Origin: Ectocarpus siliculosus | Lineage: Eukaryota > Sar > Phaeophyceae > Ectocarpales > Ectocarpaceae | Length of the DNA stretch: 64,000 bases | Direction: 5' to 3' | Assembly (NCBI GenBank): GCA_000310025.1 | Contig: FN649741.1 | Span: 461,953 to 525,952, forward strand | In this document: one piece after another, positions 1 to 64,000 of the stretch | Layout of the letters: each line of letters starts with the position of its first letter | How positions within the stretch are numbered: the stretch's first letter is position 1 | Position numbers and translations under genes: made by a program | The notes under the pieces: model-generated | Databases searched by the model: none | Seen by the model: the letters and a program-made list of their open reading frames with translations, nothing else | Told to the model about the DNA's origin: nothing

Positions 1-2459
1 TCGGTCTGCTGGATGTCTCGTCGCACCAGACTCCCCATCTCCGGGATGGACAGCACTTGCGTTGGCAGCAGACAATCCGCGCTGAAAAATATGTAGTCGA
101 CCGTGCCTACCATGGTGTCGGAAAGCATGGTGAAGGCCGGCTCCCCACCGGAGCTGTGCGTCATGTAGGCGCTCCGTAGGCCGAGCGCGTGCTTCTGACG
201 CTCGCTTCGTGCCCCGCTCACGTTCAGAGAATCCAGTCGGAGGAGAATGTTTTCCTCTCTCTGGGAAGAGCCACATGCTTTCGGTGGCAGCAAAGACTTT
301 GTAGGCCTTGTCACACTCTCCCCAGTGTCTACGCCACTGGTGTCCGACCGGCCCTCCCCACTCCCATTCCTAAAGCCCCCCGTTGTGGATGCACTGGCAT
401 CTTCTAGACTACTCAAGTCGTCATCCAGTAGTCCCTTCGTGGAGCTGCTCGTGACTTGCTCGTCGTCGGAACGTGTTTGGTGGCTACCCGTTCTTGGTGT
501 TTTTTTCGCCTTGCGCTGTCTTCGCCGCCTCGTGGTAGTGCCAGTAGCGCCCGATGACAATCGCCTCTCCTCGATGGCCTTGATTACCGGGAAGCCGGTG
601 TCGGTGCGAACGTTGGCCAAGTCTGGGTGGAGCGCGGCATCGGTGTACCGCGGCGTCACCCCTGAGACCGAGCCGAAAGGGTGAATTTTCTCCATGCCTA
701 AGTCTAGCAACCCTTCGACCTTGACCAGCTTCCGCAGCTCGTATGCGCGGGGGTCGGCCAGCCTCTCCTCAGCCCTACGGCGGGCGTCTTCGAGCTCTCG
801 TTTCCGGAGCAGCTTGATCGAGGCGGCCCCAAGAAGCACCTTATCCACCGGGTCGTTTCCAGCCATCTGTGGCATGCGGACAGGTTCCGATCGTTCGCTC
901 CAGGGCCCCTGACCAAGACTATTGATGGCGGATACCCTGAACTCGTACGCCACGCCTGAGCTTAAGCCGGAGACGACGAACGCCCTGAGAGGGTTCTGCT
1001 CCGACCTCACACGGCCACTTTCCGTCTTGACGAGGTCGTACACCACGCACCCGGCCTCGTGCGCATCCACGCTCTCCCCTGGCAGGAACCTGCTGCCCCC
1101 GGGGACCCACAGCAGCCTGTACGTGTCGATGGCAGGGCTGAGTGACTCGCTGTCATCTGACGGTGCGGGCCATCGGACCCTTGCGGCGCTCGTAGAAATT
1201 GGCTCGACGAGGGGCTTCCCCGGGGGTCCTGGCCGGGCGGGATCTTGGGCTTCTATTCCTCGACACAGGATCTCGTACGTGCCACTGCTGGGTGCACAGT
1301 TCATTGTTCCACACATGACGATCGGGAGAGAAAAGTCGGAGTTGAAGGCTTCGACGGAGCGCGTAAGACCGTGCGCCTGGAGCCCGCGAATTGCGTCGCC
1401 AATATACCCCTCCTCCTCGCTGAGTTGAGTGCACACGATGCAAGCTCCAGAAGGATGGTCGGAGTCTTGCCACGGCCGGAGAAGCGTCATGAGCGCGACG
1501 TTATCACTCGTTGCAGCTTTTCCCGCCAGCGAGCGGTCCTCTTCGTGTTCTCCCAGTCTGGAGAATGATCACCAATGTTCGGTGAAACGAAGATTAGGCC
1601 CGTGCGCGACATTATTTTTGTGTACATGTCGATGTCAATGAAAAATTTCGTTGCCTTGACGGTGGTAAGCAAAAAGGAAGCTAGTATTGTAAGGAAAGGG
1701 AGGAGTAGTAGGGAAAAGGAAAACAAACGAATTATAAATAAACAAACGCTGGTCACTTTGAACGGTACCGAGTACTTCAGGAGAGTATGCTGTACCTGTT
1801 GAGCTCCATCTCCCCGCTCCGAAAGAGATCAAACACATCGCGCTTCCACGCAATTACGACACCTTCCCGGTGCATCGCCGCTCGACTGGTCCTTTGCTTG
1901 AACAGGCTGTCGTACCCGGCACTCGTCAACTGTGGACTCCACCATTGGTGGAAGCAGTCAACGTCTTGGAGGCATAGCACATCCGCCCTGTACACCAGTG
2001 TGGTGTGCGGGTGGAAGGTAGCGGACAGACAGTGCAGAAATTTACTGCAACGTGTGAGGCCAGAGTATCGGGAAGCATGCCCACAGCGCGCACGTTAATG
2101 TGTACTGACATATGTTTCTGCAAAAAAGAAATTAAGTCATCAAGCAGCGAACCTCACCGAACGCTGAAGATTTCCTTGAGCAGAACCTCTCGCCTGCGAC
2201 CCCAACTGGTCACGGCCGGGGCGCAGTTCCTAACCCGAACGCTGTTGGAGTCCGCGAGAACGTTGTACGACACGACCGACAATGTTTGTTTTCGCCTAAA
2301 TTTTACGTCTGAGCGATGATCTACTGCCGGGATGTCTGGGTGGTGCGGCTGTACGGAGACCAATGTCCTGGCTCCCCATGGCTCAGTTTCCCGAGTGAAC
2401 GGAGTGTCGTACGTCCGGTCCGCTCTCGCCTTGGCCGTAACTTGCCGCGGCTCAGCCAT
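1..2459 (-). CDS. CCR4/PDE12-like EEP-family protein with inserted fibronectin III domain (3' end outside window)
   Basis: The exons I assign are 2458 region down: 2158-2459, 1796-1987 and 1-1557 (continuing past base 1). All junctions are GT..AG and phases agree (2/2). Exon 1 gives the EEP opening motif SYNVLAD and a following RREVLLKEIF helix. Exon 2 reads ADVLCLQDVD, then GYDSLFKQRT and EGVVIAWKRD, typical of CCR4/Angel/PDE12 deadenylase-type enzymes. Exon 3 has PIVMCGTMN, then a Pro-rich linker into a fibronectin III domain (SGVAYEFRVSAIN, GPWSERSEP), a charged helix, a disordered Arg/Ser/Thr stretch and the EEP end motif GTVDYIFFSAD. The FN3 and linker therefore sit inside the nuclease fold. 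Known family members use Glu in LQEVD and Asp in GDFN; here these are Asp and Thr, so activity may be lost or altered. The last part with the catalytic His is not in the window. The ATG at 2459 is the first in frame; an upstream exon cannot be excluded. Confidence 0.85.
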
Positions 2460-2996
2460 ACGCCTCTGTTCTCCTCTGCGTCGTCAGATGCCAAGCCTGA
2501 TTTGGAGACAAACATACATCGCTTGTGTGGACTTGCAGACGTCGAAAGGGTATCGAAAAACCAACTGTTGTACACAGCTGTGCTTGTACAGCAGTAGACA
2601 CGTTGTGCAGCAGATAGATGCAGGTGTGTTCTCTTATTTTGTGCGCTGCAACTCCTGCCGGTTCACATAGCATGACAGTCCTGCGCCCTTGGGCATTCGT
2701 TGCACCGCCTCTGGCGAGTAACTGCTGCAGCGCTGCAGCACAAGGATGTATACATGTAGCCTACAAGGTTGAACGGAGCATCACAAACAGGCAGCTCATG
2801 CGGCCGCTGTAGGGCTGCATTGCTGGCGGTGGTTGTCCTGAAAGGAAAGAAAGAAGCTGCTCCAGCAGGGTCCATCGTTCCTACGCAATTGTTGTCTTCG
2901 GGAGGCAACCTATCGGTGGTGCGTTCACTACATACATGCTGGCGACGCTGCCGTGTGGACTACACCTTTCAACCATGACATCAGACAGGTGACAGA
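2460..2996. promoter_or_regulatory. Divergent spacer between EEP-FN3 gene and MATCAP-like gene
   Basis: About 540 bp separate the proposed starts of the two divergent genes. No convincing coding signal was seen on either strand. It must hold the 5' leaders and promoters of both, possibly shared. No TATA box can be named with confidence. Confidence 0.35.
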
Positions 2997-5900
2997 ATGA
3001 CGCAAGAGCACCTGGCCCGAAATCGGCCACGCAGAAGAGAGAAAATGAGGCCTGCATCCGCTGGAAGCGCGATGGGTCAGCAAAAATCAAGACTTGAGAT
3101 AAAAGTTGGTGTCCGTGGTTTGTGTCGGCGAACAGAGCCGCGAGATGCCGACATTCAGATGCAAGGTTTCCTGAAGGACGGCACCGTTCCTGTTCTGTCG
3201 TTCAAAGCCAGCCCTCAAAAAGTGCAAGCGTCTTTGGTAAAACCGCTGCAAGCGGTGCGGACAGACTTAATGGGCGTTGCCACGGGTATCCTGGACCGAG
3301 TTGTCCGTCAGTGGGGTTGCATGGAGGAAATGGTTGAACAGACTAGAGGAGAGAAAATAAGCCGACGTCAAGCAGAGGAGTTCTTCGAGGAATATCTTAT
3401 CAACCACAACGTACCCGGCAAGCTCCAGATTCGCTGGGTAGATAAGCTCAATAGTGGAGGGAAGCTTCAGGAGCACGGGCGGCGAAATAAACCAACTGCG
3501 CGAAAACTGACGCTATGGATCAGCAGCAGCTTCGCCGGGGTGCAGTACGCCAGGAGCATGACCGCATTCGCCGACCATGAGATCTGCACCCACGCCGTTC
3601 GCGCCATCAATGATCATGCGCAGGTACCAGAGACGTTGCTATAGATAGGTGCGCGCCCTAGAATCAATCTCTTAACCCTTACGTGACTGGGTTAGTTTGA
3701 TTTTTTTTTGTTTTTTTCCCCACAACTGGCTCTCTGCGGTCAAAGATCTTCTAAGGATGCGTGTACACCCATAAATCACGGCGGCAAGGATGGTGCAGCA
3801 GTGGGTCCATGTGTGGGGCTCACAGGAATGGTTACGCGGTATATGTAAGGGTGGCGAACAGGAGTACAGTAGTACTACTGCTGTACAGCAGCTATGCGGA
3901 GAGAAATAGACTGTACAGCAGCAGCAGCAGTAGTTTCTGAGCAGGTGTGCATGCGTCTATTCTGCACTACAAATAGAGAGCTGTGATCGGAGCTGTGATC
4001 GGAGCTATAGTCCCGAAAACCCTTGCCTTTGAGCGAATTTTGCACACAGCAGACGAACTACCCTTCACTCCCAATACTGGGAACCGCACGCACCGCAATC
4101 ACAAAAACATCAAGCACCGAGGCAGTACGTTAGCATCGTCTCCGGTGTGCGCTTTCTCTGCTCTCCCCCGCGGATGCGGCACCGGGTTGGTCACATGTTC
4201 AGGGTGCTGTATGTACCCTCCGGTTGTATTTTGCGTTTGAATCTTACAGTACCGGTAGGCAGTAGATTGGATCTGGGAAGGATATCTGCCCCACGTCAGA
4301 GAGATTAGGCACCCGTGCGCATTGCTGATAAGCGTGCTTTGGGGGTGGGCTGACTGTGTCTCCCTGCTGGTCTCTGTGTATGTTTTTTGCCCTTAGCCGA
4401 GGCACAACGGCGATCTTTCAGCACGCAAAGTGATCGGAGCTGAGAGCGGAGCTGAATCGGCCTGTAGTCACGTACGGGTTAAAGGCACGTTTGTCCGGCA
4501 TTTGTAGTTTTTTGTTCCCCACGTGTTAGTGAAGCTTGGTCGTTCTGTGATGATGTCTCGTGGCAGAACTCTATTGCAATACCCTAACCTCCCGACCCCC
4601 GACCGTACAGGTATGGGTGAACCATCGTGGGAGGTATGGCCTCTGTGCCGGAAGCCGGGAGCGTCTGGGCACAGAAGAAGGGTTGGCTTCCCTAAACTCT
4701 TTGATATGCTACCCGAGTCAGACGCGACATCTATGGAGTGCTGCCATGCTCTATTACTGTGCCGTCAAGGGTGAGGGCATGGGTTTCGGCGAGCTGCACA
4801 AACATCTAATCAAATATGTACGGTGTCCTGCAAAGCGGTACTGGTGAGTAGTTAAAGCGCGGAATGTACCCCGCGTTCTAATCAACGTGTCACGCACCTT
4901 CGTCACCCAACGTTTTTGTCCCAAGTACGAAGTCGAAGCCACCCAGCGGTAACAACACCGCAGGTTGGTTGCGTGGTACCACTGCTGCTGTTGTTTGCTT
5001 CCGAATTGCACCAGGGGTTGAACGCGTCGCACCACTACTAAGGCCGAATTTCATGTCGGCATGGCGGTTGATTCGATCAAAATTCCAACAAGACGGTGTG
5101 CAAGGTGGTTTCTTGGGGGCTGGAAAAAATACCTTTCTTTCAAGAAGCGCAAACAAACGCGTTGTGAACAAGCGTTCACCCGTCTCACCCAAGCAACTCA
5201 ATCTGTCTTGTGTACACGTAGAGATGGTAGGGTCTTGATGCATTCTGTTGCCACTGTCCGCACCCCGGACCCAGGTACTGTATCAGAACCAAGGGGAAGA
5301 GGGCTGATCTTCACCAACCGGGTTCGTGCGGCAAAGGGCAAGTGTACCTGGAAGGGGCAGTGAGCATTCTTCGAGAGATAGACCGCATAGACTTCCACCT
5401 TCTCTACTCCGGGCGGGTAAGAATCGAGACAAGAACCACGCATACATCGGGTCGAATGCAGAGCAAGCCGATATTCCAACAATATTCCGCCTCTAGGGGT
5501 AGTCACAAATCAAGCAGAAGATGTGAATGGGTAACAAGAAAGGTCGTTTTGATTTAGCTTGATATCGTAGGGTTCTAATATCTTAGGGTTAGGGTTAGGG
5601 TTAGGAAACGTAATGTTGAATGCCGTAGGTTGAGGGTGGGTTGGGGGAGACTCGAGGGATTGCGTGCCCAAAGCACCTATCTCACATGTATGTGGGGTAT
5701 GAGATCCCCCTTTTTAGCAGATGCCCGATATAACTGTTCCATCAAGGCCGCATGCCTGCATACGATGTAATGCGATAATTGCTCAACTGCATTAAATCTC
5801 CCTTAGTTGATTACGTCGTCCCCAGGTACCATTGAGTAAGCTGGATCGAGTGAAGAACATTGTTCGGTCCTCCTTAGTGACCCTACCAGGGTTCGTGCAA

Positions 5901-6881
5901 GACCAGGCCAAGTACAAAGGTGTTTTGAGACAGATCGGCCTGCTTAATGGCATCATCTCTGAGGGATCGTACCCGAGTGTGGGGCCGAAGCAAAGTATTC
6001 CCACACAGGCCAAGATCCTGTCCCCAAACAAAAGGCCCTCAAAGAAAACGAAAGAAGCCACGGGCAAGAAGACGGCCCCTAGTCGACGCCAAAAGCGCGG
6101 GCTGACAAACTCGCCGAAGGATGGGAAACAACGCCCGCAGCAAGCAGAGACTTCACCAGCGTCTCCTCAGCCTGCTAGCGGCGTTGCCGGGGGGGGAACG
6201 ATGGAAATCACTGAGAAGCTCTTACCGGTGGCACCCCATTATGCGGCGTCGCCAGAAAAATCGGGTGTTGGAAGCAAGGGGAAGAGCACGCCTGACAATA
6301 CCCAGTACTCTCCTGATCGCTCATCTAGCGAGGAGGGAGTCGGAGACAAGGAAGAAAGCGCCTCATCCGCTCCACGGAAAGAGGTGAGCGCCACGTCGGT
6401 TGGAAGCGACGAGCACGGTGACAAACAGGTGCCAGTGCGGTTGGGAGCACAGCGAGAAGAACACCACCGGGTTGGCTTGGGGCGTGGTAGCAAGACCGAG
6501 CCGCCTAGACCTCGCACCCTCCCACCATCTAGGGATTGCCGTCGGCTACGCCTACGTGACCATTCTTTGAGCGCCAGAATATCCCGTAAGAAGGGTATTG
6601 GCGGCGTTGGTCGCACCACGCCGCGCGATTTACTGCCTTCGTCTCCTATCCGCGAATTGAGTTGCGGAAATCGCCCCCGTAGTGCTGTAGATTTGACAAT
6701 GTACGGGAGACGACGTGTTGTCGGTGAAGGTAAGTTGGGGATCGGAATGCAAAGTTGGCCGCTCTGCATTGAGGGTGGTGACTACCGCAGCAGCAGCACC
6801 AATGGTGAAAGAAAAATCGACGACGAAATCGTCATAGCGCAGCCGAACCCTCTCCTCTCCAGTGTCCTCCCCCGCTTGTGA
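2997..6881 (+). CDS. DUF1704 / MATCAP-type tyrosine carboxypeptidase-like metallopeptidase
   Basis: Four exons: about 2997-3623, 4611-4843, 5275-5416 and 5826-6881, in phase (0, 2, 0). In-frame ATGs lie at 2997, 3054 and 3072, and a further 5' exon is possible. Exon 1 carries a helical region (QAVRTDLMGVATGILDRVV) and ends just after the zinc motif HEICTH (HExxxH, bases 3576-3590). Exon 2 has the second family signature, EEGLA (QEGLA in bacteria), whose Glu is probably the third metal ligand (inference), then a YYCAVKGEGMGF helix. Exon 3 gives QVYLEGAVSILREID and LLYSGR; exon 4 opens with LSKLDRVKNIV and closes the fold at LNGII. After this comes a roughly 290-residue basic, Ser/Pro-rich, disordered tail that is not part of the family; a good AAG|GTAAGT donor inside it (near 6728) means the true end could differ. 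Family members such as MATCAP1 remove the C-terminal Tyr from alpha-tubulin; that role here is by homology only. About 685 residues from ATG 2997. Confidence 0.82.
3676..4478. mobile_element. piggyBac-like non-autonomous element with TTAA target duplication
   Basis: Within intron 1 of the MATCAP-like gene, an 803-bp block begins CCCTTACGTGAC and ends GTCACGTACGGG, imperfect terminal inverted repeats. It is flanked on both sides by TTAA (3672-3675 and 4479-4482). TTAA duplication and CCC ends are the hallmark of piggyBac-type transposons. No transposase frame is present. Subterminal GATCGGAGCTG repeats occur at 3980-4010 and near 4430-4450. Confidence 0.7.
5581..5605 (+). repeat. Interstitial telomere-like TTAGGG array
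   Basis: Just under four TTAGGG units in tandem lie within intron 3 of the MATCAP-like gene. The unit equals the common telomere repeat. Looser GGGTTAGG words recur near 59743-59892. Confidence 0.8.
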
Positions 6882-8016
6882 AAAAACAATACAAGCCCAG
6901 GAACCGAGGCGAGTACATATGCATAGTTCTACCCACGTTGATTGAACGTTCAGATCACATTGATTTGCACTTTACTGCGTGTCACGATTTTGTCTGGTCC
7001 CGTAAGGCAGCTGTTGGCGTGTGGCAGCGCGCGTACTGTGGAATATACGTCAAGACGGTGTCGAACACCACTCATTTGCAAGTGGTGGAATACTCCTGTC
7101 TAGAGTAAGCGAATGACAATACATGCTGATGGCGGCTGACTGTCTCTGCACGACATGCGTCTGGCACCGAGAGCTTCGGACTGCAGGAATTAGAACGGCC
7201 ATGGGACTTGGCTGACCACAGTATGGCGCATGGTGTGTGCTGGAAAGCGATGTTTTTTTTTGTTCTTCAGGCAGGACTTTGCCCCCAAACGTTGCACGAC
7301 TTCGTCAAGCATGCCTGCAGAGTCGCAGAAAGGAACACGGGCACCCACGTCCTCAGACACGCAGCACTGCCGTTGGAGCAAGCGCCGCGTACAAGCAAGC
7401 ATTGCATCGCAGCAGCCGTGAGAGAAACCAAGACGTGGTGTACCCACCCAACCATTTTGATTATCCGCCGTTTAGACAAAGATCGCAATGCAATGCTTAC
7501 CCTCCCCATGATTTTTCAAATGTGACGCGCAAAGTGACGCAGACGAAAAGCGACCCCCGAAGCTCCACGCCGCTGTAATAAGCGCAATATTCTGGACAAG
7601 AGAAATCGACGACGCTTGTCCTGCGTGCACGCTTGTCACTGCATCGAACAAAAGCTCAGGTTACGATCACATCGCATACCGGAGTATACATATGTCCGCG
7701 TCCGCGCGCACTTGCCATTCCTTCATGAATAGCATAACTACATAGCAGCCCGCAACCGACGAAGACGATCGATGTCCAAGTCAAAGTCACTCCTGCCTAG
7801 TCAAGCGCCACCGGTAGACGAGAAACGACAAGCTTCTGCGCCCACGTTAAAGACCGCCCCCCCTGCGGGCTGGGTGCGGTGTCCGCAGCTCGCGGTCAAA
7901 ACTAATTCCGGGCAGTTCTCCCCCCTCCCCCGGCGGGCATCCTCCAGCTCCCCATTCCCGCTGCGTCCGGCAGCCTGCCTACAAAAATGTGCGGCTGGTT
8001 TGGTTTAGTCCATCCA
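6882..8016. other. Convergent intergenic spacer
   Basis: Between the stop of the MATCAP-like gene and the stop of the acyl carrier gene. Only short unconvincing frames are present; no repeat, RNA gene or conserved protein was recognised. It should contain both 3' UTRs. Confidence 0.5.
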
Positions 8017-10975
8017 CTACTTTGCGGCAGGGTGGGAGATGATGTACGCCACTGCGTCGGCAATGCCCGCGATCTTGTCCGCCTCCGAGTCTGGGATCTC
8101 AATCGTGAACTCGTCCTCGATTGCCATAACCACCTCTACGGCATCCAGAGAGTCCAGAGCAAGATCGTCCTTGAACAGCGCGTTCTCCGACACCTTCGTC
8201 GGGTCCACCTGTGTGGAAAAAGAAAAAAAGAAACCGTCGACATAGGACACAACCACGGGATGGTGGGGGGGGGCGGGTGGGTGCACACGTCAATTTCAGC
8301 TGTTAGAGCGCTTGCTCGCGAATAGGTCAAGATGGAGTTGTGTGACTGACCCAGCAATACCTCCTCCAATGGGTTACTCCAAACTTGAAGCAGAGGGTCG
8401 CGCGACTGAACCCGCCGCTCTGGATGTGTTACTTGATTCCGCCTCGGTAGGCAATTCGAGATAAAAGACGAACGACAATGAACGGGAACAACATGTAGAC
8501 AGCACCATGTCCCTCTCGATATACTTTGTACAGATTCTCAACGCTCCCCAGACACCCAAAGTCAATATGAAGGGTGGTTTGGGTATGGCACAGTACATAT
8601 GCATTGAGCACGTAAGAAAGAGCCGCCGCTGGGTGGAAAGAATGAAACACGAAGCACGCCGAGGACAGGCGAACACACCCATGAACCTGCGCTTTATCCA
8701 ACACAGGTCAGCGTTTGATGGGCGTCATCTCTGACAACCTGGGTGGCGGAACATTCCATACCAACGCCAATAGTAGCCATCTTATGCAGGCAAACCCTCT
8801 GGATGTGATGGGTCCACTGCTGTGGCTTCAACTGGATTGCATAACACGAAGCAACGGCAACATCAACTCAAAATTGGCTACAGCAGCAAGCGCGATTCTT
8901 CCTTCGCGCCAGGCGCAGCGGATCATCTTCCTACAAACGGATCAACTGACAACATGCCAACGAAAGCAAGAGAGGTCTAGCCTCTTGACAAGCGATAAAT
9001 TTCATGCCATAGACGTATGCGCAACCCCGCATGTGACTTGTTCATGCCAGGCCCCCTGAGATCAAGCGCATAAAAATCGAATCCTGCTAAAAAAACCTGG
9101 CGGTGTTGACATGGGCAAAAAAACAGAGCCTGAATTGACAACATGTCATCCATGGTCCATGGTTTTTCGAAGGTTTTTTCTATGCACGTCGCCATGCTTG
9201 TTATTGGTGCTACTCTCTGCGCTGTCGAGGAAAGTCGTTCGCCAAATCCATCGCCTGGGTGCTCTCCGTGGCGCACGGCATACTATCGCCACCTTCTACA
9301 ATACTGCTACACAGCAGTAGGTGGCCCGATATAGTGGCAAGTAGGGGCAAGAGGAGAATACGGCACTATTCAGGGCAGTGCCACTATTCGATACATGTGT
9401 TGAGATTGTGACAAGATAGTTTGATGCGCCACTGTATCGGCAGTTCCACAATTCAAGTTGCCCCTCTATCGGGCCACCTACCGTACGGCATGTACCTCTT
9501 GCGCACACTGTTCGCGTACTGACTGCTGGACCACAATTGTTGACACAACCCTCGCTGCTTGGACCGTACCTTTTCAAATGCCTTCACCACGGCAATAATG
9601 CGAGCTGTTGCATCCCCCTTGTCCAAAAACGTCTGCAAAATCACACGACAGCGCAAGAGCAGCAGGTAAGCGAACAGTTTATCACGCTGCTGTCGTTCAT
9701 GAAAAAAGAGCGAGTTGCGAAGCAACAACTATCCCTGCCATCACCGGTACAGCAGTACTCTCTACCATAGCAGGTGTGCACCGAAGAGTAGAGGACCATT
9801 GCGACGGAAATGTGCATCATGCTTCATGGCACCCGTCCGCGGTGCTGGGTGGTACCTGGTATGGTATTGTATGGTATGGTATTGTATGGTATGCACGACC
9901 AATCTCTTTTTCAAGCGAGGACGCCCACACGCAAGAGCTACCGTCCGTGTAAGCAACAACAGAGTACTGCTGTCACTTGTATATGCTTTTGTACACGACA
10001 CTATGGGGAAAAGCAGAGTCTCCGTGTGTCGCCCGATGCGCGTAGCACATGCATTTATCGGTACTACCAGATTAGATCCGTACGTGCCAAGATTTTATGT
10101 CGAAACCATGATGGGTATCTGCCACTGTGAACCATGCGGTCAGAGGAGCCACCACTAGCGCACCAACATTCCAACATGCACTACTGCGCACAGCAGTCCA
10201 GCATCTCAACAGCCGATCGGTGAACACAAAAACTGAAGTACTGGAGTAGACCGACAAAGGCGTTTTTGAAGCCGCTGGTAATCACTGGTGGAAGTTCAAG
10301 CAGAAGGGAGATAGGAGGTACTCGCTTGGTACAATGGGCTGGGCCAGGCAGCAGCTCCGTGCGTACCGGTGTGGTTGGTGCCCTTGGACTGAGAACTATT
10401 GTAGCGGCTTTTACTCCGCGTTGCTGCTCAAGGCTGTGATGTGTACATACGCATTTCTTGGGCCACGCTGAACACAAAAGCTGGCTCGCTTTCCCTCCGC
10501 TCCAAATACTCGACATTAACGTGTGGAACACCCATAACACTTTCCGTAACCAAGGAGAACCGACGCAAAAGCGCTGACATGCTGACATGCTGATACGTGT
10601 ACAAACAAACACTGCTGTGGGCGGGAATCGATGTGACAGCAGCGCAGAAAGGGGCGGAGGGGCCTCGCATGCTCGGAGTCAGCGGGTTGCTGCAAACAGA
10701 GCTCGCCGATGGTGCAATGTCGACCTAATCCTAGACTGTGCAAAGGCAAACCCATCCGGCCATCACGGCCGCACACCCATCTCTCACTCTTCACTCACGT
10801 CTCCTGCGGCGCCCGCGACAGGCCTAGAGAAGTGGAAGTGCCTCACGGCAGCGGCGGGAGCTTGCTGCCATGAGTTGTGAAGCTGCAAAGACCGTCCCCG
10901 CGCCGCCGCCGATCCCGCCCGCCGTGCAGTAAGGCACGCTGCCCGCCCCAGAGCTGCTACTGCCACGCGCTGCAT
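8017..10975 (-). CDS. Mitochondrial acyl carrier protein
   Basis: Three exons on the minus strand: 10799-10975, 9570-9632 and 8017-8208, all junctions in phase 0, giving 143 residues. Exon 1 encodes a typical mitochondrial presequence: no acidic residues for the first 50-odd positions, many Arg/Ala, amphipathic, ending near RHFHFSRP. Exon 2 (21 codons) holds the first ACP helix, [14 protein letters not shown]. Exon 3 holds the rest of the carrier domain with the phosphopantetheine attachment site DSLD (Ser in [13 protein letters not shown]) and the acidic helix [11 protein letters not shown]. Mature length (about 80-90 residues) fits a type II ACP. The protein carries acyl chains for mitochondrial fatty-acid synthesis and lipoate supply, and in other eukaryotes also sits in complex I and LYR-protein complexes; these roles are from the family. 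Introns are long (1,361 and 1,166 bp) and one holds a MITE. It starts 313 bp from a divergent gene. Confidence 0.95.
9320..9478. mobile_element. Short TA-flanked MITE (mariner-like)
   Basis: A 159-bp block with terminal inverted repeats GGTGGCCCGATA...GGGGCAA, the right end being the reverse complement with a few changes, flanked on both sides by TA (9318-9319 and 9479-9480). It lies in intron 2 of the acyl carrier gene. TA duplication and the small size suggest a Tc1/mariner-type MITE. Confidence 0.6.
9861..9892 (+). repeat. GGTATTGTAT microsatellite
   Basis: Two tandem copies of a 15-bp GGTATTGTATGGTAT unit in intron 1 of the acyl carrier gene. Non-coding. Confidence 0.6.
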
Positions 10976-11288
10976 TGCTAGTCAGTCGGTGCTCTCTCTG
11001 TCTCTCTTTCTCGCTCGGAGCGGCGGTGGAGGTGTGTGGGGAGGGTGCGCGGTTCGTGAGCGAGAAATGCACCAGGACCTCGGTAGGCTTGTTTGTGTGG
11101 GGGCTTGGAGAGGGGGTTTCGTGCATGAATTTTCGTCAAACACACCACGGCCGAGGGTGCGGGGTGTCTCCCTCTCGACCAAGTGTTATTCACGAAGCAG
11201 TGGTAACCCGTACACCGACCATGCTAGTGCCTACAACCTCTGGCAGATCGTCTCTAGTTCCCTACCGGCTAAACACCTGCTGTTGATC
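10976..11288. promoter_or_regulatory. Bidirectional promoter region, ACP / NPPY-protein
   Basis: Only 313 bp separate the ATG of the acyl carrier gene (minus) from the ATG of the NPPY-motif protein (plus). It contains a pyrimidine-rich CTCTCTCTGTCTCTCTTTCT stretch just outside the ACP start. Shared promoter is an inference from spacing. Confidence 0.5.
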
Positions 11289-12721
11289 ATGGAGAAAGGA
11301 GAAAGAGAGGCGGGAACTAGGACGAATCCCAAGAGGAGCAAGAGCAAGAGCAAGAGCAACAAGAGCAACAAGAGCAACAAGAGGAGGAGGGACAAGGAGA
11401 GTACCTCCGCCAAAGTTGACCGAAGCACCAACCACAGCAGCGCCACTGCAACCACCTCTGGAACGGGCGAGAGGACAGTAGCAGGAGATCCCTCCGACCA
11501 AGGAAAGAAGCGGCCAAGAGGAGACGGTGCAGGAGCAGCAGCTGCGTCCTTGGCGGGGAAGAAAAGACCGAGAGAGAGCTTGGCAGCCCCACACCATCAC
11601 CCCTTCCCGACCGAGTACGGCGACCATTTTGAAACACCGCTTCAAGCCTACCGAGATATAGAGGTCGCGTTGGCGCTGCTCGCCAAGCTGCTGGACAAGA
11701 AGCGGAAGCATCTTCGAATCTGGGACCCCTACGTGAGTCCTAGCCAGCATGTTGAGCAAGAGGCTCAGTGAGCGTCACCATCAACGCGGTACAACAGGGA
11801 GAGATTAGGCCGCATTTTCTTGAGAGTGCTAATGTTTGGAAGGAACCTGCTGTTCATCTCATTTTTATCGCTAGAGAGTCCACTTCCTGTGCCAAATCCC
11901 CTAACCGGCAGTCTTTGCTTTGGTTGGTGGTGTCCATGATCCGAACAAAAGTGTTTTGTTTTGTTTTTGCCGCGTCGACATATGCATACCACACGCATCT
12001 CGTCTCTCTCTGTCGGATCGACTTCCCCCCCCACGTCACACCTACCAGCTCGCAACCTCACCGTTAGCCCAGGACAGAGTGAACAATCCTGATGTGCGTA
12101 TGTATCCTTGCCTTTCTTTCTCATCGCCTGACGATACTTGGGTACACAACAACAATACAGTATTGCGCGGGCCGCACGCCGCGCTTGCTAGGGCAGCTGG
12201 GGTTCCCCAAGGTCGAGCACAGCAACCAAGACTTCTACAAGGTCGTCCGCGAGAAGCGGCAGCCCAAGCACGACGTCCTCATCACCAACCCCCCCTACAG
12301 CGGCGACCACAAGAAGCGCTGCCTGGAGTACTGCAGGGCCTCTGGCAAGCCCTGGTTCCTTCTCGTACCAAACTACGTCGCAACCAAAGACTACTACCGG
12401 CTGGCGGTGCTCGGGCCGGCCGCGGGACCGGGCGGGGAGCCCTTCTACGTGGTGCCGGAGAACAAGTACTACTTCGACCACCCGGAGGGTACGGGGCACG
12501 CGGACTCGCCCTTCACCGGGGTGTGGTACGTGCACTGCGGGAGCCACACCGAGGCCGTGTTCGAAGGGACCATCACACAGAAGAGGGGGGGTGTTTCTGT
12601 GTTGAGGTCTCTTGACGAGCTCAGCCAGACGGGGGCGGTGACCACCGAGCGAAGGCTGAACCCGCGGCAGCGGAAGGCTCTCAAGAAGAAGCGGATGGCG
12701 GCAGCAGCGGAGCTCTTGTAG
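11289..12721 (+). CDS. NPPY-motif class I methyltransferase-like protein
   Basis: Two exons, 11289-11732 and 12161-12721, phase 0, giving 334 residues. The first about 100 residues are basic and repetitive (KSKSKS then NKS repeats, several KKRPR clusters), which looks like a nuclear or nucleolar targeting and nucleic-acid-binding tail. The fold begins at HFETPLQAYRDI. The junction joins WDPY to YCAG, which fits a glycine-containing SAM-binding loop after strand 1. Exon 2 contains DVLITNPPYSGDH; NPPY is the catalytic motif IV of N6-adenine and related amino-methyltransferases. KPWFLLVPNYV follows, then a conserved aromatic region, and a basic C-terminus (RQRKALKKKR). I recognise the type but not a named orthologue; the substrate (DNA, rRNA, tRNA or protein Gln/Asn) is unknown. 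The ATG at 11289 was chosen because it gives the compact basic start; the frame is open further upstream. Confidence 0.78.
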
Positions 12722-15700
12722 CGGGGCGAAGGCGGGCTGGGTTCGCGCCGAAGAAGAGGAGCCTACAGCCTGCCTTGCGATGTGAATATGGCTGACTGCA
12801 TTTAAGCAGGGATCTACATGTATGTGATGTGATGAGCTTCATGGTGCAGTGGAGTTGTGCGTGTGATGTTGCTGACTCTCTACGATTTCAAGGCAGGCAT
12901 TGAGAACAGCCGGTTCCTCTTGTTTTGCGGGGAAATCATGATGACCCGCAGGTATTGGTTACAGGAAAATTGTACGTTGCTGTGTGCACACCAACCTTTG
13001 CTACTCATCGTTAACCCAGTTTCCTTCGCAAGCGACCACCGCTGCTGCCCTCACATTGGTATATTGTGCAGGAGTGCTGCCAGGTGGCTATGGCCGTTGC
13101 AAAGTGCGTCTCGTTTTATTGCGTCATCAGGTGCCCCGTTGCATGACTGTAGCATTATCAATTCCCAGGCTATTTGTTTGTATCCTCGGCGACGCTCCGT
13201 GATGATCATGATGTTTTCGCCAGTTGGGGCGTCGATTTAGCTGGTTTTTGCCCTCAGCGGCGGTTTTGGCAGCGACATGACCTTGTGTCAAGCGCATCAA
13301 CCGGCCGCATCGTAGCGCACTTGCCTGCAAGCGGTTTTCGTCGACATCGGGCATTTGCTGAAACTTGCTCTCATGTAGTCTATTTTGTGTTGCCGAAATG
13401 TGAAGCAAAGAGCTTGGGGTTTCTGTGTGGCTTTGCTGCTGCTGCAGTGCAAGACGTCGAGGTTTTCTCGAAGATGTGCCTTTGAATGAACATATTGATT
13501 GGTTGGGTCTCTGTCACCGATTCTTGCTAGCAGCCAGCGGCGGCGGCAGTTGACGGCGGCAGCGCCTTCATACCTCTCCTTCCTTGGAGAGAGGCACATC
13601 ACACCAGCAACACACAGACAGACGCTGCTGCTACGCAACACCATTGGTGGTGCAATAGGTACTGCTGTACGCCTCTCTACACTTGTGCGCGAGGGACTAG
13701 TGCGTCTGGCCACCTCCATCGCACACGCTATTGAGTCGCCAGCTCGAACAAAAAGCAGAGAGGCACAGCAAAAAGAGTTTTTTTTTTTTTTTTGCTCCTC
13801 CCTGCTGATGATGATGAATACCACCCCCCCTCTCGAGCTATGTACCGTACCACCTTATTTCTTATATCCACGCTCAGCTCGTGACGCCGCCATCGTTACA
13901 AGACGCAAACGGCACTTGAAACGAGAGGGGGGTTTGGAGCCGTCTGCAGCACTCCTCCCTACGTAGTTGTGCCTTTGTTCCTGTGACGCCATCGTACACA
14001 AGGACACAAACAAACGGCACTTGAAGTAAAAATCAATTGGGGAAGCAGCCGTGGGCACACGGCAATCTATTCCACAGAGGATCTGCGGGCCCTGAAGCAC
14101 GCTTACTTTACATATCTTTCTTGTCGTTGGCCGGTACCTGTACGGTTAAGGAACAAGACCATCAATACGCAAGAGAGGATAATTCTAAATGGATACATCC
14201 CCCTTGTCCGCGTACGTACTCGAAGAACCTAGCCTACCATCTATTGAAACCTTACGTACGTCTCCTGCTCGTTGAACGTGATATTGCTGTTGGAGCTATG
14301 GTGTGCGGTGGCAGCTTGAGAAGGTCAACCAAACCGGGTGCCACATCTATCCCGCTTGAGAAAATGACGTTTTCGGGCAGGCTAGGACTACGTACCTCTG
14401 CCTTAGCACACAATAATGCACCCCGATCAGTACAGTCTTGCACACACTGAACAACGGCGCATGACCATCTCGTGCCGTGCCACATCGTACGAGACAAAAC
14501 GCAGCCTCCTCTCTGCACAAGGTTTCATGTGAGCGGAAAACTGACAAAGCCTGTTCTCGTTCAACCGCCTGACGTCCCGGCCACCAGAGTACAGTGTGGC
14601 ACACTTCTGATTTTTCCAAACAAGCACACTTTCGCGTAGAAGCAATCAAGACTCCAGACAACCTTTGTCAAAGACCCAATTCATTCAACCTATCATATGT
14701 TGAGAGTCAATTCAAGCGTTGTTGTTTCTTTGGTGGCTCCTGGGTCGATGCTGACGCTGCTTTTCCGGCCCTGTTGGCGATCATCTGGGGCCACAAGACG
14801 ACAGACAGGACAAGTCGAAGGAGGGGAAGGGTGCGGGATTCGATCAAACACTCAACAATACAATACAATACGGAAAAAACGGGGGTGAAGAACGACTCTT
14901 TGCCGTTGGCGTTGCTGCGGTTCAAGGTCATTGGCAATCGTAACTACTTTGATGCATGATCTGCACATTTTCAAATACTTACGACACTGCCGTGCGAAAA
15001 AACATTTTGGTTAGAATACGTTGCCACGTTATCTCGCTGGAGACCGAATCGACAGGATGGGGGAAGGTCGAGGAGGCTCACGCTGCGACACTGCTCAAGG
15101 CTGAGAGACAACGGGCCCGAACGTCCACAACAACAGCTTGGCCTACACCCAAATGTTCCTGGGTACATTGTATTGTAGTGCTTTACACATGAACACGAAG
15201 CCCGTGAACATGAGAGCCGTGGCAATGGCAATGTCACCAACATTATCATAGCATTCCTTGGCAGTGTTGGTGTGATATATTACAATTTTGTGCGCAAAAA
15301 TACATTATTACTCGAACGAGCTGTTGGCAGCACCAAGCACTGCACCAAACACGAACGAAACCAACGGTCGACCGAATCTACCCACCCTAATGGCCGGTCT
15401 GGAACGAAAAAAACACACACACACACACCGTTTCCAGCGTTTACCGTAGGTTGCATTAGATACCACACCTCCTGGACCGACTTTCGAAGCCCGATTACCC
15501 CACGAGGAAGGTGCCGATTTCAAATGCAACTGATGCGTTTCCGGAAGGCTCTAGACGAGAGAGACGGTTCTAATGCCGCCACTGTCGACACCGTCACCGC
15601 TTTTTCTGTCGAGTAATCGAGCTTTGAAAATCAGTCCAGGGAGTGTGGTATCTTATGCAACCTACCGTGGGCATTCGCGTCGTGAAAAGTGATATACTAC

Positions 15701-16537
15701 CGTATGCATAGGTCGGCCCACACGAGACACATGTAGAGAGTCAAAGAACAATTCAACACATCGGCCAACTTTCAAACGGATTCGTCGAAGGCCCAAAGAT
15801 GTTGACTAGCCTTTAGTCTTCGGCACCAGAAAACGAAAGCCGTGACTGACGCACATGATATCGACGGCCGGCCTGCTAAAGAGTGATACTGTAACCACAT
15901 TGTCCGCGCCAGGGAAATATAGGCATCGCATGGGGGTATACCACAAGACGTACACACCGATTCCGTGCTACAGTTGCACAGCAGCCACGTTTCGTGACTG
16001 ACCGCTAACACCGCAGTGTCGGTAATCGTGTGGACAAAGAGTCAAGCTTCCTCATTGTTGGAATAGATAAAAAAGTGCCGGGTGCTCTGAAAACACGCTA
16101 TACTACAACAGCACATACATACCATCACTACCACTTACCGAGCCCACTGCCGTTGCACAACAAAGGGCACGATTGCTGTTCACAACACTTTGTGCCAGCA
16201 GCCGCTAGCTCATGGAATCCATCTGTTGATACTATTGAAGGTAACCACTCTGCCGGCCGTTGTTAACGGTACGTGGACACATGGGGGAGTGACCCTCTGC
16301 TGGACCTACCGGCGTCCAGCTGGATTTGTTTCCTTGTTTGGTTCAAACTGGCCTGGCCACAAACGTTCATGTCGGTTCCCTCAGATGTTGCTTCGCTCAA
16401 ACACCACATAGCTGGCTCTGTTCGAAAGCCCGCGCACCCACGAGAACTTTCAGGCAAACCAAATACCCGACCGACGCTTCGGCGTAGACCACACCACTCA
16501 GTCGCACAGCAAGCATCCACCCTCTGACTCGACTCAC
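12722..16537. other. Long convergent intergenic region with repeats
   Basis: About 3.8 kb between the NPPY-protein stop and the last certain exon of SAP30BP. No conserved protein was found. It holds a 214-bp MITE (15449-15662), a T15 run near 13780, and a diverged local duplication of about 40 bp (near 13885-13920 and 13985-14025, both ending AACGGCACTTGAA). The short last coding exon and 3' UTR of SAP30BP must also lie here but could not be fixed. Confidence 0.5.
15449..15662. mobile_element. TA-flanked MITE, copy 1 of family A
   Basis: A 214-bp element with about 50-bp terminal inverted repeats: left GGTTGCATTAGATACCACAC, right the reverse complement of GGTTGCATAAGATACCACAC; both arms continue into CTGGACyGAyTTTCrAAGC. 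It is flanked by TA inside matching TACCGT flanks. No coding capacity. A second copy lies at about 34504-34717. Confidence 0.75.
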
Positions 16538-16955
16538 TTGAACCCTCGCGATAGCCTCCGCACGATGTTGCGCCTCCTTTTCCGCCTGCGCAGCCTGCAC
16601 CTGCGCGTTGAGGAGCAAGGCCGCCTGCCCAGCTCGTGCGGCGGTCGCCCCGGGGTCCGCCGAAAAGCCGACCCTCCCCTTTGACACTGGCGCCGCCGCA
16701 CCAGCCCCCACCGATCCCGCTCGTGCCATCCCCGACCCTGCGGCTGCTGCCGCTGCCGCTGTTGCCGCTGCCGCTGCAGCTGTTGCTGCCGCCACTTCGG
16801 GAAGGGAAGGGAAGACGCGTGGACGAAATGGGACAAGAACGGGGGTGGGGGTAAGGTGCCTTGCAGTAGCACCATTTCCGAGGAACAGGGTTGACTAAAC
16901 AGCAATGGGGTGGGAGGACGAGTTCTTGTTACGATATCTTCATGTTTATTGTCTC

Positions 16956-17004
<49 letters not shown>

Positions 17005-19842
17005 CTCTAATTTCCTGCAGATGCGTGCAAAACAGCACCTGCCAGAGGAAGAGTTGAAGCAGCTGCCGAACCTTGCATGTGGGGCATTGGCACTGGCGCT
17101 GCTGCTTGCATTTGCATCTGCTGCCCGGCGAACGGTAAGCTGCTACCGGCCACCCCCCACTTGCTCCCCCGCTTTCGAGTGCTACCCGAGGCGGCAGGAA
17201 CAGCCGCGTCAACCGAGCCTCGGGCCCCCGTTGCAGCGGCTGGTCGTGGTGCCGCCGCTGCCGCCGCCGCCGCCACCGCCGCCGCGCCTTGCGCCACTGC
17301 TGCTGCCTTGGCCTGTCATTACATCATCCGACGGGGGTGGGGGTGGGGGTGGGGTGCATAGATGATGAGAAGTCGGCCAGGAGAAGGAACATCGTCTTTG
17401 GAGCGAGGCCATGGCACTGCTGTAGTAGCGCAGGTTTGTCATGACTGTAAGGGGCTACACGCTATTATAGCCGGTGTCATACCAAACCAAGACCTATACC
17501 CCCTCGAGAGTATGGGAAAAGACGAATCGCGAGGCCTCTCTATTGGCGGGGCTGCCCTTGTAGAGACTTTCGCTCGGTTGCTCATGCATGTAACTGGGAA
17601 GCGAATTTGCTACGACAAGTCGTACTAGAATGTCCCCGTCACCGCCATCGGCCAAGTTGTGCAGTAGGTAGGCTTCACCCTCGCTGCTTTGTACAGTGAT
17701 TGCCCCACAATGATCGTATGGAATTCGCGCGCCAGAAAAGAAGCCAAGGCACAGCAACAGGCTTTCAGTCAGTGCCAGGAAAGGGGGTGTACCTCTTTCT
17801 CTCCGGCCCATGATAGATAGTGACTGCTAGTCTCAGTTGATACCTCGCATAGCGCGAAGAGGGAGTGGAGGATTCCAGAATATCTGTCGTTGATTTCTAT
17901 TGACTTGCGGACCCCTCGGGGCCAGTTTATTGGAGTGTACCTTTTTAGGGTAAGTTAACCTGTGACCACGGGAATCGACCGCGTCGATTGTTGGATCAGT
18001 ACGGACATACGAAGGTACTGGGTAGAGAGAGATCGGAACGGTTTTCAATGTGAAGACAACAACAACAACAACAACAGGAAAAGACCAACAGCAGTGCTGC
18101 TACCATACTCCACACGGGCCATTGGGATACCTACTGAGGTAGCAACCTCTTTGAAGTGAGACCTTGCAACAGCTCCCAAACAAAACGCTTGTTTACATGA
18201 GGAGTATTACCCCATGCGAGAGGAGCACCAACACGAACGCCCATGGGCCTAAGCTAAACACAGCAGCGCCGGGGATTCGAGAGGAGAGGGAGAGCTGCCG
18301 GAGAAAGGCCGTATGCATAGGTTGTCGACGACGATCGGCGAGACGACGACAACAAACCACCGTCTTGGACAGAAACCGCAACACACCTTTGCTTCGTCGG
18401 GCTTGGGGCGTTTCGCTCTCCGCTGCTCTTGCATCATGAGCGAATCGTGGAAGTCTTTGGTGTCGTACACGGACGGGTGCACCATGCGGTCTGCGGGGTA
18501 GTTGGTCCCCTTATCGTCGACAGAACAGTAGCGGCAGATCTGGAGGAGCACATGAGGAGGAATCGGCAAGTGACATGGCAAGCAGCGACACGAAAATAGG
18601 GGCATGGTCAATACTCTTGTCTGGTGGCAATATCTGGCGCATACGTATTCATGAACTGCTGAAATGGTGAACAGAGCGCACGTCCTCTCCACCGTCCCCG
18701 GCCGTGTTTCGCCACATCGCCTGCTTCGAAAATCCTGGATTCCAGATCGGAAGCGTTGGAAGGTAGAACACATACGATACATGCCAGGTATGCTTTAATC
18801 CAAACTCGTAATCAAACGCGATGTGCGGCCGTTTGTAACTATAACTACAGAGTACATACGGTAGGCTGCTCTGGGTCGGAAAGCTGTAACCGCACCAAGA
18901 TGAACTTGCATTTTGATCGCACTGCTGTCGAGGGTCCGGGCCACCATTGCTGAAACAGGGTCCGGTTGTAAAGCGCAGTAACCCTGCAATACTGGCATTT
19001 CGAAGGCATTGCCGTTGAGGATCCGGGCCGCCATTCTTGAAGCAGGGTCCGGTTTGACCGTGGTCCACAATAGTCCATTATGTCGTCGGCAGGTTCAAAC
19101 AAGGTGTTGGTGTTGAGCACAGGGTCTAGGCAGATCCTCCCTCTCATGCTCTTGCAAATAAACCAAAGACAGCGAAAATAACAGCAGTGGCATCACGAAC
19201 TCTCCCCCGTCTTACCTGCGCAAGAACGGCCGGGTTCCCGTAGTCCTTCTTGCCCTTGATCACCTTGGTGAAGTCCCCCTGCATCCGGTTCAAGAACTTC
19301 TGAAGCTTGGCCCTGAGCTCGGGGTTGGCCTGACCTGTTGCCTCGGGAGGCAGCATATCTCGGTATTCGGGCTTGATGATATCGCCATCCCCCTCGTCTT
19401 TCGCTCCGTCATCTGCTGCGCCTTCACCCTCCCCCTCCGCCCCAGCTCCTCCCGCCGTGCCGTCTGGTGGTTCGTAGGTTATGAAGGGGGAGCTCGCGCT
19501 AGGAGAGGCGTTATCTAGCTTGACTAGAGGAGAGGGCAGGGGCATGAAGAACTGCCTCGACTCTTTCGACGGCGGAGCCGGAGCATCGAAGGACGACGCC
19601 CTCAAAATCCCAGTCCGAAGTTCCCGATTGGCCCCTGCCTCCTCGTCCACCGACTCTCCTAGTCGGCTGTCCGAGTTCTCCTCCAGCGCGTTGTTGGCAT
19701 TGCTGCTGCCGCTGGCTCCTGCCGCTGGCTCTTGGGCCCCCGAGGTGTTTTCGGCCTGGGGGGATCGGCGCTGGTTGTTGTTGGCACCTTCATCTCCGTC
19801 GCTTCCGTCGGTATCATAGCCAGCAAGGCCCAATAAAGACAT
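16538..19842 (-). CDS. SAP30-binding protein / HCNGP family (3' exon unresolved)
   Basis: Exons on the minus strand: 19216-19842, 18387-18539, 17039-17312 and 16538-16794, phases 0, 0, 1, 0; at least 437 codons, with a further short exon expected after the GTGAGT donor at 16537. The protein starts MSLLGLAGYDTDGSDGD, the usual acidic opening of HCNGP proteins, then a long Ser/Pro/acidic linker. The HCNGP domain follows: LPPEATGQANPELRAKLQKF, KGKKDYGNPAVL, then across the junction ICRYCSVDDKGTNYP and the SVYDTKDF helix, matching the family's FCxID.xGTNYP core. Exons 3-4 are Ala-rich, with the family's RKRGSKWG motif and an EKEAQHRAEAIARVQ helix near the end. Animal SAP30BP is linked to transcriptional repression and to splicing of some introns; plant members are little studied. 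The polyalanine runs are much longer than usual for the family. Confidence 0.85.
16954..17006 (+). repeat. CT dinucleotide microsatellite
   Basis: About 25 CT units in intron 3 of SAP30BP; read on the gene strand it is a GA tract beside the exon 3 donor. Confidence 0.9.
18908..19075 (-). repeat. 87-bp tandem duplication in SAP30BP intron 1
   Basis: Two diverged copies, starting at about 18908 and 18995, each beginning GCATTT and containing GTCCGGGCC..CCATT and CAGGGTCCGGTT. Non-coding in the model. Confidence 0.7.
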
Positions 19843-20661
19843 GGGCCTGATCGAATGCTCAGTGGATGGGCCTGCACTAGCTCTCGCTCGATGTCACCTA
19901 GCCTTGTCCCGCCTGTACGCGACGCACGTGGTGCCTTGTCTGTTGTTTGTTTTGTTGACTGGTGTTTTGGTGCTCCCGGGAGGCTCCGCGGTATGATGTT
20001 TGGTCTACGTAGTAGCCTCATCTGCGGTGCCCCGACGATGGTTGCGCCGCCGCCGCTGCACAGCTCTGCAGCTGGCGATTGCCTACAATACTACAGGAGA
20101 GCCGTGAACGGAAAGGAAGCGGGCTAGATCGAGGGGATGGAAAAAATAGGATTGGCAAGATGTGGATTATATCGGTGAGTCAGTTGAACATGTGAAACCA
20201 TTGCCGCCATGACCACGTCGGAAGCAGATTGTATTGATATTTCAAATACGATGTACACACTGCAAGACTATAGCTCACATGTATTATAGTACCACCCGCA
20301 TACAGGATCATGTGACAAGTTTGCTTTGCAGTGAAATTTGCTTTGCTTTCGCTGTTATGTGTAACCGCCGTAAATATTGCCTTAGCCGTTGGCCAACATT
20401 AGTCACAGCAGTTGTAACTTTCATGTTTTATGTTCCCAGAGATGGATGCATTGATGCAAAACTACAGGCGCTGAGCTAATCCTACCGCAACGTTCCAATC
20501 GGAACATCCTGGGAATCAACCATTGTTCGTGGTAGAGATAAGTTTAGTCAGAGATGCGGGTGTGGCGAGGGGCATTTGAGTGGATAACTCGCCAAAACAC
20601 CACGATTGGCAGGCAAACACCGCGGGGTTGATACTCGACACAGCAGCAGCAGTAGGCTGGT

Positions 20662-20701
<40 letters not shown>

Positions 20702-20932
20702 ACACGATGGGACGACCGAGAATGGTGTACACGGTGTATCGCACTCGTGCATTGACTGCCCAGCAGTCTTAAGGCTTGACGTTTTTTCAGGTCGACATGG
20801 GGTGCCCTACGTCTATCTTGTATCTTGGTTCGTTACCTCTGTGGAGAGCCAGAGCGTGTGTTGGAAAAGGGCCTCCTAAACTGTGGCACCGGCTGTCGTT
20901 CGTAGATTGCGCCCTTGTGATGATAGAGATAG
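19843..20932. promoter_or_regulatory. Divergent spacer SAP30BP / SelO, with CT microsatellite
   Basis: Roughly 1.1 kb upstream of both genes. It contains a CT run at 20667-20700. The missing first exon (with the ATG) of SelO probably lies here. No other feature was recognised. Confidence 0.4.
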
Positions 20933-23900
20933 GCCGGCATATTCCTTCCCGTGGGCGTATCGTTTGACCCTCAACAGCGATCCCAACTCCTGACGTGCGG
21001 TCGGAATCACCCATCATCCACGGATTACGTTTTGTATCGTAGGCGGACACCCAGCGGGAGAAGATTCCGCTTCGGCCGTTCGCTTGTCTGGGTTGCCTTC
21101 GCGGGCTTGACGCGAGCTTTCGTGCATACCTCGGTGCCGCTGCTGCTGAGACCGCGTTCGGATCCGGGTTGTTTTGCACGGGTTTCTTCGCATTCTGGGG
21201 ATGAGAATTTCGCATCGCTCGAGGGGAGATGGCCTTGGGTGTGTGAGCGGCCCGGGAGATGCGCTGACCTCCCCGCAGAGGAGGTTTTTACCGGCTTCGA
21301 TGGGCTTTTCGACGACGACACTGACCAGGACGCCAGCGGCACATCTGAGAGCTACAGCAAGGTGGGCATTCAACATTTTTCGCGGTTCTGCTCTCAAGGG
21401 CATTGCCACACCCTGTTTACTAGCTAGGAAAAGGGCGTGTTCCGCTGTTCGCAACACCATGAAGGCCATCACGAAGTTTGTGGAGGCCTGTGCGTCAGGC
21501 ATACACACACATAAATCTCTCTCGGCGCCCGGTGCGCCTTTCGCGTTGTCGCTCTCAACGAAAACAGGTGTCACGGGAAGTTCGAAACGCCTGCTATGCC
21601 TTCGTTTCCTTGGATTCTGCCCCAGATCCGAAGGTGGTTATTCTCAGCAAGACCGCCGCTGCGCTCACGGGGATACCCCTTGAATTTGTTGGGGCAACAA
21701 GGAGAGAAAATCAGGGGGCGGAAGGCGCATTTCCGCCGTGCCAACTGAAACAGGTTGCGCTTGCCCTCACGGGGACGGTGGGACTCGAAGGTGCGCAGCC
21801 TTTCTCCTCGAGCTACGGCGGGCATCAGTTCGGCAATTGGGCTGGCCAACTTGGTGATGGCAGGGTTGCGACCCTTGGGGAGATTCTGAGCGATGGCCAA
21901 AGCGAGATCGGACGAGTCGCTGGAAAAGAGCATGTCGCTGGAAAAAACCTTGGGGGCTTGGTGGAGGTGGGGTTCATCCTGTAACGCAAATGATCTCGTG
22001 CGCTTCCCATGATTCCAAAATGTTACTCCAGCGGCCTCCACGCGAAGCAAGGATAGTCGGAGATACTGTTTGGGACACGCCGTACCGTCTGACGTAACGT
22101 GCGTGGACAGCAGTATTGTGGTCATTTTTTGTGTGGAACCCGTCTCACACATCAGGTAGGGCGTTGCCGGAGGGGGTAACCTGGTTCGCGAAATTCCGGC
22201 GGTGAGCACTCCACTGCTTCGGAGGGTTACTGGTATAGCTTCTTCACACTCTCATGTTGTTTTGAGCAAACACAACAGACGGTACCAGCCAGACTAAAAG
22301 ACGACACACCAGAAACGTTCAAGAACTTTGAAAACGTTCCGTAATGTTGATGGGTCCATTCTTCCGGTATGTGGCGCTGGTAAGCCGCTGTACATCAGGT
22401 CGAGGCTTTTCAGGTTGGCTGTCACGGTTTCGGCGCGTGAGACCTTTGGGACACTGCTGTGGCATGAATGGTCAGTTCATGGGCGCCAAAAAGAGGCACG
22501 GGGGCACGCTAAGACACTGTGATAGCCAACCTTAAAGGTCCCGATCTGATTCATCGCCGCCTACTATTGCCACCAAACGGTGTAGGATTGAAAAGACCAA
22601 TCAGCGTTGCAGAACGCGATCAAATTCCGTGGCAAGTTGTACAGGTACCGCTTTTTGGTGTTCGCCTTTTTTTCGCTCAATCGTGCTTCTCGTTGTCTTG
22701 GATTCGTTGGTTTAGGACCGTGTAGTTTTCGCAGGTGGTGGGGCACTGCGTAGGATAGCGTTATTTTTGGTCATGGTTCAGTACTGGATGGAGGTAGTAC
22801 AAATGGTGAATCGAGGGGAAAACATCAAGACGATGATAACAGTAGCGGGGTAGGGGTGGTATCTTGCCTAGCAACGTTTTTTGCCTCGGTCACACGACGC
22901 CATGATTGAATCGAACACAGGCTGTGTATTGTAGTGGCGGGACGGGTGTTATCAGAAGCGTCAGCCCCTTGCCTGATTCGTGCTGTCATTCCCGTCCATT
23001 TTTGGCTGAAGGGCGCGATGTTGAGTCGAACTGGGGATGCGCGTAGTGTTGCTAAGTTTCATTCCCTTGTCTAACTTTTTGCCGTGATGCGCGGCGTGAA
23101 TGGATTGATACAGATTCAACTCAAGGGCATTGGGCAGACACCATTTTCTAGAGGAGGCGACGGGAAAGCAGGTGAGACACACTACCAGGAACGATTGCAA
23201 CAGCTGGTTACCCCAGGATACAAGAACGGTGCTACCACACACGCTGACTCCACGGGTGCACGCGCTAGAGCTTAGTAGAAACCAAACACCGTCGTCGCTG
23301 TGCGAGGTTTCATATTGTGCTGCATTTTAAGTTCCTCTCCCTCCCACGTTTGACACCAAAATGTGGTTCCGTTTCTCCCGCTCGTTTCCTGTCACGGTGT
23401 CGGGATCCTGCAGTCCTTGGGGCATGCCTGCGCGAGTTCTTGTTTAGTGAGGTAAGCTTTCTTGAGTCTATGTAGTGTGTTTCTGGGATTAGTTTTCTGG
23501 TGCTTATGCATGCCCAAATTATGGTGTCGACTATGACCAAAAGTTTCGATCGCTCTGTTGTCGTTATTGATATTCAGGCCTTCTTGGGCCTTGGGCTCCC
23601 AGCAGCGGTAGCGGTTTCGGTCTGCTCTTCCGGAGAAAGCGCCACGATTCGAGACTCTGATCCGAAAAACGGTGGGACGTTCAAACGAGCGCGGGGCGCG
23701 GTTCTTTGCCGTACTGCACCAAGCTTTCTGCGATTTGGATCTTTCGAGTTGCCGGCAAGGAGGGGCGACGTGACACTCGTGCGAAAGCTGGCCGATTACT
23801 GCCTCCGCCACCTCAGTCCACATTTTGAATCGAGTCTACTAGCACACGCAACGGGGTCGGGGGACGAAAGGACAAGAGAATTTTTAACCTCCGGAAAGGA

Positions 23901-25863
23901 TCTGGGCATTGGGCGAAACGAGGAAGACGGGCAGGCCCAAGGAAACGGCAAGGAGAGTAATCAGGAAATGGGCGCTCGTAACGACTATGTGGAGCTTCTT
24001 GTGGCTATTGTGCAGGTATGGACGCCATCCAGCGCGGTAAACATGTGACCAAGGCCGGTGGCCAAACGCCCGTATCGTGTAGAGTGAGTGAGTAAACATA
24101 GCTGCTTCCTCCGGTGGGGGATAATAGATTGAGGAGTGTGCCCAATAGTAAGCGGCAGAAAACATTTGGTGGACGGGATTGCCCCAGTAGCGTGCACATT
24201 TGATAGTTGATCAATCGGACGTTGAGACAGCTTGCCCGACCAACAAATCTCCACGTTGGAACGATGCCACCGGTGGCATGCAGGCTACAGCTCGAATGGT
24301 GGCCGGATGGCAGGCGATGGGGTTTTGTCACGGTGTTCTCAACACGGACAACTTTACCCTGCTCGGCCTTGGACTCGACTTTGGACCTTGTAGGTAAGCA
24401 AGCGTGCCACAAAGCGGATGTGTTGCAGATAGCTGTGTTCTTTGTTCGATGTTCGTCGGCTAGTCGGTGGAAATTTTGATCAACTTGCATACGCTGTGTT
24501 CCTGCACCTTGAAGTATTCCTCGAAAGGCGGAGTGTACGTATCAATATGGTGAGTTCGTGAGAACGCTGCATTGTGGCCCCCTGTTTGATGGCGTCGTTT
24601 ACGTCGTTACACATTCTCAGTTTCATGGAGGCTTATGACCCAACTTGGTCTCCGAATGAAGGCGATTCGGCTCTGCGCTACGCTTTCCGAAATCAACCAG
24701 ATGTATCAGCGTGGAACTGCGAGCGACTCGCCGAGGCCTTCTCTCCGATTGTGGGTGAGAGCACCCAATGATACAACCGCCACGTCTGAACGTTCCTCAG
24801 GTCATTTTACTGGTTTGGCAGCACCACACGCGGCGGCACCCGTGCATACTGCGCTAGTATTGTGCCTAACGAGAGACGCGTTTGTTGATGTTCAACCTAC
24901 CACGCTGCACACACTCCTCGAACGACGGGGGTTCCTAATGTGGGAGCCGCCATAAAACGTTACCACCTGCAATACTCTGTGGCACGAATTGTTTTAAGGC
25001 ATGGTGCGCCTTTCGCTGTGGTTGTTGCCCGTGCAGGGGTTTCGGGAGTTGCTGAAGCCAACGCTGCCTTTTCACCGGCCTTTGATGCCGCCTACACCGT
25101 ACATCTTCAGAAGAAACTAGGGCTGAGTGGCATGGATTTGGGAAGTGGCTGGATTCACCCGCGAAGGAGTGGGGATGCGCCCGCTGGCGAAATGCAAGAG
25201 AAGCTTCCACCAGACGCACAGTTTGTTTTGAGTTTTTTCGACCTGATGGCAGCATGTCGGACGGATTTCACCGAAACTTGGCGAGCTTTGCTTGACGTTC
25301 CGGCCCTGTCTGTGGCACGCAAGGCGCGACGAAACTTGACCACTGAGCACTTAGAAGCTACTGGCGTCGAAGATGACATCTGCAATGATGATGAGGAGAC
25401 GCTGCGACCTCTGTCTTCTGTGTTAAACGCCGCCGGAGCCTCAAGTACAGCTCGCAAGCAGTGGGCGACCTGGATCCGCGATTACAGTTCGCGAATTGAC
25501 TCACAGGGCATTGGAAACGGCCATCCCGAGGGCGGGGAAGAGGGGAGAAAAGAAAGGCTGGCAATTATGCGTAGCAGCAACCCGGTGTTTGTACTCCGGA
25601 AAAAAAGCTTAGAACAAGCTCTCAAGGCAGCAGAAACTGGAGGTGAGCACCCTAACAAAGCAAGGCGGTGTTGGCCTCCGAACGCAGCCTCCTCATTTGC
25701 AATTCGTGCTTGTTTAGGTTTTGACAAATATTGCCGTGTTCCATGCGCAGATCTAACTTTGGTGCACCAACTTGAGGAGCGCTTGTCCAGGACCTACACG
25801 GGGGACAGAAACGAGGAAGGAGTCACACGACAACCACCAGAAGCAGCAAGAGTATCAGCATAG
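20933..25863 (+). CDS. SelO: Selenoprotein O family protein AMPylase (5' exon unresolved)
   Basis: Proposed exons: about 20933-21361, 21568-21915, 23114-23171, 23414-23451, 23578-24015, 24284-24393, 24621-24754, 25037-25642 and 25751-25863; phases agree throughout. The first frame has no ATG, so a start exon upstream is missing; its Arg-rich, hydrophobic opening may be an organelle leader. Signatures in order: [77 protein letters not shown] with [17 protein letters not shown], and a helical end with [13 protein letters not shown]. SelO is a kinase-fold enzyme that transfers AMP to proteins, mostly in mitochondria. Exons 3 and 4 are only 58 and 38 nt. The donor after exon 2 (CGA|GTCGCT) is weak. 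The C-terminus ends in PPEAARVSA with no Cys or Sec motif, unlike many family members that end in CxxU or a Cys-Ser-Ser tail. Confidence 0.9.
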
Positions 25864-27111
25864 TCGTGTGTCGTTGTCGTTGTGCGGTATCTTCTTGGTT
25901 TGCTGGAACAGCTCTCCCTAGAACTAGGTACCTGACGGGGAGTTAAAATTCAATGATTGTGTGTTTGGCGTCCCGTATAAATGCTCTACATTGTCTTTTT
26001 ACTTTTCGGTTATGTGTTCTGGACGAACCCGCGGGGGTCTGACAGGATTGAACTCTGTGTAAGTGAAGAAAAGTTTTGAGTGCCTATGAAACTTGTGTTA
26101 CCGGTTTGCGTATGGGTCCAGCGCTTTTGTATTATGAGCGCTTTCCTGCAGGCAGACTCTCGTGTGCTTCCATGCTGGCCTCTCTCGCGGCGGCAGAGGC
26201 CGCTGCACCCTGTTATCGTACATGTTTCCCCAGGTTTAGCATTTGCTCCCTTCCGAAGGCGGGTGGAGAAGGATCCCAAGGTCGAGGTAGCTGTAGTTCG
26301 CTACCGAGGGCAGGTGGTGCTCTTCGTTGATATTTGAGCAAGGAGGGAGGTACCAGAAACGAATAGGCAGGGCGGCCGCCACAAGTGGTCCGCCCGGTCA
26401 TGTAAGCAAGGAATGTGGACGGCCGTCAGTGGTCTCTCGAGTTCCCATGGTTCACGGAACGCTTTCAAGGATCGATTCTTCCTTGACTTTTGATGTGTCC
26501 GCATGGGTCCTACGCTTCCAATATACTTGCCCATGTGTCATCCACATAATTGCCCAGATTTCTCTGATGACTTGTTATTGGACAAGTTAGTACCCTCATT
26601 GGGGTATGCGTAACCACAAATGATTGAGGAATGCCCATTAGAACAGGGCGGAGGGCGGAGGTATCGGGTAGGTTGCCATGTAAAAGCAGACACGAACACA
26701 GCGTGCGTAGAAACTACCAGCTGCTGCGCGCTTCCCACGACAACAGAACCGCACGGGCGTGGTCTACGCTGCTCCATGGGTGTCTGTTTCGTTGGTGAAG
26801 GGGTGCCAACAGCTGGAACAAAGAGCAGACGATGGTCATGTCGCCACACCTGGCCAATTCGTGACAAGGCCGTAAGACGTGCCGTAGCGTATGTCGAGAC
26901 AACACCATGCGTCACATGAAGCTGATTTGACATCTTCGTGGGGCTTCGTGGCGGAAGCAAAATCGTACTGTTACCACCACTCCACGCCCCCCGCCCTACC
27001 CTCCGATAAACACCAACCTCGTCCTCCTTTCATGTGGAGCGGTTCGTTTCCAAAAGCTTGTCGACGCCGTGTTCTTTCCAACACCTTTCGCTCCAAAGCC
27101 GAACACCTATT
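25864..27111. other. Convergent spacer SelO / UBZ4 gene
   Basis: About 1.25 kb with no convincing coding sequence, RNA or repeat family that I can recognise. Confidence 0.5.
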
Positions 27112-30100
27112 CTAGGGTTCCCAGGCACTATCCAGGCATTGCTGCACGTGCGCTTGTCTCTCCCACTGCCCCTGTCGGCCTCCAAAACTAACCCCACAGA
27201 CAGGGCACTCAGTGAGGCCCTTCGATGACGACATTCTCCCCGTGGTGGCCGGTCCCCTAGCCGGCGCCGTCCCTCTTGATGCCGAGACCGTATTTGTTCC
27301 ATCTGGGTCACGTGCAGGCTGACAGGATCGGTGGAGCGATGCGGGGGTGGGCGGGGTGGGTATTCGGCATGCCATCATCGAGCAAGATCCCCAAACACCA
27401 CAGCAGTGGCAGGTTGCAACGAAGCACCGCAGAAGGAGCCCACGAGGGTAAAATCGCCTTTCATTTCCTATATCTTGGTCTAGACTTCGTTCCGCAAAAG
27501 GAAGAGACACGTGCGCTTCCTCAACCTCGGCTAAAATGTAGACCATAGCAACAGACGAGGATCTCGCTGGGTTCGAATAGATTTTAGTAATAAATATCCA
27601 TCTGGGACTTTGTCGGAGCTTCACGACACACATAACGCGCGGATGATGCAATCCTGAAGTGATGCACCAAAAAAAATGCAACGGACGGCGTATCTCATCA
27701 TCGGGCCTGCTGTGAGCAAATCCGACTGGGACACCCAACACATACTGCTGTCACTACAAAAGAAGGTTCACCAGCTCACTTTCGGCGAAAATACCCCTTG
27801 AAGTGACACCCGTGATGACCTCGGTCCTTCCGAAGGACCTGACGGCCCTTCTTGCCTGTTCGCGGACGATCCCGTTCCTTCCGTCCTTCGCACTCCTGGC
27901 CTACGCTCGGGACGTGGTGTAGTTGATTCACCGGGGTCGCTCGACCCATCGAACTGAAGCGATGATCGGTGTGTAATCCCCGACGGCCGCGAGGCGCTCG
28001 GCGTTGCGTCTCCGGCAAGACGGGTCTTCTTTGCGGAGGACGGCTGCTTCATCAGGCAGGCGTGGACGTGCTGTGGAAACGGACGGCGGGAAATTTGTGT
28101 GGGACGGAGCAAGACGGTGTTAGTTGGTACGACATTCGGCGGCCGACCAGGTCGAGAGGCTAGAGGGAACATGAATTGCAGCAACGGCTGGATAGAACAC
28201 CTTAGGTACCAGCGAGGCTTATGAGTGAACACCAACGAACGAAATAGACGCATGCTAACCCACGCGACGTGGCTACGTTGACGTCTATTCAACCTCACTC
28301 TCTTAACTAACATTTGCAACGGGTTCATGGGAGAATGCCAGATTCGCAACAAAGACTCGCGCGCCCTGCGATATATCCACAACCAAAACCGTGGTATAGC
28401 ACTTTCACAAAGGTGGCCGCGCGCTTGTGGATCACCTGCTGGCGCTGCCCCGACTTCCAGTGGTCCATGCCTCGGTTGCAAACGGGACACGTCACCTTGT
28501 CGCCAGAGTCGTTCGCCTCCAGTGCTTTTGCGGAAGGGCTTGTTGCGAGCCCGAAGCTCCCCCCAGCCGAGACGGCCTTCGGCAAGACTCTAGAAGGAGT
28601 TTGCGGCTGCGTTCGTCGCCCCCCCTCCGCCGTTGGACCCGCAGACACGCGATCGCTGTGACTCTCTTCCGCTGGTTCATAGCGCTCCGCATGCCGCCCA
28701 TGCGTGCCATTTGTTCCTCGCGATCGCCCCGCGTGGCCACGCGACGGCGCAGCTGCTGTGTACCCGCCATCAGCCGCTCCATGCGTGGACTTCGTCAGGC
28801 CTTCGACTCCCACTCTACCTTGGTGGTGATGGGGATCGAGATTTGGTTGCCTCTGCCCTGAGCCCCCCCGCCCGTCCCCTCGATCTCGACTGGCTGCCTT
28901 GCTAGGACGAATGGAGGGAGCAGCTTCAGCTTTGACGATGATATAGGGATCGTCTCGGAGTCGCCCGCTTCCACTGATCCAACCGCCCTATCAAGAAGGG
29001 TCCGTGAAGGTTACAAGCGGATTATTAACCATAGGAAGCAAATGGCAACGACGGAGGGCTGAGACAGGCTTGAACAGTATGAGAAAAGCAGAGAGCTACG
29101 ATGCAACTGAAAATATCGAGGGGACGCAACAACGTCTGGTACAACGACACACACAGCTTACCGTGGGTGCAAGGCGAGGATGGGGCACGACGCTGTACCG
29201 GAGAACGCCGACACAGTCCGTGTCGGCAGGAGATAGATACCAGACCTGCAACGCACGAAAAAATGGTGATAAAAAACATGCCGGAGTGGGTAACATGAGG
29301 CACGTGGAGGATTTCGTAGATCGGTCTTCGGCAGCCCACCAGCATTTGGCAACGTGGCATCAACGGGTGCACAAAAGCGTGACCAGGCGTCACGCCGGAT
29401 CCATAAGGATGCAAGCATGGTGGTTCGATTGATTTGCACGGGAACATGCACCAAGGGACTGCATGAACAAATGTGCCACCTGCGCCAGGCGCTGCCCCCC
29501 AATACCTATCTCACACTACCGGAAAACTCAAATACAACAGACTTCGTATAAAATAACACTATCCGGGGTACGCTCACCGCATCATAGTCCAGCAAGGCCC
29601 CGAACGCCAGCCTTCCGAGCTCGTGCGAGCTGTCGATAGACCAGCTATCCCGAAGAGTTGCTCCATGCTCCCAGACGACAGTTAGAGAGCCCTGCAGCAG
29701 GGTACAGGTATGATAAAGGGGTCCATTCGTATACAGAAGACTCAAAGGGGAAAGATGGGTAAGGCCTTGTTGAAAACGCAACCACTTCTACCCAACGTGC
29801 GTTTGGTATCAGCATAGGCATTAGATAAAACCGCCGGAAACGTCGAAACCGTCATGTTGGTGCAAGAAATAGACGACGGCGAGGAATCCGAGGAAGCGAG
29901 GAGATGGCGAGTGAGGAAACGTGAGTACGCAATTGCTGTTTACCTTGGCCTCCAGGCCATATCATGTCAGTGGCGACCATTGCAGTCGAGGCCTATTTCT
30001 GGTCCTAACAGGGAAAACCTTCCGACTGCGGCGCACCAGACACCCTCTGCATTCTAATTGTGCTCTACGATCACCGATGACATGGACCTTGAATGTTTTG

Positions 30101-33100
30101 GGGAGGTGGGGCGGAAAAAAAGGCGGGCCGTCAAGACGAAGCAAATCACAACCCTAGAGATAGAAAATCAATCGATTTCGTCACGATGTGATGTAACTCC
30201 TACCACACGGCAGACAGCACCTGCGTGGTAGTTGGGCCATATCGGGCACATGTTTATATCATCCCAGCCTTCGAGTCACTGGCGCTAGGCATAACCGCAC
30301 TGAACCAATACCTTCTGCCGCACGTCCGCTTTGCGTCCTTCACACTCTTCTAGCTGCGATGAGTTGCTCCCGGCAAGGTCCACGACACCATCGTTCGCAG
30401 CAGGCGCGACCTTCGCATTCTCGTTTTCCTTGCGCTGATTCTCAGAACGTGCTGCGAGGTCAGCACTTCGCAGCAACCCGGAAGACGCCCGTGAGGCCAA
30501 CGCTCCCCTCGATCTAGAGCCGTTCCATTGGCTGGACGTAGGTATCGCGCGCTGCAGGCCAGGAGGTGGGTCTCTCTGTGACCTGCGGTGGCCACCGGCA
30601 TCCATCGACGATACCCTCACATTCCTCTCATGGGAGCTAGATGCTCGCTTCTTCGCAACCGTCGCGCCTGGCATGGAGCGTTTCACTTCATCCGAACCCG
30701 TCGAGCTCCCGTGCCGAGGAGGTGGCTGTGGCACCCCATGTGTTGTTGCGTCCACCGGGGCGCGATCGACATGAGCCGTCCGTTTTCGATGCTCGCCAAT
30801 GGTCAGGTTTTCGTTCGCGACCGCAACCGGACGCCTAGTCTGAGGCGCCGACGTCGCGCGCTCCGACCCCACCGAGCTTGGAGCCGTCGCACTTGCAGCA
30901 CTCTCATTTGCCGGCCCATTTCTTTTGGCCGGAGTCTTGACAACCCTGGGGGAATTCCCGCTCTGCTGGCTCGCAGCATCTGCAGCACTCTCGTTTGGCG
31001 GCCCATATATTTTGGCGGGAGTCTTGACAACCCTGGGGGAATTCCCCTTTGGCGCGCTCACACTATTTTCCACCCCTCCGGAGCAGGCTTGCACTTCGAA
31101 AGTGGAGGTACGTCGTACCGTCGGCGCTGGCAAAGACAATTTTCTGCTAGACCCCTCCGAGCTAGTGCGGTTGCGGTCCTCCTGCTCATGTCGCCGAGAC
31201 CCCTCTTCGCCACTCCGGTTGGCAGGTTTGCGTTGTTGTGGAGGCTCTTGTGGCGGCTGCTTCCGGCTAATCTTGTGCCCAGATACGGACTTGAACGAGG
31301 CGATGATCGCAGGCGAAGTACTTTGCACTGGGGAAGAAGCTATCGTGGCGCCCGGTCGCCGGTTGTTGTTGGCGCTGACTTCAGATATCGTTTCGAGGGC
31401 CGTGCGTTTCGGCGGGGGCATGGTCAACTCGCGGACCCTCTCACCCTCGCAGCTACGCGCAGTCCCCGTCCTAGCACTATTTCCAGCCCCGCCCGGCTCA
31501 CGCTCTACGGAAGGTCTCATAGTCGGTGAGCCTCCTGGACGTTCGGCCTGCTGTGGGCCAGAGCTACTGGCAACCGTGTTCTTGTTTGTCGGGGCGACTG
31601 CTGTCGGTGGCGATCGTGTACCGACGTTCTTGACCTTGGCGTTGGCACGGTTGTCACCACTGTCTTGTGGCGTTGGCGTTGGCGTTGGCGGCTCGTGAAG
31701 TCTCAGCGCCCTACGAGCGGGCTGCAGCCGAGAAAACACCTGCAGGAAGCGGTCAACTCTTGACGATGGGGCAGGGCTACCTTCTTCGCCTAAGCGCATC
31801 GATCGTGCGGCGTCTACCGGCATGACAGCTCCGCCACCATCCCTCTCATCCTCACCATCCGACTCTACCAGCGTTTCGGGCGGAGGAAATGCCTTCAGCG
31901 TGAGATAGCCGTCTCCATCTCCCCAGCAGTCAACGCCGCCGTCGTCGACACTCCCGCCAGCTGGCCAGGTTCCGAACCAACCCCACTGTTCGTCGTTCGG
32001 ACGAGCACCCCACGACGCTGGTCGGCCGCGCACTCGACGGTTTTCTTTCCGCATCCTTGTGTTTCGTCCAGTTCCGCACTCACCCACCCCACAGCTTGAC
32101 CGATATGCACCTTCACCACCACCGGTGCCAACACACCAGCAATCCATGGAGCCATCGTCTGCTGATTCTCCTTCCTCATCGGGTGCCGGGAAAAGTTTCG
32201 TGCCGAGCCATCCACCGCCGTGCGCAGGCCCACGCGCAGAGGCCTCTCGCAAATACAACAGCTGCGCCTGCGCGATTTCATCAAGGGCGCGCGAGTCGCA
32301 GCCTTTGCGTGCTCTACTCGCATTCGAAGCAGCAGCAGGTGTTGGCATGGCGTCGCTGACAATCTGGTGCCCCTTTGGCCGAGCTAACCCCAAAGCTCGA
32401 CGGCGAAGTGGGTTTGGCTGCTGCGACCCATCGGGGGAAGATGACTGCGTGGAATTGGGCAAGCGATGCTGTAGAGCTGCTCTTGTGTTGGACTTCGTCT
32501 TGTCGGCAGCTTGGTTTCGGGTGTGAGAAACCCGAGCCTTCGAGGTAGCCGAGGCTACGAATGCACACATGGCACAACGCAAGAGACGGTTGAGGCGTGG
32601 CGCCACAAACGATGGGGGGATGGAGAACACTTTCGACGCTGCACATGTCGTCGACCGAGAAATAATGGGTGGTTATACTGACTCAACATCAGCCACTGCG
32701 CCGTAGACCTTTTATAGGATGTAGTGCAGGGGAGACCTCTCGGGTAAAGTGCTTGTCGTATGCATACCCTACATCGATCGCCGATAAAGCCGCATTGACG
32801 GCGGCAATGTTCGATATCGAGGTCTGCTGCAAAGCACAATCACCTCCTGGTATTTGAGTATGGTATTTGAGTATAGCATAATGAGTGGTGGGTTCAACGC
32901 ACTGCTGTAGCGCCAAGAAAAGGAAAAAAACTCTGCTGACGGGGTCACGGCTGTGGCACCTCCACTGTTGAAGAGCGAATGCCAGCGCACCTGCTCTCTC
33001 AGTATCAATAGCCCGTTCGCCCTGAAGCGTCTTGGTCTTCTTCGCAGCCTTGTCCTGCCGAACTTGCTTCTCTCCCCCGCGACCGTGTACTGCCTTACTC

Positions 33101-33573
33101 TTCGGTGTCCCTTCTCTCGACATTCTTCGAGTGTTGCCTTCACGACTTCCACTGCCGGTCACATCAGTGACGGCGCTGCTCGCTTCATTTCCCACTGTCG
33201 TGGCAGTCGCCGTATTGCGACCATCGGGATTCCCTACCCCACCGGCTGCATCTTTCCGCCCGCCAGCCGCGCTCTCACTATCGCTAGCGTCAGCCCGAGC
33301 CCTTCTTTCGAGGCAGTCATTCACGTGCAAAGCTAAAGACCGCGACGAGAAGCCTGTCTGCTGGCACACCGGACACTGCCGATTCACATCGTCCCACGCA
33401 GAACGGGACGGAGGGCCGGCGGGTCCTAGGAAGCGAGTGAGGGTGCTGGAAGGAGCTACGGCGGGAGAGTCCTTCTTGGTCTTGGTCCGCTTCTTCGTGG
33501 CTAAGGTTAAGGTTGCTGGTGGAAGGTTGGCCTCTTGGCTGGAGTTGTCGTCGATTTCCTCGGCGTCCATCAT
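27112..33573 (-). CDS. Large protein with three UBZ4/Rad18-type zinc fingers, function unknown
   Basis: Seven exons, minus strand: 32991-33573, 30312-32554, 29578-29691, 29162-29245, 28436-28987, 27780-28070 and 27112-27318. Every junction keeps phase and the total is 1,357 codons before the stop. Start at the first of two Met codons (MMDAEEIDDN). Three C-x2-C...H-x3-C fingers: CPVCQQTGF..HVNDC near residue 60; CPVCNRGM..HVHAC, split by the last-but-one intron; and CPVCGVSF..HVQQC about 13 residues from the end. Spacing fits UBZ4 ubiquitin-binding fingers of DNA-damage proteins (RAD18, SNM1A, SLX4, FAN1). Exon 2 is a 748-codon disordered region holding two Trp/Cys-rich repeats and a 29-residue tandem repeat. 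Exons 3-4 and the start of exon 5 encode a short folded-looking segment (SLTVVWEHGATLRDSW ... GVLRYSVVPHP) that I cannot assign. No nuclease, BTB, SAP or VRR-NUC domain is seen. A role in ubiquitin-dependent genome maintenance is inference. Confidence 0.82.
30930..31095 (-). repeat. Two-copy 87-bp coding tandem repeat
   Basis: Inside exon 2 of the UBZ4 gene two 87-bp units (29 codons) each encode GNSPRVVKTPAK followed by a GPxNESAA segment. The DNA core GTCTTGACAACCCTGGGGGA is identical at 30934 and 31021, so the duplication is recent or conserved. SPRVVKTP looks like a proline-directed phosphorylation cluster. Confidence 0.85.
31915..32215 (-). repeat. Two Trp/Cys-rich repeats in the UBZ4 protein
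   Basis: At about 32116-32213 the gene encodes WLGTKLFPAPDEEGESADDG then SMDCWCVG; at about 31918-31988 it encodes WFGTWPAGGSVDDGGVDCWG. The shared pattern is W-[LF]-G-T ... DDG-x-[MV]-D-C-W. I know no named motif of this form. Confidence 0.6.
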
Positions 33574-35167
33574 CTCCAGGGACCGAGCATCCGGCCGTCT
33601 TGCTGGGCAACGGATGACACACCAGATAGATGACTTTGTCTGAGGCTGTGCAGTGCGACTTGCGTTTGAACGCGCGACATTGTCCAGGGGCTGAGTGGTC
33701 GCCGACAAGCAAGTGCAACACGCAAGGCTCTATGATACCGCAGAATGCATAGCAGAGGTACTCACAGCGGTATACCGCGCAGGGGGATCAGTATCTACAG
33801 ACAGCGACGGAGAGACGCTGAAGCCTACAGCAGTTCTTTTTACAGTCCCGGAAGTAGCCAGTAAATAGCTTACTTGTACACACATTGTAGTCACATTCGA
33901 ATACATGTTTTTTTCTCTGGGAGTGCAATAAGAATAATTCTTTGTTGTGCTATCGCTGAGAAGCCAGCATACAGGAAGCTTGAACCTGCCGTCGCGGATA
34001 AGGTGTTGCACTACACCGCACTCGCTCATAAAACACAACGAATTCGCAGGGACATCTATCGGCCGTCGGCAGCAGCAGCGTGCTAGATTTACGTGCTTCT
34101 ATCTTGCACCATCAGACACCGAAAACACCAACAGCGCACGCATCAACTCCCACCTGAATACACCCCTCGTTCTTCTCCCTTCTACCCCCTCCCTCTACCC
34201 TAAACGACTGCTGACTGCTGACGGCGGGGGTGGTATAGCAGTTGATATGTGATGGTGCTGCAGCTGCAGAGTTCGAGCAACTTTTGAAAATCTCTAACCC
34301 CCCCCACGTTTCTGCCATCTGTCGGCCCCCCACTGGACCGCTTGCTCGCACACCGCCCACCACCTCAGCTGGCTTCTCCCTGTGGACACGGGCAAGGAAG
34401 ATGTTGGAGGTGGTACAAGAAGATCATGAGGTGTGCTGAAGTCTCGTGTCATCGAATGTATCTATAGCCTTTCTCATCCATTTCTATCATGATGTACGTT
34501 GGAGGTCACATACGCAGGGTATCACACCCCCTTGACCGACTTTCGAAGGTCGAGTGCTCCACAGCAGAAACAGTGGAGGTGCCGAGCAGGGCGGCGGTGA
34601 AACCCGTGCCGTCGAGAACGTTGCCGAAACGTATCGTTTGATGTATACAGCCTCCTCGTCGTGGAGTAATCGAGCTTTGAAAATAGATCCAGGGGATGGG
34701 ATATCTTGTGTCATGTCAAACACTCGGTATGTGGGTACCCGTAGGTCATCTTGTAGACATCACTACAGCAGTACATATCTGTCAAGCTCTCGCGTTGACA
34801 TTGCGAAGACATTGAAGAGTAGGTACGAGTTTATGAATTTCCAGTTTTAGCCAACATATTTGAAGATGCTGTAGTTGGTCCTCCCTTCATTTGCGGGGTG
34901 CTGATGGATGCTGATGCAGCTACTTCATGTACTTCATAGACACGCGGTGGCAAGTAGGTTGTTGTTCTGTTCGCGTTGTGCTTCATTGTTGTGTTCTAAC
35001 CCTTGCCTACGTGCGAACCTACGGGGTCGCGTGTAAAAGGACTGCATGCGCTACTCGGAGCTCACCCCCAAACCCTTGAATATCACGGCTTTATGCACCC
35101 TACCGCTCGTCATCTGGTCACCAGTTTGATCTTGCCGGCTCCGCTCGGTTGGATGTACTGGTTTCAG
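33574..35167. promoter_or_regulatory. Divergent spacer UBZ4 gene / ADAT3 with MITE
   Basis: About 1.6 kb. It contains copy 2 of MITE family A and must hold the promoters of both genes and the unresolved first exon(s) of ADAT3. No other coding segment was recognised. Confidence 0.4.
34504..34717. mobile_element. MITE family A, copy 2 (diverged)
   Basis: It shares with the 15449-15662 copy the left arm GACCGACTTTCGAAG and the right arm GAGTAATCGAGCTTTGAAAA followed by ATCCAGGG..GGGATATCTTGTG. Same 214-bp length. The ends and TA flanks are decayed, and the middle is different. Confidence 0.65.
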
Positions 35168-37342
35168 CTATCAAGCCTCGCCAGGCTAGCCAGGTCGTCA
35201 AGGACTTATCAGAGCTTCTTCCTCTTGAGCGGGCCAAGGTTAGTGAAGGTGTCCCCCCTGTTACCTACCATACAGCGGAATAGTCTTCGGTACGCATCGA
35301 TGGCGAAGTGCCTCCCTCACGTGTGTCCACGGAGGTTAGCGAAGTTCAACGGCAACAGTGTTACTCTCCCGCTAAGACTGTTTGCGTTACGTGCGGCTGA
35401 CCGGACTAGGATTCTCCCACAAACCAGCAGTTCGGCCGAAGCAGCCGGAGCTTCAATATTTTTCTATCACGACGTTCGATGCTACAGTAACTCGGACGGT
35501 TCGGACGGTGTTGTCCCCTCGTGCGTCGAAGGCGCTGTTGATGTATGGCGACGCTACAGCAGTATAGCGTGGACTGTGTGTACTTTCTAGGCTGCTTTGG
35601 CAATTGCCATGGTTCTCGGTCGTTGCCTTGGGTTCGTTTTTGAAGAAACGACATCTCGCTCAACTATTTAAGAAAATATTTTCTAGTGAGCATCGATGTT
35701 CTCATTGCCCCCTTCGGCTTTGAAACCCTTGTTGCGACTTCCCCATCGCGCAGCTCAATCACCTCAAGCGTATACGGTCATCTCAACACCCGGAAACCGG
35801 GAGATTGCTGCAAGTGCTCCTGTCGCCCCCCGACATGTACCACGCCCTCGACGAGGCCAAGCGCAAGGAAATCGTGGAGCGGTATGGTCTTGAGCCCACC
35901 GTGCACGCTGTTCCCAAGCTTGAGCCTCGAACACGGGCACAGTTCCTGAGTGGGGGCTCTGCGTGGCCGATGATATTTCACCACAGGTGATGTCTTACTC
36001 TTACTCCTTTTCGCTTCTGAACCCGACCGTTGGCGTCGCGTGGTCTATTGCCACAGGCTTCATCTGGTTTTGTATGTGGCCGGCTACAGGGCTGGCTTGA
36101 GGCATGCGCACTACCAAAGGCCATCGTGCTCAAGCCAGCTCTAGGTTTATCACAGCAGTCTCAGCAGAGGCGATCGCGGCCGGAGCAACTCTTCTATTTA
36201 GGTTGCATCTTGGGATGTCCAAGAAGGTAGGACTCCATTCCCCAACATGTACCGTTGTTCCTGCTTGTTGTACGCACCCCCTCCCCCCGTATGTTTGCTA
36301 CCCAGCACATCTGAGGAAGCCCGGCGGGCCGCCAGAGTCATCCCTGAACAAGACGCTCTCGACGCCATTGGCTTCATGAGAGACGCCCTCGTCGATGCGG
36401 AGACGGGGAGGCAGCAAAACGGGGGCCGACCAACGGTCGGAGCGGTGCTGGTCGACCCCTTGGGGGGATGCGGGGGTCGAAGGGGGAGGGTCGTTGCAAC
36501 GGCCTCAAGAGAGAGGCAGAAGGTTCGCGACGAGGAGCCGGCGTCCATGAGAGATCACCCCCTGCATCACGCCGTCATGCTGTGCGTGCAAGGGGTGGGG
36601 AGAGCGCTAGCGGCCGGATCGAGACAAGAGAAAGTTGCACGAAAGCAAGAGGAAGATTCAGCAGGGGGCAAGCTGGGAAAGGAGCGGGAGGGGAAGGGGT
36701 CGGAGAGTTTATGCAGCGATGCAGACCCTCCTGGCGGGGTAGTGGAGGTGCTGTCTCCCGAGCAGTATTTGTGTACAGGCTTCGACCTCTACGTCACGCG
36801 GGAACCTTGCCTGATGTGAGTACACAAGCCGAGCGTGGGATGTGTGGCTGTGAAGCACTTCCTGGACAACCGCGGTTGTTGACAGACCATGAGTGCAGCA
36901 CGTTTTCACCGATATCATGCGAGCGAAGGTACGGCTGACACGCTCCGAGAGCAGCTTGGTGCGGAATTTTGCGATGACGCCGCGGATACCAGTAGGAAAC
37001 ACGAAACGCAGCTCACTTGACCGTGATTTTCTGGAGCATGTTGTCTTGCTGTTGTACCAGTATATCGTCACAGTTTGCGCTTGCATATTCACCCGCGCCG
37101 ACTTCGCACTGCTTCGCTCACCCTCTCTTCACAGGTGCGCTATGGCGCTGGTACATAGCAGGGTTCGACGGGTGATCTACGGTGTTCGGGATACGGAGCG
37201 AGGGTGTTTGGGCTCGGTGACGATGCTGCACACTCTCACGTCGCTCAATCATAACTACAGAGTATTCGAGGGTGTGTGTGCGGATGAGTGTCGGCAGTCC
37301 TTGTCGGACAGAGAGTCGAAGCATGCAGCGGTTTTGCCGTAA
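35168..37342 (+). CDS. TAD3: tRNA adenosine-34 deaminase subunit ADAT3/TAD3 (5' end unresolved)
   Basis: Exons seen: about 35168-35238, 35754-35986, 36306-36815 and 37135-37342, with consistent phases. Exon order gives AIKPRQASQVVKDLSELLPL, then LNHLKRIRSS (the family's HLKR motif), PKLEPRTRAQFLSGGSAWP, the deaminase active-site region HPLHHAVM, and the second zinc motif EPCLM|CAMALVHSRVRRVIYG, split by an intron, ending with LGSVTMLHTLTSLNHNYRVF. ADAT3 pairs with ADAT2 to convert A34 to inosine in the tRNA anticodon. As in other ADAT3 proteins the proton-shuttle Glu of HAE is replaced (HAV here), so this is the structural, tRNA-binding partner; the catalytic ADAT2 is not in the window. A charged Gly/Lys/Glu insert of about 50 residues separates the two zinc motifs. 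A short first exon with the ATG is missing. Confidence 0.9.
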
Positions 37343-38659
37343 ATATGAACACATTGCCCTTCACGTCAGTGAATCCTCACAGAAATCAATCATTGAGCCG
37401 TTCCGTGCAAGTCACACTCTGAGGTCCTACACAGGCAGTACAGGTGTGTAGCCTACACTGCTCTCCTGTTGCCTACAAGTGTCTCGCCGTCGACGAATCC
37501 TGCAGAGGCGGCAACAAAGGGCGCAGATACGGCAAACGCTTGCCTAAGTCGAAACACACGACAACCCTAACCATGCACCCAAGAATGGCTGCACGAGCAG
37601 TGGTGTTTCCGCAGTGGTTCTCATGGAAAGCAACTCTCGTTGAACCGAAGGCATTTTTATTGACGACAGAATGATACAGCATGCTAACGGGGTCGTTTCT
37701 ATCCGCAGTGACACCACCAGGAGGAACCTCAACTTTTAGTACAGTACAGTACTCATCTCGATACACTCGGATAAACCGTGGTACAACTGAAAAGTGCTCA
37801 CTCAAGCTGTGAGGGTCATCACTCTGTTTTGTATTTTCTAACTTCAATCTCAATCATGCAATATTTACAGCCTGTGGAGGTTACCTAGGTGTGCTAAGAC
37901 AACATCACAGCAGTATCCCTTTGGACGAATTCCGAACCTGAAAACTGATTGGTGCCGAAAGAAAGCGCGTGCAGCATGCTCACAGCTGCTAGCGCCTTGG
38001 ACATGCGGCCTTCGAAAACAGCAAGGCAGGTAAAAGACATGGTAATATTGGTGTCACGGAGATTGGCAGATTTCCAGGACATGTAAACGGGCTAGTCACC
38101 CACGCTTAGGTGAGTAGCCCGCGTACATGTTCTCGAAACATCAGTCTCCGTACACAAAACAACCATGTCTCACTATTGCGGTGCTATTTACGTAGACTGT
38201 GTCCCCAAGGAGCTAGGAACCCTCAGCAAGCTGCAGTCGCCTGTTCTCCGCAACAACCATCTTACAGGGTTCAATTGTAGGAACGCGTCAAAACGGTTCG
38301 CTAACGCTTGGCTGTTCTACGACATGTTCTCCACCTCTAGACTAAATAGTCTATGGTTGCTGCCAACGATTTTCGCACATTCTACCCTCGCAAACGACCA
38401 CCAAACACCTGAAGCAACACGCCAGATTCGAAAACCACACATGGTCTGGGGAAAAGGAAAAAAAAAACGATTGGCAAAGCCAACAGTCCCTTGGGCACAG
38501 CCCCAGCCCCAACCGCGCTCGGAAACGCTTCAAGCTTCGTGTACTGCATGTGGGGTGATGGGCATACGTCATCCCGACAGCACAGACATGCATACGCTTG
38601 CCCTCCCGCCCACTCTTCTTACAGACGTTGCACTCACGCCTGCCCTAGCAACAATTTTT
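37343..38659. other. Convergent spacer ADAT3 / SIVA-like gene, mostly a foldback element
   Basis: No conserved protein. A long frame at 37473-37853 (minus) has no recognisable domain. The right part is a large palindrome, listed separately. Confidence 0.5.
37860..38345. mobile_element. Large imperfect foldback (palindromic) element
   Basis: Two arms of about 240 nt meet near 38104. The inner arms match strongly: ACATGTAAACGGGCTAGTCACC against the reverse complement of GGTGAGTAGCCCGCGTACATGT. Matching continues outward through GACATGGTAATATTGGTGTCACGG / GACATGGTTGTTTTGTGTACGG, TGCAGCATGCTC / TGCAGCTTGCTG and CTAGCGCCTTGG / CTAGCTCCTTGG, and fades near 37860 and 38345. It could be a foldback transposon or MITE, or a source of hairpin RNA. 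Confidence 0.7.
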
Positions 38660-39078
38660 CTAGCAAGATTCGAGTCTCTCATCCTGATAGCATGGCGGGC
38701 AGAAGTAGCACTCAAACTGCGAGTTGTAATCTGCCGCCAAGCACAGACTGCAGTGAGGAACTTCGCAAGCGGAGCACCTCTGCCAGCATGCTTGGCACGC
38801 AGCACGATCACAAAACGAACACAAAATGTCCCCGCCCGCCGTCCCTAGCGCGCCTCTGCAAGCGTAGCAGGCAGGCCCACCCTCTTCCCGAGGTTCGGCT
38901 CCTACACCGACGTCAACATCCATTGCACCGTCTCCTCTGCTTGTAGTTCCGGCACACTCCCCATCGCAGAGTTCTGCATCGGGGTTTCGACCAGAACACT
39001 CTGATGGAGGCGTGCAAGGCAGTCCGGGTACCGCAAACATGGCGTCGATTTTGAGCTGGACCAGCGTTCGCCCAGCGC
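38660..39078 (-). CDS. SIVA-like cysteine-rich protein (5' exon uncertain)
   Basis: The open exon ends at 38660. Its C-terminal 60 residues carry a dense Cys pattern: CYACRGALG, ILCSFCDRAACQACW, RCSACEVPHCSLC, then ECYFCPPC. Order and spacing match the double zinc-binding C-terminus of the animal SIVA1 family, including the region where SIVA1 has CxxCxRALCxxC. Upstream, TLVQLKIDAM resembles the PLQLKV segment near the SIVA N-terminus, followed by an acidic Gly-rich linker. An ATG lies at 39040, but similarity begins before it, so I place the exon start at the acceptor near 39078 and expect a short 5' exon. SIVA1 binds receptors and E3-ligase partners in animals; the role in an alga is unknown. 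Confidence 0.68.
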
Positions 39079-40305
39079 CTGTGCCGGATGATAGGAGGAA
39101 GCACCGTGGTGAAATTGGTGTCGTGGTTAGCGTGTCGGAGGAGAAAACGGGCGTCGAAAGTAAGATAGCGTTACTCCTGTGTGGAACGAGAGAGCGGTGT
39201 TCGATACGTCAAATGGTATGGGAAAACGATCCCTCGAACGGCACAAGCCAAACTCGACACACGACACAGGTCAAAGGATTTCGAGGTAGAGAGGGATAGA
39301 CACATCGACTGCAGGAGGTCGGTGCCGCATCAAGACGCCAAATACTTTTAAAGCTTTTTCAGCATTTTGGGTTGGATTTTAGCAGCAGATACCGGAAAGG
39401 CAAAGCGTTTTTGAGACCGCACCGGGACGCAATTCGGCACGGTGTTGAGCACTACATATACAGTATACTATAATACTTGTCACCCAGACGACGTAAGATT
39501 TTCGCCCCAAGAATCCTTGAGAACGAGGAGCTTGTCAGCCCAAGCTTGGCAAGTCAGAGCGGTGATGACGGCCGATGCGATGCAGCTGTTCCTTGTATCG
39601 TAGCATCAGAATCACGGCTGAGACGGTATGTATTCAGGAACATGCATGTATGCATACAATGAGATAAAAACAACGCTGCAGCAGTACTCGAAGTTGGACG
39701 AGCGTGAGCGAGAGACGCGAGGAGCGGATCCTGATCATGAGGGCTCGTATGCATAATAAGATGGCCGTCGCAGGCCGGTGCACGGAGTGCTTGCCCTCCT
39801 CGCAGCAGCTTACCAGAAAATGTGGGCAGACAACAACGTTCTTACGGGCATCGACGGAAAAATTTACACGTACAAAAGTTGTCCAGTGGGGAATCGCTCG
39901 CCCCCCAGTGCATTCTCCAAGCGCTTCACCCGTGCAGCCAAGTTGCGGTACTCTGGGATGCCATTTCCAACACTCAACACCATGCCACAACCGCAGGTGC
40001 TCAGCTAAACAAACAAACCCTCCCAGTGTCCGACGGCGGCGTTCCTCTTGGGAGCACAAACCAAGACTCGTGGGAGGTTGACACCTTCTCAATCCGGTAT
40101 CGACGCTCTCCGAAATAAAATGACAAACAAGGGCGCTAATTTTCAAGCTAGTTGTATCGGGGTTTGGTGTATGTATGTGTGTATGGTACATGCGTCCAGA
40201 GGGAGCGAATTGACAAATGAAGAGCATTTGTTTACGATTTTTGAACGCCGCTGTGGTCCGAACCACTCTGAGCGTTGCCGCCAAAAAAATGGTCAGGGCT
40301 TTTAC
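39079..40305. other. Stretch with one candidate exon, otherwise unassigned
   Basis: A protein-like segment on the minus strand at 39864-40007 reads VGNGIPEYRNLAARVKRLEN and ends RFPTGQLLYV-stop, behind a plausible TTTAG acceptor. It may be the last exon of the gene starting at 40765, but the phase does not match the best donor there. The rest shows nothing convincing; an AT-rich TATACAGTATACTATAATACTT run lies at 39458-39479. Confidence 0.35.
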
Positions 40306-40765
40306 CTGCGCCCCCTGTTGCCGCGGTAGACACAGCCTCCTCGTCCAGGCACTCGCGTTCACCCTTCTCCAAAGACGGTCTCGTTCCTGCTCTCGTGTCC
40401 CTGCGGCCTTCTCTTGCGCCCCAGATGCCGCCCGACCAACAGCCCCGCTCAACATCCGCACCTACAGCGGCAATGGCACTACTTGAAGAGGAGCTATCGG
40501 CCTCCTCTCTGCGATGCCGTTCTTGCAGCGCTTCTCTCGTCCACCACTGCTTTGTCTCGAAATTCTCGCTCGTGTTGACATCCAGGTCTTCATGGGCTGG
40601 GGGTGATGGTGGTCTTGTTGTTTCGGTTGTTGTTGTTGCCGCGATCCTTGCTCGCTTTTTCGCAAGTACCCCGCCGTCCACCTCGACCTCGAAAGGGAGA
40701 CGGGAAACGAGCGGCTTCTCGAAAACAAAAAAGGCTCCTCGCTTCCTTGTGGTGCTCATGGCCAT
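40306..40765 (-). CDS. Unrecognised low-complexity protein, first exon
   Basis: The exon starts at ATG 40765 (MAMSTTRKRGAFFVFEKP) and ends at a good CAG|GTAAAA donor. The first 25 residues look folded (GAFFVFEKPLVSRLPFEVEV), followed by KKRAR, a Thr/Pro stretch, an FETKQWWTREALQERHRREE helix, a Ser run and charged Gly/Arg sequence. I do not recognise the family. Composition and codon use match the neighbouring real exons, and it sits divergent to thioredoxin with a 344-bp spacer. Downstream exons are unresolved; 39864-40007 is a candidate. Confidence 0.5.
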
Positions 40766-41109
40766 CACGCCCCGTCGTTACTGCGTACGGCGCATGTATC
40801 GTATGGTGTCGAGTGCCGATGTGAGTTGTTTTGCGTGGCGGAGAGACGAGATGTGCAAGGGGTGCAACCGGTGCTTGCTTGCTCCAGGGAGCACGCAGAC
40901 AATATATTTGAGAGGAGGGGGGGATGTGAGAGGGCATGTATCCCTTTCGGCGGGATGGGGTAGGCCGGTGTGTGCGTGAACACCAGCTGGGTCGTGACAC
41001 AGCAGCAGCACAGCCAGCAGCAGTCACGCAGACATAGGGTAGCTCGGGAGGGTAGCTCTCATTCTAGCGCTCCCTCGGCGATCAGCGTTTGCTCTCCGAA
41101 AGAAGGGGA
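40766..41109. promoter_or_regulatory. Divergent promoter region, unknown gene / thioredoxin
   Basis: A 344-bp spacer between opposed ATGs. It contains an ACAATATATTTGAGAGG AT-rich stretch near 40898-40915 and several CAGCAG words. Assignment as promoter is by position. Confidence 0.35.
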
Positions 41110-42953
41110 ATGGTAGCCTTGTCATGGTGTTGTCGATTAATAGCAGGAAGGACCGCGGGCGAGGTATGCTCGGTGTTGCTGCTCCTGCTGGCGTGCGCCA
41201 CCCCAGGAGTCTCATTCATCCAGGGCAGAGGGATCGCGAGACAAAGGACTTTTAGCTATGGGGTGGGCAGGATCGAGCGATTGCAGGCGTCTTCCAAGGG
41301 GTGAGTGTGTTCTGCGCTCGATGCCTCAACAATGGCACACATGTTTGCGAAAACGGAAATGGCAGCAGGCAGCCGGCACCGAGCCGTGTTGTACACGTAC
41401 ACCGGGGCATCGTGCGCTAGTGAGCGATCATGTTGAGACCTTGGGCCTTGTACACTGCACTCACCAAGCTACTCATGCGTGCTGCAATTGATACTCTGGC
41501 GTGTACATCGCATGCCTTACCCTAGCTTGATACTTTCAAAGAAGTTTCAAACATGTGTTGATTGTAGTTCAAAAAATCAAACGCTGACGCGCTACAGCTC
41601 TTGATCTCCCTCCCCCCCCCCAAACCGCTGCAACAAACATTCATGTGGTGGCCGCGCTGGTGCTGCCCAGCAGGGCTTACCCGCCCCCACCCCGCAGATT
41701 GCGAGGGCGTGGGCTGTACATGGATGCAAGAAGTTGTGCTCCCGAGATTACGGATGATAGTTTCGAGGCAGAGGTGCTTGACGAGGATCGACCAGTGCTC
41801 GTCTTCTTTCGGGCTGCGTGGTGAGACAGACATGAGAGGAGATGGCGAGCGAGGTTTTTCAACGATGAGGTTTCACTCCGCTTTACGGCAGTGTGCAGGT
41901 AGATGAAGCTCAGTTTGTCTGGTAAATTTAGGCCGAAGTGCGCCCAGCTATTTGCTTTCACACCGTGCTCCTGCGCTTGAGAGCATGCAGGCTTTGACGT
42001 TGCGTGTTTTTCATCCCCGGCTACCTCGCTGCTTGTTTATTGATCTCTGCTGCTTCTTTGGAATGAGTGGTATTTCTCTGTAACAGCGATTAATATATAT
42101 GCAGCAGCGAGGTAGCCGGGATGAAAATATCGCAACGTAAAGCCTGCATGCTCTAAATGCAGGAGCAGGGCACAAAAGCAAATAGCAGGGCGCGCTTCGA
42201 CCTAAATTTACCAGACAAACGGAGCGTGTCTCTCGACTCTCAACAAACCAACAGTAGTGGGATTCAGGAAACGTGAAGATATTACACATTGAAGCAGAAC
42301 CAGAGTGTCCGGCCAAATCGTTATTTCCAAGTCAAAAGGTTAATTAACACCGAAACCTACAGTACTAACAAATGCGTTGGTCTCCGTTTTGCCAGCAGCA
42401 GAAGCTACGTGTTTCACGACCTGTCCTACTGCTGTATGTATGTAGCTGTACCTCGCAAAGAATGCTACCCCCCTCCCCCCGACCTGTACCTTGATTGCGT
42501 TCTGCTTTCTCATACTTTCCTTTGATGCTATGCTTTCACCTCGCTTGCGCGCATGTTTTTGTACCCTACTGACGGTACCAACCCGTCTGCTTCTTGTGTT
42601 ATGGCATGGTAGCCAACCTGCTTCGGCTGCTGCTTTCTCTGGTTAAGTGATGCCCAGCTGCTCGGCGCTGCCCAACTGCTTGCGCGTATCGTATTCGTTG
42701 TCCGTGTCATGTAAGGTGCGGCCCATGTCGCATGGTCGGCCCCATCGTAGACGAGGTTATCGCCGACCATGGCGGCAAGCTCAAGGTTTTGGAGCTGTGC
42801 ACGGACGAGAACCCCAAAACGGTAGCGGAGTTCAAGATCCGAAACATCCCCACCCTGATGCTGTTCAGCGACCGGAAAAGCGTCATGACCGTGGTCGGAG
42901 CTGTCCCGAAGAGCGCTCTCGTGAGCTCTATTAAGAAGCACATGGATCTGTGA
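41110..42953 (+). CDS. Thioredoxin, probably plastid-targeted
   Basis: Exons 41110-41300, 41698-41820 and 42716-42953, phases 2 and 2, give 183 residues. The N-terminus has a short basic start, a hydrophobic run (VCSVLLLLLACATPG), then GVSF followed by an Arg-rich stretch: a signal peptide plus transit peptide with Phe after the predicted cleavage, as used for heterokont secondary plastids. The thioredoxin fold starts at EITDDSFEAEVL, with the core strand PVLVFFRAAW. The active site WCGPC is formed across intron 2, which splits the Trp codon (TG|G). CRMVGPIVDEVI, the cis-Pro loop RNIPTLMLF and a final KSALVSSIKKH helix complete the family. Thioredoxins reduce target disulfides; a plastid m-like role is likely from the leader but not proven. 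Intron 2 carries a 318-bp foldback element. Confidence 0.93.
41908..42225. mobile_element. 318-bp foldback/MITE in thioredoxin intron 2
   Basis: Arms of about 125 nt are inverted copies: the left begins GTTTGTCTGGTAAATTTAGG and the right is its reverse complement, and both run through GCATGCAGGCTTTACGTTGCG-like sequence to GGCTACCTCGCTGC next to the loop. The loop is about 70 nt. No coding capacity and no clear target duplication. Confidence 0.8.
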
Positions 42954-44335
42954 TTGGGGATGAGAAATTGCTTCTTTTGAGTTGATCGGGCTCCTTGGTA
43001 GGGCAGGTGAAGCCATCGCAAGCGCGCGTGTTGTGTATTTCGCGGGCAGTAGAGCGGGATAGAGCGTAGGGGAGGTGCGTCAGGCCCTTGAGAGTTCGAG
43101 CGGGGGGGGCGTTCGAACCTGGGGCGAGTGCAGCCTCTTCTATCGGCACACTTACTCACCAGCAGATTTTTTTTTTTTTTGCGGGGGGGAGTTATGGCGT
43201 CCAGTTGCTATGGTGGTTGCTGGCCACCTGCCTCTTTCATAAAGTATGTGTTATCGTTTATGTTTTTGTTTTTGATCGATTACCTTGTGTTTATCGCGGT
43301 GGTCCGACGACGGTTGTTGGATTAAAGCAGATGGTTGGTGAGAATAATTACCCCGCTTTTTATTTTTGGTGCCAAGGCCACGAACAAGGGTTTTACCGAA
43401 TCTTTCTGACTCATGCATGGAGTCTGGGACGGTTTTGCCGCAACCTACTGTTCTGTAGTAGGACGTCGGGATCATTCTCGAAGAAACGTACCATTCGCGT
43501 GTGGAATTTTCACGACGCACACCCACCCATGATAGCGCAGGTTTGGTTGACTCCATGACGCATCCCATGACCCTGTACTCGTGTCGAGGCAACGATCGAT
43601 GTAGTTCAATTGAAGTTAACCTCCCTGTGGTCTTGTTCCCGCATGTACCAGCTGATAGTCTGTGTATGACGCAGAGATGCAGGTGCCCCCTCAGCACCTG
43701 TTAGCACCTGCTGGATTGGTGTTGGGTGTCATGCTCATGCTTTGCTCGACGGGCAGCACGTGCTTCACGATCATGATGACTCCGTCAGGCGGCTCAGAGG
43801 AGGTGGGTATAAACTGGGTTGCACTCACCGCAGCGTGTCGCCGTCTCAAGGGCTCCTCCTCGATTTGCTTCATTAACGTGCTAGAGGACCACGTTGCTCG
43901 AGAGAGACGCTTTCTGTATCTTGTTCGGCTGTCCATAAAAAAAACTGGCAATGCTTTGCAGTGCTAGCCGCAGCAAGTGTCTGCTTGTCGGAACAAGAGT
44001 TGGTGTCTAGGTGCTGTGCTTATCGCCGTAGCCTCTTGTCAGCCTAGCGTCAAGGTGAAGGTTGTCACCCCTGTTGGGGAAGCTTGATTGAAAGGGAACA
44101 AATGAACAGGTTACACGAACACCTATATGTTGCAACTGTTTGGCCAAACATACATGCGGCAAGTGGTTCTGTCCAGGTTACCTGTAACTTAGTGTGAAGA
44201 GGTACCTGGTACAGAAGGAGCGAGGTGGTGGCCTGCTCGAAGAAAATGCCGACCTGCTGACAATGATAACGAATGGTAGCGCTGCGATGACAACGGCCGC
44301 AGCCACGACCCCGGAAGCACTCTTCAAGGGTTTAC

Positions 44336-44932
44336 TCGGTAATGTTACCGCCGTAAAGTTACCGCCGTGGTGGGCGGTCCCGGTAGTCCGCCGTTTTACC
44401 GCTTTTTTTGGTTTTACCGCCTCCGCCAAAGTCGGTACCGCCAAAAACGCATTACCGCCTACCACCGTATTGCATTACCGCCAAATTTCTGTTTTACCGT
44501 CTCCTCCGCCAAAGTCGTTACATACCGCCAAAAAACGAATTACCGCATACCGCCAAAACAACTTTCCACCGTATTGCATTACCGCCAAATTTCTGTTTTA
44601 CCGCCTCCGCGAAAGTTGTTACCGCCACAAAACGCAATACCGCCTACCTCCACAACAAGTACCGCCAAATGGCATCACCGCCGTATGGCATTACAGTACC
44701 GCCAACTTTCTGTTTTACGGCCTCCTCCGCCAAAGTCGTTACCGCCAGAAAACGCAATACTGCGCCGCCAAAATAATTACCGCCGTTTACGGCCAAAATA
44801 ATATTTCATCGCCTCCGCCGAAGTCGGTACCGCCAAAAACCGAATTGCCACCTACCGCCAAATTAACCACCGCCAAAGGGCATTACCGCCGAAAGCATAT
44901 CTGCCTAAAAAACCGTTACCGAGTAAACCCTT
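44336..44932. mobile_element. ACCGCC-repeat element with terminal inverted repeats
   Basis: The ends are AAGGGTTTACTCGGTAA and its inverse TTACCGAGTAAACCCTT. Between them the sequence is built of dozens of TTACCGCC/TACCGCCAAA words with recurring longer blocks (CAAATTTCTGTTTTACCG occurs three times). No protein-coding logic. Target duplication not evident. Confidence 0.75.
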
Positions 44933-45531
44933 TCGTCAATGCTTCTAGGGGACAACGCCGGACCCCTGACACTGACACTTGACACTGACTCTGCTCAACA
45001 ACCAAGGACGAATCAATCGAAATGCGACGACACACCCATGGCACCCCCCCACCTACGCACCTACACACCACTAGGGCAGGCAGTAGTCCACTAAGAGGGT
45101 AAGGATTTATCTCCAACGCCACGTGATAAAAAAATACAACATGTTACTGGAGATAGACCGGACGGGTACAAAGCACCGCGCACGAGGCCCTAGACTACTG
45201 TAGACTTGTGTAGTAGTTCAAAGACTCGGAGACTCGTCGCATTCTGTTCTTCACCCAACAAATAGATCTATCTTCTCGCCGAGCCAATCGTACAAAAAAA
45301 GGCAGTAAAACAGAATAATAAGACTCCCTCCCGTGAAGTTCGGGGTACAATAGCTGCAGCTCGGTTTAACACATGGGCGAGCAGATATTTCAACGCGGTT
45401 TCAACAGGACCAAGACAGAGGCACTTGGCACCTCCCTACGACCTCCACCAGAGCATCAGTTGCTGAGCGCGCTCTTGGCATCGCATCTGGTCCAGTCCGG
45501 ATTCCTACTACACCCTTGAGCTACTTTGTCC

Positions 45532-45556
45532 CATGTCCATGTCCATGTCCATGTCC
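45532..45556 (+). repeat. GTCCAT hexanucleotide repeat
   Basis: Four GTCCAT units plus a partial one, just downstream of the aldo/keto reductase stop. Confidence 0.8.
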
Positions 45557-45643
45557 ATCTCCCAGGCCCCTGTTGGGCGAGGTGCCTGCGTCCTCCACCT
45601 TCCCCATTGGATGGCACCAAGCTAAGCCTGCTCCGCTTGTAGT

Positions 45644-48600
45644 TTAGCTGGATGGATTTCGCTCTGGGAAGGGAACGTTCGGCTGCAAATCGAACGCTGG
45701 CAACCACCCTCGCTGCTCCAGCGTCTGGCGCACTTCGGCCTCGTTCTCCTTGCACAGCCACTCGTGAATCTCCTTCAAGATCTCCAGCACCTGCAGCGCA
45801 AAGCATCGTACTCATGTCAGGAGGAGGGTGGGATCGAAAAGCTTCAAGTAGAATGTCCTTGGTAGCGCACACATTACATTTGCGACGTTCGAACTGAACC
45901 CCCAAGTAGACCAAAACGAAAGTGGATCACGACGCTCAGATGAGCACGCATGCCACACACCGCCAAATGTTGGTGCTACAACGCGAGCGCTTTAAAACCC
46001 TACTTGTAAGAACATACCACAAGCCACAACCCTCTGGGCGAGTACGGCTCAAACAAACTCGAAACGCTATCAACACCCAAGACTTGGTAAATCGTTCATC
46101 GCCAAACAAACCGCTGTGCTTGCCACCCACCTTCGCCTTGTTGGGGCAAGAGTCCGGGATGTGCTCCTCCATGTCGATGTCGGGTCGGTACGGGTATCCC
46201 GGCGTGAAACGGTTGAACGCGTTCACGTTCTCCTCGTCAGTTAGCTCAGGCTTGTGCTTTTTCAAGTTCGACTCCAAAGTGGCGTACCTGTACGCAGGGG
46301 CACACAGACGGATAGGGCAAGGGTTGTATGTATCTACCAGCTGCCCAGACAAGCGGATGCGTTGTATCTGTGCGAAGAGACGCCAAGCGTGATGCGTGAT
46401 GCTATTGCACATCGTGCCACGTCAGCAGCACAACACGAAAGGCCCCCAACTTACGCGCGACGGCGGCGTCCCTATCAAGGAATCGACAGGAACGTATGGA
46501 ACGTAGCCACAACACATGCCTCCTTCTAACCACCACCGAAGAACCTATTTCCCAGTATTGGTCGCACCGCTGCTACGAGAGGCTGTTTGAAACACGACGG
46601 GTTTTTCTCGGGGGGTGGGTCTGTTATTACAATACATTAGGAGGCTTCTGCTCCAGCTTGACGTGACGTGCTCATTTTCTTGACCAGTCAGGCCGTGTTC
46701 AACAAACAAGACAGAAAAAACGGCGCAGGAAAGCACGACAGCAGCAAGACAGACAGACCAAGGCAAGCAAGACAAGCAAGGCACGCAAGGCAAGCAAGGC
46801 ATACCTGGCCCTAGCGAAGTCGTACATCCCCCAGGCTGTCACCACATTCCACATCCACACGATGTGCGGCACGAACACGCCTTGCATAAAAAACGACCGT
46901 GGGTACCGTCCCAAACGATGCGATCCGAGGAAACGATTCGTGGGGGGGGGGGGGGGAGGGGGGGGGGCGACAAAGCGCAGGCTGTCAAGGAAACCTCTAT
47001 TTAGTGGACACCCGGCGTATGCATGTCGAATCTCATCTCCTTTCTTGCCGCGATGTTTCCCGACAGCAAACGGCTAGTCACGCACCACCACCAGCAGGTC
47101 TAGGTCGTGGGGTGACATGGACCGACACTGATTCACAAAATGCCAATAATACAACAAAAAACCCTGCCCGGTGACCTGTGCAAAAAACAGCCGGCCGGAG
47201 CAGAAGGTTTTCTTACCCAAACTGCGAATAAGGCATGCCTCGAACAGACCTATAACAGCGGTGCTGAGGTGAAACGGAGAATCATTACCAGAGACACAAC
47301 GCGCAGCGTGATTTCAGTTCCAGATAGCGTCAACGCCAACGCGGTTTTTTTTTCTACCGTAAAATGGGCAGAATCGGCAGACGATAACTCACCCGTGGGC
47401 GTGTCGTAGCATCCCGGAAGGCCATGCCACCAGTTCGACATCCACTCCGCTCCGAGCTTCTCAACCATCAAACCCCTGAAGAATTAAAGTTTCGATTCGG
47501 ATCGAATGGCACCAGTCCACATGGCAGCAACCATGGTGTCAGGGTTTTTTCAAGTACACCGAAGACCGTCAAGATACATGCAACATATAGAGTCCACCAT
47601 GCCATGAATAATAAATTCATGTGAGGAGATGATTGATGTCTATCTGCCGATCTCGGGTGTCTATGATATGAAGGTATCTATGATTGATAGTGTCTACGAT
47701 ATGATAGTGCCTATGATATGACAGGTCTTGACTGGCAGGGTACGGTACAGCAGTAGCTTCGTGATCACGACAGCAGTAGGCAGACCGTGGTGAAAAAATG
47801 TCGACATGCCAAAAGGTAAGGTAACAAGAACACGCAACGACAGCATAACTGCGGCACGTGCCAAGCCTCCGGTATCGTAGGCATTGCTTCAACGAGATCC
47901 CCTTCAAACACCCCCAAGAGAGATAGACTATATGTGCCCAACTGAGAACACCACGCCATCACACTACTGTACCGTGCATGAGGGTCGACGTGAAACCAAA
48001 CACATTGCACACTACACTAAGGTCGCGATATGTGCCACGACAGCAACAACCAAAGCTGTATGTACGAACCTCAGGGCTTTCTGCACCGGTAGGACCAGCT
48101 CATCAGCGCGGTGGAACATGGAAGCGGCAGCCACGTGCTCGTCGAAGTCCGAAGGTCTAGCCACACCCACGGTCTGATGTATTGCAGCATTACATTCAGC
48201 GGCATTGGAGCATTACAGCATTGCACCAGTCAGTCAGGAACGCGGCGCACAGACTGAGCGAGTGGAGTTTCATCGCATGTGTAATTAAGGATGGCCTCAC
48301 GTGATTGGATTGGAGGTGCCCAATCGGGCATGCGTAAGCAAAGCAAAGCAATACAGGGGAGAGAAAGCGGGTTGCGACACGCGTATCGGATGTAATACGA
48401 TCTCTACAATAGCAATGGACAGACCACAGCAGTGTGGCATCCACCAATAGTTCGTCTCCTCTAGGAAAGCAAAAAACGAACCTTGGAACGGGTGGATGCT
48501 CTCTTACCTCTCTTATCTCTTCGCAGGGACACGAAGCGTGACGGTAGTTGACAGGGTCAAACTTGCGTTCGAGACTGCAAGAGCAAAGAGCTAACACCAC

Positions 48601-51600
48601 ATCGACAGGATGCAAGCGACCAAAGGGGGACCGTCACCACAAACACAAACACCACGAGTGCCGAGCGGTACGTTAGGGTCGGAAGGTACCGAACAAAGGT
48701 CGGATGTTGTTCGGGGATTTGATGTTTCTGAAGCTACTTGTAGCTCTTGTAACTACTCACGAACGTGTGGGCGATCGGCTGCTGCGTCCACTGCCAGAGG
48801 CTGTGGAACTCGATCGGAGTTATGCCAGACTCCGCGCACGCGTCGGCGAGCACCTGTTTGTTTCATTTTGGGTGGGTTTCGGACGTGCACAGCCAGAGGA
48901 AAAAGGGAAAATGTCGTGCTATAGTTGGCAGCGAGAGAGCAAACTAACCTAGTGGCATTCGGCCTCGCAAAAAAAAGGTTTGATAGTTGACCGTTAGAAG
49001 TTGGCCGTTGCCTGTGAACATAAAAAGCACGAGGCAATCCCCCCCGACAAACAAGCAAGCACGCCGGAGAACTTCTGCAAGAGCAAACAATTCCTAGAAT
49101 AGCCGACCTTCCTCCGACGTGCGAGGGCCGCGACGGGCTATTGCACACAAACGGTCTCGTCCGTGTAGGTACACTAAAACTACTATTTACTGTAAGTTGA
49201 TACCTCGACTTGTCAAGGAATGGTATTATTCCAGCACAACAGCAAGGGTCGCTTTGCTTACGAACGAAACCAAGGGCGCGAAACAGCAGTGGGGGAGATA
49301 TAGGGGCACGATCATACAACATCCCTTACTAGCGTCCATCGGTCGTGTCAGCGCAACCGCCGTACTGGAACTATAGTGTACGTTGAAACAATAGTGTAGG
49401 TTGAAAGAATAGTGTACGTTGACACTCTCACAGAGTACAGTAACAGGGTCAACGCCAACTGCAACAAGGAATAAGACCACCACGCATCCCTTCAGAAATC
49501 ACAAGAAAACAAAGCAACACAGTAGCCACTAGCCCGTCGATAAAGCTAAGTTGACTTCAAGCGACCCTTTAACACTATTTACGATTTGCTCCGCCTGGCT
49601 TGCGCCACACTGTGCGCTTCTCGACTTTCCCCCGATGTAGTTGATCCGCACGCGTTTCAATACTCTCAGTCCCAACACGTGAACTCACGCAGTACGACCA
49701 AAATTTGAAAAAACGATGACTGACGAACAGACATGGCCACACACGAAGCATCCACACGAGGACAAGGCAGTGCATACTAACATATTTGCAGCTTGTCTTA
49801 GCTTACAAAAACCAACTATCGAGTGGCAGGCTGCAGCAAAATTACGTGTACGTAAAAAACATACTTGAATGTGATCTGGTTCACTTCCAGTTGCAGTACT
49901 TCATGTACAAGTGGCGAGTGGAGAGGGGCGGTCTAGATAGCCCAGGAGGGGTTGCTTGAGACACCACCATTCAGGCCCCACCATTGCGTCCACATACGGC
50001 AAAAAAATGCTGACTTGTCGATTGGATTCGCACTTACGTCGCGGCGATACAGCACTGAAAACGTTTCGCTGTCGCGGAAAAGCGGCGAAAGTCACACCTT
50101 GGAAGGCTTGTACATCATGCCGCCCTTGTCACTGGGAGATATGCAGAACACGCCCATGTCGAGCGAGTGCGCCAGTTCCACGTTCTCCCTATTTCCGTCA
50201 CTCTCGCCCTCCGTCTGGTTGGTGCCTGAAGCATGGTATGACCCCACGAACTTTGGTAGATGATGTATGCAGTTGATAGGTGGCCAAGACAGACACCATC
50301 ACACGATGCCGTGGGGATAGAGGCGATATTGGGGTGACATTGACGTAAGTCTTGCCACCAAGGGAACGTCTTGGGAACTCCTACAACTACTAATAGATGT
50401 TTTCAATACCAGCAGTAGCTTTACAAGAATGAAAATCGGCCTTGTCTAACGGGCTGTTGTAGATGTACTATATCATCACATCGTGAAATCACAAACGCGC
50501 TTCACGTTGCCCCAAAGCTGTTCCTACGAGAGCAGACAGCAGACACCGCGTGAAACGAAGGCCTTCTCGGACGCAGCAAGGAGGATCGGATTCCCGTCGA
50601 ACCATTCAACTGAACCATCGCAGCCACGGGATTTGGTGGAAAACAAACCCAGCACGCACCAGTGCCTGCAAATTGGCCAAACTTCGGCATCCAACACAGT
50701 ACAGTCAGTAATGCACCGGTGACCATGTAATCCCGTGTTCACAAGGCTACACAAACGCGGCAGGCAGCCCGTCCCTCACGTGGTAATGGATGTTCATGCA
50801 GTCGAACTTCTTGGAGGAAATGGTTGCCTTGATCACATCGGCGTGGGCGTGAGTGCTGAAGCCAACCCAGCGGATCTTGCCTTTGGCTCTGAACTCTTCC
50901 ACCACTTCCATGCAGCCGCCCTCCCTCAGTGTCCAGTCCAGCTGCTCGAGGGAGTTGATGCCGTGGAACGAGAAAATGTCCATGTACTCCACCTGCACAT
51001 CACATCACATCACACCACGAGAACACCCACCATCCACTCGCTTCGTGTGAACAAGTGTAGTCTAGCCTCTTCCGATTCTTGTTGCATGCGTACCATTGGA
51101 TAGGAAATCAGAGACGACCTACAACAATACTCTTGCGTTACCAGAGGCTCACATTGTGACAAATGCCTGACGGCGGCACGGGAAATCACCTCAGTTTCAT
51201 CTCACGATTCTATCCTGAATTGCTAAAGTCAGGTTCTGTAGATGGGCCATATTTTTCTTGAGAAGCTGGATCGTTGCGCCGCCTGGCGCGGGGGCTTGTC
51301 ACGTCGCAATTGTGCCTCTCTTTTTCACTGAAATCAAGAAACCACAATCCCCGCTTGCACACGCTTAAAATGTTACAGATGGGGGCGGGCGTTGACGCAC
51401 CGCAGGAGGAACGAGAGCAAAAAAACTCCAAGCCGCTATAATATTATAGTACATTCCTTCACTCGCATTGTTGATTCCACTTCTTGAGAATCCATTCTCC
51501 GAAATAATCAACAACTTGCGTCGTAGAGGGCAACCAGTTTCTGTATGTCAATATTATAAATAGTGCGACTTGCTACAACGCCCCTTACTGGCCTGCAGTT

Positions 51601-54119
51601 TCTCGAAGGACAGCTCCAGGCCCTTGCGGAAAGCCGCCACGTCCTCTTTGGCAGCGGCCTTGCTCTGTAGGATGAATGAGGACCTGTCGTGCTTCTTGAG
51701 GGCTTGCCCGAACTGGATCTCGCTAGTGCCGTACATCTGCCATGCCGCACCACGCGTGTGTCGCAACGTGCCATATTTTGAATGCGGTATGCTAGCGTTG
51801 GACGTTCTACATCATGAGTAGGTAGCGCCGGCAATATCGAGGCACTTGGTGCTGCGGCAAAGCGCTTCCAGACCAACCGTGAGCTGCAGCGCTAGAACTG
51901 AACACCACGCGCTTTTTAGACCAAGAAGAAAATGAGAGAGAGAGGCAACGCACGCCGGGCCGGATCAACAATCTTTTTTTTACTTCATTAGTGGACCTTC
52001 GTGGCCGATCTCTTCGACCGGATACGGATACAAACGGCAAGTAACTGTGTCGGTGGGATTTGCGCCACCCGCCGTGCTCTCGAAGCAACAGCCACCATCC
52101 TACGAGAACAATACAAAAAATCAACCAAATGGCGTGTTCCTGCGCAAAAGGATGGCCTGCCCCCCTGTACAATATATCTTCGTCTTTTCCCAGACACGAG
52201 GGGTTCTGCTGTGCTAGAGTCCCTGGTTGCATCAGCGAGGACGATTCGAGGTGCTCGATACTACCGTAGATGTCATCAACACCAAATAACACACGACACA
52301 AGCTCACCTGCGCGGTCTCGAAGTGGTTGATACCCAGCTCCAACGCCCTTGGTACGATAACACGACAAGGAAGGTCGATACATGCCGTGCAGCAGTATCG
52401 GGTCAGGGACAAGGGATAAGATTGGGAGGGCATGCGGTGAGACCGGTCTCAGACGGATGCTGGCGGTCGGCGACAGAGAGAGGGGGAGGGAGCTTGCACT
52501 GCTCAGCAACACCAGTCACCACTAGCAAATACAGACGTATGGCCGGGTGGCAAGTGTTCGGCAGGGCATATTACGTCTCTAGCTTCCGTTGGGCGTGGCG
52601 CACTGCATGACACGACTGGTGCCCGAAGCTTCCACGTATACATGCTGCTTTTGTTTTCGTCCACCTGTCAACGATAGCTTGGAAATTGTCCTCGCACTCT
52701 TTAGGGATGTCGGTGTTGCTCGTCGTGGTCTCTTGAGGCTTCCACGTAAGCTGCTGCCGCATCCCGCCGCACGTGATGATCGGCATCTTGAGCTCCGTCT
52801 TTCCGAACCTGACCTACAGTACGCAAGCAGTAGAACCCGACAGGACATGTACGATGAGGACTGTGTAGGAAGATAAACATAAATATACCAAGCCATGACT
52901 ATGCCGCAACGTAAAAAGTATCTGTGGAGGAGCCGAACAAAAAAAGGCGTTGCCGGTTCGCACAATACGACACTCAAGGCTTGCAGATGTACTGGCAAGC
53001 CTGATGCAGGCTTGCACGACTTTCAGCGAACCCGTTGAGATAATGCTGCTGTCGATAGTCATACCACAAGGTTTTCTGCGATCTCGCATGTATGGATACG
53101 TAGTGTGCTCTGTACACTTATCCTCCCAAAGGACCATGCATCCGGGAGACGATGCTGTGAGCTCAACGACGAGTTTTTTCCATGCATACAACGGCGCGGG
53201 TTACGAAAAACATAGTTTACAGCTGTTTTAAGTTGTAAAAACGTGGTGCCACGGGCAGAAGCGAGAGAAGGAGAGCCAGCCGTGATTGGCTGCCAAGGGG
53301 TCTCCGCCCATGACATGACCAACCATGACTCTTCTACAAGCAGTTCTGTCGCTGCCTGCCGTGTACAGTAGACGTGCTGCCCCTGCTCCACATACCTTGG
53401 GACAGTCCCATTTCTTGGCAACCTTGTCCCCTCTGTGCTTCTGGAGAGGGTCTGTGCGGTTGACCATGACTTGATACGACTCTCGCAGCTTGCCAAGCAG
53501 CTCGGCGTCACCCAGCCCCTTCTCGGACAGGCGAAAGTACTCCGCTCTCATCTGACGAAATATCTGAAAGATAATGTTGCGTCATTTCATGTGCGTGTTC
53601 ACCACGCGAATCAGCAAAGACGGCGACGAGCAGGTTTAGATGATGCACAACAACAGATAAGACGAAACCATCACGTGGAGAATCGCATCGTACTGTGCTG
53701 CGGGCGGGGGAGGCACGGGCACACCCATCCCAATCCCACTACGATTAGTCGATTAGTCGAAGAGATTCATTCATCTGTGCTTCCGCCGCTCAATAGATCG
53801 TGTGGTGTAAGGTTCTGCAGCTTCTTGTATGCATACGATGTGTTGCCGCTACAGAAAAAGCCGGTTGACATCGCTTCGATGTGCGCGTCTGCGACCGAAA
53901 CAGGAAGATTTCATGTTGGATCTTGGGTGCATGTGTCAAGTGCTGGCTGAGATATTGTACCTACCGCCTGCAGCCGCACGTACGCACACACGGTAGGGGA
54001 AGCCACTGCCGCTGCTGTCTCATCATCATCACAGCAGTGGACAATTTGGTCACCTTTATTTCATTGTCCGTGCTCGGGACCGCCGAGCACTCCTGCTGAA
54101 GACTCGATGAAGCGCCCAT
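45644..54119 (-). CDS. Aldo/keto reductase family protein, 13 exons, N-myristoylation signal
   Basis: Exons (minus): 54054-54119, 53396-53563, 52665-52813, 52308-52347, 51593-51736, 50780-50992, 50098-50250, 48761-48853, 48070-48173, 47393-47475, 46805-46880, 46131-46287 and 45644-45790; phases agree, total 530 residues. It starts MGASSS, a Gly2/Ser6 myristoylation consensus. Exon 3 opens the AKR domain (VRFGKTELKMPIITCGGMR). Then GINHFETAQMYGTSE with the catalytic Tyr, LQSKAAAKED with the Lys, FSFHGIN with the His, and IRWVGFSTH, followed by MGVFCISPSDKGG. In classic AKRs the first catalytic residue is Asp; here it is Glu. After the barrel, LGAEWMSNWWHGLPGCYDTP and the WMWNVVTAWGMYDFARARY segment match the C-terminal part of a bacterial-type AKR subfamily. 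A final acidic, Pro-rich tail follows. Substrate unknown; cytosolic face of membranes is suggested by the N-terminus. Exon 4 is only 40 nt. The intron after exon 5 appears to use a GC donor (CAG|GCCAGT). Confidence 0.92.
46942..46967 (+). repeat. G15-A-G10 homopurine run
   Basis: Fifteen G, one A and ten G in intron 10 of the aldo/keto reductase gene (C-rich on the gene strand). Able in principle to form a G-quadruplex, and also prone to assembly length error. Confidence 0.9.
49373..49428 (+). repeat. Three tandem copies of an 18-bp unit
   Basis: AATAGTGTACGTTGAAAC-like unit repeated three times with small changes in intron 7 of the aldo/keto reductase gene. Confidence 0.7.
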
Positions 54120-54561
54120 AGTTTGCTCCTCGCCGAGAGAGCGTCCTGCTGTGTCGTGCGTCCGGGAGTACACTGCGCGCAGTGGTTCTGCCTATAGCCT
54201 ATAGGCTCTGGCGCCCTGTGCTGATGCGCTGATGCGGGAGGTTGAAACAAATTCCGCCGCTTTTTTGCGCGCGTTTTTTTTTTTTCCTTAATATGACACA
54301 ACGAATCCATCTCTATTTTTATGACGGCCAGCGACCGATCTACGTAGATCACCGAGACTCGATAATTGTTCAACGGCCAAAACACCAACAACGCAGCGCG
54401 AGTGCATTGCGGTTTTCACATCATCCATACCACGGGCGCGAAGCGGAGGGAGGAGAGAGGCAAGAGCAAGAGGGAGAGACAACGAAGAGAGAGAGAGAGA
54501 GCGAGAGCGAGGGAGAGGGCGAGAGCGAGAGCGAGGGAGAGAGCGAGGAAGGAGGGGAAAT
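54120..54561. promoter_or_regulatory. Divergent promoter region, aldo/keto reductase / CKAP2-like gene
   Basis: 442 bp between opposed ATGs. From about 54440 the plus strand is an almost pure purine tract (GAGAGAGCGAGAGCGAG repeats), probably the 5' leader or core promoter of the plus-strand gene. GA/CT tracts are common near plant and algal starts; function here is inference. Confidence 0.45.
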
Positions 54562-57500
54562 ATGGAGGAGGTTCTATCCCGAAAGGAAAAGCTCGCGGCG
54601 TGGCGAGCTGCGAAAGGCAAACCGTTGGAGGTATGGTACTGCTGAGACATTGACATTACTCTCATCTTGCGTTGACTAAACCGTAGGTGCACCCCGGTGG
54701 ACGCAGTAGACCATGCGTTCACCCTCTGTTGCACCCCCCGCTGACATGCAACCTGCAATGTACAAAGATAGGTTGACCCAGCAGCAGCAGCAGTTGACCC
54801 AGCAGCAAATTCGTGTGCTTGCCCCCTCTGGCGAAAAGTCAACATATGCAAATGCTCGCGATACGCACAGCACAGCAGCAGCAATTCAAGCTCCAGACAC
54901 GCGTTTTCGGGGGTAGAGGTGCCGCGTTTACACATTGCCACCCCTTCGCGAGTACATCGTAGTCCTATCGTCCTATCCGTACACCGAAAGACAAAGGATA
55001 GAGCGAGTGCTGAAACCCGGCGGGTTACGCTATACAGCAGTAGGACCACGCGCTCGTAGCTTCCTGCCGCTTCCTCGCGCACTTGCTGGCAACTACAGCA
55101 GTAGCCGCCGGCTGCCGGGCGTTCCTCCTAGGTGGGGCACTGACCCTCGCACCTTGTCTTGATTGACCCTTACATACAAAAGGCACATAAGCCGGCAGCA
55201 GCCGGAGGGGGAGGAGGAGGAGCGGCGGGAAAAGGAGCAGCAGCAGCTGCCGGGCGGGCAGGGAAAAAAGATGTGGCGAAAGGTGTGCTGCAGGCGAGGC
55301 CAGGTGCAGGAAACAGGGTGAACAAAAGGACCGCGCCTCCGCAGCGCAAGCCGTTCCAGGTACGCTTGTGTGCTCGCATTAGGTGGGCTTCGATTCACGA
55401 ATGAAAAGCTACAGAGTAGGGTATCGTTTTTTTTTGTCCAACATTTATGTATTCCCGGTCGCTGACTACCCTTCGGCCGTGCGCCTCTCTGGACTCTTCT
55501 TGTCAGTTTTAACAACGTTTCCTCTGCGGTGCAAGAACAGAAGGGTTTGGCCGCCCTTCCCTCAAGGTTAATCCATGTATTCATACATGCATACGAAATG
55601 CGGAACTTACACGTGCCTTGCGGAGAATCGAACTCCGGACCCTGTTATACCACACGGTTCTCGAGGTTTCCCACGCTAGCAGCCGGGAGGCGTGAATTAG
55701 AATCAACGCTGTTTTTCCTGTCGATAAACGGGGCTGGCTGTACACTCGCAGCTCTTGCTGCCATCCATCTCCCGGTTCGCCAGACGATGTTTTCAAAAAC
55801 ACACCAAACGAACAGCAGTGAGTCTTGTCTCATCTCCGTCATCTCTCCTCCGTGCTGGTCGCTACTATAGTACAGTATACCCTCCTCGGTACATCAAACC
55901 CTGTCACCTGTCACACCCTCATGGTGACGTCATCACACATGTCCTCCCTCCTTGTTTGAGGCGCTGCATCCGAACGATCTCTCCGTATCTATCTGTATGG
56001 GTAGGTCAAGGCTATAACCGGTCCCCAAAACTACGCCCACCTCTCCCGCCCTCTATGATATGCATATGCATACACACGGGGTTGTTTACCAACCCCACGC
56101 CATGATCACTCAGGGTGCGCGCTCCAGACAAGGCTGGCGGCCTTGGTGTTGTAGAGTTTGAAAACTTTGTATTCCATGCTGTACAAACGATAACGATGCC
56201 GCTGTGTAGTGTGGTTGACGTTCGGTACGCCATGCCAACGGGCGCTTGTGTTTCCTTTCTTTCGCGGCAAGGTGGACACAAGAAGCATACAGCAGGCCAG
56301 CGAACGCCGCGTACAGCCCGGAACTCCGATCCACTCCCTCAAGAAGCGCCTCAAGCGCACCGCCGTAGCAGCAGCAGCAGCAGCGGACAAACCAGCGCCC
56401 GCACCTTCGGCACCAGCGGCAGCGGCAGGAGGGGGAGCCTCTGTGATTCCCACCGCTCGGGCACAGGGAAAGGCAAAGGCAGCTGCGGCTGCAAGGGTAC
56501 CTGGGCATGTGAACGGAGTGAGCCGGAGCTTGGACTCCGCGAGGACGAAGGAGGTGTCGGACTATCTCAAGAGCCAGATCAGCGAGGCCAACATGCTGCT
56601 GGAGGTGAACCAAGTGTCAGGCGACGTCACCCCAGGCGATCTGCGGTAGTTGGAAGTGAAATAGCATGCGTATGAACCTTTGTTTTCTTGGTGCCCTATA
56701 ACGCGTGTCCTTCCTGTGCCTGCGTGAATAATAAAAACCTCGCTCAAGCTTGCTCGGTTAGCGTGTGGTAGAATCGAGAGTTCCCTCAAATATAGCTTTG
56801 CAAATCATCCTCGAACTCTAGCCTGCGTAGGTCACGGCGTACCTACGTGGATTCGGTTTGTCTAGGGCTGTCCTGGAAGCCTACGGAATCACTGCGCAGG
56901 GCGCGGCAGCCGTCAACCGGCGGTGATGCACCTGTAGCTGTCTGCAACAGTGTTTTGAATAGTCGACCGAATCCTACACCTTACCAAAGTCAACAACACC
57001 GCAAGGCTGCACATCAGTGTCGCAGAGCGATACTATCGGTGGGTAGTGGTTTCTACCTCAAGCATTAAATGCTTGTGAATATTGCATCTGAACTGTTTCT
57101 GCCGTGCAAACGGTGTGCCGGGTTGTTCAGATCGCGGGCGTTGACGCTGCGCGCACGCTATTGGGAGACCTGCTGTCTTGCGCCGGCGCTGGACGAGGAG
57201 TGGGCGAGCTAGCGCTATACTGGGCGGCTCGTGCAAAGCTCGAAGAGGCGAGTGTGAGGGGGTGTCGTGGATGAAAGCTTCGACGGGTGCAACGCGACCG
57301 CTTCTTCGACTGGAGTAGCAGGTCACGAGCGGTGGAGGTGCAACTCTTCTTCGCGCATCGTCTCGTTTCACCATACATTTACAACCTCCAATTTGGTTTT
57401 GCAACGTCACTCCGACCTCTAGAAGCACGTATGGTTTTCGACCACTCCAAACGCTGCCGTACGGTACTGTACGGTTTGAAAGTGCGAACTGTATGGTTTG

Positions 57501-60500
57501 AAACTGCCGCCGCCATGTTACGCATACATATGCCACGGCACGGCCATGTCACGCTTGTTCAGGACGCCGGTATGTATCTCGAGGCTAGGAAGCTTTTGGA
57601 CGATGGCGAAGCGTACATCTCCATGCCTACCCAGCAAAAGGTCATGGCCAAGGTGAGTGAGCCTAACGCCTCATGGCTGACGGAAGCGAGTGCGCGACTA
57701 ATGTCCACAAGAAGTTTGGGGCAGTCTCGTTTAAGTATGGCACCATTAGTGTATCGGCTGCGTCGTTGGAGTATTGTAAGCATGGAGACGCACCCTACCA
57801 GCCGGGGCGGAGTCACACTGGAGCGGAGCAATTGCTTCGCCAGCTACGGTTGTGATGCTGCCATTCTGTTCTTCCATACCAGGTACCGTACAATCTCACA
57901 TATTTCTCTTCTTGTGCCGCCAAGCCAAGCTACTTCGAATTCACGTCTGCTTTGAAGTGCCCGTGCTTGACCCTTTCGTTTATTTGAGTTGGACTTGATC
58001 AAAGGCTCAACATCTGCAGACTGCCTGGAGACTGGGTATGTTTCAAACAACACATGTTGTGCAGGCTGACGGAATGCAGCAGCTCTGATGTACATTGGCG
58101 TTGATTCGTCAGACGTCAACCTCCTGGGTGACGCAGCGTCCTCTGTCTCTCTTATCCGTCTGCTTGTCTTTCTGCCTCCATCTCGTGATGCTGTACACTC
58201 TAGGTCATGGCCGCCTTCGAAGGCCGCATGAACGCCCGTGCGGAAGCCGACATCGATCGTCTCCTCGAGGACTCGGTCGATGGCTTGTCTCTCAACGACT
58301 CTGCCGCAAACAGCAACTCGCCTGCGAGGTATGTTGTGACCCAGTGCAGTAGGGTAGGGTAGGGTGGGGTGGCAACCCCCTGTACTGTATGTACCCTTCA
58401 CAGTGGAGGTCCCCGAATAAGTCGGTCGCCCTATGTATAGGGGTTGAATTGGCTGGCATGGACGGAATAACCAAGGTGTGCTACACATTGAACAAGGCGG
58501 CTGCCCCATGTATGTTGGTCATTCTGCCAGCTGCCCACCACAGCCTTAGTCGGGGAACCACTGTATAGGTGTCTGGCGCTGTATTTATAGCGACGGCGAC
58601 GGCAGCGTCGTCGACACCCTATGCGTTTGGCACGCTGAGAATTTTCAGTTTTCGCATCATGGTACTCCCCACTCCCCACACATGCTCTGTGACAATCTCG
58701 ACGCGTTACTTCGAAGCAAATGAAGAGATAGACAGGGCGAAGGCAGGGAGTGGGCGAAAGCTACTGTTGTATCCATCTTGTCTGTCGCTTCTTGCTGGAA
58801 GTAGTAGTATTCTGTTGAGAAGAGAAGGGGGTTGCCCTCGGGCAGCTCGGGTGTTCAGCGCCGTTCTCGCTCAAGTTGTTTTGTTCTGTGTCGTGCTGCT
58901 TGGTATTGACCTACGCTACTTGCACCGCCAATCGCCTGCTTGACTGCTGCTCCCTGTTCCGAAATTCTACGCTGGCGGTTGACTTTCGCAATTGGATTGG
59001 TTGGCACGGTTCCCTTGGCCCTACCCGTGAGCCTTGTTTATGCCTCGAGGTAGATGGTGCAGAATGCTGACTGGAAGTCGTTGAACCCATGGATGCAATG
59101 CAATAGCGTAACGTATCCGATTCCCTATCAATAACATAGCACATGACCCATCATTGCACATCGTTGACCAAACGCTGCCTTTGTCTTGCCCGTCAATCGC
59201 CGTGTCGCTGCTCTTGGCTTTAATACCTAATACCTACCGTGTTGGCTGTTTCATTTCATGCCCCGATGGGTTGGCTTGGGGTGGTGGCTGGTTGATGCTC
59301 CGGGGTGGTTTTCGACTTTGAGAGCGCAGCTCCACTCCGTTCCGCTACGACCCGAACGATCTGAGCACGGAGGATGACACTGGCAGCGCGCAGTCGGCCA
59401 TCAAAAACCTCAACTTTTCCAAGATTGCTAAGGAGAGCGGCGGCCGTGGTGGTGCCAGCTCGAGTACGAGTGGCAGCGGTAGCAACACGAGCCTTACGAC
59501 AAGGAGCGGGGCCTCGCCGGACTGGATGAGAGATGCTAACGAAGAACAAGAAGGAGATTCGCAAGCCGCTTCCTCAGGTGCAGCCTGTACCCCGTCATTT
59601 TCACGGAATTTTTGAAGCCAGCCGGCACCGATCACGACAATGCGTCAAATGGTGCCTGCACGAAGCGAAGCGATGATGAGTATATGTGATGGGAAAAACA
59701 TTCCAACAAGTACGAGGGTCGCTTCTGCTGAGCACACCTAGGTTAGGGTTATCTTAGAGTCGCACGTCGCTTCTGCAGGGGAAGGGCACCATTATTGTTT
59801 GGCTGAGGGTTAGGACGGACGGAGGGTCTTCGTTTTACACATGGTACTTTTTCTGACCCAGCATTGAGAAAACGATGGTCGGGTTAGGGGGGCTGGAATT
59901 GGAATTTTCGAACTGTTGGAAGGAATCATTGGCGTACGGCTTCCTCAGAAGTTGCAACACGTGAGTACATGCACCCAGTTATCCGCTCCAGGTGCAGATA
60001 ATTTTTTCGCTTCAGTCTTTTCGCGGGGCGAAAGGTGCGACAGTGGCCTATCTTACCCGCCCGCTAAACACTGCTTTAGAAAAACTGTCGGCAACACATC
60101 ACTCTATATTTTTGCCCGGCAACATAGTCTCCACGGCTGTTTGAGAAGGCTCTCTGCGTGGTTTCTCGTCACGCCTAATTACTCGTTGGTACTCTTGGGG
60201 GAGCGAGCCTTGAGCGGTGGCCGCGAAGGCTGCACTCCTGCTGTCGTGGCGCATTACGTTTTGTTCATGTGGGGTTGATCGAAACGTGCGAGTTTTCTCG
60301 GCCGCTGAAGTTGTGTGCTGGTGCTGCTGCTGTGGCTGTGGTGTTCTGTGGTCAGCAGGGGCTAAAGGCGGCGCGTCGGCAAGGGGCGAGGGAAACGAAT
60401 CCTTTTCGGGAGTGATCTACAGCGACGACGACAGTGATCTGAGCGTTAGCGACATCGACGAGGGTGTCATCGCACGTGAGTTGAAAGGTGGAAAGCCGCT

Positions 60501-63271
60501 GTAGATTCTGCCATCATCACGTATCATCACAGCCTACAGCAGTTTTTGCCTGCACGCTTTCGCCAATGCACAGGTGTCTTTTTTTCAACGAGATTTAGCA
60601 GCAGTATCTTACGTTTTGGGGCTTCCCGTACGTACGTAGTGTACAACGTGTGCTCTGCCGAGAGGCACCCCGAACCCAAGAAAGACAGCCAGCGACGTCG
60701 GGAAGGCAGAGGATTTTGGCCCAAAGTTCGAGTACCGTTTCGTCACCGTTTTATCACTAAAGCCGTTCTCAATACCCTGCAGTACCAAGAGTCTTTCCTG
60801 AAATAGCGAAAGCATGCGGCTCCCGGCACTGCGATGTGTTTTTGGACGTTCTTAACCCATTCCCGAGGGAAGGTCGAAGCTGACGATAACTCACGGTACG
60901 CATGGAAGGTTGTGTCAGTAAGTCCAGCCTTGGTGGGAAGATTACCCTCGCTTGGTTTGTACTGTGTACCGTGTGTACCATAGAACCTGTATGCAGTACT
61001 CCACTACTACTAGGAAAAACAGGCCCAAGCCGCTGGGGTGCGCTGAATTGTGGCAACGTTGACATTGGATTCTGCTTTGTGCTGTAGAAAAAAATATATA
61101 GTAATTCTGCTGCTATTTTCGTTTTTCCTGGTGGGGGACCCGCGCGTTGCGTTTATCGTGGAAGGAGCTGCACATGATACATGGTTTGTAGACGGCGATC
61201 ACTTGGCGTACGAAGAGAGTCACAACCTCGCACAAGCTTTGTGCCTGATATGGACCTCTAAATAAGGATACTACAAGTATTCATCACAGCCTCCGAAACC
61301 GGAGATGTGGTGTATGGCTATCTCGCTGTAGGCATCACCGCGCGTCGGGTGCACGTTCGACAAACCATCTCAATGTCTAGCACATGTTTGATTGCGAGGA
61401 ACGGCTGCTGGGTGTTGCTTTTTGAGTCTGCGCGCCGTCGAGATGCCCTTGTATGGGGAGGCAGTATCGAAAGCGAAAGCAGCTCATGTTTGGGTCCGGC
61501 GAGACCAGTTGATCCAGCGCGCGGCAGCGCGCCTCCCCAATGTTCTGTCGGCATACTATGGCGCCTACCGTCTGACTCACTCCAAGCCACCCGCGGCCTT
61601 ACCTGCCACGAAGCTGTGAAGGGAGTCCTCACCTGTACCTACCTGTATGCCCTGTTTGACTCCAAGGAGCCAATGCCTTCGCTGCAGAAGAAGAGGCTCG
61701 GAAGGCTCGCATGGAGACAGAGGAGGCTGGTCGTGTGCCCGGTGGTGTTGCCAGCGACGTTGTTGATTATGGTGCCGGGGCCAAGGACGAGAGCTTGCGC
61801 GTAGAGGATGTGGTCGCGGAGGTGCCGGAAGGGGCAGGCCTGGACGCCGGTGCAGCTCGTGAAGCTACTGCTGGTAACGTAAGTGCAGCGCCGATTTCGT
61901 CGGGGTCTTGTGGTTGGCGGCTACTGCTGTAGCTGTAACTCGGTCGAACTATCCTGTTTAGGTGGTATATGCGGTACCCTTTTGTCACGTGCTGCGGCTG
62001 CTACATGTACGTGCGATGCCGCCAGTTGGAGGATCGGACAAGAACGTTCTACCGTGTTACGAACTTGACGGACCGACCCGTGGTTGGAATGTCGTTCGAG
62101 GCGTGAACAGACCTGTCGTGTCGTCGTGTCCCTTTTCAGAGGAGAGGACCCCTTACCCTTATTCTTCCCTCGGTCCTGACACACATGTACTCTACCGGCT
62201 TCTCACGTCTACGAGTAGCTACAATGTCGTTAGAAGCTGAGCCGGCCGCCTTCAATGCATGTTGGTGTTTCGTCAGCACTTCCGGTTATTGCTGCCGTTT
62301 TTGCCTTACACAACCCCCGCGTTGCCTCATTGACCCGCCACGGGCAAGCGGTTTCCGGCGCATGTAGCTTAACGTGTACTTTTGCACCTCGTGTGCATAT
62401 GTACGGTTTGGTTCAGGATGAGCGCAAGAAGAAGAGCGGTGCCAACCGTGGCAGCAATGACCGTGGCGTCTCCTCGACTTCCTCGTCCACGCACATGGCC
62501 ATGGCTCCCCCCCCGCCTAAGCCGGCGGCGATGGCGATGGCGATGGCGATGGCGATGGCGGCTCCCGAGCCCCGGAAGAGGAAGGGTACCCCCCACCCCA
62601 AGCCACTGGTGAAGAGGGTGAGAACGATTGTCTCGGGCATTCGAACCCCACGGCTATCTTTTCTAGAAGCCGGAATCAAACCATTAGACTAGACTGATGA
62701 GCGCCGGCTAATCTAGTGTAATGGTTATGGTTTGGCTTCGTCTTTGAAACCTTGCGGCTTGACCTGGTGCTCGTGCCGTCGCTCATCTTGGGTGGTCGCC
62801 ACTGCTGCTTTCTTGTGTGCGTCTGTGCCTTGTTGTATTGTAGGGAGGAAAAAATATTTTGAAGCGGTTGCAGTGGTCTTGTGTCCACCGCTGCAACTGG
62901 CTGACCGATCTGAACAAGCGAATATTCAACTATATGTACGACACTAGTATACTCTCATTTAGAACACGTCATCGATCTACCCAAGCTTGGAATGTGTTTG
63001 TTGGGCGTTTCATGTTGTACCAGCGTGGTGCATGTGAGATTTGGGACAGGACAGATGGTGCACAGTCTTTTGGGGCGATTGGTGATTGGGTGTCAGCGTT
63101 TCCTCCATGATGTGTCGAATCTCAACGTTGTGATCCACACTGCATCGGTTGTTATCATGGTGTCCCGTTTCTGTTCTGTTCTGTTCTGCTCTGTAACGTA
63201 TGCAGACCACCCCGAGGCGTGGCAAGAATGTCGACGAAGAAGAGCTCTCGCCCGGCAGTTTCATAACACAG
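54562..63271 (+). CDS. CKAP2-like helical and disordered protein (3' end not reached)
   Basis: Eleven exons: 54562-54630, 55183-55359, 56272-56613, 57131-57253, 57563-57652, 58204-58328, 59330-59577, 60359-60475, 61667-61878, 62417-62617 and 63206-63271, phases consistent, 590 codons so far. It begins MEEVLSRKEKLAAWRAAKGK, the short RxxKLxxWRxxKGK motif found in CKAP2-type and other microtubule-linked proteins. Gly/Ala/Lys-rich linkers follow, then a helical block: EVSDYLKSQISEANMLLEVN, DAARTLLGDLLS, ELALYWAARAKLEEA, MYLEARKLLDDGEA and AAFEGRMNARAEADIDRLL, which resembles the CKAP2 C-terminal domain. The rest is acidic and Ser-rich (VIYSDDDSDLSVSDIDE), then EEEARKARMETEEA, a Met-Ala repeat, and basic KKK/RKRK clusters. 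Animal CKAP2 stabilises spindle microtubules; a cytoskeletal role here is inference. The donor after 63271 (CAG|GTGTGT) implies further exons. Confidence 0.72.
62527..62561 (+). repeat. Coding GATGGC hexanucleotide repeat (Met-Ala)n
   Basis: Five GCGATG units in exon 10 of the CKAP2-like gene encode alternating Met and Ala. In-frame and therefore tolerated; length likely varies among strains. Confidence 0.85.
62629..62697 (-). tRNA. tRNA-like sequence with A and B boxes, probably degenerate
   Basis: On the minus strand TAGTCTAATGG (A-box consensus, 62681-62691) is followed at normal distance by GGTTCGAATGCC (B-box, 62636-62647). The ends pair weakly (GTCTAG with CGAGAC). The anticodon arm is wrong: GGCT and AGCC enclose a 12-nt loop, and the T-stem is imperfect. 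I therefore read it as a tRNA pseudogene or tRNA-derived SINE remnant in intron 10 of the CKAP2-like gene, not a working tRNA. Confidence 0.35.
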
Positions 63272-64000
63272 GTGTGTTTGGTGATTGGTGTACTGCGCGG
63301 ACGCTTTTCGTTTCAATATTTTATGCCACTCTCTCCGCGTAACCCCTATCGGGAACATGTGCCGTACCGCACAGCGGGTTTCGGTACCAAAACAAAACGG
63401 CTTTCCTGTCATTTCATCGCGAGAAGGGTCAAGCACATGCTTCGAGCAAAATTACTCACGAAGAAGCGCATGCTACAGCAATGGCAGCAATAGCAGTCTT
63501 AGCAGTCTTAGCAACGGATACAGGACAGCGCATTTCGCCCGAGACTCGAGTTCATGATCCCGCCAATCAGCTGTCAGAAGGATACTGCATGATGCATGAT
63601 GCATGATGGTGTCATCACCAAGGAAACCACCCTGGCGAACCGACCAGCCGCATGATTGCCCATATCCATCCAGCCCTTGAGACTTACTGACCGGTCCGGT
63701 GATGTGCTTTGGACCGAGGTGTCCGTGTCACGACAGTTACACGACAGATGCAAAAACTACTTGAAAGTAGACCTAAGGTGCCGATAACACGATAACGCTA
63801 TACTTTACTGGTGCTCGTAGTCATGGGCACCACTGTAACACTCGCCGGTAATGGTGCAATGAGGTACGGAAGGAGGAAAATCTGGGTCATTAGCTACGGA
63901 TCTTTAAGCAGAAGGTCGACCGCTGCTTGTACTTGCCGGCCTCTTTGGTGTTGTCTTTGTCAAGTCGTGGCGCAAACAAGCCCCCCCCCCCCCCCCCCCC
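63272..64000. other. Right-hand end: intron or spacer, ending in a C18 run
   Basis: After the last certain exon no coding segment was recognised. TGATGCA words repeat at 63583-63610. The window ends in about 20 C, which is either a homopolymer or an assembly edge. Confidence 0.5.

Follow-up and report, generated by a model that had tools for sequence, protein, structure and literature searches.

The closest described systems to the locus reported here are FAAP20, SLX4, FAN1, RAD18 and WRNIP1. FAAP20 (20 kDa) binds FANCA and has a single UBZ, and in WRNIP1 the residues Pro21 and Val22 contact Ile44 of ubiquitin while Asp37 contacts Arg42 (PMC4370504). In FAAP20, no ubiquitin binding was detectable for D164A, A168Y and W180A, and L171A gave 529 vs 9.26 µM (PMC4267625). 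SLX4, a long and disordered scaffold protein, carries both UBZ fingers and SUMO-interacting motifs, and SAP together with the conserved C-terminal (SLX1-binding) domain makes up the minimal SLX4 set in fungi and animals (PMC8599992). In FAN1, a non-canonical PIP is located just upstream of the UBZ (PMC5648898).

The locus is on the minus strand of the window (the whole 64,000-nucleotide stretch of Ectocarpus siliculosus DNA that was analysed) and contains three CCHC motifs, CPVC-x12-HVNDCL, CPVC-x14-HVHACL and CPVC-x15-HVQQCL, spanning 33375 to 27133. The C-x2-C and H-x3-C ligands of the UBZ4 type are present in all three, in finger 2 only after splicing. The coding region is real, as are the CCHC fingers, one of which is a good UBZ candidate. 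Our best explanation, put forward tentatively, is a single spliced gene whose product is an adaptor that is disordered over most of its length, has three CCHC fingers of the UBZ type and lacks an enzyme domain. Such an adaptor would presumably read ubiquitin in genome maintenance, with a putative role in repair. The features are as follows.

32991-33573, minus strand: exon 1 of the dynamic-programming model, picked in all five settings, with a donor score of 3.77 and an upstream in-frame stop; it carries a basic stretch, the PIP-like motif and finger 1
33427-33441, minus strand: PIP-like LTRFL (residues 45-49), a motif match
33310-33375, minus strand: finger 1, CPVC-x12-HVNDCL, from motif and profile
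30312-32554, minus strand: exon 2, a long disordered linker, supported by a 795-codon stop-free stretch, its limits set by the dynamic-programming model; the donor is weak (1.07)
30375-30386, minus strand: SIM-like VVDL (residues 918-921) near the end of exon 2, a motif match
28436-28987, minus strand: exon 3 of the dynamic-programming model, which would end earlier if the other in-frame donor, after 28496, were used; positions 28489-28436 encode the first half of finger 2
28053-28489, minus strand, with an intron at 28435-28071: finger 2, CPVC-x14-HVHACL
27780-28070, minus strand: exon 4, with the second half of finger 2; acceptor 2.18, donor 3.82, retained in four of the five settings
27112-27318, minus strand: exon 5 including the stop codon, from the dynamic-programming model and the re-trained models
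27133-27207, minus strand: finger 3, CPVC-x15-HVQQCL, a FAAP20-like UBZ by Pfam, Foldseek and profile
27115-27132, minus strand: C-terminal tail DSAWEP, read from the sequence and set beside the FAAP20 D177/W180 tail

The first Met, at 33573, is preceded by an in-frame stop at a distance of 53 codons with no in-frame ATG in between, and the terminal stop codon ends at 27112, just after finger 3. The same end points had been given in the initial annotation, and the three-finger gene region that it described is partly confirmed; the seven exons and 1,357 residues given there could not be recovered, the dynamic-programming model comprising five exons that encode 1,291 residues. The 795-codon stop-free stretch at exon 2 exceeds the longest in every one of 100 simulated windows (339 codons at most). 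For the first exon model the training set of the codon scores included part of exon 3, which made it circular, and the scores were therefore re-trained on exons 1 and 2 only, both of which were assumed to be coding when the set was chosen; the splice-site weights were generic. With this training, the five settings gave 4, 5, 5, 5 and 8 exons, and exons 3, 4 and 5 had weakly positive codon scores. In part of exon 3 another frame scored about equally or better, its own frame having no clear preference. Within the linker, GNSPRVVKTPAK is present twice (30924-31046, minus strand), 29 residues apart at model residues 698 and 727.

The single transcript of the initial annotation was not confirmed by the exon scores. 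Instead, there could be two adjacent genes, one carrying finger 1 and extending from 33573 to the stop at 30285, the other carrying fingers 2 and 3 and starting with a separate first exon within the gap, and we regard this as a serious possibility though short of probable. The exon 2 frame reaches the stop at 30285 only nine codons beyond the weak donor that would be used for the join. The best two-gene arrangement scored 19.7 and the direct one-gene join 16.8, and four of the six candidates shown exceeded the one-gene score; however, the two-gene score carries zero cost for a second promoter and start, is the best of 50 candidates and was compared with the direct join, one-gene versions with extra exons lying outside the comparison. 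Three of the top four candidate separate first exons are 5-17 nt long. Moreover, exon 3 has no Met ahead of finger 2, so an exon further upstream is required for fingers 2 and 3. One gene is modestly favoured over two, with exon 2 perhaps joined to exon 3. If there are two genes, the locus would hold a pair of ordinary UBZ-family proteins.

The finger motifs were compared with chance expectation in simulated sequences. In six frames of the 64-kb window, the pattern C..C-x(10,16)-H[VLIM]..C[LIVM] was matched twice, whereas 100 first-order Markov sequences of 64 kb averaged 0.05 matches, and both matches in the window (fingers 1 and 3) are in the same region on the same strand. The CP.C form of the motif was found twice in the window and in none of the 100 Markov sequences. 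For a finger split by an intron, one example whose donor and acceptor each score 1 or more was found in the window and none in 200 simulated windows. This argument is carried by the quality of the splice sites, because any GT combined with any AG gave two split fingers in the window against a random mean of 0.48.

A profile was then made from four UBZ sequences with PDB-confirmed letters (FAAP20, RAD18, WRNIP1 and SLX4 UBZ-2), and fingers 3, 1 and 2 scored 17.4, 13.6 and 4.9 bits, respectively. Shuffles that preserved the Cys and His residues reached these scores in 0/500, 0/500 and 14/500 cases. The sequence first taken for SLX4 UBZ-1 matched no SLX4 chain by itself, and when it was part of a longer query the alignment to 9qed was confined to UBZ-2. 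A long C-to-H spacing was also considered as a mark of crosslink-repair fingers and was dropped, the human UBZ letters used in that test not all being PDB-confirmed.

Finger 3 is well supported as UBZ-like by its sequence and predicted fold. Its match to UBZ_FAAP20 in Pfam (E=6.8e-5, 23.0 bits) is just below the cut-off of 25, and the curated Pfam cut-off was reached by none of the three fingers. Against PDB sequences it gave 13 hits, with the C2H2 protein Aart first (E=0.001) and FAAP20 second and third (E=0.021 and 0.027). The single-sequence AlphaFold2 model of finger 3 has a pLDDT of 74, and in Foldseek the UBZ domains took ranks 1-20 of 46, with FAAP20 at ranks 1-4, at weak E-values of 0.07 upwards. 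For finger 1, it is the profile score that moderately supports a UBZ; the AlphaFold2 model was all helix, a single-sequence PDB search returned nothing above threshold (best INSM1 at E=0.099, WRNIP1 at 0.73), and NCBIfam gave MAT1 only (E=0.044), far under the cut-off. Finger 2 is the weakest candidate of the three, with no strong match among PDB sequences, where RNF4 was best (E=0.11), followed by IAP proteins.

The UBZ4 identity that all three fingers had been given is well supported for finger 3, moderately for finger 1 and weakly for finger 2 when profile, Pfam and fold are considered. As for their placement near the N-terminus, in the middle and at the very C-terminus, exon 1 contains finger 1 and finger 3 is at the C-terminal end, but finger 2 falls at residues 1109-1132 of 1291. 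The fingers described as spaced are thus unevenly distributed along the chain, with two of the three C-terminal in the model.

Another possibility is that the fingers fold on zinc and serve as protein- or nucleic-acid-binding knuckles (C2H2-like, with a BIR-like finger 2) that do not bind ubiquitin, which we consider unlikely. It would account for the Pfam matches that stay below threshold, which for finger 1 are zf-C2H2_ZN142 (E=0.0079) and Di19 (E=0.0095) and for finger 2 BIR, its best match (E=0.0025; 18.8 bits, cut-off 22.9), and for the partial absence of the residues with which FAAP20 and WRNIP1 contact ubiquitin. In a search with the three-finger profile, C2H2 and TRIM proteins were also the top matches, with Aart, TRIM34, a consensus zinc finger and TRIM5 ranking ahead of FAAP20 (0.0022) and RAD18 (0.011). 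Against this, all three fingers end in H-x3-C, the His being followed by Val and the last Cys by Leu, and the structural neighbours of the finger 3 model were led by UBZ domains. A BIR identity for finger 2 was rejected because the N-terminal half of a BIR is missing upstream and the ligand spacing differs from that of a BIR; it is kept as a caution.

The residues that contact ubiquitin point in both directions. The Pro-Val of CPVC, which we mapped to WRNIP1 Pro21-Val22, is kept in all three fingers, while the equivalent of WRNIP1 Asp37 is absent in all three (Asn, His and Gln). Finger 3 has Gln, Gln and Leu where FAAP20 has D164, A168 and L171, and in its tail the Trp is four residues past the conserved Leu, vs nine in FAAP20. 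The contact residues are only partly kept, and ubiquitin binding by the fingers is plausible.

Finger 2 is created by splicing, with its halves at 28489-28436 and 28070-28053 joined as CPVCNRGMDHWKSGQRQQ and HVHACL, at donor CAG|GTGATC and acceptor TTTCCACAG. Exon 3 has two in-frame donors 60 nt apart (28436-28496, minus strand), scoring 3.20 after 28496 and 3.05 after 28436, and use of the upstream one would drop the first half of finger 2. In the models trained on exons 1 and 2, finger 2 was lost in all five settings because the donor after 28496 was chosen. We prefer the donor after 28436 because the scores are alike and only this donor completes a CCHC finger. These two donors also allow a more speculative and rather improbable proposal, in which a nuclease-free, single multi-UBZ scaffold outside animals has a FAAP20-like last finger and a finger 2 that is switched by alternative splicing. 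If this is true, the number of ubiquitin-reading fingers would be switched at the RNA level.

The domain scans covered the minus strand at 14501-43592 and the plus strand at 17001-26992 and 33601-43592. In the three minus frames of 24500-33600 at E<=10, UBZ_FAAP20 was the sole Pfam family listed, and nuclease, ligase, BTB, SAP, SLX4 (for which Pfam presumably includes a model), RING and AAA families were not found, with the caveat that HMMER filters and short exons may hide weak domains. Because UBZ_FAAP20 alone was listed, no nuclease or ligase domain is seen, as the initial annotation had stated. The linker scored as disordered in all 32 windows (simple charge-hydropathy index <=0.05). Canonical PIP, APIM and RIR motifs had no matches in the model, and the raw counts of other short motifs, which have no control, were 2 KEN, 7 R..L, 21 S/T-P and 8 S/T-Q. 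VVDL, together with YIIVK in exon 3, could be SUMO-interacting motifs.

A scaffold is a reasonable reading of this layout, and it fits the long low-hydrophobicity linkers and the lack of any enzyme domain among the families listed, with all three fingers presumed to sit on one continuous chain. The interpretation first proposed is partly supported. In such a scaffold, each finger would fold on zinc and bind one ubiquitin weakly, and several fingers on a flexible chain could provide avidity for poly-ubiquitinated or multi-ubiquitinated chromatin proteins. The chain could then tether partners in DNA-damage tolerance or crosslink repair. PCNA and FANCD2 had been suggested as targets, and the sole hint in this direction is the PIP-like LTRFL, with its Phe 19 residues ahead of the first Cys of finger 1; together with finger 1, it could perhaps favour ubiquitinated PCNA.

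Other features were found in the neighbourhood of the locus. Matches to SelO (protein adenylyltransferase) in two frames at 24281-25632 on the plus strand indicate a spliced gene running towards the finger gene, and as it is located past the terminal stop, it limits how far the finger gene could extend. On the minus strand, a Siva family match at 38690-38872 is Cys-rich and just above the cut-off (26.7 bits against 26.2), and two consecutive sub-threshold matches to HCNGP at 18408-19353 (profile positions 1-49, then 43-91) are probably two exons of one gene. On the plus strand, there is a thioredoxin domain at 42717-42938 (48.7 bits) and a sub-threshold match to MafB19-deam at 37133-37297 (23.6 bits, cut-off 27), perhaps an exon of a tRNA-type deaminase.

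A divergent SLX4 orthologue, with its BTB, SAP and C-terminal SLX1-binding domains lost, unrecognisable or in unjoined exons, would share the disordered scaffold, the SIM-like VVDL and a finger 1 C-to-H spacing (12) equal to that of human SLX4 UBZ-2, but it is very unlikely, given that the minus frames of 24500-33600 matched no SLX4 family at E<=10, that the chain ends at finger 3 with little room left by the plus-strand SelO gene (matches to about 25632), and that the UBZs of SLX4 are tandem and N-terminal while two of the three here are C-terminal.

No literature on UBZ4 in stramenopiles, or on DNA repair and Fanconi together in Ectocarpus, was found in a search mostly of papers open without subscription, and none of the matches listed concerned a ubiquitin-binding zinc finger protein of this kind in algae. 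In IMG/VR, 12 stretches matched a pattern for relatives of the full model, and none of the 12 was confirmed by tblastn.

Returning to the preferred reading of one adaptor with three fingers, the closest likeness of a single finger is to FAAP20, in which CPxC-x15-H-x3-CL is also at the extreme C-terminus and followed by a short Trp tail, and which is the best Pfam and Foldseek match of finger 3. In contrast to the small FAAP20, whose N-terminus binds FANCA, the modelled chain here has 1,291 residues, and in place of the D-A-L helix motif and final Trp of FAAP20, finger 3 has Q-Q-L and a Trp that is not the last residue. RAD18 and WRNIP1 share CPVC and H-x3-CL with the locus, and finger 1 has profile support for this type; the C-to-H spacing is 12, 14 and 15 here vs 11 in their UBZ4, the Asp of H-L-D is absent, and no RING or AAA was found in the minus frames scanned.

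The start of the chain resembles the N-terminus of FAN1, with a PIP-like motif ahead of the first finger. However, the distance from Phe to the first Cys is 19 residues here vs 10 in FAN1 (F34 to C44), and the mutated I30 and F34 are four apart in FAN1 while the Leu and Phe here are three apart. The nuclease that follows the UBZ in FAN1 and SNM1A has no counterpart among the families found in the minus frames of 24500-33600. With SLX4, the locus shares a long scaffold, more than one UBZ4-type finger and a SIM-like motif, while BTB, SAP and CCD, and with them the minimal set of SAP and SLX1-binding domain, were not found in those frames (Pfam, E<=10), and fingers 2 and 3 are near the C-terminus.

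Should all three fingers belong to a single chain, the arrangement would be one not known from FAAP20, RAD18, WRNIP1, SLX4 or FAN1, the UBZ proteins compared. It would also place a FAAP20-like finger, described in vertebrates in the papers cited, in another eukaryotic lineage, and the way in which that lineage recognises ubiquitin marks on damaged chromatin would become testable. By analogy, the working mode would be closest to that of an SLX4-kind ubiquitin-reading scaffold, with a FAAP20-like last finger and a FAN1-like start in which a PIP is followed by a UBZ.
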